Part shown: positions 1 through 64,000 of the stretch, piece after piece | Numbering within the stretch: the first letter of the stretch is position 1 | Layout: every line of letters starts with the position of its first letter | NCBI GenBank assembly: GCA_022457155.1 | Contig: JAJGOT010000603.1 | Coordinates: forward strand, 372,001 to 436,000 | Direction: 5' to 3' | DNA length: 64,000 nucleotides | Source: Cladopsammia gracilis | Taxonomy: Eukaryota > Cnidaria > Anthozoa > Scleractinia > Dendrophylliidae | Notes under the pieces: model-generated | Database searches by the model: none | The model's input: only the letters and a program-made list of their open reading frames with translations | What the model was told of the DNA's origin: nothing | Program-made: the position numbers and the translations under genes

Positions 1-1
1 C

Positions 2-542
2 CCTCTTTCGGCAGCGGAAAACCAAGCCCGAACGGATGATATTATTCCCCCCAAACCACCCCTTGGCTCCACGCTTCCACCACCTCCCAAGTCATTGCAA
101 GAAGCGGTCCAGCAATCAAAGAACATTGACAAACAATTGGAAAACTTCATCGAAGTGGCTAAAAAGAATTTGGATGAGGCCAAGCGCGCCGGCAATAATG
201 CTGACGAGGTGAAAAAGGCTGATCTAGATTGGCAGGTGGCTCAAAAGAATGCTGAAGACAATCAATCAATTAAACTCAGAAAACTATGGCTTGCCCTACA
301 GCGACCTCCAATACTGGACCACGGACAACGACACATTCGATGCCGCGGTGGAAGCACACAAAAGAAAGCTGCTGGAACGTCGTGACAAACTGTGGTATCA
401 ACTGGAAACAGAATATCGAAACCACAAGGAAAGCATGAAACAGAGAGAAAAGCAACGACAAGCCAGGATAGAAAACATTATTCAAAAAGGGAAAGGGGTC
501 GCCTTGAAGCGGCGCAAACCTCGCGGTTGGGTACAAGAGTAA
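2..542 (+). pseudogene. C-terminal part of an unrecognised coiled-coil protein, frameshifted
   Basis: The frame is open from the left window edge, so the gene begins outside. It encodes a proline-rich stretch (PPKPPLGS, PPPPKS) followed by a Lys/Glu/Ala-rich probable coiled coil up to about base 270. A second frame takes over near 250-285 and continues as a charged helix-rich stretch ending in a basic tail (KRRKPRG) at 542. A single frameshift in one ancestral frame is the simplest reading. An AATAAA lies at 624-629, about 80 bases after the stop. I do not recognise the family; a structural protein or ORF1 of a mobile element is possible but not shown. Confidence 0.45.
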
Positions 543-1700
543 AAACGCTGTTCAGAAAAAAAGAGACGTTTAAAAGTTGTCACTGTTTTAATTGTTCACC
601 TGTTTTTAAAACAAGATTGTTGCAATAAAAAAAGTTGCTTGGTCAAAATTGTGTGCTCTTTTTCTTGCAATAACGGGTTTTTTGAAAAAGTAATCAAAAA
701 CCAATCTGTGTGGTTCACTGTCTCATTGTCTCCTTTGTGGCCACAAGCCGTTGGGATCCAAAAAAAGAAAATCAACAAGAACATTAAAAAACATGAAAAA
801 AAGCACTCTCATTTTCAAAACAAATTGCCCTTCAAAGACAAGAGGCGTCAGCGAAGGGCTTCCTCGTGATTGGTGAAGCCTGATGGGTGGTGTCAGCTTT
901 TTTCCTTTATAAAGGCTCACACTTTGTTCTTTTTCATTCTTTTCTCGTTCACTCTTTTATCGCCGAGCCAGGTCCCACTGGTGGTTCGCGCGTGGTCTGG
1001 AACCGAGTGATGGCGTAAGCCAACCATCGTTGTTTCACGCCGATGGTTCATCGCTAAAAACTCAGACAACTCTCTTCGTGGACGGTTTAAGAGAGGTGGC
1101 TTTGGAAAAACAGGACAACCTTTTCGGCGAAAGAAAGGGATTTTTTTTTGTTTCACTGCAAAATCCTTCCGCAGGTTCGTAGTTTGTTTATTTGTCTTTG
1201 CTCGATTCGCCATGCGATGAAAATTTGCTTTGTTAAAAATACTTTCTCTTTTCTTTCAAACGAGTTTTCTGCAAGCATTGAATTCAAACAAGTTTTTTTT
1301 TCTTGTTTCATTCACGAATTGCCCTGAGAGGTGAGCCAAGCTGATTTTCGCTCTTATACGCGCTGAAATCGAAAGAGAAAGAGAACCTGATTTACGGCAC
1401 GTCTTCGTGGACAATTTCTGCCTTGGAATGTTTTGCCCTGAAGGTTTTTACGCGGTCTAATTACGACGTGATTGCTTGTATTATGTTCTGTAAAAAGAAT
1501 CATTCAGTGCTCGACGATAACACCATTACATCCAGATACGTTTTGCTCGAACCCCGATCGGAAACTGACTCAAGAAAAGAAGAAAGCGTTCATCCTTGTA
1601 AGTTTTTCTTGTTGATGAGTTTCATTAAAACTTGTTATTGAACTTTCATCCTTGTGTGGGCTTCTTCTTTCATCTTGGGGATTTTGACCATTTGCCCAAT
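543..1700. other. Non-coding stretch with a weak TATA-type promoter signal
   Basis: No convincing gene. It contains AATAAA at 624-629, A/T runs, and a TATA-like TTTATAAAGG at 906-915 followed by a GC-richer segment (960-1130). Short frames here lack domain character. Confidence 0.5.
906..915 (+). promoter_or_regulatory. Possible TATA box
   Basis: TTTATAAAGG is followed by a shift to higher GC from about base 960. It resembles other TATA regions in this window, but no downstream gene is visible, so this is weak. Confidence 0.25.
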
Positions 1701-1721
1701 TCATTCCCCAGGAGGATTGTA

Positions 1722-2150
1722 TATAGGGAAATTGGACTGTGTCCCCCCAAAAAAATTGAAAAGAAATTGAAAAAAATCGAAAAAAATTTGATACTCAAAA
1801 TCACCTATAGAAATCAAAAATTGAAAGAAAATTCAAAAAATTTTGAAAAAAAATTGAAAAAAATTCTAGTCAAAATCCCCTATATAAAAAATTACAGTCA
1901 AAATCCGCTATTGGGCGTGGTTAGGGAAATTTGACTACTCCCCAAAAAATTTGAAAAAAAAATCAAAAAAAAATTTGAAAAAATTTGATACTCAAAATCA
2001 CCTATAGAAGTCAAAAATTCAAAAAAAAATCAAAAAAAAAAATTGAAAAAAATTATAGTCAAAATCCCCTATATTATGGGGACTTTTGACAGTGTCCCCA
2101 TTTTGAGGACTAAATGGGCCTTGGTTAGGGAAATTTGACTATGTCCCTTC
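1722..2150. repeat. A-rich imperfect tandem repeat of about 200 bp
   Basis: A head motif AGGGAAATT(T/G)GACT followed by TCCCC or GTCCC recurs near 1725, 1922 and 2127. Each is followed by runs of AAAATTGAAAAAAATT and a TACTCAAAATCACCTATAG block. It is low-complexity sequence with no coding sense. Confidence 0.6.
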
Positions 2151-2389
2151 TAGACACCCTTTACTACTCACCCCATACAAACTCTAGATTCCTTGATGGT
2201 TAATTGTTTTTATAACAATGGATAACTGATTATTGGTAATTGTTAATTGATAATGACCATGTAAGCCTCTACAAACATATAACAAATCTATAAATATTGT
2301 ATTCCTGAAACTTTCACCTCTCATCTTTATACAAATTAAAATTTCTGACTTGTTTTCGGGATTTTCCGAGGTTAAAATCTTTAAAAATC

Positions 2390-2422
2390 GACGTTTCGGC
2401 CGGTTTCACTGGCCTTCTTCAG
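2390..2422 (-). other. Hammerhead-like motif, left arm
   Basis: Read on the minus strand: CTGAAGA, a 7 bp stem II with one change relative to the right arm, then GAAACGTC. Stem III would be only ACGT, so activity would need dimerisation as in other short-stem-III hammerheads. One extra A lies between core and stem II. Confidence 0.4.
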
Positions 2423-3062
2423 GTCCTTTTAAAAATGTATCAATATGGCGGAACGTTGTTTAGCTTGGTAACCGCATGTAACTTTGTGACTATTACATGA
2501 CGTGTAAACGATGTCAAAATGCACGGGAAAAGCAGTCGAATGCCTGTGAAGTACTTTTACTTTTGCGATAATTCACTGTCTGCTACAGTCTTTTTCACGA
2601 TCAAAGAAGGATTTTAGGACTGGTCTCCATGTTTCAACATGGTCATCTCTATCGGCCGAAAAACGGATGGGCAAAGAAGATGGAGGCCTAGCACGGCACA
2701 CCGTGGAGTGCCAAGGTGGTGTCGACTGGGGAAACGCAGAGATCGTAGCAAGAGAGAGAGGATTAAAGCAAAGAAAGGTTCTCGAAGGAATCGAGTCACT
2801 ACGATAGAAACATCGCGGAATGGGAGTGCTCAACAATTTTGGCCATGTTGAAACATGGAAACCAGTCCTAAAATCCTTCTTTGATCGTGAAAAAGACTGT
2901 AGCAGACAGTGAATTATCGCAAAAGTAAAAGTACTTCACAGGCATTCGACTGCTTTTCCCGCGCATTTTGACATCGTTTACACGTCATGTAATAGTCACA
3001 AAGTTACATGCGGTTACCAAGCTAAACAACGTTCCGCCATATTGATACATTTTTAAAAGGTC

Positions 3063-3095
3063 CTGAAGAAGGCCAGTGAAACTGGCCGAAACGTC
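3063..3095 (+). other. Hammerhead-like motif, right arm
   Basis: CTGAAGA (3063-3069), a perfect 7 bp stem GGCCAGT/ACTGGCC with GAA loop, then GAAACGTC (3088-3095). It matches the CUGANGA...GAAA core, with GUC as the expected cleavage triplet. Confidence 0.4.
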
Positions 3096-3170
3096 GATTT
3101 TTAAAGATTTTAACCTCGGAAAATCCCGAAAACAAGTCAGAAATTTTATTTTCTACAAATATTATTGGGA

Positions 3171-3250
3171 TGGTCACGTGACTTCCCCGTGACACCTCCG
3201 TGACGCTGGTCACGTGTTGTCCGTCACGGGTATATAACTGTCACGGGTTT
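3171..3250 (+). promoter_or_regulatory. Promoter-like cluster of GTCAC/CACGTG sites with TATA box
   Basis: GTCACGTGAC at 3173, GTGAC twice, a second GTCACGTG and two GTCACGGG copies lie within 80 bp. They bracket TATATAA at 3231-3237. CACGTG is the core site of bHLH factors. A possible splice donor (AAGGTAATC) follows near 3270. No downstream coding exon was identified. Confidence 0.45.
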
Positions 3251-3685
3251 TACCAATCCCCTACAGAGAAGGTAATCCTTAAAACTGCTGGTTAAATGTT
3301 TTGTTCAAACGACTTCTGCAAAGTATTAAACTCTGTGGACCGAACAAATAATTTGAACGACTTTCCTAATGCTTTCAACGTCTCAACGGCCTGGAAAAAA
3401 GTTTTGAACGCTTTTTTTTATAAACGCTTCAAACGGCATGGAAGAAAATTCGAATGGTTTTTCCAATGTTTCTAATGCTTTCCTAAACCATTTTAACGTA
3501 GTTTCCACACGGTGATCAAACACTTAAGTTTAACGGATAACTCAGTGTACGTTTTCCCGTGGAAGGTCACGTTTATCATGTTTTATTATTATCATGTCTT
3601 GCTATTCTCGTTCAATTCTCGTTTGTTTGTCTTGCTCGTGTCAGCCGAATTATTGCTATGACTTGTCACAGGGTTCATACTTTTT
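3251..3685. other. No gene seen
   Basis: AT-rich sequence with imperfect repeats of AACGCTTTC-like words at 3360-3480. No coding or RNA signal. Confidence 0.5.
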
Positions 3686-3689
3686 TCAG

Positions 3690-3975
3690 ATTTTAAAATT
3701 CCATGACTTTCCATGACCTTTTCCATGACCTTTTCAAATTTTTCATGACCAAGAGTTCAACAGTCGTTTTCAAAATTTTATCAAAACGATCATTTTTTTA
3801 ATTTTTCATTTTGCCTTATTATTCCCACAACGTATGCTGCCTTAGTGATTTTGTACCATGAACATAGTTTTCCGTGACTTTCCATGACCCACACTTAAAT
3901 TCCATGACTTTCCAGGCCTGGAAATTAAATTATACAATGCCATGACTTTCCAGGTTTTTCCATGACCGTACGAAC
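3690..3975. repeat. Dispersed repeat built on CCATGACTTTCC
   Basis: Degenerate copies of TTCCATGACTTTCCATGACC occur at 3700-3745, 3869-3915 and 3940-3966. On the minus strand they make a spurious Gly/Lys/Trp-rich frame. I treat this as a repeat, not a gene. Confidence 0.6.
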
Positions 3976-4100
3976 CCTGTGTCACTTTCGATTCTCGCTG
4001 ATAACCATATTTTTTACGGACTGAATCTGGCTGGTCACTCGCCGAGAATTTTCGCACAGCTTGCCTTCGGATGAGTTAAATATAACGTTTCCGAAAAACA

Positions 4101-4206
4101 TGCCTAAATGTGCGTAAACTGTGCGTAAACTGTGCGCAAGCTGTGCCTAAGCATTCCGTAAAATGTGCCAAACCTGTGCCTAGTATGTGCCTAACTTGTG
4201 CCTTTT
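4101..4206 (-). repeat. Array of TTAGGCACAGT-type units (minus-strand copy)
   Basis: About nine degenerate units (TGTGCCTAA, TGTGCGTAAAC) run in tandem. The reverse complement matches the array at 63.5 kb, including an adjacent (C)GGAAACGT(A)TAT promoter-like end. Confidence 0.65.
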
Positions 4207-4215
4207 ATGTTTTTT

Positions 4216-4629
4216 TTTTCTCGTGTACTTTTGCGTCAAATCGGTGCATTTGACAGAACGTGAATTATCGTAAACACCGGTGTATAAGCCGCACTTTTTT
4301 GCCCAAAATTTTTGCTCAAAATCGAGGGTGCGGCTTATCTACGAGAGCATCTACAAAAGGTTATCAAACTTTCCGGTTATATAAGTCAGCGATAAGTTGA
4401 CCAGACTTTTTGAGCCTCGAAATTAAGATTTTATTTATTAGAGGTGTATAATGTGGAACTTTAAATGATGTAGAAAAGTGAGTCTTGTCTGTCTAACAGA
4501 GCGGCCAGAGCACCTCCGAGACCATGCAAAAATCAAATTGAACAATCCGCATTGAACACGTAACGCACAAACGTGAACGTTGTGTTTATAAATTGTAAAA
4601 TGTAGCCTCAAATTGTCAAAATACCTGTG
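4216..4629. other. No gene seen
   Basis: AT-rich sequence; no coding or RNA signature beyond short AT-rich words. Confidence 0.5.
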
Positions 4630-5220
4630 TTAACCCTATTCGGCCTGGGGAGGGGGCACAAAGTGCCCGCGCTAACTTTCAACATTCTTAATTTCTTTAA
4701 TATGTATTCAAACGCCATCCAACTTTGCGACTTTTCAAAAAATTTATCTGGCAACAATTTCGTATGACAATTTTTTGATCACGTGACTTGATGTTTCCAT
4801 GGCAACGAGATTTTGACAGCCATGTTTTTTGAAATTTGCATATTTACACCTTTGAATAAAGAAAAACAACGTTTATTGGTATAACTTTTATATTTTTACG
4901 TCATTTAGAGTTTATTTATTGGTTTTGATTAATTTTGAGTGAATTTGGACGGTTTTTAATAGGTTTTAAAAAAATTCGGAAATCCAAGATGGCGGATCCA
5001 AGATGGCGGCCATATAACTAATTACCAAATAACTACGTCATATGATGTCATCGTTCCATTGTGCGGACCGCAAAGGAGACAGTTTTGGACATACTATGTA
5101 CCCTCTAGGTTTCATTGTCATAGACTTAATGTTCTTGAAGTTACGAAGGGGGGGGGGGGGGCACAATGTGCCTCCCCCAGGCTCAGAAACTCAAAAAAAG
5201 CCCAGGCCGAATGGGGTTAA
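4630..5220. mobile_element. TTAA-flanked MITE, piggyBac-like
   Basis: TTAA at 4630-4633 and 5217-5220 flank 20 bp inverted ends that match at 19 positions (TTAACCCTATTCGGCCTGGG versus TTAACCCCATTCGGCCTGGG). TTAA target sites with CCC termini are the piggyBac hallmark. The interior has no transposase, so it is non-autonomous. Inner GGGGGCACAA(A/T)GTGCC repeats and a poly-G tract lie near the ends. Confidence 0.75.
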
Positions 5221-5470
5221 AACAGTGCTCACTGTCTGTCAGACATTTCGAAGCTTTTAGCAATGAAGGAATACTTAGAAGAATCACTGGCTTCATTGTG
5301 GTACAGCTTTCAGTTACAAAACATTCAATAGTAAACAACGTGGTTTGCAGGAACGGTGACTGAATGAAAAGAGTAACTCTTCTCTACGTCGGACGTCTTT
5401 TTATCTTGTTTAAAATATTAATATAAATTGCTTCTTTTCTTATGGTACATTGAAATATGAGACAAATGTT

Positions 5471-5683
5471 TCTTACGCATGCGTAAGACAAACATTTTCC
5501 GTCATTTAGTCTTATTGGTGTATAAAGTCAGTCCTGACTATTTCTCCCATCGAAGTGAACGTTGCTTTTATACACAGCATACAACTTGAGGCCGAATTTG
5601 TCGCGATTCTGAAAAACTAAAAGATATTTTTAATCAGAGTTCTTCCAAGGCAAAAATAACAAACATCGATCTCTCGCACTGGT
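5471..5683 (+). promoter_or_regulatory. Promoter-like region with NRF1-type palindrome, TATA and splice donor
   Basis: TCTTACGCATGCGTAAGA (5471-5488) is a perfect 18 bp palindrome resembling an NRF1 site. TATAAAG follows near 5521, then about 130 bp of probable 5' exon ending in a good donor (ACTG|GTAAGC, GT at 5682). No downstream coding exon is visible. Confidence 0.4.
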
Positions 5684-5689
5684 AAGCAT

Positions 5690-7338
5690 ATTGTCAATTT
5701 ATTCCCCTTTTTACTGTCGATTCTGTACAATGCCTGTGTTGGAGTAGTCCTCGCTGCCTGCAGACTTTTTTTTTAAAGAAGGAATAGAAACACGGCAAAA
5801 TAGCGTCATTACCCATGGGATTTAATAAAAAGTTTGGACTTCAGGACTGGACTTCTGTAGATTATGGACTGTGAAATGCGTGTCATATTAATGTCAATTT
5901 TTACTGACACTATTGCTTCTTGTGGTTACTAGTAACCACTTTGTTGTCACCTGTCTAAGTAAGTCAGACTTTCCGAAGTGTGAAGTTGTGCCAAGTTCAC
6001 CAGATTGCTGTACGATGAGACAGTTCTGATAGCTTTGGATTGGACAACTCGATTGTCAAAGCACTTCTGTTTGTACGTGCACGCTTTGGATCCGTGGGAA
6101 AGGTAAACAAAGCTTTTTGGTTCTTTTTACTGCTTTACCAAGCACCGCTTTCACCAAATGTGGCCAAGTATTGTTTCAAAGATTTTTTTGGTGTTTTTGT
6201 GGTTTTAAATAAGGCTTTAGTGAAAAATCGAGCTGTGAATCGAAGTGTTTGTTTGCAGACCATGAGCTATCGGAACTTATGATTCAAACGCCGCCAGCAT
6301 TTTATTTCTGTACCTTTGACCATTCAGAACTGCTTTTTTTGATTAGCGAAAGCATTATGCGAATCATCTTTCCGGATAAGATTGGCATTCCATTGCACAG
6401 GAAAAGTTGGCAGTTTTTAATAGAAAGCATAATAAAAATAGGTTGCTGAATTTAATTATTTTGTGATGTTTATTATATTTTTGCAGACGCTAGCCGGTTC
6501 CGCGCCGTAATTAGGATAAAATAAATCGCCAAGACGTCTAGAAGCAGAAAATCACTGAATTCTGATACGTGTTTGACTTTTTTAATCAAAGGAAAGACAT
6601 TTTCATTCAAGGAAATATGAGTTTCATTCAAAAGTTTCGGCCTTTTATAGAAAATTTATTTTGTATTCAGTGGTCATATAAAATCAGCTTGCAATCAAAT
6701 TAAGCTTACATTTCACATCAGAATTTGCATAAAACAAAATTGTGTATTTGCGACAACACTTTGATGAAACTCTGAAACCTGGAAAAAAACTTATTATAGA
6801 TAGCAAAATCAAAGCATTTTTAAAATAACCAGCTTTCAGTTGTGGAAATATTTCACGCGACACTTACAAAATGTTTGACCAATTCATAGCAATTATCAGC
6901 AAAGATTTGAAAACTTAAAAAAAACCCGGATCTCCTGAATGCCATTTCCTGTTTATTTAGGGCCTACAAAAAGTTAATTGCAATCCGGAAGTATCTGGGT
7001 TAAAAATCAAGGTGCGAGGGTGGATCTGCTTGGCCGGGAAATCTGGGTGTGGGAGTAAAAAAAATCTTGCATCCGTCGGGGGGGGGGGGGGGGATGGGGT
7101 TCTGGAATAACCCATTTTACACAGGTTGCTAAGTGTAGCCTCTTGTTCCTTCGTTTTCTCTGTATTTAATTATCAGTTTGAGAAGCTTTCTCACACACTC
7201 TTAAGAGTGTTTCATCAGGAATCCAAAGTCCTTGAGGCTGGTAAAAAAAAACTTGGCTGTGTCTCACTTTTTCAACTCACTTCTCCTATTTCGAAATCCT
7301 GATGCAACGCTCTGACTCTTTCTTGTGTTTGATATACA
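5690..7338. other. No gene seen
   Basis: AT-rich non-coding sequence with a poly-G tract near 7079-7093. Short frames at 6040-6450 have no domain character. Confidence 0.5.
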
Positions 7339-7343
7339 GTATT

Positions 7344-7688
7344 TGTCCACGAGAAGGACCTATATTGAATGACTGTCACGCAACACCGAAAACTATGTCT
7401 ATATTCGAAACTACATCCAAAAACTATCCGAAGATTATTCACCGAAAACGAATTTTGTCCCTCTGTCCACGATGGTTTTTATGCTAAAACTGACTAGAAA
7501 AACCTAAATGCTTTTCTTTTTAACACTAGAGAGTTGGCACCTTCGACTGGACAATCTTTTTATAAGCAAAATGTCAACGCTAGTTCATTAGTCCCTTTGT
7601 CCAGACTTATCTGAAGTAGAGACGATACAAGTTACACATAACAAAACATTCCAGCCGGCCAACGCTAGTTCATTAGTCCTTTTGTCCA
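7344..7688 (-). repeat. 3' LTR of the BEL/Pao element
   Basis: Identical to 15951-16295 except at three positions. It contains a duplicated segment of about 28 bp, AACGCTAGTTCATTAGTCC plus TTTGTCCA, and a minus-strand TATA-like TTATAAAAAG near 7560. Confidence 0.95.
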
Positions 7689-7701
7689 TTTCTCTCCCCT
7701 T
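7689..7701 (-). other. Polypurine tract
   Basis: On the minus strand AAGGGGAGAGAAA directly abuts the 3' LTR, the expected plus-strand priming site. Confidence 0.85.
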
Positions 7702-7875
7702 GATATGACGCAGCATATCAACTTGTCTACACGAAAAAAGGGGAGAATGTCTCTAAGCCCTAAAAGGTCCTCTAAATCGACGTCGATGACATTGTCACCA
7801 AAGTTCGTTAACGAGCGCCTCGCCGTCTCATGTTGTCATCTTCCTGCTTTTGTTCCATTTTCTCCAGACGTTTCC

Positions 7876-8022
7876 TCACTGTAACTCCAGCGGACATAGC
7901 TTCGAAATGGGTCTGGTTAACTGGCTTTTCCCCACTTGGACTTTCGCGACTCTTACATGACGATCTTTTCCTTGATATACCTCGACAACCCTTCCTAGAG
8001 GCCAATGCCCGCGTGGTGTGTT
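7876..8022 (-). pseudogene. C-terminal end of BEL/Pao integrase, cut off by an insertion
   Basis: Encodes the typical BEL/Pao C-terminus (TPRGHWPLGRV ... RPISKLCPLE). It joins in frame to the pol segment at 10441 if the DNA transposon 8023-10433 and one target-site copy are removed. Its upstream continuation past 8022 is transposon sequence, not Pol. Confidence 0.9.
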
Positions 8023-8599
8023 GAGGGTCTCAATAGGGGTGTAGCAAACACGGTACACGGTTAAAAATTTCGCGATTTCACGGTGCACGCTTAATTTTTC
8101 TTCGGTACGGTTAACTAAGATTAGCATACACGTATTACTATTCAAAAATTCACAACAACAACAAATATTGTCCCCCTTTCTAAAGAGTTGCATTGATAAT
8201 CGGGGGCACTGACGATACTGACCCCTGAAATAATGAAAAAGCAAATCTAGTCAGTCTAATCAGGTTCCAGGCACAAAAAAGTAGTAGAAATGCAATTTTT
8301 ATAAAAAAGAAAAACGTCTCCTGCAATGCATGTTGAAGGCCCCGAGAAAAACAGCCAAGGAAAACAACAAAAACATTAGTGTATTTTGGCAAAGTGGTGC
8401 TAAACAGTAAAAACGAATGTCAGAATTTAGACAATGAATTATTTTTTGTTCATGTTATTTTTTGAGCATCTGAGAGCTATTTGCTTTTTTTGATTGTTTC
8501 CATCATAGTTTAGCGGTCTCCCTCTACTAACTATGTTTGCATTCTTATGAGTTTTAACTGTGGGCACAACGAAATATGTACTTACATTTCTAACGGTGA

Positions 8600-9316
8600 T
8601 TAAACATCAAACTTTGCCCAGGCCTTGACTTGTCTTCCCGATCTTGTTATTACTGGCTTGTTTGTTACATAATCAGGTTCGTCATCGGAAAACAAACTAT
8701 CGTCTGAGTCCGTTTCATATTCCTCGCCGAAATCACAATTTGAGTTGGATACCTGAGTTGACTGAGTTGCGTGGACAACTTCGATGGTACAATCATCAAC
8801 AAAGCTGATTAAAGATACGCCCTCGGGCACGGGTACATTCGGGCCTTCAGCATCTGTCTTATTTGGGAGATCTGCGCTTATTTCTTGATCACGTCTAAAG
8901 AATAATCTTGTTATAGAATCGGCTCGCTTTGTATAGACGGCAGGAGGCAAAGCTCCTGCTTTATCCTTTGTGGTCTCAGATCGGACAGTTCTTTGCCTCA
9001 CAGGGCGAAAGTTGTCAACCCATCCCCGCATTGCATCTTCCTCCCTATTGGCTAAATTATTTTCCAGACGCTCGCCTCGTGGTTCTTTCAAAACAAACCT
9101 CGCATGCTTGCAAACATGGCTGACGAATTGCAAAACAATTCCCAATTCTTTCGCCGTTTTACAATTCCTCCGGACCCGCTGGATGCTCAGATCCCTCGTC
9201 CAGGGCCTTACCTGTTTCACAGCGTCGGTATGCAGAATCAATTCCAATTCTACGATCACGATTATGATGCCGGCTAAAATAAAGTATTTTAATTTATTTT
9301 GTTTTGTAAATACCAT
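8600..9316 (-). CDS. Possible exon(s) of an unrecognised transposon gene
   Basis: A 238-codon open stretch. Its C-terminal third is acidic and serine-rich and ends in a basic TRSGRQVKAW tail, which looks protein-like. The N-terminal part is doubtful, and a strong donor (AAACAG|GTAAGG) near 9210 suggests several exons. No catalytic motif seen. A 54-codon plus-strand frame at 9114-9278 overlaps and could be the real one. Confidence 0.3.
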   Translation of the reverse strand: MVFTKQNKLKYFILAGIIIVIVELELILHTDAVKQVRPWTRDLSIQRVRRNCKTAKELGIVLQFVSHVCKHARFVLKEPRGERLENNLANREEDAMRGWVDNFRPVRQRTVRSETTKDKAGALPPAVYTKRADSITRLFFRRDQEISADLPNKTDAEGPNVPVPEGVSLISFVDDCTIEVVHATQSTQVSNSNCDFGEEYETDSDDSLFSDDEPDYVTNKPVITRSGRQVKAWAKFDV

Positions 9317-9774
9317 GTTTTGCTATTTATTATTTGGTAGTGTTTTCGCCTCATATTCTGCGTACATCTTCTACATTACACATGACATCATCTACACTAC
9401 CGATATAAAGCAAAAACAAAAAACACTGCAACAAATGCAAAATACTTTCTGCGATCCATTTTCAATTCAAGTCGTACAAGACCGTACAATTCTCATGTCG
9501 CATCACGTTTCCTCTATCTGTCAGCACCTCAGACGATTGAGTAAAACATTTTCTTGCTCGAATTCTAATGTGAAGACTTTAGTAAAGGAAAATTGCTTTG
9601 CAAAATTTTACTTGAAATTTTACTAAGCAAAACTTGATTCTAGTGTGAAGCCACGCATTATTAGAGTCAAAATATTGGCGCTACAGTAAAGGTTTGAAAA
9701 GCAGCACCCCGCGAAGCCATCTAGTAACACTAAAGTTTTATATCGAATACATATTGATTTAGCTTTTCACTTAC

Positions 9775-10084
9775 CGTTCAATTCACTTTCACCAGTAAGT
9801 AATGATCGTAGTTCAAGTTTGTATTGCGGCAGGGTAGATATGTCAAAGTTCTCAACTTTTCCATCGCACTTGCTTATACGGTACAGTTTCAATGTGTATT
9901 GGCCCAGACCCAAGGTTCGCATCTTATCCTTGAGGCCCAACAAATCAGAAAGCTGCTTTTCGAAAGCATTTAACGACTCCTTGTGCTCGTCGCTTAACAG
10001 AATTCTGGACTTATATCTTTCGATTGGCTTTTCTTGCCCTTGACTAAAGACACTTACAATGGCTTTAATCACACTCATCGTCAA
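9775..10084 (-). CDS. Probable first exon of an unrecognised transposon gene
   Basis: ATG at 10084, about 100 codons of charged sequence (KIL/DLLGLKDKMRTLGLGQYTLKLYRISK region), then a consensus donor AACG|GTAAGTG with GT at 9773-9774. It lies within the nested DNA transposon, upstream of the other candidate exon, and may be the accessory or transposase gene. No known family recognised. Confidence 0.4.
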
Positions 10085-10433
10085 GACTTTCGACCGGGAC
10101 GATCAGACAGACTCTAAAATCCACCAGCCATGTGCTTATCTTGAAAAATGACGTCATACACAATGTGCATTGTTATTTCGTGTTCTTTGGGATGCCTGTG
10201 GTGATTTTGACTATATATCGAATAACTGTTTTTTCTGTCTGAGAAACAAACTAAAAATACCAAATAGACCACATACATAAAATAATTGTTCAGAGCTTAG
10301 GATAAGCTACAAACAACACGGTTATCTGAACAAAAATAATTCACGACACACGGTTAATTTTTTCCCTTTTTCACGACACACGGTTAATTTTTTGGATGTT
10401 TCACGCCACACGCTTAACCCCATTGAGACCCTC

Positions 10434-13400
10434 TGTGTTGGGCGATATGACTAACACGACATCTCCTGTTTGAAGGTCTCGTTCCTCTTTCAGCCATTTT
10501 TTTCTGTTGCTGAGACTTGGGATCCATTCTCTGGGCCAACGATGCCAGAAATGTCTAACTAGCTCCTGGACTCTTCTCCATCTTTTCTTGAGACAATAGT
10601 TAGTCTCGTCTACGGACTCTGGGGCGAATTGGCCTCCAATTTGACCAATCAGAAAATGGTTTGGTGTCAGTGGTATATCATCTTCAGGGTTTGCTGATTG
10701 GTACGTGAGGGGTCTTGAATTCAATAAAGCTTCTGCCCCTGTGAATGCTGTTGTCAATTCTTCATCTGTTATATCTGCATTGCCCAGTACTGCATTCACA
10801 GCCCGCTTTGCAGCTTTAATCATCGTCTCGTGTACGCCCCCGAAGTGTGGGGCTAGTGGCGGATTGAAGTGCCATACGACTCCCTTGTTTGCTGTTGACT
10901 GGGCAATTTTGCTTGGATCCAGCGCCTCAACCAATTCTCGCAATTCTCTCTCGGCCGCGACAAAGTTCGTGCCATTGTCAGATAACATCTCTCTAGGTAG
11001 TCCTCTTCGATTAACCATCCTATAGAAGGCGTTTAGGAACGAGTCGGTGTCAAGTCCAAAGGCCATCTCAAGGTGAACCGCCCTTGTGGCTAAGCAGGTA
11101 AATAAGCACAAATATCGCTTTTGTCTTCGAGTTCGTCTTCCTTGAATTGTGACGAAAGGTCCCCCAAAATCCACAGCTGTTTGCGCAAAAGGTCGGAGGG
11201 ATAACCGAAGTCTGATCTGTGGAAGGGGCGCCATAATTTGTTTCGCAGCTTTGGCCTTCCGCCTGCGGCACTCGTTGCACTCCTTCTCCCATTCTCGAAT
11301 TTCTTCTCGTCCTGACACTAACCAGCATCGAGTCGATAGAACTGCTAGCGTCTGATTCGTTCCACTTGCATGATTTCCCTCTTCGTGAAAGTACTTAACG
11401 GTCAACTTTGTGACTTGATGCTTGCGAGGAAGAATTATCGGGAAACGAGCATCATGAGATAGGAACTCTGCATACTTTAGTCGACTGTCACACCTCATCT
11501 CACCCTCTTCGTCCAATCGTGGCCGTAAAGCAAGTATTTTACTGTTCTTCGGTAACTCCTTTTGGCGTTGAAGGGCCAAATACTCTTCAGGAAAGGCTTC
11601 TCGTTGGGCACTTCTAATGACATGAACCTCTGTGTCCTCGATTTCACTTGGCTTTAATTCTCCATTTTGTCTCGCGCGACATCTACAGTTATCCACGAAA
11701 CGATGGACCCACGCGTGAACTCTCGTAAATCTTTTCCAATCTGAGAAACGTTTGGGGTTTAAACGCCATGATTGGTCCTCTTGGTTAATAGTAATCATTG
11801 CTCGCTCTTCATAACGATCATTGACCTGTTCTGGTAATTCTGAATTTGACTTCTTTACTTCTACTTTCGCAGCTTCTTGTTCTATGGCTACTTTGTTAAC
11901 TGGCCACTCCGGTTCCTCTTGCACCAGGAAATCCGGTCCAGTCCACCATTTCTCGTTTTTGACCAGTTCTGACAGTTTTAGTCCCCTCGTCAGTAAGTCT
12001 GCTGGGTTCTTGTCGGTTGGAACGTATCGCCACTGTTTTGGGTCTGTTGCAGTCTGGATCTCCCTAACACGGTTTGCTACGAAAGGTTTGAAAGAGCGGC
12101 TTCTTCCTCTAATCCACCAAAGTACATTCATGCTATCCGACCAGAAAGTTGTTTGATCCAAACTGGCGTTCAAAACTCTTGAAATGGACTCTGCCATTCT
12201 TAATCCTAGAACTGCGGCCATCAACTCCAGTCGTGGAATGCTTGTAGCGGCAAGGGGTGCTACTCTTGACTTTGCGACCACAAACCTATAAGATATTGCT
12301 CCGCTCTTATAGGTTGCTCTTGAGTAGACAACCGCTCCATAGGCGTCTTGTGATGCGTCCACGAAAGTATGTAATGTTTGCGACAACATTTCTTCCTCTT
12401 GTCCTAAGCGCAGACATCGAGGAACTTTGATAATAGGCAGGTCTTCCAATTCCTTGAACCATTTACGCGTTTTACTGGCTAGATCTCCCAGGAATAAGTC
12501 GTCCCAGTCCATCCCAGCGGTCCACATTTCTTGAAGTAAGATTTTGGCGCGAATACTAAATGGTGCTAAAAAGCCAACCGGATCAAATAACTTAGCGATC
12601 TTCTTGAGGAAGTTCCGTTTAGTAAACGGAAAGTCTTTCTCCGGAGGGTTGGCGTTGAAGGTGAAAACGTCTTCTCCAGGCAACCACGTGACTCCAAGTG
12701 TTTTCACCATCGGTAGTCCATCGCTCGCTAGGTGGACTTCTAATGCTCTGCTCTCTGCAGGTATTCTTTCGAGCACCTTGGTCGAATTTGATAGCCACTT
12801 ATGAGCTTGCATCCCTGCCTTGGACCAAAGCTGATTTAATTCTTCGTAGAGCTTGATGCCTTGACTCTCGTCTGCGACTGAGTCCATACTGTCGTCCATA
12901 TAGGTTGATTTCAGCACTGTCTCTGTGGCCATTGGGAACTCGTCTTTGTGTTTTTCTGCATGCGTCTGAGCAACAAATTGGGCTTGAAACGGTGAGGAGT
13001 TAATTCCAAAAACGACTCGATTGAACTCGTATTCATCCGGTGCTCTCTCTTGATTCAATGTTCTCCACAAGAAACGCTGACATGGTCGATCTTTGGGGGT
13101 GACTTCAATCCTCAAATACATCTCAGCGATATCACACATCAATGCCACGGGGTTTTTTCGGAAACGAAGTAGAACATCTGTTAATTCTCTCTGTAACTTT
13201 GGTCCTTGGTAGATGGCGTCGTTTAGGGAGACTCCTTTATACTTGGCAGAAGCATCAAATACGATGCGAGTCTTTGTCGTTGTTCGGTCTGGCCTTACAA
13301 CCGGGAAGTGAGGCAAGTACCACGTCCCTGGGGGGCTCCTCTCTGTGCGGTCCACTCTGCGAATGTATCCCTTCTCAAGGTACTGGTTGATGTTGTTGGT

Positions 13401-15305
13401 ATAGGCCTCGCCTATTTCTGGATTGTTCAGCAACCGCTTTTCAGTGCTTAATAGTCGGCGCAGTGCCATTTCGTAATTGTTTGGTAATGCAGGTTCGTCA
13501 TCCTTCCAGGGAATTGCAACTTGATATCTGCCATCAACATGTCTAATTGATTCTTCCAGTTTCTTTAGAGAAACTTGCTCGTCTATGGTCAACGGGTGGA
13601 ACTCTGTTGATGTCCCATAATTTTCGATTTCCCAGAATCTTCGAAGCAAGCCGCTTATCTCGTCTGAGTTTTCTTGCCGCTCTCTGACAAAGTAAGTGTG
13701 TGTGAAATTGGTCTGGAGGTCTCCGCTTCTCTGGGTGTTGGCAGGTCTCACGCACGTCCATCCTAAGGGAGTTAATCTGGCTACTGGCTCGCCTAGTCTT
13801 CCTTTGACGTCCTTGAAAGAATAGTGCAGATCGACGTGATCAACTCCTATTAAAATATCCACCAGGGGGTGTGGTCCAGGTTTCGAGAACTGGATTCCTC
13901 TCAGGTGTGGCCAATTGTTAGCATGCTTTCTCCAATCGATTGCCTCTAAGTTTCCTGTGACCTTTTCGGTAGTGAATGCACTGAGAGTTTTGTTCACGCT
14001 GCCATCCAAACTCTCGAGTTCAACATCAACGGGCATAGTCTCAAACGTTTCAGTTTGACCGTTTAGAACGTTCACAGTCACTCTCCGCGAATCTCCTTGA
14101 AGTCCGAGTTCACTTGCCACGTCAGCATTTATGTATGTCTTGGTTGAAGCTTCGTCAAGTAAGGCATTCACTTTGATTGCACGATTACGATTTTTAAGAA
14201 TCACAGGAACTGTTCGCAGAGCAAGAAAGCTTGATTGTGTTTCCTCTACTGTTGTAGTTGTGTGTGATCTCTCTGCTTGTTTGTCACCAGGTTCTCGAGG
14301 GAGTAACACAACCAATGGCACTTTCTCGTTTTCAGGTTTCGTTTCACTTTTAGTGCTTGATATTCCATGAGCTGCCTCGTTTGTGCCTGTTGTTGGTCCA
14401 GTCCCAACCGGAAGTCTTTGATCTGCTTGAGCTTTTTCTTTGCTTACGTGCAAGAGTCTATTGTGATTGTCTTTGCAGTCGTTTATTCCACACTCTCTAC
14501 TTCTGATACACGCTTGACCGCGATGGTCTCCTCCTAGGCAGCGAAAACACAGCTTCAAGCGTTTTGCGGTATCCCATCTTTCTTGAACTGGCAATTCTTT
14601 GAATCTGTCACAACGCCAAACTCCGTGATGTCCTTTGCACACTCTGCAAGGGCGAAATTTCTGAGTTTCCGAATCCTGAGCATTCCCGAAGAACGCCTTC
14701 TCACTCCGATTACGTTTTGAATCAACGCTCTTGTTCGACGAAGTTACTCCTCGAATGGTCTCCGATGCTACTGTTTGAAATTCCGCTTCCTGTACGACGA
14801 ATTCCTTAAGGGTCTCAACTGACTCCCAGCGGCGGTTCTCAAAAATCCAACGATGGTATTGGGCAAGCATCGCTTCGTTCAGTTTCTTGCATAGCGTAAT
14901 ATACGATGTTCCTTTTCCGAGTTCGTCGTGACGATTAGCCTCTTTAAGGTTCACGATAGTTACGTCCAATAAATCTGCAAATCTTTCGATGTCTCCCGCG
15001 TTTCCCGGATGAAGGGATTTGATGTTTTCCAGCTCCTCGAGACGCAATGCTAATTTTCGCCTTTCTCCGCCGAATTTGCGTTCCAGTAGAGCTACTGCTG
15101 CGTCGTAAGCGGCAACTGAATGTCCTAAAGGTTCCACCAACTTAAGGGCTTCTCCTGATAAATGCTGTCGGAGTTGAAGCAATTTGTACTCGGGTGTGGC
15201 CGGTGCTTGATCAACGCACGCCATGAACGCTGCTTTCCATCCTTCGTAAGCTCTCTTGTTGCCGTTAAATACTGGAATGGAAACTCGCTTAAGTTGATTC
15301 CACAT
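10434..15305 (-). pseudogene. BEL/Pao Gag-Pol polyprotein (main part)
   Basis: About 1620 codons in one frame. Order from the N-terminus: DUF1759-type Gag (about residues 10-180), CCHC-like knuckles (CRVCKGHH..., CFRCLGGDH), DUF1758-type aspartic protease (LLDEAST), reverse transcriptase with YMDD, RNase H (FVDAS, WSDS), zinc-binding and rve integrase (VDFGGPF, SDNGTNF, GGVHE). The frame runs past 10434 into transposon sequence, so its last ten or so residues are not Pol. Start at 15305 is a Met inside the polyprotein, not the true start. Confidence 0.9.
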
Positions 15306-15484
15306 ATCCCAACCAAGCGTTCGCTCTTCGTACGGTTCTTTCCTAGATTCCCGACCTCCTGAGTCGAATGCCTCTTTGTAATGACGATTTAATTCCCGTT
15401 ATGTCTCCTTGTACTCATCAACTTCTTCTTTACGCTTTGTTTCGTCCCTTTGAATTTGTTCCGAGCTTTTCTTTGCCACGCTTT

Positions 15485-15916
15485 CTATAATTCGACGACG
15501 ACGGGTTTCTCTGACGCTTCGGTTGCCAGACTCGACAACTCATCTTTACGGGCATCTAAATACTCTCGTGCTTTCTCGTTCGCTTCCGAAAATTCTAGCT
15601 CCAATTTGTCCATCTCCTCGCCGACCTTTTTCCTTTTCTCCCTGTCCTTAAGGAGTGCGTATTCCGTTGAAAGACGATTCATAGTTTCCATGGCACGTTC
15701 CTGGGCATCGCTGAGTTGTTGACACATTTCTTTTATCTCTCTTCGGCTTGGATAATCTTGTTCATCTACCATGCGAAGCAGTTTGTTCTTTATTCGAGTA
15801 AAGGCTGATTTCTCTCTAGCTTTGACCTGCTTAAAGTCCTCTATTCGCTCCTCGATTTCGCCGCTAGTTGCCTCTTCATCGCCGTCGTTCGCTACTTCGC
15901 CGTTCATCACCGACAT
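15485..15916 (-). pseudogene. N-terminal coiled-coil part of BEL/Pao Gag
   Basis: ATG at 15916, a short distance inside the 5' LTR and primer site, then 143 codons of Glu/Lys-rich coiled coil. It passes into the Gag-Pol frame by a one-base shift at the CGTCGTCGT run near 15495. The Gag-Pol frame then has a TAA at 15399-15401 before the main open stretch. No canonical frameshift heptamer is seen here, so I read both as mutations. Confidence 0.8.
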
Positions 15917-15927
15917 GACCGCTAAAA

Positions 15928-15943
15928 CCTCGCTCTGCTACCA
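15928..15943 (-). other. Primer binding site, initiator-tRNA-Met-like
   Basis: On the minus strand TGGTAGCAGAG lies seven bases inside the 5' LTR and matches the 3' end of metazoan initiator tRNA-Met for 11 bases, then diverges. Confidence 0.7.
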
Positions 15944-15950
15944 AGAAAAA

Positions 15951-16295
15951 TGTCCACGAGAAGGACCTATATTCAATGACTGTCAAGCAACACCGAAAAC
16001 TATGTCTATATTCGAAACTACATCCAAAAACTATCCGAAGATTATTCACCGAAAACGAATTTTGTCCCTCTGTCCACGATGGTTTTTATGCTAAAACTGA
16101 CTAGAAAAACCTAAATGCTTTTCTTTTTAACACTAGAGAGTTGGCACCTTCGACTGGACAATCTTTTTATAAGCAAAATGTCAACGCTAGTTCATTAGTC
16201 CCTTTGTCCAGACTTATCTGAAGTAGATACGATACAAGTTACACATAACAAAACATTCCAGCCGGCCAACGCTAGTTCATTAGTCCTTTTGTCCA
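15951..16295 (-). repeat. 5' LTR of the BEL/Pao element
   Basis: Near-identical partner of the LTR at 7344-7688. GTATT target duplication follows at 16296-16300. Confidence 0.95.
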
Positions 16296-16335
16296 GTATT
16301 ACTCGTCAACCTTAACCCTAAACAAAAAGCTTTAC

Positions 16336-16434
16336 CTTCACGGTCATCTGTTAGCCATCTATTTTGAGCTGGAATAGCAGCAAATGGAGGAAATAGTATT
16401 TTGCCTTTTCCTGAAGCCTGTATCCCTGCTGGAC
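16336..16434 (-). CDS. Candidate host exon (99 bp, phase 1 at both ends)
   Basis: Minus strand: acceptor ...TTTTATTGTCAG, 99 coding bases, donor GAAG|GTAAAG. Only one of the three frames is open; it encodes a sensible peptide (QASGKGKILFPPFAAIPAQN is part of it). The phase matches the glycosyltransferase exons at 34.0-35.7 kb, which lie upstream on the same strand, so it may be a later exon of that gene. Family not recognised. Confidence 0.5.
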
Positions 16435-17640
16435 CTGACAATAAAAAATTCATTTTATAATTTTTTTATCTGCTTGTGTGATGTCTGCCTTCTCAAGTTA
16501 AAAACACAGAAGGAAACTCTTCTTTAAGCTGATTCTGTAGTATTGCATTGCGCATCACTACTGCGCATAATAAATTGCATCATTTGCGTGTACACGAGCG
16601 TGCGCACACTCCAAAGCAAGAGGGTTTCCTTTGAGGATTCAGTTACTTTAGTAAATAAGTAGTAGTTTTCTCCTAAACAAGCTTGGTGACCTATCTTTTT
16701 TATTCCATGTATTCGACGAGAATACTACTCTCCGTTATCCATATTTGAAGAATTTTTCATTAGTAGTTGAAATATTCTTGTGCAATCACTTATACAATCT
16801 AGATTTTAGCATTTCACTGGGAGCGTGCAGATGCTGAAATTGCCCTATTATTTCATTAGTTTCTCTTTTTCGGTACCTTTAAGGCTTTTCAAGATGACAT
16901 TGCTCTGCTATCATAACAATACTACTATTCTTTTTTGCTAATAATTACCTTCTGGAAATAATGGTTGCCTCTCGCTCAAGGCTAGGATTTCCAATATTGC
17001 CATCACAAGCTACCAAATTAGTTATATATTACAGCGCTTTAATTTGAAAATGGGAATGGTGACCTCCTCTTTTTATTGTATTTTTCTGATGTGCTAGATG
17101 TAATAAATAACTGTGTAAAGTTTAAAAAAAATTCATTACAACTTCTTTTTCGATGGAATCACCTTAAAGTCAATTAACATTTTTCCTTTAGTCAGCACCT
17201 AGATCTCACCTAAACCAAATTATTTGCCTTTAGCCTATTTAACTGCAAAGCCATAAAATTAATGAAGATTTCTACTGTAATAATTACAATAAGCAGCTTA
17301 TTTCTTAAGAAAATTGTAGAACCATAGCCAGGGTAAATCATAATGAGTAAATGTAAAAGCATTCTCTTGTTAAAAAGTTTAAAAATCCGTGCTATTGGCT
17401 GCCTGTACTGCAGTATTCGAAGGGTAATAAAAGAAAAAACCTGCATGAATTAAAAGATAAAAGGAAAAAAATGCATAAAATTGTAAAACCAAATTAAGAA
17501 TGTTTGTTAAAAAAATTAAATATTGTCTTGGTAAGAGGCAAGAGTTATTGTCCACCCCATTAGTGGCTGCTGTGTACCAGGATTCAAAGTTTTTCTGATA
17601 CAGTAGTTAATGCAGTTAAATGCAATGTAACTAAGTTAAC
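16435..17640. other. Probable intron or intergenic sequence, no gene seen
   Basis: AT-rich sequence without domain-bearing frames. A CGCGTGTACAC-like GC word lies near 16590. Confidence 0.5.
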
Positions 17641-17886
17641 AACAAAGAGCGGTTCCAGCACTATCTAGCGGTCAGTGGCTCTTACGTTGGCACATGCTCA
17701 GTTGGATCATTGCAAGCACATGGTAACGTGTTTTTAGCTCATCTCAGTTGTAGTCATCATCAGCGTTCTTCGGGGCGTTTTAGTTGGCTTATTTTGCGTC
17801 TATTTGGGGCCAGAGTCGGGGCTTCGTTCGTCTGCGTCCTTCGTCGTTGTGTGACTATTTTTTTCATTTGTTAAAAAAGGTTTCCG

Positions 17887-19050
17887 ATGCGCAGAACCAA
17901 CAACAGTATGATGGCGTCGTTGGAATCACTGACCGTCGACCGGGCCGTCGGCCCAGCAATCGACAACCCACCGTCTTCCTCGACTTTTAGCTCTCGAGAT
18001 CCTCCACCTTTATCGCATCCTACCGTGGCCGATGGTCGGCAACTGGGCGAACTTCTGGCTCAAACTGTTTCAAAGGCGGCGAGCGACTCAATGGCGAGTT
18101 TGTTGACGGCGATGCAAAGACAACACACCCGAGCACGAGCGCCACTGCCCCTGTTTCGGCGGCCGTCGATGCTTCTTCCTCGGCGCCTGTTTTGGAAAAC
18201 TCGTTCAGCCTTCTGGCGACATCTTCAGGTATTACTGTACCGCTTTTTGTCTCAATTTTTAACCCCGTAGCGAATGCTGCTTCTTGTTTCTCGCCTGCGT
18301 TGTCGTATGGTGTTGGGGCCGCGCCAAGTGCAAACAATGGAGTGGTTTCGTTGGTCGCGTCATCTCCACTCTTCTCCACAGCAGTTTTGGGTCGCGACTT
18401 CATGATTGGCCCTGGTTATTCGTCCATCCCGTGTAAATTGGTGACCAAGATTACCGGGGGCCTCTTCGTAGAGCTGGCAGATCTCCTCCTGGACAATCTC
18501 AAAGCCAACAGAACGAAAACCAGACTTTCCTCGAAGGGAAACTCGTGGTGTCCGCCCCAAGAAAGCGTACCGTGGAGATCAGCGATATTCTGACGTGGGT
18601 GAAGGCCTTTACTATCTACTCAATGGTACTGTGCGCAACTCGCCCGTCCAGATGGAGAGATCTGGCTCACTATCAGTTGCTGATAATCCAAACGGCCAAA
18701 CAATTCCCAGGTCGGGCCTGGCAGAACTACGATTCTGCATTTCGCAAGGATGCAGCAGCGCAAGGTTTGAGGGATTGGTCGAGAATGAACGCAGACCTGT
18801 ACAACTTCCATCTGCCACCCAGTCCTCGCCCAGCTCTTCTGAGTCAGCAGGCTACCCCAAATCAACACAGTTTTGCCATTCCTGGAATGCTGGTGATTGC
18901 CGGTGGCCCTTTGGCCGGTGCTGTTTTCGTCACGCATGCAAAAACTGCAAAGGGGAACACGGCCGTGTGTCTTGCCCTTACCAGGCCACAGGATCTGCTC
19001 ATCGTTCCAGGTCTCCCACCCCTTCAATTTCCAAACGCCAGCGGCGGTAA
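17887..19050 (+). pseudogene. DIRS element Gag, frameshifted
   Basis: The frame starts at 17887, shifts near 18130 and again near 18540 and 18830. The pieces read as one Gag: a serine-rich N-terminus, a core with IGPGYSSIPCKLV and DILTWVKAFTIYSM, WSRMNADLYNFH, then a Cys/His zinc region (CHSWNAGDC, FGRCCFRHAC, CKGEHG). Confidence 0.8.
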
Positions 19051-19209
19051 TTGGGGCCCCCAGTCGGTACACAGTTCTGTAAATAATGTAAATAGTGTTT
19101 CTTGTTCCAGTTCATACTCCAATAGTTTGGAGAGTTCCAGTTCTACAAGTGGGGCATCCCACCCTCAGTCAAGCATACCTTCTGTTGAGGCTCCTAATTT
19201 TGTTTTGGA

Positions 19210-20196
19210 TTGAGCAATTTGTCCTCTGTGCCCTCCTTCCATGGTGTCGAAAAACTGGCTGCAGAATTGTCTCACTACCCAGATCAGACAAAAGTGGACT
19301 TTGTCATCGCTGGCTTGCATCATGGTTTCCAGGTGGGGTTCAATGCGTCTCTTGTGTCTTTACGGGCGGCTTTGGGGAATATGCCTTCTGCCTTGCTTCA
19401 ACCATCTGTCATTGACGACTATCTCAGGAACGAACTGGACAAGGGTCGGATCGCAGGCCCATTCAGAACTCCTCCTCTGCCCAATCTCCATGTTAGTCGT
19501 TTTGGCGTGATTCCCAAAACACATCAGCCGGGAAAATGGCGGCTAATTCTGGATCTCTCCAGCCCCAGGGGAGCTAGTGTTAATGATGGCATCCCAAAGT
19601 TCAGTATATGAAGGTAGATGCTATTATCAATGAAATCATGATTGGCGGACGTGGAACGCTTATGGCTAAGTTTGATGTGGAGAGCGCTTTTCGCAATTCA
19701 CTCAGCCGATCGCCGCCTGTTGGGAATAAAATGGCGTGACCGGTTCTTTATTGATATGGCTCTCCCATTTGGCTTGCGGTCGGCTCCTTACGTATTTACG
19801 TCAATTGCTGATCTGGTGGAGTGGATCCTGAAGTACAATTACCAAGTTAATTTTCTGGAGCATTATTCAGATGATTTCTTGACTCTGGGCCTTCCTAATT
19901 CCCAGCAATGTCTCCATCACCTTTCTATATGTGTCTATTTGTTCGCGGAATGGGGTATCCCCCTTCATCCTGAAAAATTGGAGGGTCCGGCCACGCGTTT
20001 GACAATTTTTGACATTGAACTTGACTCCGGGACTCTTCAGGCTCGATTGCCACAGGAGAAATTTGATCGTATTGTTTCATTACTGGAGGAATGGTCGCTC
20101 AAACGCCACTGCAAACGTAAGGAACTGGAGTCTCTTATTGGGAATTTGCAACATGCCTGCAAAGTGGACCCCAAGGTCGGATTTTCCGTCGGATGA
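19210..20196 (+). pseudogene. DIRS element reverse transcriptase
   Basis: Two overlapping frames: the first covers the fingers (GVIPKTHQPGKWRLILDLS), the second the palm (FDVESAF-like start, ALPFGLRSAPYVF, catalytic YSDDF). They are split by a frameshift and stop near 19610, so it is inactive. Confidence 0.85.
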
Positions 20197-20795
20197 TCAA
20201 CTTGCTGGCTGCATTTCAGCAGGATGACCACTTCATTCGCCTTAATCAGGACTTTCACCTCGACCTCACTTGGTGGAGAGAGTTCTTTCGCTTGTGGAAT
20301 GGTTTCAGCTTTTTCCTTACCCCTCAGTGGGCCCCCTTACCAGATTTGCTTGTTTCATCCGATGCAGCAGGAGCTCTTGGATATGATGCTATTTGTGGGA
20401 GAGAGTGGTTTTTGGGTTCCTGGTCTGCAGCCCAGATGCCACTTTCCATAGCATACAAGGAGTTATTCCCAGTGATCATCGCTGCGTCTCTTTGGGGACA
20501 TCGCTGGTCGTCCTTATGTATAAAGTTTTGTTCTGACAACAGAGCTGTTGTCGACGTTCTCAGATCAGGCACTTCGCGGGACCCCAATATGATGGCCCTT
20601 CTCCACCGTCTCTCTTTGTTAGCTGCCATATATTCTTTTTCATTCACAGCCTCCCCAGTGGCCGGTGTATTAAACCCTGTGGCTGATGCTCTCTCCCGTT
20701 TCGATTTTCAGAAATTCCACCGTCTGGATCCTCAGGCTGCATTGGAAGCAACCCCAATTCCTCATCCCCTCTTGGAGGAGCTTCGGGTTCTTTGA
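20193..20795 (+). pseudogene. DIRS element RNase H
   Basis: RNase H features: VSSDAAGALGYDA, KELFPVIIAA, CSDNRAVVDVL and NPVADALSR. It overlaps the RT frame by a few bases and ends at a stop at 20795, 48 bases before the nested transposon. Confidence 0.85.
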
Positions 20796-22015
20796 CAGAG
20801 AAGTGCCACTATTACCTCACGCAAGGACTGGCTCCGTCTACTACCTTATTCATACTAATTTTCGCGGGCACTTAATTTCGCGAATTTGGAACACGAATAT
20901 TTTGCGAGCATTAATTTTCGTGATTTTGCAAAAAATGATAAATTTAGGGCATTTAATTTCGCGAAAATTGACAAAAGACAGACTTAGAAAACCGTTTTTT
21001 ATTGAATGATCACTTTTTTAATGACGATTGATTTGCAATCATGATTTGCAATTAGGTAATAGAAATAGCGTTTATAATCAGACTAATCAAGCAAATACTG
21101 CAAATCAATCAAATGCTAATGCCATATTGTACTTAATAAAAGTCAATTGTAAAAATATGATTTTAAATACCTATGCCATACAGTTCTGTAATAATTATAA
21201 ATCCTTAACACCCTTGAAACAGAACAAAACTATAGATGAATAATAAGGAAATACAATTTAAGTATGTCTTCTAAAACTCATTAATAATTCATGACGTTAT
21301 AAACCAACCAGAGCGCCCCATTCGGGTCAGGTGGATGAGTTTGAAACTCAATGAAACACCAGTTGAAAATCACTAGTGTTTCTTCACGTTTTCATCACTA
21401 GTGATAAAATTATTCTTAATCTGCATATTCATACATTACTCAAATGCAGCTTAACATGAATCATTAATTTTTAATAAACAATGGCCAGGAAAAACATTTC
21501 AAATTACAAACTGACGCTGAGCTGAAGTCATTTGAAATTAAAGTTTACAGTACATTTCTTAAAGTCACCGAAACAGACTGGCATAGTATCCACATTCGGA
21601 GAAACTTTTTAGCTTGCTGTTGAGGTACACGTTACGCGCAAGCAAACAGTGTGCAGTTTTTCGCTTGATTTTGGCAACCTGGCACATATCGGACAATAAA
21701 CGGTTAAGCGTATTAATACCTACAGGCGATTTGGTACACTTCTCTCAACGCAAAGTTCCTCTTCCTCGATAGTTCTCGGGGAGCGAAATCTTCCTTCAGC
21801 CATGGCAAGAGCGATATGTAAATCACTACTTGTCGACAATACTCTTGGAATGCAAATTTGGCGCAACGCGAAACTATTGGATAATTAAAAAGAAAAGCTT
21901 ACAAATACAATGAATGCCGACTGAATACAACGGATCATACATTCAATGGAATTTTAAAGAAAAATAAAAAATGTAACACTGCGTACTGATTTAGTATTGT
22001 TTCATTAGAGAAGTC

Positions 22016-22157
22016 ATTTCAAAAATTCGTGCGTCGGGTTTCATCATAGGTTCCAAACACCTCGAAACAATAAAAGCACTCGGCCTTCGGCCTCGTGCTT
22101 TCATACGTTTCTCGGTGTTTGGAACCTATGATGAAACCCTCGCACTCATTTTTGAAA
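22016..22157. repeat. Long hairpin, about 63 bp arms
   Basis: Arms around GGTTTCATCATAGGTTCC are inverted about a central TCGGCCTTCGGCCT. A small snapback element or structured transposon interior. Confidence 0.75.
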
Positions 22158-22244
22158 TATTACTTCCGATACGGCATTGTGCAATGTCTATATTATTACT
22201 GTGGTGCACTGTCTATATCTTTAAATGGGTCCTCAGACGGAGCT

Positions 22245-22506
22245 AAGGGCCGATTCACACTGTGACATAAGCATAAGCATAAGCGCAAGCATAAGCATAA
22301 GCATAAGCATAAGAAGAACAAACCACTTGTTTTTCTTATGTTGTCCTCACTAGGAATCACCGCGACATAAGCATAAGCATAAGAATAAGAAGAACGGAAG
22401 ATTTTGATTTTCTTATGCTTATGCTTATGCTTATGCTTATGTTACTGCTGTCCTCACTAGCGTTATGCTTATGCTTATGCTTATGCGCTAGTGAGAACCA
22501 GCCTTA
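22245..22506. mobile_element. MITE made of CATAAG hexamer repeats
   Basis: Imperfect inverted ends (TAAGGGCCGATTCACACT versus TTAAGGCTGGTTCTCACT) flank tandem GCATAA units that invert in the middle. Probable TAA-type target site. Non-coding. Confidence 0.7.
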
Positions 22507-22516
22507 AGAGCTTGTG

Positions 22517-22651
22517 TTGGCTAATTATAAAGAGCCTGACCTAAATGGACATTTTGATGACTACACGAAAGATGTTTTAAAAGAGCTACATGTACAAGAA
22601 GAAGAAATGAGTGATTCGGATGAAGAAAGTACTGAAGTAGAAGATAAATAG
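22517..22651 (+). pseudogene. C-terminal remnant of a transposase
   Basis: 44 codons ending TAG at 22649-22651, strongly acidic at the end (MSDSDEESTEVEDK). Acidic tails of this type close many pogo/Tigger transposases, and the host element has TA target sites. Upstream it is cut by the CATAAG MITE. Confidence 0.4.
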
Positions 22652-22839
22652 ACTGATGACAATTACCATGTAGCTATAAACGCAGTTAATCATTGATTAA
22701 AGCAATTATAGAAGTGTATTACATTTCGCGTGTTTAATTTTCGCGTATCCTAATTTTAGCGAGTCTTTAATTTCGCGATTTTTTACAAATCGCGAAAATC
22801 GCGAAATTAAAGCCCCGCGAAAATTAGTACGAATAAGGT

Positions 22840-23605
22840 AAGAAGAGTTTATTCATCGGCTCAACGCCAGTTCATTGAATTTTGTCAACAGGACATGGCT
22901 GGGGACAGCAGCGGATCGATTTTACCAGCGTCTGAGCAGACTTTGATCCATTTTTGTTTTTTCCTCGCCGATCGTTTACACCATTCATCTATCAAAGTGT
23001 ACCTATCAGGCGTCTGATCGTTGCATATCGATCAGGGATTCAAGGACCCTCTTTCTGGTTGCCTGCAGCTGCAACGCATTTTACGGGGAATTAAGCGCCA
23101 TCAGGGTTCCTGTCAAAATCCTCGCCAGCCAGTCACTCGAGAGATCATGACAGTTATCCCTCTGTCATTGGATTTCTCTAATTCAGAGCACGTGATGTTG
23201 TGGCCAGCATGCTGCCTTGGTTTCTTTGTTTTTTTTAAGGGCCGGAGAATTTACTGTTAATTCCCCCTTTGATCCAGCTTCTCACCTCTCCCCTGAGGAT
23301 TTCCAAGTGGACTCCAGGTCTAACCCTACTTGCATGCGTGTGCAAATCAAGTGCTCAAAGACAGATCCCTTTCGCCAAGGTTGCTGCATTTACCTGGGCC
23401 GGGGTCGTTCTTCCATTTGCCCTATTTCGGCAAGCACAGCTTATTTGACTCTCCGTGGTGGCTCCCCGGGCCCCTTCTTCCTTCACATGGATGGCTCTCC
23501 CTTGACTCGCCAGTCATGGGAGCGGTATTTGGTCTGGGGGCTGGCTGGCTTCCAGTGGAAGCCCCTGGACACCCCAGGCACCCATCCTCCATTTAGCAAT
23601 GCAGT
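22840..23605 (+). pseudogene. DIRS tyrosine recombinase, N-terminal and middle parts
   Basis: Peptides typical of DIRS recombinases: QRQFIEFCQQ, IKVYLSG, RILRGIKR, CCLGFF, RAGEFTVNS, KCSKTDPFRQGC, LTRQSW. Frames change near 23010 and 23240. The H-x-x-R and Tyr catalytic end is absent: the copy stops at 23605. Confidence 0.8.
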
Positions 23606-23629
23606 TGTTAACCTGTGTTAATGATAGAA

Positions 23630-23915
23630 GCATTGCCAAACTCAATGTGATGGTCATGAGACCATGAGTGGTTCACAATGTTTGAGAGTTTTACGCACAA
23701 TTTTACGTAATTTCTGATGTCCTATTTTTTAGTGATGAAAGATCTGCCAGTTTTTCCTATGTAATTCCATGAACAGGTGGCACAAGGAATTTTATACACA
23801 GCATTACATTATTGCTTTTCTTTGGATGGATGACACTTTGGTTCCTAAAATTCCTGTTGAAGTGTCTTGAGGGGCTTATTAGTGACTATAATGTCATAAG
23901 GGTTGGAGTCGCAAA
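23630..23915 (-). pseudogene. Penelope-like element GIY-YIG endonuclease remnant
   Basis: One minus-strand frame, with three stops, reads VYKIPCATC, NYIGKTGRSF and NHSWSHDHH. These are the Cys-bearing GIY-YIG start, the GIY-YIG core and the C-terminal His motif of Penelope-like element endonucleases. No RT is visible next to it, so it is an isolated 3' fragment. Confidence 0.75.
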
Positions 23916-24445
23916 GGCCCTACATAGGTAGGGTGGAGCAACCCACATGAAAAACATGCCAACTTATAAATTTTTCAGAAGTGTACACTATGAAAGGCCA
24001 TGTTTTCGTTTTTGCAATGTCAGAAATAAATTTTGATGGGTAGCAGTTGGATTTCAAAGTTCTGCTGACTTGATTAAGTTTTTGAGTTATTCCTGTAGCC
24101 GAGTTACTCAGCTTATTTCTTATTAATTTATAGGGGAGTGGCCCGTACGGAGCCCCATACTCATAGAACCTATGCCAGTCATTTTTCACGGTCATGGCTA
24201 GCGGAATGTTTTGTGGGTGCGTCGTGTGCCCGCTGCCGTCTGTTGGACAGGACTAGCTCGCGGGCGCGTATGACGTTGCAAAACATGCGCATACGACATC
24301 ATGCAACTTCTGGGATCTTAGCAATTTGAAACCAAAGGGAGACTTTGTTTTTCGCGCGGTTACACGGCCAAATATCACATTAGCTGGGAAAAGACTTTGA
24401 TATTTTGCTGTGTTTACTAAGTGGAGAAAACCGTCTCAACTAAAG
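23916..24445. other. No certain gene
   Basis: A 91-codon minus-strand frame at 23920-24195 has no recognisable motif. The right part is GC-richer with CpG (24225-24290). Confidence 0.4.
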
Positions 24446-24473
24446 GTGTTATATGGTTGCCGTTTTGTTGCAA

Positions 24474-25395
24474 TATTCAATAAACCAATTTTATATTCAA
24501 TAAACCAATTTTATATTCAATAAACCAATTTTATATTCAATAAACCAATTTTATATTCAATAAAACCAATTTTATATTCAATAAACCAATTTTATATTCA
24601 ATAAACCAATTTTATATTCAATAAAACCAATTTTATATTCAATAAACCAATTTTATATTCAATAAAACCAATTTTATATTCAATAAAACCAATTTTATAT
24701 TCAATAAACCAATTTTATATTCAATAAAACCAATTTTATATTCAATAAAACCAATTTTATATTCAATAAACCAATTTTATATTCAATAAACCTATTTTAT
24801 ATTCAATAAACCAATTTTATATTCAATAAACCAATTTTATATTCAATAAAACCAATTTTATATTCAATAAACCAATTTTATATTCAATAAAACCAATTTT
24901 ATATTCAATAAACCAATTTTATATTCAATAAACCAATTTTATATTCAATAAAACCAAATTTATATTCAATAAACCAATTTTATATTCAATAAACCAATTT
25001 TATATTCAATAAAACCAATTTTATATTCAATAAACCAATTTTATATTCAATAAAACCAATTTTATATTCAATAAACCAATTTTATATTCAATAAACCAAT
25101 TTTATATTCAATAAAACCAAATTTATATTCAATAAACCAATTTTATATTCAATAAACCAATTTTTTATTCAATAAACCAATTTTATATTCAATAAGCTAA
25201 TTTTATATTCAATAAACCAATTTTATATTCAATAAACTAATTTTATATTCAATAAACCAAATTTATATTCAATAAACCAAATTTATATTCAATAAACCAA
25301 ATTTATATTCAATAAAACCAAATTTATAATAAACCAAATTTATATTCAATAAAACCAATTTGTATTCAATAAACCAAATTTATATTCAATAATTT
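24474..25395 (+). repeat. Left TIR minisatellite, about 45 copies of a 20-21 bp unit
   Basis: Tandem TTTTATATTCAATAAACCAA with frequent one-base variants (AAACC or AAAACC). The same unit fills the right TIR in inverse orientation, so it belongs to the transposon ends. Confidence 0.95.
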
Positions 25396-25477
25396 CTGCG
25401 GTCCAATGCAGTCAGCGGAGTTTTTTCCGCTTGTTTAACCACGTGGTATTAACCAACATGGCGGCTGAAACATCCAC

Positions 25478-26038
25478 TTGGCGGTGGTTTTTATCACTGT
25501 GGAACCCCTTTTATCGCAACTCGAAATTCAGTTAAGTGATCAAGATTTGGTATACCATGTGGCGGCTCTTCTGTTGAATAGATTGGAGACTGCTGTTAAT
25601 GTTTTAGAAAAGACAAGGTTTTGTCTTTTCGACTCTCAGGAATGCCGGAAATGGCGTTTTAGAGGGTAAAATCGGAAACATTTTCCGGGGGACATGCACC
25701 CGGACACCCCCGCCCCCCCTAAAAAAAGCCCCCCCCCCCCCTTCAGAAATTCCTGGATACACCTCTGTTTGTCAATCTAGCGGGAACTATGTAATGTGAC
25801 ATGTTCAACCAAATTCATATTTTTTGGAACCACAAAGTTATTGGGATGTGTCGCAATACCGTAAGTTTACCAGATTTCGGAAGACGGGAAAGAAATCTTA
25901 CTGGAAACCCAGGACGCCGTTCATTCATATTTCCGCCAGCGGTTATAGAAAACTTGCACGCAAGTGGTTTTTATATCTGGACAGAGATTGCTCGCATGCT
26001 TCACGTGTCGCGATGGACAATTTACAGGAGGGCGAGAG
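25478..26038 (+). pseudogene. IS3EU-like transposase, N-terminal part
   Basis: Short frames give EPLLSQLEIQLSDQDLVYHV at 25495, then a helix-turn-helix-like region at 25900-26038 (PPAVIENLHASGF, IARMLHVSRWTIYRRARA) as found at the N-terminus of integrase-like transposases. A MITE interrupts it at 26039; it resumes at 26383-26486 (REYDLQD, DLSDEELDSLMKGYI), where a LINE interrupts it again. Confidence 0.7.
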
Positions 26039-26377
26039 CCCGGGGGGGGGTACTCCCGACAATTTAGGAGACCTTAGGATAGGTGTGTGCCGCCAAGGTT
26101 CTCAAACCCTGACCTTATTTAAGGGTATAAAATCGAGATTTGATACCCTATTTCAGGCCCAATTCAGGCGTGTAGTACAGTTTTAACAGACCATATCTTT
26201 TTCGTTTTGCGCGTTGGGGTGGATACTGCAATTTAGTGACCCTATCTAAGGAATATCTAAGGATCACAATACCAAAAATACCAAAAAGGATACCCTATTT
26301 GAGGACTGAGCATCTCAAAAACCCTACCCTATCCGTCAGGCGGCACATACCTATATAGCATATTTAAGGGAGTACCC
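26039..26377. mobile_element. MITE with GGGTACTCCC ends
   Basis: CCCGGGGGGGGTACTCCC and GGGAGTACCC are inverted ends; CGAGAG flanks both sides. Removing it restores the reading of the transposase. Interior has repeats of GGATACCCTA and is non-coding. Confidence 0.8.
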
Positions 26378-26488
26378 GAGAGAGTACGACCTTCAGGATG
26401 TTGGGTGATTTTCAGATCTTTCTGACGAGGAACTTGACTCCTTGATGAAAGGATACATTTCACGACACGGTAATACGACTGGAGAGAA

Positions 26489-29144
26489 AAAAATGTGCAT
26501 AATCTAAATGCATTTAAAGACGACTTAGGTAAGATAAACTGGGCTGAAGTACCTGGTTTAGATGATCCATCTTGCGCTTATAAAATCTTTATTGAAAAGT
26601 ATGTTTCAATTTATGATCGGTGTTTTCCACTCAGAAAAAAGAAAGCGAGGCGGTTCAATCTTCGTAAGCCTTGGTTTACTAAAGGTCTTGCTAAATCCGT
26701 AAAGAAGAAAAATATGTTGTATAAGTGTTTTCTTAATAACCCTAACTCTTCCAGTGAAAATGCATACAAGTCTTATAAAAACAAACTTACCCATTCTCTT
26801 CGAGTTGCTAAGCGTTTATATTATGAAAAACAAATTGAGAAACTAAAATCAAATGTTAAGGCCACTTGGAAAGTTCTCAATGAAATTTTAAATAGAAATA
26901 AAGGTAAGCGTGGTTTACCATCCGTATTTAGGGCAGATTCTCATGAAATTTCCAAACCAAAGGAAATAGCTAATCATTTTTGTAAATATTTTACTAACAT
27001 TGGTCCTAATTTAGCTAGCAAAATTCCTGCATCAGAAAAGTCGCATAGTTCTTTTTTACCCCCAACACTAGTCAATTCAATATTTCTAGAAGAAGCAAAT
27101 GAGGAAGAAATTATTGAAATATGTGGTACTTGTCGTTCAGGTACTGCTGTAGGTCATGACAACATTTCTATGAACTTAATTAAAGATTCTATAGATAAAA
27201 TAATTTTCCCTATTACTAGCATAATTAACTTATCCATCACCTCTGGTATTGTACCAAATCAATTAAAAATTGCTCAAGTTATTCCTTTATTTAAATCTGG
27301 TGAACAGGATATATTTACAAATTACAGACCCGTGTCTGTTTTACCTGCATTCTCTAAAATTCTAGAGAGAGTAATGTACAATCGTCTCCTAAGGTTTCTC
27401 AATGATTTTATGATCCTTTCTGATAATCAGTATGGTTTTCGTAAACATCACTCCACTGCTTATGCTCTAGCTTGTTTGTATGACAAAATCTCTTCCGCTA
27501 TTGAAAATAAGGAATATACAGTTGGTATTTTTATAGACTTGTCTAAAGCCTTTGACACCGTTGATCATCATATTCTAATTTCAAAACTAGAGCATTATGG
27601 TGTTCGAGGCACTGCACTTAGATGGTTTGAGAGCTATCTAAGCGATAGACAACAATATGTGGAATTTAATGGTATCTGTTCGGAGTCTTGCCAAATAAAG
27701 TGTGGGTTGCCTCAGGGCTCTATACTAGGCCCCCTCCTATTTCTGCTCTATATAAATGATCTGTGCAACGTGTCAAAGGTGGTGGACTTTGTTCTTTTTG
27801 CTGATGACACAAACATATTTTTTTCTCACAAAGATTATAATTTACTTTCCGAAACCCTAAATTCTGAATTGTGTTAATTAACACAGTGGTGTTGAGCTAA
27901 TAAGCTGTCAATTAACTTTAAAAAATCAAATTTTATGGTTTTTAGACCACGCCAAAGGAGGCAAACACTTGATCTATCTATTCAAATTGACAACAATAAG
28001 ATTGAATGTGTGAAAGAAACAGTATTTTTAGGTGTTATCCTTGATGAGCATTTGTCATGGAAGCCGCACATTCTTAGCGTCTCTAGAAAAATATCAAAAT
28101 CTATAGGCATTATTTTTAAGTCAAGTTTTTGCCTTTCCAAAAATTCCTTACACTGTTTGTACTATAGTCTAATTTATCCTTACTTAATATATTGTGTTTC
28201 AGTGTGGGGATCGACATATCAGAGTAACTTAAACCGCGTTATTATTCTGCAAAAGAAGATAATAAGAATAATTTCTAAAGTTTCTTTCGATTCTCACACT
28301 GATGCTCTTTTCATATCAGATAGGTAAATTTATGTATTTATTTAAAAGAGGTTTACTTCCTAATTATTTTCGTAATATGTTTACTCTTGCAAGCCAGTTA
28401 CATTCTCATTATTCTTGGTTTTCACATGACGTCATAAAAATTAAAAAATCTAAAGTATACGTCCTACAAAGCTATTTCTAACATGGTATGTGGATACAAG
28501 TGTTATAATGTTTCACAGAAACTTTCAGGTTTTAACGATGTTTTTCTTCCGATTCACAAAGGTTTTAAATGTGTCACGCAATACGTCACGCTATTTCAGA
28601 TAAGCCGCGAAAATAAACAAAATTGAATCAGCTGAAAGTTATTGTTTCAATTGTAAGTGCTTATAAGCCGAGTTAATGGAGCTTATAGCAAATACAATAA
28701 TTTTGGATGTGATTTTTGGTGTAATTAAGACTTTGAATTTTTGGCCGCCATCTTTGTGCCCCTGAGTAGGGCACAAAGATGGCCGCTCCATACATTTCTT
28801 ACTAAAAATATCTCATACTCGTTCGCCTATAACTCTTGAACGAAATGCTTTTGCGCTTCAAAATTTGGCCAAGATGTGTAGTTTTAAACTCTCTACAATT
28901 CCATAAACATTTTGGATTCGAAATTTATTTTTTAATGCTTCTGAATTTTAATATGACGTAAGTGAAAGCCAAGAATACTAGAAATTGCAACCTTTTTTAC
29001 ATACCTCCCTGTAGAACTAATATTCGAAACTTCTCAATTCGGTTTCAAGGACCCAAGTTTTTCAACTCGTTAAGTCATGAAATTCAAAACAGTGAAAGCA
29101 TCCGTTTGTTTTGCAAAAGACTTAAAAAATTCCTTCTTTCTTAG
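26489..29144 (+). pseudogene. LINE reverse transcriptase, inactive
   Basis: RT core is clear: NYRPVSVLPAFSKILERV, FIDLSKAFDTVDH, GLPQGSILGPLLFLLYINDL and FADDT. In-frame stops at 27875-27877 and 27893-27895, another at 28325, then a MITE breaks the thumb/C-terminal region. The last part (28977-29144) encodes NCNLFYIPPCRTNIRNFS, the usual LINE C-terminal motif. CR1/L2 rather than L1 by motif style. Confidence 0.85.
28412..28975. mobile_element. TA-flanked MITE inside the LINE
   Basis: TA at 28410-28411 and 28976-28977. Ends TTCTTGGTTTTCAC and GTGAAAGCCAAGAA are inverted, followed by ATGACGTCATA-like sequence. Interior non-coding, with a self-complementary TTTGTGCCC...GGGCACAAA. Tc1/mariner-type by target site. 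Confidence 0.8.
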
Positions 29145-29479
29145 TTCTTAGTCAAAAATACTCTTTGTTGAGCTACATACTTCTTCTTTGCTTTTCTTTT
29201 CTTTTCTTTTCTTTTTAAAATAATACATTTTATATTTCATGCTGTCCTCATAATTCATATGATTATTCTATATTGTCAGGAAGCCTATAGTGCATAAGCC
29301 CCCGGCTTCTATATAGACTTCCTTGTCACTACCACATTAAACATTTTGTAGTCTATCGTCTTTTAAGTTATTATTAATTTCTAGTGTGTTGTATTATTAT
29401 TATTATTGTTATTATATATACATATATATTTTTTTGTAATGTGGTAAATGGCAAAATAAATAAAATGGAATGGAAAAAT

Positions 29480-30303
29480 GGAGAGTCGTACGTCATAGGT
29501 TACATCAGGTCTCTTAATTTAAACGTGCAAAGGGACAGAATAAGGGAATCTCTAACACGGGTGGATCCTAGAAACACAGCACTTAGGTGGGCGTGTGTCA
29601 TTACACGTGGGGTATACAGTGTTCCAGGACCTAATTCACTGTAGCACATTGACGGCCACCATTGTATCATTCGTTGGAAATTTGTTGTGCATGGCTGCAT
29701 AGATGGCTTTTCCAGACGCATCATGTATCTTTTCGCAGCAGACAACAACTATGCTCAAACAGTTGCTACAGTGTTTCAGTGTGCAGCCCAAGAATTCGGT
29801 TGGCCATCCCGTGTTAGGGGGGACCATGGCGGTGAAAATGCTGAAGTTGCATCATTAATGATTGCCGTAAGGGGGGATAACAGAGGCAGTTTCATTGCAG
29901 GCTCCTCCACTAGGAATCAACAAATAAAAAGGCTCTGGAGAGAAGTATTTAGATGTAGCCTTTTTCTGTGTTATTGTGTTTTCCATTCACTCGAGGACAG
30001 TGGATATCTTGATATAGAAAATGAAGTGCACATGATTGTTTTACACTATGTCTTTTTACCGAGAACTAATTAGAACTAATTAACTAAGAGTTTGCCAGGG
30101 CTTTCAACCTGCGCCCCATGTGCACAGAGCGTAATTGGAGTCCAAACAAAATTTGGAGCAATGGGATGATAAATCCAGATAACGCCAGGCAAACAGCACT
30201 GAGAGACCCAGCTGTTGATGACGAAGAACCAGACAACCTAGAGTTTTTTGGAGTAGATCGTAACTCATGGGCCAGTAATTCTAGAGCTGAAAACTTCCAC
30301 TAA
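29480..30303 (+). pseudogene. IS3EU-like transposase, catalytic and C-terminal parts
   Basis: The rve-like core reads HIDGHHCIIRWKFVVHGCID, RVRGDHGGENAEV, NQQIKRLWREVF and HYVFLPR; then ERNWSPNKIWSNGM at the C-terminus. The first two catalytic Asp residues are visible (HIDG, RGDHGG), but the expected Glu in NQ-x-I-E-RLW is Lys, and a stop precedes the core at 29641. A 12-base duplicated AGAACTAATT region disrupts the C-terminal frame near 30065. Confidence 0.8.
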
Positions 30304-30889
30304 TTTGGACCTTATATCTTCTTCTTTGTCATTGGTTGTCAGATCTACTGTTCAGGTAAACAAGATGTCATCTTTTCCCGAAGCATAGTTAGGAAAAGCG
30401 ATTGGAATCTTCCCATCCTCATCCACAAAGTCAGTGGGATCTACAGTTTTCAATTCTGGTTGTTTTAGCTTTGCAATTGGCTTAGCATACTGATGGACAA
30501 GTCTTCTACGCTTTGGCTACTGTGAAAGGGAACCACGTACGGCATCTCCAACCGTCAAGGCATTAGCCCGAAGTAGATCACGACCGCGACCTCGTCCCAC
30601 AACATCCGACACAACACCAGCGATTCCAGTTGCAATTTAAGTACTGTGATTTGTGCAGGCTGGTGCACGCTTACGTTACCAATTTAGTGTCAAAAGATAA
30701 AGCGAAGTGAAAAATTCTTGCCTACTGTTACTATCACTCCTGATGACAGCACAGCAACCCCTCTTCTAATTCCTCTTTCCGCCGCTTCTTGTATTTCATT
30801 CAGCGTTGGATGCTGGCCCGCCATGTTGGTTAATACCACGTGGTTAAACAAGCGGAAACTCCGCTGACTGCATTGGACCGCAGAAATTA

Positions 30890-31175
30890 TTGAATATAAA
30901 TTTGGTTTTATTGAATATAAAATTGGTTTTATTGAATATAAAATTGGTTTATTGAATATAAAATTGGTTTATTGAATATAAATTTGGTTTATTGAATATA
31001 AAATTGGTTTATTGAATATAAAATTGGTTTATGAATATAAATTTGGTTTATTGAATATAAATTTGGTTCATTGAATATAAATTTGGTTTTATTGAATATA
31101 AAATTGTTTTCTTAAATATAAAATTGGTTTATTGAATATAAAATTGCTTTATTGAATGTATAAAATTGGTTGTAC
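30890..31175 (-). repeat. Right TIR minisatellite, about 14 copies
   Basis: Inverse-orientation copies of the 20-21 bp unit of the left array (TTGGTTTATTGAATATAAAA). About a third of the left copy number. Confidence 0.95.
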
Positions 31176-31212
31176 TGAATATTGCAACAAAACGGCAACC
31201 ATAGTGTTATTA

Positions 31213-32475
31213 CTCATGCGCGTAGCGGCATGAGGTAAGGTTTCGGCTCCGTTTTTCTTGTTATTTTTTGTGTCACGATTTTGCATGCAAATTTATGCAC
31301 GCATATTTTAGTGACCGGGTCCTGGGGTCACCAACATATTCTACAAAAACGGCTGCCGCGCTCGGCATGTGCTTGGTTTTTAAAACCGTAGTTTCGTGTC
31401 ATCGCATTAATAACTCACATTTAAAATATTCAAAATGGAAAGAGAAAGCTTTAAAGAATACCCAAAGCCGCTATAGTGGAGAAAAAGGAGAGCTTTCAGC
31501 AACTGAATCTTGCTTCAAGGAAATTCATACGCTGCTATCAGTGCGGGGCGATCAAAACCGAAGAAGCAGATTTCTTACAGATGAGGGACTTTACCGTAAA
31601 AGAAATTACAATTTTTTGGTGAGAATTTATGTTGATATCAATTTGTGATTCACTTTTCTCTGTGTTCTGGTTAGTTTTGAGGAAATCATTATAAAACATG
31701 CTAACACGAAGGAATGTGTTTACTAGCGAAAATGAAAATTACAGACAAACTTCGTCGCCCATTCGTTGTCGTTGGAATATCGTCGAAGGTATGCTATGTT
31801 TTCATGACCGTTTGGCTTCAGTTTGCCCTCCTCAGGACAAGTGGCTCCTTGACAGAACCAAAAAAATGAAAAATGAAAGGGAGTGAAGGAAAGAAAAATG
31901 ATAAGCCTACGACACGAGGTATTCCCAAGCGGTCACCCATCCAAGTACTAACCTCGCCCGACAGGGCTTAACTTCGGTGATCAGACGAGAACCGGCGCAT
32001 GTCAAACAGTGTTCCTAAAGTTTACGATGAGCGAGTGACTTTTCTCCAGTAATCCCAATAAGTCGTATTCACGACTTAAAAACGTGTTTTAGCGTGTTCT
32101 TTAGTGTGTCACGCAAAATTCGTTGAGGGGGGAAGGGGTGCGTGACCCGTTCAAAACAAACCATAAAACTTGCTTACGCAAGCGCATGAGTGTAGGCTAC
32201 AATAGTAGCCTCTTGTTTCCCTGAATTTTTCGCGGTTTGCTACTCAAGACAGGAATACTAATTAAGGGATACTCAGAAGCCGCTTTAGTGGAAAAAGAAG
32301 AGCTTTCAGGGATAAAATCTTGCCTCGAGGAACTTCATACGTTTTTATCAATGAGGGGAGATGTTTCTTTTTATTTCAGATTTCACAACCAAAGAAGAAG
32401 AATTTCCAAGCAAGCAAGGGACTTAAAGGTAAAACAGATTACATTTTTCGATGGGAATTTATAAAGGAGGATTTT
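31213..32475 (+). repeat. Two diverged direct copies of a 200-400 bp segment
   Basis: Segments at about 31450-31610 and 32270-32440 align and share a translated core (ELSATESCFKEIHTLLSVRG versus ELSGIKSCLEELHTFLSMRG). Either an old repeat family with coding origin or exons of an unknown gene. I do not recognise it. Confidence 0.45.
31903..32005 (-). rRNA. 5S rRNA-like sequence, degenerate 5' end
   Basis: On the minus strand the last ~100 bases match eukaryotic 5S rRNA, including GAAGTTAAGC, GGGTGACCGCTTGGGAATACC (positions only: 31919-31939) and the closing GTAGGCTT. A T5 run follows. The first ~16 bases (about 32010-32027) no longer pair with the 3' end, so it is probably a pseudogene or a 5S-derived SINE head. 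Confidence 0.8.
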
Positions 32476-32479
32476 TTCA

Positions 32480-33260
32480 GGTATCCCATGATGCAAGGCG
32501 AATAAGCTATATTATCAACTGAAAGTTGCGTGACCAGTCATTCGCCATGGTGTTGCTCGAAGCGAGCGCATCGTCCACTGCGTAGATTTTAGCAGTCAAA
32601 CATATATCACATTGTCCAATCTGGCTTGTTGTAGGTTGCTAAAAGTATTTAGTACATGTTTGCTTCCTCAAAAAGTAAAGAGAGCGGTGACTTTGTCTAT
32701 TTCTGAACACGGACAAATTGAAAGGCATAAGACTTCGATTTCCAGATTTTTGGTAGATGAAAAAATATTGCCATCTTCCATATCACTTGTAAAAACATAA
32801 ACATCACGTGATTTATTAGCTTCGAACCGAAGGAAAGACTGTCAAATGATCATATGATTTGACCAAACTCATAAAAGGAAGCTGCAATTGCACTAAATAC
32901 AATATTTCCTTCGACTGTAAAAACCAAAACAGAATCTATGCGATCGAAGCGAATTTCAACAATGTTTTGGCGACGATTTTGACCAAAATTCGACAGTCAT
33001 TAATTCCTACAAAACGTGGGGACTTAAGGAGACCTTGTACTGCATTTAAAAAAGTCACTCTATGGGCACTATCAAGTGAAATTATATGCTAAAGTCCCCA
33101 GGATTAATCAAAGACTCCTAAGAACCAACTCTAGAATAAGAAATGCTAACGCGTAACGCAATATTGCGGATTAAACTTAAGGATTTTTGACAAATGCAAA
33201 AAGAAAAATACAGTACATTACTTTCATAATGTTCAGCCCAAAGAAGAAAGAAAAAAAAAG
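32480..33260. other. No gene seen
   Basis: AT-rich; short frames only. Confidence 0.5.
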
Positions 33261-33263
33261 GAA

Positions 33264-33335
33264 CGACCCGAGAGAGATTCGAACCTGGCCCTTTCGGCTG
33301 TAAGTCCGCGCTTTACACCACTCAGCCACCGTGAC
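33264..33335 (-). tRNA. Degenerate tRNA-like sequence (pseudogene or SINE head)
   Basis: Minus strand has good A box (TGGCTGAGTGG) and B box (GGTTCGAATCT) at tRNA spacing over 72 bases. Five of seven acceptor pairs hold, but the T stem and anticodon stem pair poorly, so it is unlikely to be a working tRNA. No anticodon is assigned with confidence. Confidence 0.55.
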
Positions 33336-34009
33336 CACTGACTTGGAATGGGATAAATTTTATTAGTTGAAGGTAAAAAAGCTTCAAAACGCGTCTCGGT
33401 TGAAAATTCCTTTTAGATCGATTTTAACGTTGCATTAAAGACTCCAAATGCGAAACATCTTTAAGCTTTTTGTTGTTTATATGTGTTTACACCAATTTAG
33501 TTATTGTTATCGCTGGATTCATGCTGTTCTTGTTATAAAACGCATTCGTAACAAAGCATTACATCACAAAGTTTACAGCTGATGGAAGGAGCAAGTGAGT
33601 GCTCATTTGCATATCTGTACCCGGTACTGATAACCCGCTCATTACACATGCGTGTATTGACGGGTTAAAAATGAAACACGGCAAAACAGATCAAGGGTTA
33701 AAACACAACAAAGAAACGAAGCGGATCAGCCATGCATACCACTCGAAACAAAGACAAAAATATTGCAATACATAGGCAAACAGGCTCGGATCAAATGATA
33801 TCTTAGTAATCTTTAATGTACATAGAAACCAAATAACGATTTGATTCACCTTTTATCGCGTTGGAAACGAAGGAAACGTCTCGTGAAGATCAGTAAAATT
33901 TCACCTCGTGTACTCGCCATCGCATCGCTTCCGACCCTTCACCTTAGTTAAGCTTGTTCACAGAGCAACGCTGTTACTGTAGGCTCAGCCTATCTATATA
34001 TAAAATTAC
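33336..34009. other. Intron or intergenic sequence
   Basis: No coding signal. A segment at 33955-34000 (CTGTAGGCTCAGCCTATCTA) recurs inverted at 39670-39725. Confidence 0.5.
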
Positions 34010-34102
34010 CTTTGTGAAAACTCCCAGAAAGTAAAGGATCCCCAGATGTCTCACAGATTACAGGTGCTTTCAGTGACAAATCTTGCCCATCTGCAGTGTT
34101 CC
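34010..34102 (-). CDS. Host exon following the glycosyltransferase exon
   Basis: Minus strand: acceptor TTTTTGTAG, 93 coding bases open in the expected phase, donor CAAAG|GTAATT. The previous exon ends in phase 1 and this one starts with the matching two bases. The encoded 30 residues are hydrophilic and carry no known motif. Confidence 0.65.
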
Positions 34103-34483
34103 CTACAAAAATACATGTATATATACACAAAAAACTTAATCTGGCAACACAGATTCAGTCTTTTCTACAAAGAACAAGTAGTTGAAACAAGTAACTAAAC
34201 AAACAAGCATACCAGACATGTGAGCATCTCATGAAACGTAAACCCTATTCCTTACAGTATTTCTGACACAATTTTGTGTTAATCTTTTACATTCATACTT
34301 TTAAGACTTATTATAAAAAAAATATCCAAAACTTTTCTTTTGAAACAAATATTTTAAAAGCACCACCAGCTAGCTATTGCATATGATTTCTGGTCTATTA
34401 TTTTACTCAACAATAGTAATTACATTTGTTTAGGTAACCATTCCACTAAATTAAGAAGGGAAACTACAGTATTTCTTACCAAA

Positions 34484-35710
34484 GGAAATGTTCATCATCC
34501 TTTCTACAAGTTTATCACACTGCTCCTGCCAGCTGTACATTTTTGTATATTCTCTACAAAGGGCCTTGGACTCTTTAAGTCGTAACTTCCTGTCTTTCTT
34601 TCGAACATCTCTGATTGCCTTGGCCCACACCTTAGGATCTTCTGATTCCACTACACAGTTTGAACCATATGGAACTTTCTCCAAAGCTTCGCCAAGACCA
34701 GAGTTCCCACTAACCAGCACAGGCAAACCAGCAGATAAAGCTTCAAGGGCAGCCAGCCCAAAGCCCTCAGTTCGTGAAGGCATTATAGCAAGATCTACTT
34801 CACAGAACAATCGGGCCAGCTGCTCTCTGCTTTCATCAAAACAACGCACAGTTAGTTGACTGCGATCAATGCCTTGCTCTAGTAACATTTCTTTTATTTT
34901 CTCCTCTTCTCCACTTGCTGCACCAACAAACACAAGTTTGTAGGGCTGTGAAATGTCTTTCAACTCAGCAATGGCTTGAGCAGCGATGTCATAGCCCTTT
35001 AGCTGAAAGTCTTCATTGTCACCACGCCCAAACACTAAAACACAAAATGTTCTTCTTTCTTCAGTGGCCTGCTTTACATCAGCAAACTCAGAGAAAATGC
35101 CTGGGGTGAGATTGAGAACATCTTGATCCTTTCCACAGGAACGGAGATAACCTGAGAAAGCTTCAGACAACTTGGGTCCAACTGCTACAACTTGATCAGC
35201 TAATTCACAGAGTTTTACCTCTACCTTGTGCTTTTTCTCGCCTTTGGAAATGGCATCTGCATAGCTTTTGAACATTCCTAGTTCTTCAGGTGCAGTATGA
35301 ACAACCTGAGTCCACTTGCAGTTATGGTGGCGCTTTATGATTTGTACTTGACGACCAAGATGGACTCCATGTCCTATCACACAGTCCACAGCATGATTGT
35401 CTGGTAAAGAGGACAACCAGAGTTCTGGTTCTAAACCTGGCATTTCTTCTGCTTCGATGAGACGGACATTGTAGCTTGTGGCAACTCTTTTATCCTCTTC
35501 ACTGCACTGAGGGAGATAAACACTGACTTCCACATTGGGATGTTTTGCCAAATGAATGGCCAGCTCTCGGTTGATGGTTGACAATCCTCCCTTTGTGGAT
35601 TTCCATTCACTGCTTAACAAAGTAACTCTCAATTTCCTGCTGGAAGTGGAACTTGAACCATTTTCTAGGTCTTCCTGTGATGTAGAGGCTGTGCTAGGAA
35701 AGGATGAATC
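34484..35710 (-). CDS. GT4-family glycosyltransferase, large internal exon
   Basis: Minus strand exon with acceptor TTGTTTTAG before 35710 and donor TTTG|GTAAGA after 34484. It encodes about 400 residues of a GT-B glycosyltransferase of the GT4 (glycogen synthase/PIMT-like) type: N-terminal Rossmann (VTLLSSEWKSTKGGLSTINR), VIGHGVHLGRQ, VVAVGP, LVFGRG, and the donor-site ExxFGxxxxE motif EGFGLAALEALSAGLPVLVS. A serine-rich stretch precedes the domain in the same exon. No ATG near the exon start, so the initiator lies in an upstream exon. Sugar donor and acceptor cannot be told. Confidence 0.85.
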
Positions 35711-35799
35711 CTAAAACAAGAGGATGGTAACTTTAAATTTACTTAAAGGCTACACAATGAAAATGTTAACGTGGTTAAATTTAATTTGGGTAAACTTAA

Positions 35800-35885
35800 C
35801 CTTGAGTCCGAGTCAATGCAGTCAGTCAGGCTTCCACCTATAGTGTACCTGATCTGCTGGGTTACCTCAGAGGCTTGACGATACA
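35800..35885. repeat. 80 bp segment, first copy
   Basis: Shares AATGCAGTCAGTCAGGCTTCC...GTACCTGATCTGCTGGGTTACC with 36762-36836. On the minus strand both copies keep an open frame and end at a donor-like AAG|GT(T/A)AAG, so they could be duplicated exons. Confidence 0.6.
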
Positions 35886-36761
35886 TGTAGTTTGGTACCA
35901 CGGTTTGAAACGTGTGGTAGAGAGGTTACCGAATTTATTTGGCAAATAAAATAATCATCAATTTTATCGTGATTTTACCTGTCCCTCGTGCGCTCATTTA
36001 TTACTTCGGGAGTATTTTGCTATAAATTAATCTCTCCACCGGGTCTGTTCACTGTGCCCCTGACGAGAATATATGGCAGACCTTCTGAGCAGATAAAAAA
36101 TTCCATATTATCAATCTATGTTGTCTATTAATAGGTTTTTAGTGAGCTCACTAAAATGCATGTTTATGAATTTTAATGTTTAATGTTCAGTCGTTCATGG
36201 GTTCAGTTGTCCTTTCAATTGTGCTATGATTTTCTGTGCTTCATCTTGGCTGCCATTCCGTTCGTTCATTCTCGGTTTGCGATTTTGAGTTGAGCTGTTC
36301 GTATCTTGTACTTTTTACATAAATAAAATACATGTATATGAACTGAATTATCAGTGATCAAAATTTTTTTTAAGTTTGGTTTGTTTTGTTTTTTATTTTG
36401 TTTGTTTTTAATCAAAATGCTTATGACGTTTTTTACTCCTTCTTCAATCCATCTTCTTGCGTCTCTACATTTCTCCTTGACTTGGGGGCTTGTAGTTGCG
36501 CTTACATCCCATTCTTTTCCCCTTTTCTCTTCCATGCATTATATATCTCTCCGTTTCCGTGGTCTTTTTGTCTATCCGAGCTCTGTTTCCTCATCTCCAT
36601 CGTTCGCTGGTGCCGTGTTTCTGTTTGCAAAATAGAGCGTGGTCTAGTGGACTTTGGTTTTGTGTGTCTTACCCTTGGTATGACTGGGGCTATGGTCTTG
36701 GGGTCTTATATCTTTGCATTCTGTCCCAAACAAAGAAACCATGTATTTTGATTAAACTTTA

Positions 36762-36838
36762 CCTTGAGTCAATGCAGTCAGTCAGGCTTCCAGCTATAGT
36801 GTACCTGATCTGCTGGGTTACCTCAGGGGCTTGATGCT
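36762..36838. repeat. 80 bp segment, second copy
   Basis: Direct repeat of 35800-35885 with a few substitutions and a 6-base indel. The minus-strand peptides differ only conservatively. Confidence 0.6.
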
Positions 36839-37991
36839 AGTTTTCTGATTAGCATTGGAGGTGATCTTTATTTTATTTTCTCTTTATTTTAGCTGACATT
36901 ACATAAAATATTGAATTGTTTTGTGTACATGTATCACACGTGCCCACTCACTCACTTGCTAGCGAATTATTTGGTGGATTATGGCTTCCACCCTTTCCTC
37001 CCTTGCAGTTCATAGGCTTAGGTAAGTATTGGGTCAGATAAGTATTTTTCCATCAATTCCTTTCAGTGTGAGGATGCCAGTTGCTTGTAGGGGTGGTTCC
37101 CATGGATACCTTCTGATTCTGCTTGAATTGCCTACGCCCACCAACCTTAAAGGCACTAGATCCCAAGATCATCTATTTTCCCATCACATCCCACATTTCT
37201 GCGATGGTTACAAAAATTCCTGACTTACAAAAACATGAATGACACTACAATATTGTATCTTTAGGTCAGTACCATGCCTCTATATTTTGTCAAAACCATG
37301 TGCTTAGGAATCAGTATGGCAGTCGCAGACTTTGGATTATGTCTTCTATTCAATATTGTTCAATATTGGGGACATATGGGATGGTGGTGACACAACAAAA
37401 TGTTCAATCGTCTGCCCTGGGGTAGAATTGAGATGCAGTCTCCCTTAGATCTTCATATTGATTTTCGCTCAAAAAATACACATGTAGATTTCACTAATAA
37501 TTTTTCTGTTAACTTCTATTGGCAAGTAAGACACAAATATGAAATTAGATCAGAGAAAATATATTAATTCTACTTTATAAAAATTTTTATCAACTTCACG
37601 CGGCCCCTACTGTCTTCGAAATTCAGTGACACGATCATGAATGTTGATAAAACTACAGCTATTCACTCTAGACAAAACAGTTCACTTGAAACCTTCAAAT
37701 TCGCTAGCTATAAACAGTGACCATTTATCTTAATAATCAGACAAATTGTAATTATAAACACTAATAGTATAATAAAACCATGGATACATGTACAAAGTTC
37801 ATCCATTTTGGGCACTTATCGCAACATGCAATTTGACCCAAATTCAACTGAAGGGAAAAAATCTCAAAAAGTGGTTCATACTCACAGGCTTTCCTGCAAT
37901 GCCCGCAATGCCTGACACTCGAAATAACAGACCTTAGTGACTACTTAATGTGCACAGCGATTGGACAATGTTGGACCATGCCAATGACTTA
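36839..37991. other. No certain gene
   Basis: AT-rich, probably intronic or upstream of the glycosyltransferase gene. A donor-like CCT|GTGAGT occurs on the minus strand near 37880. Confidence 0.45.
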
Positions 37992-38607
37992 AGGTCAAAT
38001 GAACCAAAAATTTGACATATTTTCTTTTAGTCCAATATTACTGCAATGTGTTGGAAGAGGACCAAACAAACATATTCTGAAGTTTAAAACTAATTGGACT
38101 TGGCGTCGCAGAGATATTGGAAGTTGAAAAATGAAACTTTTTGGCCTTCATAATCGTAGAGTGATCGGGAAAATTGTCGGAAAATTGTCAGAAACCAATA
38201 GTGACGTCACTATTGACTGCCTCAAAACGGTCAAGGATTGAAGTTGAAAGTCGGTGACTGAGTAGAAATGCAGCAATAATTGTCCATTTTCAATACGAAA
38301 ACAGCAAAAATCTTTCACGCAAGTTAGAATACTCATGTATTCGCCAGAAGAGCAGACACTGGGAACACGGTTGGCTCGCCAATAGTGACATCATAATCCT
38401 TACCGATCCTACCACTTGAAGCGTGCGGCCATTTCAGAAACGTTTTCGTGAAGTCTTTGGAAATCTTCGTACTTTTAGCTATGTGACTTACTTAAAGGCT
38501 CAGGAAGGCAAATTGTTGCGTAAGTATGCTTTATTGTGGTTTCCTTTAACGTTTAAATAGCTTTAAATGGATAAAGAAAAAAAATCAAATTTTTGTTTAT
38601 TTGACCT
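37992..38607. mobile_element. MITE with TTA target sites (Harbinger-like)
   Basis: TTA at 37989-37991 and 38608-38610. Ends AGGTCAAATGAACCAAAAA and its inverse (AGGTCAAATAAACAAAAA) match over about 30 bp. Interior non-coding. Confidence 0.7.
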
Positions 38608-38671
38608 TTAAATATACTAAACACATAATTATCATTTTGATAAACAAAATGGGACAGGATACAAATAATTC

Positions 38672-38790
38672 TTGTGGTGCTATTTTATCCTTGGTGCAAA
38701 TTTGGTTTTCCTTTGCTTTTGGCTATGGTATGTAATGAGTTTTAAACAAAGGAAAAACAAATTTGCACCAAGGATAAAATTGCACCACAA
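38672..38790. repeat. Palindromic element, about 43 bp arms
   Basis: TTGTGGTGC(A/T)ATTTTATCC arms continue as TTGGTGCAAATTTG and are inverted around a 32 bp centre. Confidence 0.85.
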
Positions 38791-39721
38791 CATAGTACAT
38801 CAAGTTCATATGTTACCTTTGTTAGCCTGGACATCACAGGAAGCCTAAACAACCTTGAATTTTGACACTGCAAGACATAAACAAGTTAAAACAGTCAATA
38901 ACTGTCCACAGTTATCTATGAATAGAAGTTACATTTTAATAATTGTGCAACCTTGCATTGCACATATATTTCAAAGAGTACAGACCTCAAATAAATGTGG
39001 CTACTAAATATACCTGAATTTCATAACTGTTCATCAGTAGGATGCCCAAAAATATGTGTGAAATTCCACAATTGTTATATATATTAGCCTCATGCATTAT
39101 ATAAACATTCGACTTTGAAAGAATCCAAAAGCAAAAAAGCGAGATGAAAACAACTGTAGAGAGGCATTGTTTAGATAATTTTCTTGGCACTAAAGGCCAT
39201 TAACAGCAACAACATGACAATGAGCTAGTTCATACATACTAATTAATGAGCTCTGCTACAAGCGTGCATTTGAAGCATGTTACGTACATTAATGCACTCT
39301 GGTTAATACATTTCAACTTACGCATTTGAAGTGCGTTTTTATGGTCATTTATTTCCGAGTTGCACTTTACTATAAGATGCAATTTTATGGATGCACATGA
39401 GAGAGGCAGGCAATAATGAGAAGGAGAGACAGCCAGGAAGACCATATTTTTTGTTTAATTCTGCCCACAACTAAATCGAGGTTTGCTTGTGAAGGAAACC
39501 TCTATTCATTGACAGAAATTTAAAAAGAAAGCCATGGAACCTTTCCAGGAGTCCTTTTATACTACAGGGTGTTGAATTATACATGTCCTGGTGTGAAGCA
39601 AAATTATTTAAAAATTGAAAAAGACTACACATATTACAAATTTTGAAAATGTTATCTGGCCACATACAATAATATATATAGATAGGCTTAGCCTAACAGC
39701 GGAGCTCTCTGAACAGCAACG
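38791..39721. other. No gene seen
   Basis: AT-rich non-coding sequence up to the target site of the L1-like LINE. Confidence 0.5.
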
Positions 39722-39729
39722 ATGTTGAT

Positions 39730-42700
39730 GACCAAGAATATTGTGACCTTCTTCGGTCGGAATATAAAATCTGGTTAGAAGAATTTAAGGAAGTAAACGA
39801 CAAACGTGTCTTATGGGATCTCATTAAATATAAAATAAGACAGCGAACAATCGCCTATAGTAAGGTCAAAGCCCGGGAAAAGAGAGAAAAAATGAACAAT
39901 TTGGAAGAATGTTTAAAAAATTGCACCAAGAAATGTGACACCGATCCTTCTAAAGAAAACGTGGAAGAGCTAGAATGCCTACTAGCAGAATACGAACAAA
40001 TATATGACTACATCACGCAAGGGGCTATTATCCGGTCTCGGGCAACTTGGTACGAACTAGGTGAAAAAAACAACAAATACTTCCTGAATTTAGAAAAATC
40101 TAATCAATCCCAAAACGATTATGAATGAGCTGGAATCATTTTACGCCGATCTTTATGATGGTAGTAGCTATTATCCATCAGATTCAGCTACATCCACGTT
40201 TTTAGATAATTCTCCAACGCTTACAGATGACTTAAGGAATGTCTGCGAAGGAAAAATAGTATGAATGTTATAGATATATAATGAATGTTATAGTGTATTA
40301 GAGACCTTCCCCAAAAATAAAACCCCTGGTAATGATGGTCTGACTATTGAATTCTACTTAGCTTTCTGGCCCTTGATTGGAAGATTACTAGTAGACAGTC
40401 TGAACTATGCATTTGAGTTTGGAGAACTTTCAAACTCGCAGAAGCAGGCAATAATAACATTAATAGAAAAGAAAGGGAGAGATAAAAGATTGATAAAAAA
40501 CTGGCGTCCCATATCGTTGATTAATGTGGACACGAAAATTGCTTCTAAAACTCTAGCAAAGCGCTTAGAAAAGGTCTTACCTGAGATAATACATTCTAGT
40601 CAAAATGCGTTTGTTAAAGGCAGGTCCATCTTCGATGCGATCAGAACGATCGAGGATATGATGGAGTATACAAAAGAGAAGGGATTGTCAGGAATTTTAG
40701 TAGCTATCGACTTTGAGAAGGCTTTTGATACGCTCAACTTTAACTTTCTAATCAGAACACTACACAAGTTTAATTTTGGTCCTTCTTTTATTCAGTGGAT
40801 AAGAACATTATACAATAATGTGTCGAGTTGTGTAATGAACAATGGCTTTACAACAGGTCCGTTTACTGTAAGCAGAGGAGTCAGGCAAGGTGATCCTCTT
40901 TCACCTTATCTTTTCATAATCGCGCTCGAAACGCTAGCCATTAAGATTAGAAATGACGACGCAATCGAAGGTTTTAAAATTGGCGGAGAAACTATCAAAC
41001 TATCTTTATTTGCGGATGATATGACTTGCTTTTTACGAGACAAAGCTTCATATACTTCTCTTTTTGGCATTCTCGAGACTTTTGAGTTATGCTCTGGTCT
41101 GCGTGTCAATCATGAAAAAACGGAAATACTAGCGCTCGGTAAAATTGTTCTACACGAGAAAGACTTTGCTAATCACAACCTTTCTAAAATCATCAAGATC
41201 TTGGGGATTTATTTTGGTTATGATGAAAAACAAAGGAATGATTTAAATTTCCGGCAAACACTGAAATCTATCAAAAAGTCAATCCACATGTGGAAATGGA
41301 GAAACTTATCTCTTCTGGGTAAAATCCAAATTGTTAAAACGTTTGCAATACCTAAGTTTATGTTCAGAGCATCAGTAATCTCAATACCGAAAGAGCTTAA
41401 TAAAGAAGCCAATTCTATTTTCTATAACTATATTTGGAATGGTAAAGATAAAGTCAAGCGGTGTGCGCTTATATCAGATATTGAAAAAGGCGGGCTGAAA
41501 ATGCTAGATATCGATTCTATGATTAGTGCTCGACGTGTAATCTGCTTAAAGAAATTTTTAGAAGACTATTCGAGCCCCTGGAAATTGTTTCTAAATAGTC
41601 ACATTTTACCAGTTGGTGGGAGTCTAGTTTTGCACTGCAATTTTGATACCGTTAAATTAAAAACTCAACTACCGAAATAAATTATTATAAAGATTGTTTC
41701 GAGGCATGGTCATTTTTAAATGGCAGCACACCTACCACCTTTTATGATATTGTGAACGAGATCATTTGGAATAATAAGTTTCTATGCATCGATAAAAAAT
41801 CTGTCTACAGGAATGATCTAGTAAATCTGGGAATTCTAAAGGTAGGAGACCTAATTACGGCTAACAATCTTTTTTTGCACAAAGATCTTAATGCACAAAT
41901 TTCCCCTGAACAGCGGTTCTTTATTATGGGAGTCGTTCACTCCTTCCCAACGGAATGGAAAACGACTATTAAATCTTCCATTAGTGAGAAAGTAGTAGAG
42001 CCCATTCATTCTATACCAATCATAAAATTAAACAGCGGCTCTGTCCCTATCTCTGAAGTCACTTCCAAAAAGATTTATGACTCTTTTTTGCGCCAAAAAC
42101 AAATTCCTCCGACAGCTAAACAGAAATTAACAGACAAGTACCCAGAGGCAGTTATTAACTGGGAAAATGTTTACTCTCTTTCTTTCCGCATAACATTAGA
42201 TTCTAAACTAAGAGAATTTCAATACAAAATTCTAAACAACATTGTTTTTACAAATGAAAAGCTGTTCCGTTTTGGTCTTTTGCAATCACCTGGCTGTACG
42301 TTTTGCCACGAAGAACCAGAGTCCATCGAGCATTTACTCTCCCTTTGTAAAGTGTCGTCTAATTTTTGGAAAGACGTCCTCTCCTGGCTAAAAGACAATA
42401 ATATTCGTATAGAATCTTTAAATGAGAGAGATTTATTTTTTGGAAAGTTTGACATAACAGAAGATTTCTTTATTATTAACCATATTTTACTGTTAGGTAA
42501 ATATTATATTTATTCAAGGAAATGCCACGAAAGTCTACCCTCGTTAAAGGGTTTCATTGCCAGGATAAGACGCGTTTACAAAATCGAGCTCCATATTGCG
42601 AGGGAGAGAAACAAACTTACTATTCATTTTTAAAAATGGGAAAAGTTGTGTTCTACCATGGGTGTAAAATAAGGTAATTAATTTCATTTGCGAACCACCA

Positions 42701-43019
42701 CACAGTGAGTCCTCTCTGTTTTTCCGTGGGCAAGTTGTTATTTTTGTTTTTTCTCTTTCTAATTAGACTCTGCAATGTAAAGCTATCAGTCTTTTTTTGT
42801 TTTTGTTGTTGTTTTTTTTTTGTTCGTTGTAGTCTATTTACTTAGATAATAATTAATAATTAATTAATTCAAATTATCTATTTATTAATTAATAATTAAT
42901 TAGTTTTTTATTATATTATGTATGTAATTATATGTCTGTTTGTTTATGTCTATCTGTAGATTGCTCCCCTTATATACGGGAGTAGATATATCAATAAACA
43001 CTATAAAAAAAAAAAAAAA
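39730..43019 (+). mobile_element. 5'-truncated L1/Tx1-like LINE
   Basis: ATGTTGAT occurs at 39722-39729 and 43020-43027 as target duplication; a poly(A) tail ends at 43020 after AATAAA. It contains the RT and C-terminal zinc region but no ORF1 or endonuclease. It stops 17 bp short of the Polinton. Confidence 0.85.
39738..42633 (+). pseudogene. L1-like ORF2, truncated and frameshifted
   Basis: Three frames make up one ORF2: the pre-RT region (GAIIRSRATWYELGEKNNKY), the RT (WRPISLINVDTKIASK, AIDFEKAFDTLN, GVRQGDPLSPYLFI, FADD) and the C-terminal region with CTFCHEEPESIEHLLSLC. Frameshifts lie near 40125 and 41685, and a duplicated ATGAATGTTATAG at 40261-40300 adds stops. Confidence 0.85.
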
Positions 43020-43036
43020 ATGTTGATAAGCTTAAC

Positions 43037-43378
43037 AGTAGTTATATAAGGCACTATACGGCACTTTACATCACCCATAAAAGTATCGAATTTTGTCCGT
43101 TAGATTTCCTCGTTAAATTTTTCAAGATTTTTTCAAAAAATCCTCGTTAAATTTCCAAAATTGTCGTTAATTTAGTGTATTTTGGAAATTTTCCTCGGTA
43201 AAAACCCAGTGGGTAACCATCTTACCCGTTTTTGAAAAAATTCTGGCTCACTTTCCAAAAAACACACATCCCTCATGAGGCACTTTCCAAAAAAAAACAT
43301 CCTCATGAGGCACTTTCCAAAAAAAAAAACATCCTCATGAGGCACTTTCCAGATATAGTGTTTTAATCGATACTCATT
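43037..43378 (+). repeat. Polinton left TIR, 342 bp
   Basis: Inverse of 60366-60707, with even the A-run lengths equal. It includes three direct units of GCACTTTCC, an A run and CATCC(C)TCATGAGG; CCTCATGAGG is itself a 10 bp palindrome. Confidence 0.95.
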
Positions 43379-46300
43379 AATATCCGTATGGAAACGTCTC
43401 GATACCAGATTCGGTCTTCACCATACACCGTTTATCGTAACACATCCGAAAGTCTTTTTTCTGGTATTTATTTACAACCTGTTTTGTTAAAGGATCCCGA
43501 GTTATCGCTCGTTCGTTTACGGTTGTTATCTGTTCCTTTTGACCTTCGATGATCTGCTTCATCGTTTTTTGATTTATTTTTTGACTATTTTTGTGATTCA
43601 GAGTGAAACCTTTGACCTTACATTCCATCTTCCCATTACTTGTACTGTAACTGTATGATTTTGGACCAGAACCGCACCAATTCGTAATGTAATGTCCGTT
43701 TAACTCATCGGTTAGATCACCGAGGCTGTCACCTGTTTCGATTCGCTGTCCTCCTTCACGTTCGATATACCAACAGCTGTCGGTGTCAAAACCGAGAACC
43801 TGATCACCGAGTTTATCCAACACTTCATACAGCATCATTCTAGCGTGGCTGGTTGTGAAGGCAGCAATAAATATGTTTGTGTTATTACTATTGTCAACGA
43901 ACTGGCCTTTCAGGTTGTAGGTCATCTCAACCGTATCTTCGTTCAAGAACTGAATGTTCAGATCGTCTATGCTTTCATCTAACAAGATCTTGTAAAATTC
44001 TTTTGGTTCAGTGACGTACACAGTCTGATTCATGTTATTACGCTGACCAAACTTTCCCCATAAGCTACACAGAGAGATCTTACTTATCGCCCTCCTTCCA
44101 GGATTGAACTCAATCTCACCAAGCTCGATTCCTAACTTTGATTTAACAATAGCCTTGTACTCATCAACACTCTTATATGTACAACCTTCCCCAACCTTCA
44201 GCTCACTCGATTCCATCTTGATCTCCATGAACTTTCTTACATAGCTCTTGAAAAGGTCATCTGATCTTTTAGGGAAATGCCACACCTCGTATATCTTTAC
44301 AACCTTGTACCCTTTACAGATCGCCACATTCAGCTCATTTGTGCACCATGTTCCGATGAATGATCGTTCATCATCTGTATGTGTACATTCCTGAATCTTA
44401 TTTTCAGCGCACACTCTACAGAGCGGAAATAGCAGCTTTTCAGCCTTATCGCATCTTATTTTTACCGGTAACACAGGATGATAAAGACCTCTTGGAGGTA
44501 AAACTTTACATTTCACAAAACCAAACCACTCCTTATCGTACTCTTGAGGAGGATCGAATATCTTTGTAGGATGACCTATCGGATAATGCTTGAAGAACTG
44601 TACCGTTGAATATAAACTAACAAAGTCGACATATCTACCTTTCTCACCTTTTTTGAATGTGTAGGTCGGTTTTGTTATATTTGTTCGTCCACCAAAAAAT
44701 GCGTCCCTAGGATTAAGAGGTCCCACAAATTCCCGATTCCACGTTTTTAGAAATTTATTAAACTCTTTCTCCTTTTTCAGTTCACATTCGTAAACCTCAA
44801 CCAGTTCATACCCGGCAGCTCTAATCTTATCGTTTTTCGCTACCGTCCTCTTTCTTAGAGTTAACATATCCATCTGATTTTTTGTGTTGATTGTGTCGCA
44901 TGTATAACACTTCTCACAACCGTGCCAAAAACATCCTTGAAATTCGTAGACCGTATTCCCACAAAACCCGTCAACCTTTCCGATATCTGGTAAAGTCTCT
45001 TCACCACCGTTCAGAGCGTGTTTTATGTTAACACCATCTCTCTGAGAAATCCAATCTAACCAAGCGATGCTACTTTTACTGTAGTTCTCTCCACGTGTAA
45101 TCTCCTTTACAACAGCGATCTTTTCACGACGCATGTGGTTACTTCTGTAGATGGTCATGCATACAGAAGCGATGGTTATATATTGAAGAGGGTCGATGTT
45201 ACCTAACTCGATATACTGTTCTCGAAAAATCAACATACCTCTTCTGAGGATGTCTACATCACTATCACAGTAATCTCTCAACTCCTTCTTCATGTCAAAC
45301 ACATAGTTTTCATCAATACGTTGTTGGTACCATTTTAAGAATTCCTTTCTCGCTGAAGGTTTCATCTGATCATAATCATAGTGTTTCTTATCAGGAATCG
45401 GTCCTACATAGTTTTGGTTACACTTTGTGTTGAAATAATGTGGAAAATACCCTTTTTTCAACTCTTTCAAACCAAATGTCTTTGGGAACGATGATAACCC
45501 CGCAGCGATAAAGTTTATAGAATCAATAAATCTAACACCCTCAGCCTTCATAGACATAATCTTTGTTCCGTTGTAAATAATATCGGGTTTCACTCTGTTC
45601 TCTATACACCAATTTCGAATAAACTGAGCATCGTAACTTTTTGCATTGTGAGCTATGAAGGTATACCCCACATGCTCATCCTTGTTAAAAATAAATTTAC
45701 AAAATTCGTCGAGCGTTTCAAATGTATTTTTATTTCCATAAAAATCGTGACAGACGACTAAATTGATCTCATGAACATCGGTCTCCTGAGTTGCCTCACA
45801 ATCATAGAACATGTATTTATCGGTTCTTGTCCGACAAGGATAACACAAATTTCCAGGTCTACATCCGTAACCTTCACATTTTCCACCCTTACAATGCGAT
45901 TGAGTCATGAAACAAAGATGTTCTTTCATATCACAGTACTTCTTACAATTACTACACTTTGAATATCCGCAGATGTGCTTTTTTAGGTCAAAATTTTTAG
46001 AAGATGTAATTGTACGCTCGCATTTCAAACATTTACCTACTTTTTTACACACAGTGTCGCATGCTCCCCATTTACTTCTGTCACGTAGATGCTCCATAAA
46101 ACAATCTACTCCGAAGAAAGATCTATTACACTTATCGCATGGAATTGGTGGTTTAGAACATTTTTTCCCATCGGGAAAGTATTTAAAACATGCTGTACAT
46201 TTTGCGGGACATCTATGACAATCGCGTTTTGTGTACGGCTTTTTGCAGGTGTGACAATAATAATCTTTACTCAAGAACGCTGGCATACTTGTGATAACGT

Positions 46301-47507
46301 CGAAGTGGTTTTTGTTTTTGTAAAGGTATATCATTTGTCCATCGTACTCATTTTCAGTGGTGAAAATCAGATCATTGAATCGATCACCGTCTACAATGTT
46401 TATCTGAATCTTAAGATGTTCCGCGAATCTCTTTGCATCTTCCAGATCTGAACCGGTTTCCTCGTTAATTTCGACTCCAGCTTCTTTGTGAAGTTTGATA
46501 GCTTCGTCTTTCTGCAATTTTCTCGACCTATTGAACCCATCCTGTAGCTGAGTTTTTGTCCATCTACATTTATTTATGTTTGCGAGAGCCGTCACTATTG
46601 CTCGTGCAAGACAGGTCGAGTCACTATTTTTGATTGTGATGATACTCTTTTTGGTGCTGGCATTTAATTTTGTTACACGTAATCGACCCGCTCCCCGGGG
46701 AACCTTTACCGATTGAATCTCTATTTTGACCTCGGAGAGCGGTACATCCTTGTATTCAATGAATTTAGCTATCTCTTCGATGAGATCCGTATCAAGATCA
46801 CCTGTGATTGTGATCAGTTTTGTACTGACCGGTTTATGCCAACTCGGATGGCTAAGTATCCATCGAATCTTATCACCATTTTGTAGTCCTCTCTCTTTTA
46901 TTACTTTCAAACCAATTTCCAACAATAATATATCGATATCGATTATTGCACGTGGGTTTATTATTTTTACTTTGAATGTGTCGAAAAACGATTGGAACTT
47001 TCTACTTTCCTTTGAAAAGATCTTAACGATCTCATACGAAACTTTATGTTCAACCCCTTTCAAGATGTCAAGCTCGTTGTTGAGCAATTCTCTTTTTGAA
47101 AACAACTGTTTTCTCTGCTTTTTGTTATTTTTCAACTTTTTATTAACCTTTTGGAGTTTTTTCTTGAGCCGCTTGATCTGTTTCTCTTTAGCTTTATTAT
47201 TCACCGGTTGAACAGGTGAGGGCGCTTCAAAGTTTTTCTCTTCTCTTTTCTGCCTGCGGGTTTGTTTGTTTTTTATCTGATAAGGTTTTGGTCTATGTGC
47301 CGGTGGCGGTGGCGGTGCCGGTGCCGGTGGCGGTGGCGGTGGTGGCGGTGGCGGTTCATCTATAAAATTAACGATACCTCGTGGTGGAGTATTTATTCTA
47401 CTTTCAATGAATTTGATCAGGTCCGCTTTCCTCCTATAACGTGAAAAACCTTTCATGCGATGCTCACGCGCAAATGCCTTAAGCTGTTCAACAGTTTTTG
47501 ACTCCAT
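43377..47507 (-). CDS. polB: Protein-primed-type DNA polymerase B
   Basis: 1376 residues; replicates the element. N-terminal SAP-like module (about 1-40), a proline tract (50-70), a basic coiled coil (100-150), a region with NSDSTCLARAI...H (about 300-410) seen in invertebrate Polinton polymerases, and a Cys-rich array (about 415-560). The 3'-5' exonuclease has FYDCEAT, FIAHNAKSYDAQF and DYCDSDVDILRRG. The polymerase has motif A DFVSLYSTV (about 960), motif B KISLCSLWGKFG and motif C DTDS (about 1240). ATG at 47507 is the first in frame. Its stop overlaps the inner end of the left TIR. Confidence 0.95.
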   Translation of the reverse strand: MESKTVEQLKAFAREHRMKGFSRYRRKADLIKFIESRINTPPRGIVNFIDEPPPPPPPPPPAPAPPPPPAHRPKPYQIKNKQTRRQKREEKNFEAPSPVQPVNNKAKEKQIKRLKKKLQKVNKKLKNNKKQRKQLFSKRELLNNELDILKGVEHKVSYEIVKIFSKESRKFQSFFDTFKVKIINPRAIIDIDILLLEIGLKVIKERGLQNGDKIRWILSHPSWHKPVSTKLITITGDLDTDLIEEIAKFIEYKDVPLSEVKIEIQSVKVPRGAGRLRVTKLNASTKKSIITIKNSDSTCLARAIVTALANINKCRWTKTQLQDGFNRSRKLQKDEAIKLHKEAGVEINEETGSDLEDAKRFAEHLKIQINIVDGDRFNDLIFTTENEYDGQMIYLYKNKNHFDVITSMPAFLSKDYYCHTCKKPYTKRDCHRCPAKCTACFKYFPDGKKCSKPPIPCDKCNRSFFGVDCFMEHLRDRSKWGACDTVCKKVGKCLKCERTITSSKNFDLKKHICGYSKCSNCKKYCDMKEHLCFMTQSHCKGGKCEGYGCRPGNLCYPCRTRTDKYMFYDCEATQETDVHEINLVVCHDFYGNKNTFETLDEFCKFIFNKDEHVGYTFIAHNAKSYDAQFIRNWCIENRVKPDIIYNGTKIMSMKAEGVRFIDSINFIAAGLSSFPKTFGLKELKKGYFPHYFNTKCNQNYVGPIPDKKHYDYDQMKPSARKEFLKWYQQRIDENYVFDMKKELRDYCDSDVDILRRGMLIFREQYIELGNIDPLQYITIASVCMTIYRSNHMRREKIAVVKEITRGENYSKSSIAWLDWISQRDGVNIKHALNGGEETLPDIGKVDGFCGNTVYEFQGCFWHGCEKCYTCDTINTKNQMDMLTLRKRTVAKNDKIRAAGYELVEVYECELKKEKEFNKFLKTWNREFVGPLNPRDAFFGGRTNITKPTYTFKKGEKGRYVDFVSLYSTVQFFKHYPIGHPTKIFDPPQEYDKEWFGFVKCKVLPPRGLYHPVLPVKIRCDKAEKLLFPLCRVCAENKIQECTHTDDERSFIGTWCTNELNVAICKGYKVVKIYEVWHFPKRSDDLFKSYVRKFMEIKMESSELKVGEGCTYKSVDEYKAIVKSKLGIELGEIEFNPGRRAISKISLCSLWGKFGQRNNMNQTVYVTEPKEFYKILLDESIDDLNIQFLNEDTVEMTYNLKGQFVDNSNNTNIFIAAFTTSHARMMLYEVLDKLGDQVLGFDTDSCWYIEREGGQRIETGDSLGDLTDELNGHYITNWCGSGPKSYSYSTSNGKMECKVKGFTLNHKNSQKINQKTMKQIIEGQKEQITTVNERAITRDPLTKQVVNKYQKKDFRMCYDKRCMVKTESGIETFPYGY

Positions 47508-47556
47508 ACGTAAGTATCTTATATCAATATATTTTATTTTTTAATACCATTTTAAA

Positions 47557-47584
47557 TTTTCATTTCACGTTCATGAAATGAAAA
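47557..47584 (-). terminator. Hairpin after integrase stop
   Basis: TTTTCATTTCA/TGAAATGAAAA, 11 bp arms and 6-base loop, 11 nt downstream of the integrase stop. Same stem as at 59638-59667. Confidence 0.5.
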
Positions 47585-47594
47585 GAAGAGATCT

Positions 47595-48602
47595 TCACCG
47601 CAGGTCTTTCAATTCTTTCAGATCTACCCAAGAGTTGAATTTATCGCTATACCCGCTCCACTTCACTAACGCTTTACCTTTTCGAGCATCTCGTCGAATC
47701 ACTTTCTCAATACGGTAAACGTCTTGAACAGCCTTCTGCAGCTCTTCCGTATAGAAAGAACCCGTTATCTCCTCACCCAGCTCATCTTTCAGTTTATAAG
47801 TTATAGGGTTAGTGTATCGAATCTTATCGATAGTAAAAATCTCTTCAGTCCAATTCGGTGTGTAACCTTTATCGAAAACAGGACGTTTATATTTTGATAT
47901 TCGAACTTTATCCCCAACTTTAAATTTCGGGTTAGTATATATCCGTCTCTTCTTACCGTACAGATTTAAGTAAACAGCACTTTCGTTCTTTTTCTTCGAC
48001 GCTTCCACAGGTGTCATACCGATGCTTCGATGTTTTGAATTATTGTATTCTTTCAATATCATCGGTAATATATCATAATACACGGTATTGTTTTGAACGG
48101 TAAATTGTTTATACATTTTCTCTTTTATCGTACGGTTCCATCTTTCACAAACACTAGATTTTTCTTCATTCTCTGTCGAATACATCACTATCTTATTTTT
48201 ATCCAACAGTTCTTTCATATTCTTGTTGTAATACTCTTTTCCCTTATCCACCCACAGCATTTTCGGTTTTCTTCCTTTCTTGAATATTGTTTTGAACGCT
48301 TCCCTAACGGTCTCTCCCTTTTTATTCTTCAACGGTACAATCCAACCGTATTTACTGAAAACATCTAACACCATGAGAAGATATCGATATCCCTTATTCC
48401 ACCTACTTAATTTCTGCATCTCGACAAGGTCGGAACACCATATCTCATCGATACCGTTTACAATAACACGCCGCCGAGTAAACTTTCGTCTTATAGGTTT
48501 ATGCAGCTCATCTGCAAGCTTTTCTTGCCACGTCTCTACGTTTTTACTCGGCGGCCTTATCCGTTTCCCAACCCAAGTTTTTGTTTTACGTCGATAGTAT
48601 TT
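47595..48602 (-). CDS. int: Polinton integrase with chromodomain, no start codon of its own
   Basis: The rve core has D in CSDLVEM (codon 48429-48431), D in WVDKGKEYY and E in CERWNRTIKEK; a chromodomain-like end (RIEKVIRRDARKGKALVKWSGYS) follows. The frame is open from 48602, but its first ATG (48417-48419) lies after the first catalytic Asp, so ATG initiation would give a dead enzyme. The 5' part overlaps the PLA2-like gene in the -1 frame, with a G GGA AAC heptamer two codons before that gene's stop. I infer production as a -1 frameshift fusion. No N-terminal zinc HHCC motif is visible. Confidence 0.9.
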   Translation of the reverse strand, partial: KYYRRKTKTWVGKRIRPPSKNVETWQEKLADELHKPIRRKFTRRRVIVNGIDEIWCSDLVEMQKLSRWNKGYRYLLMVLDVFSKYGWIVPLKNKKGETVREAFKTIFKKGRKPKMLWVDKGKEYYNKNMKELLDKNKIVMYSTENEEKSSVCERWNRTIKEKMYKQFTVQNNTVYYDILPMILKEYNNSKHRSIGMTPVEASKKKNESAVYLNLYGKKRRIYTNPKFKVGDKVRISKYKRPVFDKGYTPNWTEEIFTIDKIRYTNPITYKLKDELGEEITGSFYTEELQKAVQDVYRIEKVIRRDARKGKALVKWSGYSDKFNSWVDLKELKDLR

Positions 48603-49132
48603 CTAGCTAACCAGTGACCCCATTGTCGATCACTATAGGGCACGCTATCCAAAGCTTTCACCATTTTTCTATCCGCTTCGTTTTTACATTTACGCGGTTC
48701 CGGCTTATTTGCGCACACAGAATAATCGACGTCATGCTGCATCGCTATAGCATCCGTTTCACCCGTCGGTTTATCGTAGATCTCCAGTATTTTACCTGTT
48801 TCCGGATCATACGTCAGTTGCGAATCCAAGTCATTGTATGGTCCTGTGTATTTATGTCCGGGTAATGTCCATCCTCCTTTCGGTTTCGGAAGCTTACCGA
48901 TCATTTTATGAATATCGACACCGCTACCGTGGTGAAGCGGATCGAGTCTTTTCGATAAGTCTCCTGTGAAACTGTCCAAAGCCTGATCTATATACTTATT
49001 AGCGGCTGATCTAATCTTTTTCTTTACAAAGTCTGATTTGATGGCTTTTGACGCTCCTATTTTTCCTAAATTGTAAAGACCTTTCATACCGGCTTTCATA
49101 GCTATCTCTCCAAGACTATGACTACCTTCCAC
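48557..49132 (-). CDS. Virion protein with parvovirus-type phospholipase A2 domain
   Basis: 191 residues. N-terminal amphipathic helices (GEIAMKAGMKGLYNLGKIG), then a calcium-loop-like PGHKYTGPYNDLD and a catalytic AMQHDVDYS with His-Asp, plus KCKNEADRKM. This is the layout of capsid-associated PLA2 domains that breach endosomal membranes in parvoviruses. Function here is inferred from motif. It precedes integrase, which overlaps its last 46 bases in the -1 frame. Confidence 0.8.
   Translation of the reverse strand: MEGSHSLGEIAMKAGMKGLYNLGKIGASKAIKSDFVKKKIRSAANKYIDQALDSFTGDLSKRLDPLHHGSGVDIHKMIGKLPKPKGGWTLPGHKYTGPYNDLDSQLTYDPETGKILEIYDKPTGETDAIAMQHDVDYSVCANKPEPRKCKNEADRKMVKALDSVPYSDRQWGHWLARNTIDVKQKLGLGNG
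48563..48569 (-). other. Candidate -1 ribosomal frameshift site, G GGA AAC
   Basis: Read in the PLA2-like frame: TTG GGA AAC GGA TAA. The X XXY YYZ heptamer is in phase, and a -1 shift enters the integrase frame exactly. No strong downstream pseudoknot is evident by eye. Confidence 0.7.
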
Positions 49133-49164
49133 ATCAAAAAAGCCCCCACCTTGTAGGGGCCCAA

Positions 49165-49323
49165 CTAGTTTTCCGAACTCTTAACGAAACGGGTTTTCTT
49201 GATTCCGCAATTAGCGCAAGTGCACCAAAACATAGGCCTACCATTTTTAGCTGTCATATAACCGGATGGTTCAGTACAACCGGTTTTTATTTTTTCCTTA
49301 ACACAATACGTTAACGACTCCAT
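49165..49323 (-). CDS. Small zinc-ribbon protein, DUF5679-like
   Basis: 52 residues, ATG at 49321-49323, stop at 49165-49167. Pattern YCVK...NGRPMF..CTCANCGIKKTRF fits the treble-clef/zinc-ribbon proteins (DUF5679-like) common in nucleocytoviruses and related elements. The usual second Cys of the first pair appears displaced to GC-T. Exact role unknown. Confidence 0.7.
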   Translation of the reverse strand: MESLTYCVKEKIKTGCTEPSGYMTAKNGRPMFWCTCANCGIKKTRFVKSSEN

Positions 49324-49331
49324 GTGTAAGC

Positions 49332-49356
49332 TTTATTATACGATCTGTATAATAAA
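49332..49356 (-). terminator. Hairpin after protease stop
   Basis: TTTATTATAC/GTATAATAAA with a 5-base loop, 15 nt downstream of the protease stop. It has AATAAA on both strands. Confidence 0.5.
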
Positions 49357-49371
49357 ACTTTTTAATTTTAA

Positions 49372-49824
49372 TTACATGAAATATTTTTTAATAAACTTTT
49401 CATTGTAGTTTTGATTATCGATTTTGAATCTACTTAGGCAATCATAAAATGATTTTTTGTAAATATTATCAAGAAAATATAAACAATAATAACCGCATCT
49501 TACTGATTTTATAGCTTGAAACGGGTAACCGATATTATATTGATATTCCATACCCGATTTTATAGCATAATCAATGAAATCTTGTGGTGGCGGTAAACAA
49601 AACGAATCAAAATAATATATGAGATTTTTATTTTTTACAAATGTAGCTACCCAATGTGTACCGTTCCCTATCTTATCATCAAGATTAATTATACAACATC
49701 CTGTTTTGCCTGTCGGATGACTGTCTCTCGAAAAAATACCTTGGAAATCAGGTATTTTTAAGTATCTTACCCATTCAAGGAGGTCAAAATTACTTAGCGG
49801 TACATCCCTAAATTTGGGTTTTTT
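49372..49824 (-). CDS. pro: Adenain-like maturation cysteine protease, no start codon of its own
   Basis: 150 codons open from a TGA at 49825-49827 to the stop at 49372-49374. Catalytic His in GNGTHWVATF, Asp in YYFDSFCLPPPQ and Cys in RCGYYCLYFL define the Ulp1/adenain fold used for virion maturation. The first in-frame Met is well past the catalytic His, so ATG initiation cannot give an active protease. Its 5' end overlaps the upstream virion gene in the -1 frame at an A AAA AAC heptamer. Confidence 0.85.
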   Translation of the reverse strand, partial: KKPKFRDVPLSNFDLLEWVRYLKIPDFQGIFSRDSHPTGKTGCCIINLDDKIGNGTHWVATFVKNKNLIYYFDSFCLPPPQDFIDYAIKSGMEYQYNIGYPFQAIKSVRCGYYCLYFLDNIYKKSFYDCLSRFKIDNQNYNEKFIKKYFM

Positions 49825-50570
49825 TCACCCCATGATCCGTAAAAAGGCGGAGGTTGGTATGGAAACTTTGGAGATCCTCTACCTTCTCTTTTCGGTACCT
49901 GTAATCCGTATCCTTCTCTTGGACTTACAGATAATCCTTTTCCAAAAAGTTTTGAAGCTAGCTCTATAGCCATAGGAATTCCGATTGCAGCAAGTGTTCC
50001 TAAAAATCCTCCATTTTGCTGTCTTTGCGTAGGTTTAAATGTTATACCGCTACCGGTTTGCATACCTTTTCTCACAACTTGCGCTTGCCTTTGTGTTAAT
50101 CCTTTTATACGTAGTAGTTGAGGAAGAAAATCAAACGGTATCGTAATACCGCTACCAAAAATCTTATCGATACCGAGACTTCCCAAAGCGCCTAACGCTC
50201 CTGTAGCTAAATGAGGTAATACTTTTGTAGCTGCTTTTGTAGCTAAAGGTACTACCTTTGTTGCCGCTTTTGTAGCAAAAGGTAGTAACTTTGCACCGAG
50301 TGACATCAACGAGGTCCACAAACTTCCACCTACGGTGATCGCTTTACGAATCTGTGTTTTAGATATTTTGATATCGGTACCGGTACCGTTTTTTAGCGCT
50401 TTATTAATCTTATTAATCTGGGTTTTTGTCAACAACAGTTCATGCGACCCTTTCAAATTATTCTTACTCAACCTTATCGTAATTTCTGAATTATCGTCAT
50501 ATGCTTTTTTAAGTTTATGTAGCTGTCCTTGAGACAGATCTACTCCATATGCAAAATACGCTGTAGCCAT
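49794..50570 (-). CDS. Putative virion protein with LSxxQ modules and hydrophobic middle
   Basis: 258 residues. N-terminal modules VDLSQGQLHKLKKA and LLTKTQINKINKA, ISKTQIRKAI, then Ala/Leu-rich helices (residues about 80-130, ATKAATKV repeats) and a GGFLGTLAAIGIP segment, ending in a proline/glycine-rich tail. Position between protease and major capsid genes suggests an internal or membrane-active virion protein. Its 3' end overlaps protease by 31 bases. Confidence 0.7.
   Translation of the reverse strand: MATAYFAYGVDLSQGQLHKLKKAYDDNSEITIRLSKNNLKGSHELLLTKTQINKINKALKNGTGTDIKISKTQIRKAITVGGSLWTSLMSLGAKLLPFATKAATKVVPLATKAATKVLPHLATGALGALGSLGIDKIFGSGITIPFDFLPQLLRIKGLTQRQAQVVRKGMQTGSGITFKPTQRQQNGGFLGTLAAIGIPMAIELASKLFGKGLSVSPREGYGLQVPKREGRGSPKFPYQPPPFYGSWGEKNPNLGMYR
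49818..49824 (-). other. Candidate -1 ribosomal frameshift site, A AAA AAC
   Basis: Read in the virion-protein frame: GAA AAA AAC CCA. The heptamer is in phase and is a classical retroviral -1 slippery sequence. A -1 shift enters the protease frame, just after that frame's TGA. Confidence 0.75.
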
Positions 50571-50603
50571 TTTTTATTTTACAAAATATAATTTTAATTA
50601 GAT

Positions 50604-51902
50604 TTACGCTTTTATTAATATTTTTCCGGATGATGTGTATAACTCTATCTCTTTTTCGTGTAAGACTAAAGCATTCAATCTATAATTTGTTGGATTTGCT
50701 CCGTTTAATTCATAATTAAAAGTAAGTGCAACCACACCATCTTTTACATCTTCTTCTTGGTTTCTAAGATTAAAGTATAGAATTCCAAAAAGATTTCTGA
50801 AATTTGATCGGTCAATTATTGTTCCGCTTAAAAAGTCGTTGTAAGCGGAACTGTAGGATAACAAAGCTCTGTAAAGTCTTGACTCCTCATCTGATGTCAT
50901 CTCTAATTGAGGATACCGGATGCTGTTATTTATTTGCAAGTGTGCTCTAGAAAAATATCGATTGTTTGCACCGATACTAAATGTTTTGAAAGTAAATATA
51001 TTTTGCTCCTGATTACTATAACTTGCCTCGGGAACAACCCAGATGAAAACATGCCTCGGTCTCCTAATACCTGTACTTATTCGAAAGGAGCTATTTATAG
51101 AGGATGTTTGAAATATTTCGGTATGTTCTCTCAAATAAGTCCATTTTTTGGGTTTCAGATAATCGTTAAGATACTGTTTCATTCCTAAACCGTTGAAAAT
51201 AATTTTTGGACACCACAATCTTAATTTTGTTAAGATCACTTTACTATTTGGAGCAGCTCCTTTTCTGAAAATTATATTGTTATCGCTTTCAAGTTCTATG
51301 AGAAGATTTGTCTTGATATTCGGGTGAAGATTATTTTTGAAAGCTGCAAAATAGCTGTATAGATTTAACGGAATCGATATCTTATTGATAGCTGCAGCAT
51401 CCGTCAAAATCTTTCTTCTAGCAAAACCTTCGTTATATAGCGCTTGAGCCGGTCGTGCTTCTGTTGTTCCCGTGGATGAATCTAAATATAAAAACTGATC
51501 TTTACCGATCGTGTCGGCATAACTTTTTGTATATTTTAAGAGGGAAAGTACGTTCGATGTTTCGTTGGCTCTTGTGTTATTGTAAACCGTTATCCCGTTG
51601 CATTCAACCTGAATCTGTTTTATAAATGTATGACCGTTAGTTGTGGTACAATCTTGATTTCCGTTATTCGGTCCGGCTACTATCCCGGTTGTACTATCGG
51701 CAAGCGTAACAAGTTTGAAATCTACTTCCAGATAAGCGTTATACCAATCGATCGGATTTGCTTCTGAAGAGTTATCAACCGTGAATCGATAATTATCCTT
51801 AACTTGCCTATTATTATTTGCGACATTATCGATTAGCGGTGTTTGCAAATCGTAGGATACGTATTCATAACGTTTGACCAATTCTGGATTTCTGAAATTC
51901 AT
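50604..51902 (-). CDS. mcp: Major capsid protein (double jelly roll)
   Basis: 432 residues. The start FRNPELVKRYEYVSYDLQTP, ANPIDWYNAYLEVDF, and later NTRANETSNVLSLL and SIPLNLYSYF fit the double-jelly-roll major capsid of Polintons/adintoviruses. It lies in the usual place beside the minor capsid gene, and its length is normal for the family. Confidence 0.85.
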   Translation of the reverse strand: MNFRNPELVKRYEYVSYDLQTPLIDNVANNNRQVKDNYRFTVDNSSEANPIDWYNAYLEVDFKLVTLADSTTGIVAGPNNGNQDCTTTNGHTFIKQIQVECNGITVYNNTRANETSNVLSLLKYTKSYADTIGKDQFLYLDSSTGTTEARPAQALYNEGFARRKILTDAAAINKISIPLNLYSYFAAFKNNLHPNIKTNLLIELESDNNIIFRKGAAPNSKVILTKLRLWCPKIIFNGLGMKQYLNDYLKPKKWTYLREHTEIFQTSSINSSFRISTGIRRPRHVFIWVVPEASYSNQEQNIFTFKTFSIGANNRYFSRAHLQINNSIRYPQLEMTSDEESRLYRALLSYSSAYNDFLSGTIIDRSNFRNLFGILYFNLRNQEEDVKDGVVALTFNYELNGANPTNYRLNALVLHEKEIELYTSSGKILIKA

Positions 51903-51926
51903 TCTTATTATGAATTATAATAAGAA
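51902..51926 (-). terminator. Hairpin after the 133-residue gene
   Basis: TTCTTATTAT/ATAATAAGAA with a 5-base loop, 13 nt downstream of the stop at 51940; it abuts the capsid start codon. Confidence 0.45.
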
Positions 51927-51939
51927 ATTATTTTTAAAA

Positions 51940-52341
51940 TTAGATCAGTTCATTTACGATATTTCTGATATATTGAAATTTGTCTTCTTTCTTCTCCTTC
52001 TCGTTTAAAAATTTAATAATATCGACTCCTTTTGTTTCACCTGAGATTTGTGGCGGTGGCGGTTGTGCTGGTGCAGCTGCAGCAGGTTCTTTTTTACCTC
52101 TTGATGAAAACTTGTCATAAATTTTTTCACCAAGAACTTCACCAGTTTTTTGACCGACCTGTTCAGCACCTTTTTCAATAAGTTTTTCTGCTGCTTTACT
52201 AGCCAATTTACTCGCTGTTTTTCCTGTTATGGTTTTTCCGATTTTTGTAAGTGTATCAAAGAGACCGGAACCATACTCTATAGAGTCAATATAAGAAATT
52301 TCTCCCGTATCAAAATCTCTTACTCTTCTTTGTTCTTCCAT
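51940..52341 (-). CDS. Small amphipathic virion-type protein, unrecognised
   Basis: 133 residues. A glycine-led helix (GSGLFDTLTKIGKTITGK) and an Ala/Lys/Glu helix (KLASKAAEKLIEKG) precede an Ala/Pro linker. It sits between the two capsid genes, so a minor virion or cement role is plausible, in the manner of adenovirus internal proteins. No family assignment. Confidence 0.65.
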   Translation of the reverse strand: MEEQRRVRDFDTGEISYIDSIEYGSGLFDTLTKIGKTITGKTASKLASKAAEKLIEKGAEQVGQKTGEVLGEKIYDKFSSRGKKEPAAAAPAQPPPPQISGETKGVDIIKFLNEKEKKEDKFQYIRNIVNELI

Positions 52342-52363
52342 TTTATAAATTCTAAATAAATTT

Positions 52364-53125
52364 CTATACTTCTTTTAACACTACAGTTATAGAGATATCG
52401 ATGTCGTTCAGATCAACAATTCTATCTTCATCGTCGGCCAAGTAAAAGGTTACTTCGGATATGTCTTTTCTATTTATCTTATGCCACAGATAGTTCACTC
52501 TCGGGTAGATTTCAAAAGGTAAAGACCTTGTTTTTGTATTTGTTGAGAATGTGAATAAGGTATTGCTTCGCTTTCCTGAAACGATCGAATCGCTCAACAA
52601 ACTACATTTTACGTAAAGATTATCGATGCTGTTACTGATATTAGGGAAATTTTTTCCGTAACCGCTGCTCGTTAAAACTTTCGATTCGAATCCGAGTAAA
52701 ATATTAAAATTTCCACTCGAACGGAAATCGATGCGATAATTTTCATTCAATTGAATAAATACCTTGTAAGTTGTAAGATCAAACATTACGCTAATTCCAT
52801 ATTCCTCCGTGTTAGGTATCTTACCGATCCTTTTGTGGATAAGATCATTTATATCTTCGTAATCATAAACCCCTGATGGAAAAGTAATCGTTTCGTACGT
52901 TTGACCTTTATCTTTTGATATTTTTAGTTTGTTGTTATCATATTCGGGACGAATGTTATGCCAACTTGCGGTCATGCTAAGATGATCCAATGCCAAAAAA
53001 CATTGTTTATTATCGTCCAATAACAGCTCAGGAGTAAACCTTACAGTAAAATTTCCCGGTTTATTATTAGGATTTTGTTTTCTTGCATCTATAGATTTGA
53101 AAACTAGCGTTCTGTTAACATCCAT
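52364..53125 (-). CDS. Minor capsid protein (penton-like, single jelly roll)
   Basis: 253 residues. RTLVFKSIDARKQN, NFTVRFTPELLL, ITFPSGVYDYEDINDLI and GFESKVL are typical of Polinton minor capsid proteins, which form the pentons. It lies immediately upstream of the 133-residue gene and the major capsid gene on the same strand, 22 bases apart. Confidence 0.8.
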   Translation of the reverse strand: MDVNRTLVFKSIDARKQNPNNKPGNFTVRFTPELLLDDNKQCFLALDHLSMTASWHNIRPEYDNNKLKISKDKGQTYETITFPSGVYDYEDINDLIHKRIGKIPNTEEYGISVMFDLTTYKVFIQLNENYRIDFRSSGNFNILLGFESKVLTSSGYGKNFPNISNSIDNLYVKCSLLSDSIVSGKRSNTLFTFSTNTKTRSLPFEIYPRVNYLWHKINRKDISEVTFYLADDEDRIVDLNDIDISITVVLKEV

Positions 53126-53152
53126 TTTTATTATACGATCCGTATAATAAAA
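53126..53152 (-). terminator. Perfect hairpin after the 390-residue gene
   Basis: TTTTATTATACG/CGTATAATAAAA, 12 bp arms, ATC loop, 16 nt after the stop at 53169 and directly before the minor capsid ATG. Confidence 0.55.
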
Positions 53153-53168
53153 CCTTTTTAATTTTTAA

Positions 53169-54341
53169 TTACGCTAAATATTTTTTATATAATTTCTCAT
53201 GAGCTGTCTTATCTATCGCTCCTATTCTTAACAGCTCATCGAAGATCTGCGATAAATCATTTCTCAAAACAGGTGAATTGTTACCGGCGGCCATCGAACC
53301 TATTATTATCTTCATTCTGTCTGCCAATTTGTTGGGATCATCATAATAAACTATACTTGAACCGACTATTTTCGATTTACCCGATGATTTATGAGGAGGT
53401 AGATTACTCAACATATTTAAATCGTTAAAAACTTTTACAGCGTTCATACTATATTTTGTTTTAGGATTGTATCTTTTCGTTAGTAAATCGATCAGCGATT
53501 TATCAGCATCGGCTTGATAAATTAATTTTCCACCACGATAAGCGTTTAGTTTCTTATCTTTCATTAGCTTAGGCATGTCGATTAAGAGACCACCATATTG
53601 ATTATTTTTTTGAATTTTATAAGCGTTTCGTCTCGGTTGTTTGTACTTGCGTACCCCTTCACCTTGTTTTTGTTTTGTATATTGCGGTAAAATTTTTACA
53701 TTCTTAATCGTTGTTAAATATCTGTCTAATATATCTCTTGTTCTTTCATATATTTTCAGATCATAATCGAGTTGTTGTTTTTCTTCTTCTGTCTTTGGTT
53801 TTCTCCTTTTCAAGCCACCTATCTTTATTCCGACACTTCTGTTTTCATCTTTAGCTTCATTATAAGTTTCAGATAGCTCGTGATCGCTCATTTTAAGTAG
53901 CTCGTTAGGTTCGTGAAAAGTTTCTTTTAAAAATTCTAATTCGGTTTCTGTGAACATCTTATTTGGTTCAGCAGTTATTACTTTACCCGGTGGTGGTGCA
54001 GGTATCGGTAGCGTATCCGTTGGTGGTTGGTCACCGCCAGGAAATGGTAGCTCTTTATTCAATGTTAAAATATCTTTGTTAGTTTCAACCAAATCTTTGA
54101 AACCGCTGGTTAGAGCCAATTGATTTTCTTTCAATTGCTGAATGACTTTGTCCTGTTTTTCATCTGTTCTACGTTGTTGTTCAATTAGCGGTTCTCTCAG
54201 AGTTTTAAAATAATCACTCATCGCAACATCGCGAACCTGTTCTTTATTTTTAACCTCATTCTTTACTTCGGTAACCGCTTTAGCGATTTTAAAACCTTCA
54301 AATTCTAAATCGGCATATTTTTTAATCTTATTAAGATCCAT
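53169..54341 (-). CDS. Coiled-coil Polinton protein, conserved but of unknown function
   Basis: 390 residues: helical N-terminus with heptad-like Lys/Glu pattern (1-80), proline-rich linker (about 100-120), an acidic helical region, then a conserved-looking C-terminal block with QYGGLLIDMPKLM, LNAYRGGKLIYQADADKS and KSGKS. Proteins of this layout accompany capsid genes in Polintons/adintoviruses; a structural or assembly role is inferred. Confidence 0.65.
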   Translation of the reverse strand: MDLNKIKKYADLEFEGFKIAKAVTEVKNEVKNKEQVRDVAMSDYFKTLREPLIEQQRRTDEKQDKVIQQLKENQLALTSGFKDLVETNKDILTLNKELPFPGGDQPPTDTLPIPAPPPGKVITAEPNKMFTETELEFLKETFHEPNELLKMSDHELSETYNEAKDENRSVGIKIGGLKRRKPKTEEEKQQLDYDLKIYERTRDILDRYLTTIKNVKILPQYTKQKQGEGVRKYKQPRRNAYKIQKNNQYGGLLIDMPKLMKDKKLNAYRGGKLIYQADADKSLIDLLTKRYNPKTKYSMNAVKVFNDLNMLSNLPPHKSSGKSKIVGSSIVYYDDPNKLADRMKIIIGSMAAGNNSPVLRNDLSQIFDELLRIGAIDKTAHEKLYKKYLA

Positions 54342-54345
54342 AACT

Positions 54346-54484
54346 TATTATTTAAATATCTGTAAAATAAACATTTAAGTTATTTTTAAATATCTGTAAA
54401 ATAAACATTTAAGTTATTTTTAAATATCTGTAAAATAAACATTTAAGTTATTTTTAAATATCTGTAAAATAAACATTTTAAGTT
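54346..54484. promoter_or_regulatory. Four 34 bp tandem repeats in the divergent promoter region
   Basis: AAATATCTGTAAAATAAAC plus ATTTAAGTTATTTTT repeats four times (copies start 34 bp apart) exactly between the leftward and rightward gene blocks. It may hold promoter or origin sites. Confidence 0.6.
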
Positions 54485-54504
54485 TATCGACCTTATTAAA
54501 TAAA

Positions 54505-55140
54505 ATGAAAATACCGAATTATGATGTGATAAAAAGTAACGATAATAATCGTTCACTAAATGATTTTCTTAATGAAGATTTTCGTATGTTGATAACCGGT
54601 CAAACTCGATGCGGTAAAACAAACACCTTAATGCATATTCTTAGAAAGCCGCTCATTTACTACGATAAGATTTATCTATACTCGCCAAATCAACATCAGG
54701 ATAAAATTCAAGACTTGCAAAAATTAATGGAAAACGCTAGTCAAAGAGTTGGATATGATATTTTAGAACTTTACGGAGAAGATGATATTATGGACACAAC
54801 AGACTATCCGATCGATAATAGAAAAGTGGTGGTTTTTGATGATCTTATTAACGCTCCCCAAGCAGTTCAAAACAAAATCGCCAATCATTATACCGATGGT
54901 CGACATCATAAAATTTCCCCGATCTATCTATCCCAGTCTTACTACGATGTTCCACAGAAACTTCGACAGAACTGTTCCCACATGATTTTGTATCCGCCGA
55001 CGACTAAAAAGCATCTGAATCTGATTGCGCAAGAAAATCTAATAGATCCGGCTCTTTTCGATAAACTCGGTCCATATGAATTCTTATTTTTAGACAAAGA
55101 AAAGAAAAGTGTTACCAAGAACTTTGATGAGACTTTTTAA
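54505..55140 (+). CDS. A32/HerA-FtsK-type DNA-packaging ATPase
   Basis: 211 residues. Walker A GQTRCGKT, Walker B VVVFDDL and a sensor-like YLSQSYYDVPQKLRQNCS define the A32-type packaging ATPase of Polintons and nucleocytoviruses. It likely pumps element DNA into capsids. First of the rightward genes, 24 bases before the fibre-like gene. Confidence 0.9.
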   Translation: MKIPNYDVIKSNDNNRSLNDFLNEDFRMLITGQTRCGKTNTLMHILRKPLIYYDKIYLYSPNQHQDKIQDLQKLMENASQRVGYDILELYGEDDIMDTTDYPIDNRKVVVFDDLINAPQAVQNKIANHYTDGRHHKISPIYLSQSYYDVPQKLRQNCSHMILYPPTTKKHLNLIAQENLIDPALFDKLGPYEFLFLDKEKKSVTKNFDETF

Positions 55141-55164
55141 AATTATATGAAATAAGAATAGAGT

Positions 55165-56970
55165 ATGGGTATTTTCAATAATATCAGAAGATTCACCGAT
55201 TTCGATATATCGGAATATATAAAAAATTTCAATCAGCAGGTACAGACGAATACCGGCTTGAAATTAGATGTCAATAACAATTACGATATTCAACAAAAAC
55301 GTCTTGTAAATGTTGGTGAAGGAGTGGAAAATTATGATGCGATAACAAAACATCAGATGGAAAATGCGTTATCGACAAAACCAAATCCGACAGATGTTAT
55401 TCTTGTTGATGGATCGACTCATATGACCGGTGATTTAGATCTTCGAGGAAACAGATTGATTCTTCCCGGAGAGATCGATATGAACAGAAAACTTATCACA
55501 AATATGGACACGGACGAAGATAACGATTTATGCGCTGTCAATATGATAACTCTGAAAAAATTTCATCCTAATACACCTGAACCGACGCATGAGGTCGTAA
55601 AAAATATCGATCTGAAAGAACTGTATAATGTTGTTCAATCGAAACAACAGAGTTATCACGATTTAGGGGGAAATTATAACAATCTTGTCTCTTACAACGA
55701 TGTTAGGAATATTTTCTTATCTCGAAAAGAGATGTTTCCGATGGAGACTAGTTTAGATATGGGGAACAATACGGTTTACAATGTAAAGGACCCGACGGTC
55801 GCCGACCAAGGAGCCAATAAAAGATACGTGGATCGTATAATTTCGGGTAAATTGAGTAATCCGTCCGGTGAAGATTTCGATATGTCAAACCATAAGATTA
55901 TAAATTTAGAAGATCCGCAAAATAGTACCGACGCATGTAACAAATCTTATGTTGACGGCGCTGATAAAAATCTTGATCTCAAGATAGGTAATGTTGTAGT
56001 TCACATGATAGAATCAGAAGAAAAGCTTAAAAAATATGTTGACGAATCGCATATCACCACCTCGACAAATTTGAAAGATGATTTCCGGTACATAATGGAA
56101 AATGTCGACGAAAGCTCTTCCGAACATGATATAACCGTCACCGGTATAGTCGATTTGGTGGAGTCGCCGCATACGTTAAACAAAAAAGTCTACAGTCTTT
56201 TATTGCACAAACACCCGTTAAATAGCTACTCATCAAGAATCGGATTTAATATGTATAAATTACCAGAGGGAGAATATACCGTTTGTATTGAATTTATCCC
56301 GCCTACGATGAGAGGTGTTAGCGTTTATGTTCAATCGACTTCTATCAATATAAATAAACAATCGACAAAAAACTTTACGAATTACGCTAGAAGCATTATC
56401 AATTTGCATAAGTGGAAAATTTCACCGCCGGAATATATTATGGTCGATTTAAAATGTAGCGGCTCGCGAACATCAGCTTCGCAAGCTCAAGCCTATCTTG
56501 TAATTTACGGAATAAAAGGACACCGCTCAGATGTTCCGGCCAGTGTTTACGACACTCCTTATATTTTGGAGGGTAGGAAAATGGTTATGCAAACCGATCT
56601 GGATATGAACAGCTACTCAATTCTCAATTCTCCAAGTCCCAGCGGTGGTGCGTTTGTAATTAACGGTCTTTACAAGAGAACTGCAAATCAGACGTTTGCT
56701 CTATTTTTAGGAGAACCGGAAGTTATGGTTGTGGTTAAGTGTAAAATTGTAAAATGTTGTATAAACATTCTCGATACGCTCGAAACGTACCCTCCTATTG
56801 CTGTGTTGATAAACAATGTAATAGGAAGGGGAGAGGGTGGTAAGAAACAGGTCTGTCACTTGACTAACGAGATAAATATGGTAGAATGTGATGAATTTCG
56901 TGTGAGAGTACAAAGTTTACAAGGAACTGTCAATAAATGTTTGGTAAGTCTGTGGCTTGAGACGGTGTAA
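55165..56970 (+). CDS. Fibre-like virion protein with repeated shaft motifs
   Basis: 601 residues. A motif with D(L/F)DM.N..I.N..DP and later ANKRYVD or CNKSYVD recurs at roughly residues 95, 190, 230 and 470, similar to the beta-repeats of viral and phage fibre shafts. A helical segment (about 270-310) separates these from a globular C-terminal half. Attachment fibre is the likely role; the receptor is unknown. Confidence 0.7.
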   Translation: MGIFNNIRRFTDFDISEYIKNFNQQVQTNTGLKLDVNNNYDIQQKRLVNVGEGVENYDAITKHQMENALSTKPNPTDVILVDGSTHMTGDLDLRGNRLILPGEIDMNRKLITNMDTDEDNDLCAVNMITLKKFHPNTPEPTHEVVKNIDLKELYNVVQSKQQSYHDLGGNYNNLVSYNDVRNIFLSRKEMFPMETSLDMGNNTVYNVKDPTVADQGANKRYVDRIISGKLSNPSGEDFDMSNHKIINLEDPQNSTDACNKSYVDGADKNLDLKIGNVVVHMIESEEKLKKYVDESHITTSTNLKDDFRYIMENVDESSSEHDITVTGIVDLVESPHTLNKKVYSLLLHKHPLNSYSSRIGFNMYKLPEGEYTVCIEFIPPTMRGVSVYVQSTSININKQSTKNFTNYARSIINLHKWKISPPEYIMVDLKCSGSRTSASQAQAYLVIYGIKGHRSDVPASVYDTPYILEGRKMVMQTDLDMNSYSILNSPSPSGGAFVINGLYKRTANQTFALFLGEPEVMVVVKCKIVKCCINILDTLETYPPIAVLINNVIGRGEGGKKQVCHLTNEINMVECDEFRVRVQSLQGTVNKCLVSLWLETV

Positions 56971-56986
56971 TTTTTACGCGATTCAA

Positions 56987-57015
56987 AATTTATTATACGC
57001 CACGTATAATAAATT
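56987..57015. terminator. Perfect hairpin between convergent genes
   Basis: AATTTATTATACG/CGTATAATAAATT, 13 bp arms, CCA loop, 16 nt after the fibre-like stop and 15 nt after the stop of the leftward gene at 57031, so it can serve both. AATAAA on both strands. Confidence 0.6.
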
Positions 57016-57030
57016 AGATGATCTTTCACA

Positions 57031-57165
57031 CTAGTGTGTAGCGTGTTCAAGCGCTTCTACGACCTCTCTAGCGATTTCTCGAGTTTCTCTTAACCATTGA
57101 GGAGATAAATCTTGAAAGATATGCTCATTTATAAAAGAGACAAGAATGAAAGCGAATGCGATCAT
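57031..57165 (-). CDS. Small hydrophobic-start protein, unrecognised
   Basis: 44 codons with ATG at 57165. MIAFAFILVSFI could be a signal or membrane segment, followed by a charged helix (RETREIAREVVEALE). It diverges from the next rightward gene by 30 bases. Small, so uncertain. Confidence 0.4.
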   Translation of the reverse strand: MIAFAFILVSFINEHIFQDLSPQWLRETREIAREVVEALEHATH

Positions 57166-57195
57166 TTTTAAAATTATATTATTATTCTTTATAAA

Positions 57196-57678
57196 ATGAG
57201 ATACGATCTTTTTGCATTCAATCACATCGATACATCGATCGATGAGACAAAATTAACAGCTATCAAATCCCTTTACAGTTTTTATCACAAGAAATGGTGG
57301 TGTTATAAAAAGACTTTTAGACATCTCAAACGGATGAATCTCTTGTGTAAACTGTCTTCATCCTCTCTTATCGCAGGTGGTACGATTGCCGGTGGAATTA
57401 CGTTGAACCCTGTTATTTTAGGTGTCATTTCCGGTGCAGGGTTGTTGGTCAAAACATTTACCGATTATAAAAATTATAACCGACGGATCGAGATGAGTAA
57501 ATTTGCATTTACAACATACCAGAAAGTTTTGGTTGATTTACGGTCTTGCTTACGTGGAAAACAGTTCGATCACGAATCGTTTGTTAACGATATGAGGTTG
57601 ATCGATGAGATAATCATCGATTTATGCCCAGTAATAAATAACCGAATCGAAGATCGATATGATAAAAAATTCAAATGA
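57196..57678 (+). CDS. Putative membrane protein of unknown function
   Basis: 160 residues. YHKKWWCYKKTFRHLKRMN precedes two hydrophobic Gly-rich segments (about 55-85: AGGTIAGGITLNPVILGVIS), then a helical region. The layout resembles small two-helix membrane proteins seen in Polintons and large DNA viruses (SLATT-like). AATAAATAAA follows the stop. Confidence 0.6.
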   Translation: MRYDLFAFNHIDTSIDETKLTAIKSLYSFYHKKWWCYKKTFRHLKRMNLLCKLSSSSLIAGGTIAGGITLNPVILGVISGAGLLVKTFTDYKNYNRRIEMSKFAFTTYQKVLVDLRSCLRGKQFDHESFVNDMRLIDEIIIDLCPVINNRIEDRYDKKFK

Positions 57679-57710
57679 ACATAAAGATTTGGTATTAAAT
57701 AAATAAAACA

Positions 57711-57911
57711 ATGGGCACAAGTGGTGAATGGGAAATGCCGTTGATTAATCGAACAGATTATACCTTCAAAGAATTACGTCATTTAGCAAAAGAGAAGAAA
57801 ATTAAAGGTTGGTATCTAATGCAAAAAGCTAAATTACTTTCTGCTTTAGCTGAATTAGATATATATGAACCTTTAGTAAAAGTTCGTAAAGTCAAATTTT
57901 GTGATTGTTGA
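57711..57911 (+). CDS. SAP-like small protein
   Basis: 66 residues. YTFKELRHLAKEKKIKGW...KAKLLSALAEL is a SAP/Rho-N-like helix-extended-helix, related to the N-termini of DNA polymerase B and of the 58535 gene in this element. It ends abruptly in KFCDC where its paralogue starts a Cys/His array, so it may be truncated. DNA binding is inferred. Confidence 0.6.
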   Translation: MGTSGEWEMPLINRTDYTFKELRHLAKEKKIKGWYLMQKAKLLSALAELDIYEPLVKVRKVKFCDC

Positions 57912-58534
57912 AAAAAGATACGATTCATAAAAAAGTGCAAAACCCTGGTCGGGGGGTGCTCGGTTGGCTGTTTCTGTGCCTCACCGAAGTGAGGACTTTT
58001 GCCTCACCGAAGTGAGGACTTTTCCCACTGACAAAGCGGGTGTCATCCCATTTTATACCTCTGGGTGAGGTTAAGTTCTCCGAAGAGATCTTTGAGCACC
58101 CCCCTGTTATCAGTTGGGCCGAGGCTGGTTCACCAGAGCGTAGTCAACTGACTCAACTACACTGCTACCTCGTAGGTCTGACATCGTATGAACCGTAAGC
58201 AGGGTTCTGACAGTGGCCAACCGTCTCCCCCCTGAGTTCTATCGAATTACAGACTTATTAATATATATAGTTTCATCGAACTATTTATATAGGTAGGAGT
58301 TATCGCGCTCACACATGTGGTACGTGTCAAGTGTCACGCGCGCGTTTCACGCGTGACTGCGCATGCACTTTAGAAGGTTTCACACTTGAATGAACACGTA
58401 CGCAATTCTCGGAAAAGATGAATAAATTAAGACCGATTTCTCGGAAACGTCGTGATAAACAAACGACTCGAAAGCGCTTGCTAATCAAACCACTGTTGTG
58501 GTGGTCTTAAAAATATAAAGTATCTTATAGAAGA
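57912..58534. other. GC-rich structured non-coding island
   Basis: No frame. 57945-58235 is GC-rich, unlike its neighbours, and has many stems (see the RNA entry). Further right: an ATATATAGTT/AACTAT(T)TATAT hairpin near 58262 and GTCACGCG/CGCGTGAC at 58332-58356. Confidence 0.6.
57929..58232 (-). ncRNA. Candidate structured RNA, possibly Pol III
   Basis: On the minus strand three hairpins carry C(UUCG)G loops (58077-58088, 58002-58017, 57979-57994; the last two identical). TATAAAA lies at 58051-58057 and T6 at 57929-57934, giving a possible RNA of about 95 nt. A wider fold closes the island: GGGGGG and CGGTTGGC pair with CCCCCC and GCCAACCG at the two ends (57951-57968 with 58216-58232). 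A competing 11 bp pairing uses the same strand (57951-57961 with 58094-58104). An inserted MITE is the alternative. Confidence 0.45.
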
Positions 58535-58911
58535 ATGGAAAAGCAAGAATCGAAACCTAAAGTTACGGTAAAAGATCTCAAAGCTATGGCAAAAGAGCAG
58601 AAAATTAAAGGATGGCATCTGATGCGAAAAGCCGAACTGATTGAAGCTTTACAAGCTGTTGAACAACAAGAACCTACGAAGCCGCCAATGGCTAGAGCAA
58701 AACTTTGTCCACACGGTAAAAATAAATACAGTTGTAAGATTGCGGTGGAAACGGAATCTGTATTCACGGGAATAACAAATACTATTGTAAGGAGTGCTCG
58801 GGAAAACAGATTTGTGAACACAGCCGTGTAAAATATTCTTGCAAAGATTGTGGTGGAAACGGTATCTGTATTCATGGGAAAAACAAGCGCTGTTGTAAGG
58901 ATTGTAGGTAG
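58535..58911 (+). pseudogene. SAP-like plus Cys/His repeat protein, frameshifted
   Basis: SAP-like N-terminus (VTVKDLKAMAKEQKIKGWH), then a Cys/His repeat of the C.HGK.K..CK.C type known from giant-virus zinc repeat proteins. The frame breaks near 58738 by a one-base loss, and further repeats (ICIHGK twice) continue in the next frame to a stop at 58909-58911. As read it stops at 58831. A sequencing error is possible. No canonical slippery heptamer is present, so I do not call it programmed. Confidence 0.7.
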
Positions 58912-58954
58912 GAAAAAATGGTCTTAAAGAAAATAATTTGTAATACTAACAAAC

Positions 58955-59626
58955 ATGCAACTGTCAATTCTCTCAGATGTTCGCAATGAAGATATTATTT
59001 TCAGCAAACCGATAAAAAATGACCTTTACAATTATCAAAGGATTAAAATACAGATCGATTACGGTGATAATAAAAAAGGACCTTTAGTCATTGAAACACC
59101 GTTTCTTTTCAGTTTTGGTGTAACCGAAAGAAGAAGTAAAGAAGACGGAACTCGTGAGCTACTTGGATATTCTATTCCGGTCTGTTTATGGTCCAAAGAC
59201 AATCAACCGACACCGGACGAAGAAGAGTTTTATTTTTCTTTGGAAAATTTTGAAGAACTTTGCCGTAAGCACTTGGAAGAGACTTTTGATCCAGAAATTG
59301 CTGGCGAATTAAATAATATTTTGTATTGCAAGAGCAGTGATATAGGAAATAATCCACCGATATTGTATGCCAAACTCAATTATTCGGAAAAGTCGAATAA
59401 GTTCTTGACGTTATTCAAAGTGAAAGGAAACAAAAATGTTGATCCGCTCGACTATCTAAACACATATTGCCATGTGAAATTAGCTTTGTTGATCGATAGT
59501 ATCTATATCGGTGAAAAAGCTGTTTCGATTCAGATAAAGGTTCATGAGGTATATTTCAGACCGTTGCCACAACGAGAATCGCTATTATCGATACCTGAAG
59601 AAAGCGATGATGAAGAAGAAGATTGA
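58955..59626 (+). CDS. Nucleocytovirus-like protein, possible ssDNA-binding, copy 1
   Basis: 223 residues. IIFSKPIKN, GPLVIETPFLFSFGV, LLGYSIPVCLW, VKLALLIDSIYIG and an acidic tail (EESDDEEED) resemble a family of nucleocytovirus proteins (DUF5871/DUF2738 type, from memory) suspected to bind single-stranded DNA. An acidic tail also fits such proteins. Assignment needs a profile search. Confidence 0.55.
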   Translation: MQLSILSDVRNEDIIFSKPIKNDLYNYQRIKIQIDYGDNKKGPLVIETPFLFSFGVTERRSKEDGTRELLGYSIPVCLWSKDNQPTPDEEEFYFSLENFEELCRKHLEETFDPEIAGELNNILYCKSSDIGNNPPILYAKLNYSEKSNKFLTLFKVKGNKNVDPLDYLNTYCHVKLALLIDSIYIGEKAVSIQIKVHEVYFRPLPQRESLLSIPEESDDEEED

Positions 59627-59637
59627 ATATCTGTTTA

Positions 59638-59667
59638 TTTTTCATTTCTTTTACTAGAAATGAAAAA
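59638..59667 (+). terminator. Hairpin after copy 1 stop
   Basis: TTTTTCATTTC/GAAATGAAAAA with an 8-base loop, 11 nt after the stop at 59626. Same stem as at 47557-47584. Confidence 0.5.
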
Positions 59668-59703
59668 ATCGTCTTAAAAAATAAATATGGTAATATAACA
59701 AAT

Positions 59704-60381
59704 ATGAATCCTTCAAAAGTTTTAGAATATTTATCGAATATTATTTTCCATAAACCGGTAAAAAACAGCAAAACCGGTTTTGAAATAATCAAAATTGAAA
59801 CCCGTTACGGACCGCTAGTAATCGATTCACCATTTCTTACAATTTTGGGTGTAAAAGAGACATATAGTCAAAACGAAAGTAGTAAACTACTTGGTTACAC
59901 CATTCCTGTTCGCTTATACGGTGAAGAAGGATGCAGTCGAATGTCAACGAAAGAAGAAGAAAAGTTTATTGATTGTATGGTTTTTATTAGAGACATCTGT
60001 AGGCGACATTTAAAAAGTGTTTATGGTGAAAAAATAGCTAATAAGATAAAAGGTATTTTTTATGGTTTTCAGTTTGAAGGTATGGGTACAAGAATTACTG
60101 GGGGATCGATTCGATCTGAAATGTTTAATGTTAAACTTAACAGATATTCAAAACAAAGGGATAAGATCTTAACAAGAATCGCAAAGAGAAAGCTAGAAAA
60201 AGTCAAATTGGCTCTGATTATTGATAGTATCTATATCAGCAAAGAAGAAGTTTCATTTCAAGTTACGGTACATGATATATATGTTAACCCACAAGATTCG
60301 CTACTAACAATACCTGAAGAAAGCGAAGAGGATGAAGTTTTTTCTTCAAACTGTCCTGTGTTAACAATGAGTATCGATTAA
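59704..60381 (+). CDS. Nucleocytovirus-like protein, possible ssDNA-binding, copy 2
   Basis: About 225 residues from ATG 59704, chosen because the upstream Met (59623) would run through the hairpin and because this start aligns with copy 1 (IIFHKPVKN, GPLVIDSPFL, LLGYTIPVRLY, KLALIIDSIYIS, PEESEEDE). Tandem duplicate of copy 1, well diverged. Its last five codons and stop lie within the right TIR. Confidence 0.6.
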   Translation: MNPSKVLEYLSNIIFHKPVKNSKTGFEIIKIETRYGPLVIDSPFLTILGVKETYSQNESSKLLGYTIPVRLYGEEGCSRMSTKEEEKFIDCMVFIRDICRRHLKSVYGEKIANKIKGIFYGFQFEGMGTRITGGSIRSEMFNVKLNRYSKQRDKILTRIAKRKLEKVKLALIIDSIYISKEEVSFQVTVHDIYVNPQDSLLTIPEESEEDEVFSSNCPVLTMSID

Positions 60382-60707
60382 AACACTATATCTGGAAAGT
60401 GCCTCATGAGGATGTTTTTTTTTTTGGAAAGTGCCTCATGAGGATGTTTTTTTTTGGAAAGTGCCTCATGAGGGATGTGTGTTTTTTGGAAAGTGAGCCA
60501 GAATTTTTTCAAAAACGGGTAAGATGGTTACCCACTGGGTTTTTACCGAGGAAAATTTCCAAAATACACTAAATTAACGACAATTTTGGAAATTTAACGA
60601 GGATTTTTTGAAAAAATCTTGAAAAATTTAACGAGGAAATCTAACGGACAAAATTCGATACTTTTATGGGTGATGTAAAGTGCCGTATAGTGCCTTATAT
60701 AACTACT
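60366..60707 (-). repeat. Polinton right TIR, 342 bp
   Basis: Inverse of the left TIR with no difference seen by eye. Confidence 0.95.
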
Positions 60708-61338
60708 GTCAGTACTTGTAACAAAAAAAAAGTTAACATTGTAAGTTAAAATCCAAGCTGAAAGTTTAATCTTGAAGAATTGAGGACCAAGAGGTATAGA
60801 AGATGCTTAAAGGTTTTATTTGCCTACGGTAGTACAAATTTCAACCAAACTAAACATTCACAACTGATGACTGTTTCTCACCTAATTATTAGTCCAGTTA
60901 CAATGTGGTTAGCTTATAAAAAATTGGATATCTTCACGCTCCCTGTCCCCGTATGGCAGTATTAAAGGATACCAATACCTGTTACTATAGCAACAATACC
61001 TTGGCCACTCCTGAGACTACCAAATCAATCAGACTGCAAATTATGCTTACTAATGTTTAGCCGGGGCGTGGGGGGGGGGATCAAAATCATTATGACTACC
61101 TGGTAGAAATTTAAAAACAATGGTCTGATCTTCTGTCCACATGCAGTAAATTGTGGCATTGCATGTATTTAACTTTAATCCCACAGTCATATTCACATTA
61201 AAAAAACAATATTGCAACAACAAACAGTGACATTCTCTCTGTGGTGGTGATAATCATTCTGTATTTTGTATTGCACATGACTGTGAACATTCTGCAAAAT
61301 CTATGGATTTATAATGTATTCCCTCTAACTGGAACAAA
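60708..61338. other. No gene seen
   Basis: AT-rich flank of the Polinton; a G-run near 61070. Confidence 0.5.
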
Positions 61339-62098
61339 CCTAGGGAGGGTTCATAATTTATGTAGGGGAGGGGGGCTATGTCGATTTTTAGGGGTTATGT
61401 CGATTTTTAGGGGACGTAGACCCCGGTGGTGTGGTCAACCTTGCGGGTTGTGGGATTGGAAGGGATGGCACCTCGCATGGGACCTGAGTCCCGTTCGTGC
61501 CTTTCCCTCTGGACTGTATGAGTCCAGAAAAATTGTTAGAATTTTTTCTCGTTAGGTTTTAGGGGGAGGGCTATCGAAAATTTCTCTGGACGTGAAAGAA
61601 GGTATAAGGGGGGACCATCGAAAAAGATTCAATAAAAACCGCCACCATCAGTTTACTCAATGTCATATTTAGCACTAAGAGGCTGAGAGGGGAAAAGGAA
61701 GCACGTAGAGGATGATTGGATGGGGAAAGAGAGGAGCTGGGGAGACCATGCCTTTGGCTCTTGCCATCGTCTCCCACGCGCTTATTAATTTTTATTTAAA
61801 ATTTTATTAATGGGATACCAGTGGGAGCCTCTGCGGAGGAGAGTCCGTGTTCTAAAGTTTATATTCCAATTGGTTCCAGTTAGTACACCATGTCATCAGG
61901 GTTTTGTTTGATGGTGGTGGTGGAGAAGGGGGGGGGGTCATGATATTTTGTCCACGGTTGTGGGATATGCAATGGGGGGGGGGGAGGAAAAACACATCAA
62001 ATAATAGGGGTCTTCCAAAAATTGCAAGGGAAAAAAATCTAAAATCTACATAGCTCCCCCTCTACATAAATTATGAAAACTATGAACCCTCCCCTAGT
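61339..62098. mobile_element. MITE with CTAGGG(G)AGGGTTCATA ends
   Basis: The left end at 61339 and the inverse at about 62045-62098 share GGAGGGTTCATA, CATAATTTATGTAG and GCTATGT(C/A)GATTTT. Interior has no recognisable transposase. Target duplication not certain. Confidence 0.6.
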
Positions 62099-63415
62099 GG
62101 ACCCCATGTTTTCCACAGAGCCTGCAATAACAAAATCTCAATAACACAAATAACACAGAACTAATTATAATATTCATAACTATACATGACACAAGGGAAC
62201 TATAATATTGTATTTTTTAAATTATTGATTGTGAATTGCATAACATGTGATTTAAATTATTTTATTTCTGGTTTGATATTCTATACTGAGATCTGTTTTA
62301 TTTTTACATGTGCAGCTGCTTATAAATTATTATATTAGGGGGCGGGCTGATTCATGACCGCACTTTTTTTAGAACATTCACTGTATAAATCATTCTTACC
62401 TGTCGTTTTTGGCGTCTTTTTCCATGTTTTAAAATCATCCCAAAGGGACCTTCGTTGCTGTTTTGCCATCTTCTCTCACTATGTATGGAACCCAACCTAT
62501 AAGAAAAGTGTATGTCAAGTTAATCCTACCACTTTATCATATCAATTTTTACACAAGGAATGCAGACATGTGCATGTGTATATACGGGGTATATGTATTC
62601 ATTTATTGTTCAATTTAATAATTGAAGGGCTAGATGGAAAACTATGCTACATGTAGGTGAATATTTAAATAACAGACTCTCTAAGTTGTTGTACATGTAG
62701 TATATAATTGCTAGGTGGAAAACTATGCAAAGTGAATTTTTTTGTTTCTACTAACTATAATATATATTAGTTGCTGTTACCAGATTAACTCACTCTTGTA
62801 TCTTACAAAATCTCAAATGAGTCAATATCTGAAGTCTACTTTTAATTTTTGAATTTCAATGTGTGGTTACCTCCTGAACTCATGCACTTACTCACTAGCA
62901 ACTGGCAACCAAACTTTGAAATTCAATCTAAGCCAATTCGTGCTCCTTAATGATCTCAGTAAGTGAGAGGAATTTAATAGCGAGATCTGTTGTTGTGTCC
63001 TGTCTGGTAAATCAGACTGGATAACCATGAAAAACTGATCTTGATCAGTTTAATTCGATGTCGTGTTCAACCATATGGCCATGTATAGTTGCACACTGCA
63101 TCCTGCACACAAGAGAGTCTTTAATAATCCCATTATTTTGTTGTGTTAACCAAATTTTACTGAGTAAGCCGCAACTTATTTTAATTGTTTTTTATTCATT
63201 TCATTTTAATTAACAGTTAAAAACTTCGGCTAAAAATTTATTGCTTTAAAAAAACTGAGTCATATCAAAATTAAGAAGTATTAAAACACAAATCAATTTT
63301 GATTCCAAACTGTTTACGGATTTGAAGATACTGTACACATCTGGTATAAATTTGAAGTACAACTTAATAGCATTCTGTTCAAGAGTTATTAATTATTTTA
63401 AAGGCGGCCTGGCGC
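62099..63415. other. No gene seen
   Basis: AT-rich; short frames only. Confidence 0.5.
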
Positions 63416-63518
63416 ACGCTACTGGTGTACACGAGCGTAACACCGTGCCTATGCACTAATTCACGCTTCTGTCAAAGGCACGGATTTTGTGCAAAAGCAC
63501 AGGGGAGAAAAACAAGTT

Positions 63519-63655
63519 AGGCACATTTTAGGCACAGACAAGGCACGGTTTTGGCACGTTTTACAAAAAGCTTAGGCACAGTTTAGGCACAGTTTAGGCA
63601 CAGTTTAGGCACAGTTCAGGCACAGTTTTCGCGCATTAGGCGCGTTTTTGTAACA
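63519..63655 (+). repeat. Array of TTAGGCACAGT units (plus-strand copy)
   Basis: Nine or more GGCAC units, five of them TTAGGCACAGT or TCAGGCACAGT in tandem. Matches the inverse array at 4101-4206. Confidence 0.75.
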
Positions 63656-63670
63656 TTTATGCACGTTTTT

Positions 63671-63786
63671 GGGAAACGTATATAAGCTTGAGTTTACAGT
63701 GTTTTCTGGGAAAGTTTGACCAACGGACTTCAAAGATTTTGCGGTTTGAGCTTGCGGGCAGATCAGCGACAATCAACGTTAAAGGT
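63671..63786 (+). promoter_or_regulatory. TATA promoter with first exon and splice donor
   Basis: GGGAAACGTATATAAG (TATA at 63679-63686) lies just after the TTAGGCACAGT array. A GC-richer stretch of about 80 bp leads to AAAG|GTAAGA (donor GT 63785-63786). Any coding exon would lie beyond the window. Confidence 0.55.
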
Positions 63787-64000
63787 AAGAAGAAACGCTT
63801 TTTTCCGTCTACTTCCCACTTGTATATTCTTAACTTGTGTTAATTTGCTTTTTTGTACGTTGATATTCAAATAAAGTCAATTTAAAAAAATCATATGAAA
63901 AGCTTTGATTCGAGATCTAGAGTGAAGGAATTCAATCGTTTGACATTGAAATTGTATCAGAGATCTTAAGTAATTTGAAGCATAAGTTAAAAATACTATT

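Follow-up and report, generated by a model that had tools for sequence, protein, structure and literature searches.

A Polinton of the coral Cladopsammia gracilis very probably carries three programmed -1 ribosomal frameshift sites, two of which would act in series along the path from a DUF5679 gene through a PLA2-like gene to the integrase. We refer to the PLA2–integrase, DUF5679–PLA2 and pVI-like–protease junctions as J1, J2 and J3, respectively, and to the whole 64,000-nucleotide stretch of DNA under analysis as the window. The preliminary description of this DNA proposed two sites, G GGA AAC at 48563–48569 (J1) and A AAA AAC at 49818–49824 (J3). Both heptamers lie in these places and in phase on the minus strand, and both sites are real, but the count was too low, as a third junction at 49174–49168 (J2) had been missed.

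The element occupies positions 43035–60709 of the window and is bounded by perfect inverted repeats of 344 bp, the left one (43035–43378) being 100% complementary to the right one (60366–60709). It combines these repeats with further traits of Polinton/Maverick (adintovirus-like) elements, namely a PolB gene (DNA_pol_B_2; 43377–47507, minus strand; PF03175, E = 6.7e-40), a chromodomain integrase, an adenain-like protease and an A32-like packaging ATPase (54505–55140, plus strand; PF04665, E = 2.2e-11). The integrase of a Stylophora coral adintovirus (P0077) is among the matches to the window integrase, and reverse transcriptase is absent from the element's open reading frames (ORFs). Polinton target site duplications measure about 6 bp; none of 5–8 bp was found at the ends of the window copy, the only copy considered in this respect. 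Candidates for the major capsid and penton genes (50604–51902 and 52364–53125) had no Pfam match. In the order of minus-strand transcription, the genes of interest are a pVI-like ORF of 258 aa (49794–50570), the protease frame (PRO, 49372–49824), a DUF5679 ORF of 52 aa (49165–49323; PF18930, E = 4.1e-9), the PLA2-like frame (48557–49180; PF08398, E = 1.1e-9), the integrase frame (IN, 47595–48602; rve and chromo domains, PF00665 and PF00385) and PolB. The pVI-like ORF had no Pfam match, and we take it by analogy to be of the minor capsid type. PRO lies in the -1 frame of the pVI-like ORF, PLA2 in that of DUF5679, and IN in that of PLA2. A search of 47500–50700 against Rfam gave 0 matches up to E = 1.

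IN and PRO each begin as a -1 frame where the gene upstream ends, and both lack an ATG ahead of their catalytic residues, as had been described from the frames. The first methionine of IN is residue 62, downstream of D58, presumably the first catalytic aspartate of the DDE motif. That of PRO is residue 92, past the catalytic H57 and D73, and among the near-cognate codons scanned only ATA and ATT occur in the first 67 codons of this frame. The PLA2-like frame has its first ATG at codon 28, and J2 therefore need not be the sole route to PLA2.

Slippery heptamers by themselves are no proof of recoding, since canonical ones occur in phase at 32 of the 4940 codon positions that the ORFs of the element offer. 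The chance of an in-phase heptamer, taking each overlap alone, is about 9% for J1 and about 6% for J3. It is by their conservation, spacing and structure across lineages that the sites rise well above chance. Including two occurrences of G GAA AAC, 34 in-phase heptamers were listed in the element. A -1 ORF of more than 19 aa is reached from only five of them, all at the three junctions, and the -1 ORFs past the junction sites measure 324, 205 and 147–150 aa.

At J1, the PLA2 gene ends in TTG GGA AAC GGA TAA (stop codon 48559–48557), and the open frame of IN, in -1, starts at 48602. Seven nucleotides past the heptamer begins the 5' arm of a stem (48543–48555, 13 nt), whose 3' arm lies at 48470–48482 (13 nt). 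The 90-nt fold of the window sequence has a z score of -4.9, and 0 of 300 shuffles were equally low. The host assembly of 878 Mb supplies many copies and divergent lineages of the element; in genome searches that scored the best candidates only, it yielded at least 120 scored integrase copies. The frames at J1 were read in 84 distinct elements after removal of 16 duplicates. In 64 of them, IN lies in -1 and the overlap holds a canonical heptamer in phase (48 with GGGAAAC and 16 with AAAAAAC), and six further elements of this kind were recognized by eye (L017, L021, L055, L059, L078 and L100). Three of the 84 (L064, L067 and L071) are in -1 but have no heptamer from which an open IN frame is reached, L067 and L071 having a stop codon downstream of the J1 heptamer. 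PLA2 and IN share a single frame in nine of the 84 (L081–L089), L074 is in +1, and L096 is unclassified. L084 had been assigned to -1 by a pattern match and proved single-frame once its frames were read. Copies with split frames thus keep the heptamer in most but not all cases.

Many of these copies are near-identical and cannot count as independent: clustering of 81 loci on the 180 nt ahead of the heptamer gives 16 clusters at 95% identity and 8 at 80%, with L084 forming a cluster of its own at both levels. Between clusters the letters of the heptamer vary while the phase is constant. A stem of 10–14 bp starts exactly 7 nt past the heptamer in 67 of the 69 loci with enough sequence, the exceptions being L073 and the single-frame L084, and its 3' arm follows about 45–65 nt past the 5' arm. 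A stem score of 11 was reached in 66 of the 69 loci. Among random places within these loci the figure was 4 of 2069, and part of these may be the J1 site itself. Between lineages, an A-U pair is replaced by G-C on both sides of the stem (GAGTAAA/TTTACTC vs. GAGTGAA/TTCACTC).

The persistence of these features can be set against the divergence of the integrase. Relative to L121, L122 and L125, the window integrase has a pS of 0.73–0.82, i.e., it is saturated at synonymous sites, and a pN of about 0.2; relative to L123, L124 and L126, dN/dS is 0.19–0.24. Among -1 rows with at least three changes outside the arm, the only ones used in this comparison, the codons TTY ACT CGG CGG CGY of the 3' arm show silent changes at 0–1 of 4–5 sites, whereas the codons just 5' of the arm vary at 3–8 of 8–12. 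The single-frame lineages provide a natural control, as the silent constraint is missing where a frameshift is unnecessary: the arginine codons AGA, AGG or CGA occur in the arm of L082, L083, L085, L087 and L088, and also of L084. L081 is single-frame with the arm retained and therefore looks recently changed. Overall, the -1 phase, a canonical heptamer and a stem of 10–14 bp persist at J1 at synonymous saturation, and a -1 frameshift feeding the integrase is well supported by this comparative evidence.

An alternative source of IN, PRO and PLA2 would be independent starts, by internal or near-cognate initiation, for which the ATG at codon 28 of PLA2 and an ATG in the IN frame of L061 and L063, within the overlap and upstream of the heptamer, can be adduced. 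ATG-started enzyme genes in relatives had been named at the outset as a refutation, and these two sister lineages do carry such an ATG in the IN frame. We give internal initiation little credence, as the IN and PRO frames of the window offer no ATG ahead of their catalytic residues and as it leaves the conservation of heptamer and stem unexplained.

J2 is among the most textbook-like of the three junctions. Frame reading places its slippery site, G GAA AAC, at 49168–49174 on the minus strand; the DUF5679 ORF ends in TCG GAA AAC TAG, with the stop codon immediately 3' of the site, and the PLA2 frame opens slightly upstream in -1. The window site is not a strict X XXY YYZ heptamer. A hairpin of 10 bp with a 3-nt loop (49140–49162) starts 5 nt past the site, a spacer that, like the 7 nt at J1, falls in the 5–9-nt range of programmed -1 sites; by energy it stands out only moderately, 10 of 300 shuffles being equally low. 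Across 68 loci, duplicates included, the site reads G GAA AAC in 47, G GGA AAC in 18 and U UUA AAC in 3, and the zero-frame stop follows immediately in 66, coming later in L103 and L104. A hairpin of 7–10 bp lies 4–7 nt past the site in 67 of the 68 (that of L104 is imperfect), and PLA2 is in -1 likewise in 67, L101 being in +1. Thirteen stem sequences were observed. The hairpin also covaries: each of six distinct 7-bp cores pairs with its own 3' arm at 7 of 7 positions, whereas none of 22 swapped 3' arms does so (mean 4.9 of 7); the column changes include C-G to A-U, C-G to G-C and A-U to C-G. Outside the 68-locus pattern fall one of the loci L001–L060 as well as L102, L110 and L112. Inspected by eye, L110 is in -1, DUF5679 and PLA2 share one frame in L112, and in L102 the PLA2 frame is +1 with no overlap. 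Right after J2, an LQGG|G stretch resembles the adenain cleavage consensus.

At J3, the pVI-like frame reads GAA AAA AAC and ends at a stop codon at 49796–49794, while PRO, in -1, opens at 49824, immediately past a TGA of its frame. The junction is in -1 with an in-phase heptamer at 61 of 66 loci, and, with duplicates counted, 55 of these 66 window-lineage loci have A AAA AAC. The notion of a uniform -1 phase was dropped, as five of the 66 (L016, L103, L104, L105 and L108) are in +1. Eight further places include three single-frame versions and one with its A-run out of phase. No fold clearly better than shuffles and no firm stimulator was found at J3; a pseudoknot search gave one weak candidate, matched by 3 of 60 shuffles. 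A -1 frameshift feeding the protease is fairly supported by phase and heptamer.

PRO itself is adenain-like. Its Pfam match is weak (E = 0.0054, below the cut-off), but a profile of PRO and its relatives matches adenovirus proteinase (1avp, E = 2.9e-4) and ASFV S273R (E = 5e-6), and the predicted structure (mean pLDDT 90) has adenovirus 2 proteinase as its top fold match (1nln, E = 6.5e-7); the assignment follows from these profile matches and this fold match. Among the best candidates of the host genome search, a protease frame of 149–156 aa is present in 147 of 150 scored matches.

The A-runs of J3 and of the AAAAAAC form of J1 raise the question of transcriptional slippage, which would yield mixed mRNAs, part of them in the fused frame. 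Their length varies among copies, and single-frame versions occur (L113 and L114). This explanation nevertheless seems very improbable, because J2 and the J1 of the window lineage use GGAAAAC or GGGAAAC, with no run of more than four A, and because a stem kept at one distance acts as a signal for ribosomes rather than for a polymerase. Splicing is an equally poor candidate. As the element's transcripts arise in an animal nucleus, short introns might remove the stops and leave the heptamers incidental, but splicing would permit any phase, yet -1 recurs in 67 of 68 loci at J2, 61 of 66 at J3 and the great bulk of J1 elements with split frames; nor does splicing require a heptamer, a constant spacer or pairing arms within the genes. 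Least credible of all is decay of one-frame fusion genes with heptamers arising by chance: one-frame relatives occur and some copies bear stops and indels, but decay and chance were rejected on the intact integrase copies (no internal stop in 113 of 120 scored), the low dN/dS against three lineages and the restriction of long -1 ORFs to the junctions, the same phase moreover recurring at synonymous saturation.

Programmed frameshifting is not universal among relatives of the element. Three proteins (P0013, P0024 and P0100), whose integrase matches that of the window with a best local identity of 70–76%, carry DUF5679, PLA2 and integrase in one open frame and in the same domain order, and P0202 is a one-frame pVI–PRO protein. 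Such fusions indicate that fused products are tolerated. Joined frames in relatives support fusion as the product and limit the generality of frameshifting. For other species, counts were taken from protein lists by text patterns and are rough, with heptamers deduced from protein letters alone. Of the best 120 among 6595 integrase relatives, 38 combine PLA2 and IN in a single ORF, and in up to 20 the N-terminus may come from reading through the overlap. Among the best 120 of 1998 PLA2 relatives, 52 end in KN, the motif expected from A AAA AAC, DUF5679 shares the ORF in 56, and 2 show both; this search admitted proteins of 114–362 aa only, a range that PLA2–integrase fusions exceed. Among the best 120 of 2849 pVI relatives, the ORF of 12 also contains PRO sequence, and 72 finish with an SPF..IP tail, 38 of these with GKN. 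From these counts, lineages differ in which junctions are fused and which are split. The named integrase matches are from the stony corals Stylophora pistillata and Oculina patagonica, and viral contigs scanned with the integrase alone and with an alignment gave no confirmed relatives.

Under the favored reading, that of ribosomal -1 frameshifting, most ribosomes would terminate at the DUF5679 stop, while some would slip on G GAA AAC or G GGA AAC, aided by the hairpin 5 nt downstream, and produce a DUF5679–PLA2 protein. Some of these shifted ribosomes, or others that began at the ATG of PLA2 itself, would enter J1 and slip on G GGA AAC or A AAA AAC, aided by the long stem 7 nt downstream, giving PLA2–integrase. 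The pVI-like gene would yield mostly pVI, with some ribosomes slipping on A AAA AAC to give pVI–PRO. The protease may then cut the fusions, and the enzymes may, as the preliminary description supposed, be carried into the particle at the end of virion proteins. What the sequences show directly are the frames and their phase, the heptamers, the stems with their spacing, and the covariation and conservation; that slippage occurs, and its rate, we infer from them. We think it reasonably likely that a coral-type Polinton clade uses a scheme like that of gag-pro-pol, in which three -1 sites per element, two in series and one for the protease, keep the enzymes scarce by attaching them to a small share of virion proteins, and thereby carry them into the particle. 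Such a scheme would outlast the replacement of heptamers and stems from one lineage to the next.

Frameshifting to -1 is in itself a known kind of event, and a 2024 preprint (PMC11071296), in the portion available, used KnotInFrame to propose possible -1 shifts near the 3' ends of adintovirus Penton genes, termed hypothetical, and a similar relationship for Hexon and Adenain. The initial view that no such case was on record for Polintons is thereby weakened, although that portion mentions frameshifts of neither integrase nor PLA2. The available portions of PMC8097293, PMC10120064 and PMC12567637 describe no recoding in Polintons, and the three-site arrangement, an integrase made by frameshifting and covariation evidence were not found in the literature searched on Polinton, adintovirus or Maverick frameshifting.

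If the frameshifts take place, an integrase-bearing DNA transposon shares a way of translating its genes that is usually associated with retroviruses and retrotransposons. This would account for the headless look of the integrase and protease genes, predicts fusion peptides that can be searched for in host proteomes, and raises the question of convergence versus shared ancestry with retroelement recoding. It also offers a possible route for integrase and protease into the Polinton particle, a step that is open because Maverick particles had not been observed at the time of PMC8097293, according to the part of that source available.

Retroviral gag-pro-pol of the MMTV/HTLV type meters integrase and protease by double -1 frameshifting. 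The Polinton would likewise make two successive -1 shifts on one message, with a heptamer of the canonical type, a short spacer and a structure downstream, and produce the enzyme as the C-terminal tail of a structural-type protein. Unlike those retroviruses, it is a dsDNA element without a reverse transcriptase ORF, and it joins DUF5679, PLA2 and integrase on one path and pVI with a cysteine protease of the adenain type on another. In adenovirus, the tie between pVI and the protease is a cleaved peptide cofactor; the title of the 1nln entry gives its length as 11 residues. The Polinton shares with adenovirus the protease fold and a functional pVI–protease tie, which here would be a translational fusion rather than a cleaved cofactor. 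Unlike the window, the one-frame relatives join the same domains in the same order with no need of a frameshift. The adintoviruses of PMC11071296, as far as its available part describes them, belong to the same virus group and have adenain as the proposed -1 tail of a virion gene. The upstream partner here is a pVI-like gene and not Penton or Hexon, and the present analysis goes beyond that proposal in adding integrase and PLA2, with comparative and covariation evidence.

At the junction between the pVI-like ORF (pVI, 49794-50570, minus strand) and the adenain-like protease frame (PRO, 49372-49824, minus strand), copies of the element elsewhere in the same assembly (L016, L103, L104, L105 and L108) carry PRO in the +1 frame relative to pVI, instead of in the -1 frame. 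C-termini read from the third frame, e.g., ..ARDCC or ..ARGYY, also occur in some pVI relatives elsewhere. These +1 PRO frames and third-frame pVI tails may reflect indels in A-runs or another form of recoding. In a further copy, L003, an apparent retroelement integrase fragment, read by eye, takes the place of the protease region. The ORF at 51940-52341 (133 aa) has an in-phase heptamer, T TTA AAC, at 52009, close to its 3' end; the -1 tail that this heptamer opens is only 19 aa long.

Despite the identical inverted repeats, no target site duplication of 5–8 bp was found at 43034/60710. Internal repeats around CCTCATGAGGCACTTTCCA are present within both inverted repeats (43249-43351 and 60393-60495), and ORFs resembling non-LTR-type reverse transcriptases, likewise read by eye, lie at 40373-42633, immediately beyond the element. 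Within it, the N-terminus of the DNA polymerase PolB (47507 end) contains a Rho_N/SAP-like stretch, matched below the cut-off. A similar KGW..L..A.L motif is common to two small plus-strand ORFs (57711-57911 and 58535-58831). The DUF2738 ORF (58955-59626, plus strand; E 1.5e-31) and its adjoining plus-strand neighbor (59623-60381) look like paralogues.
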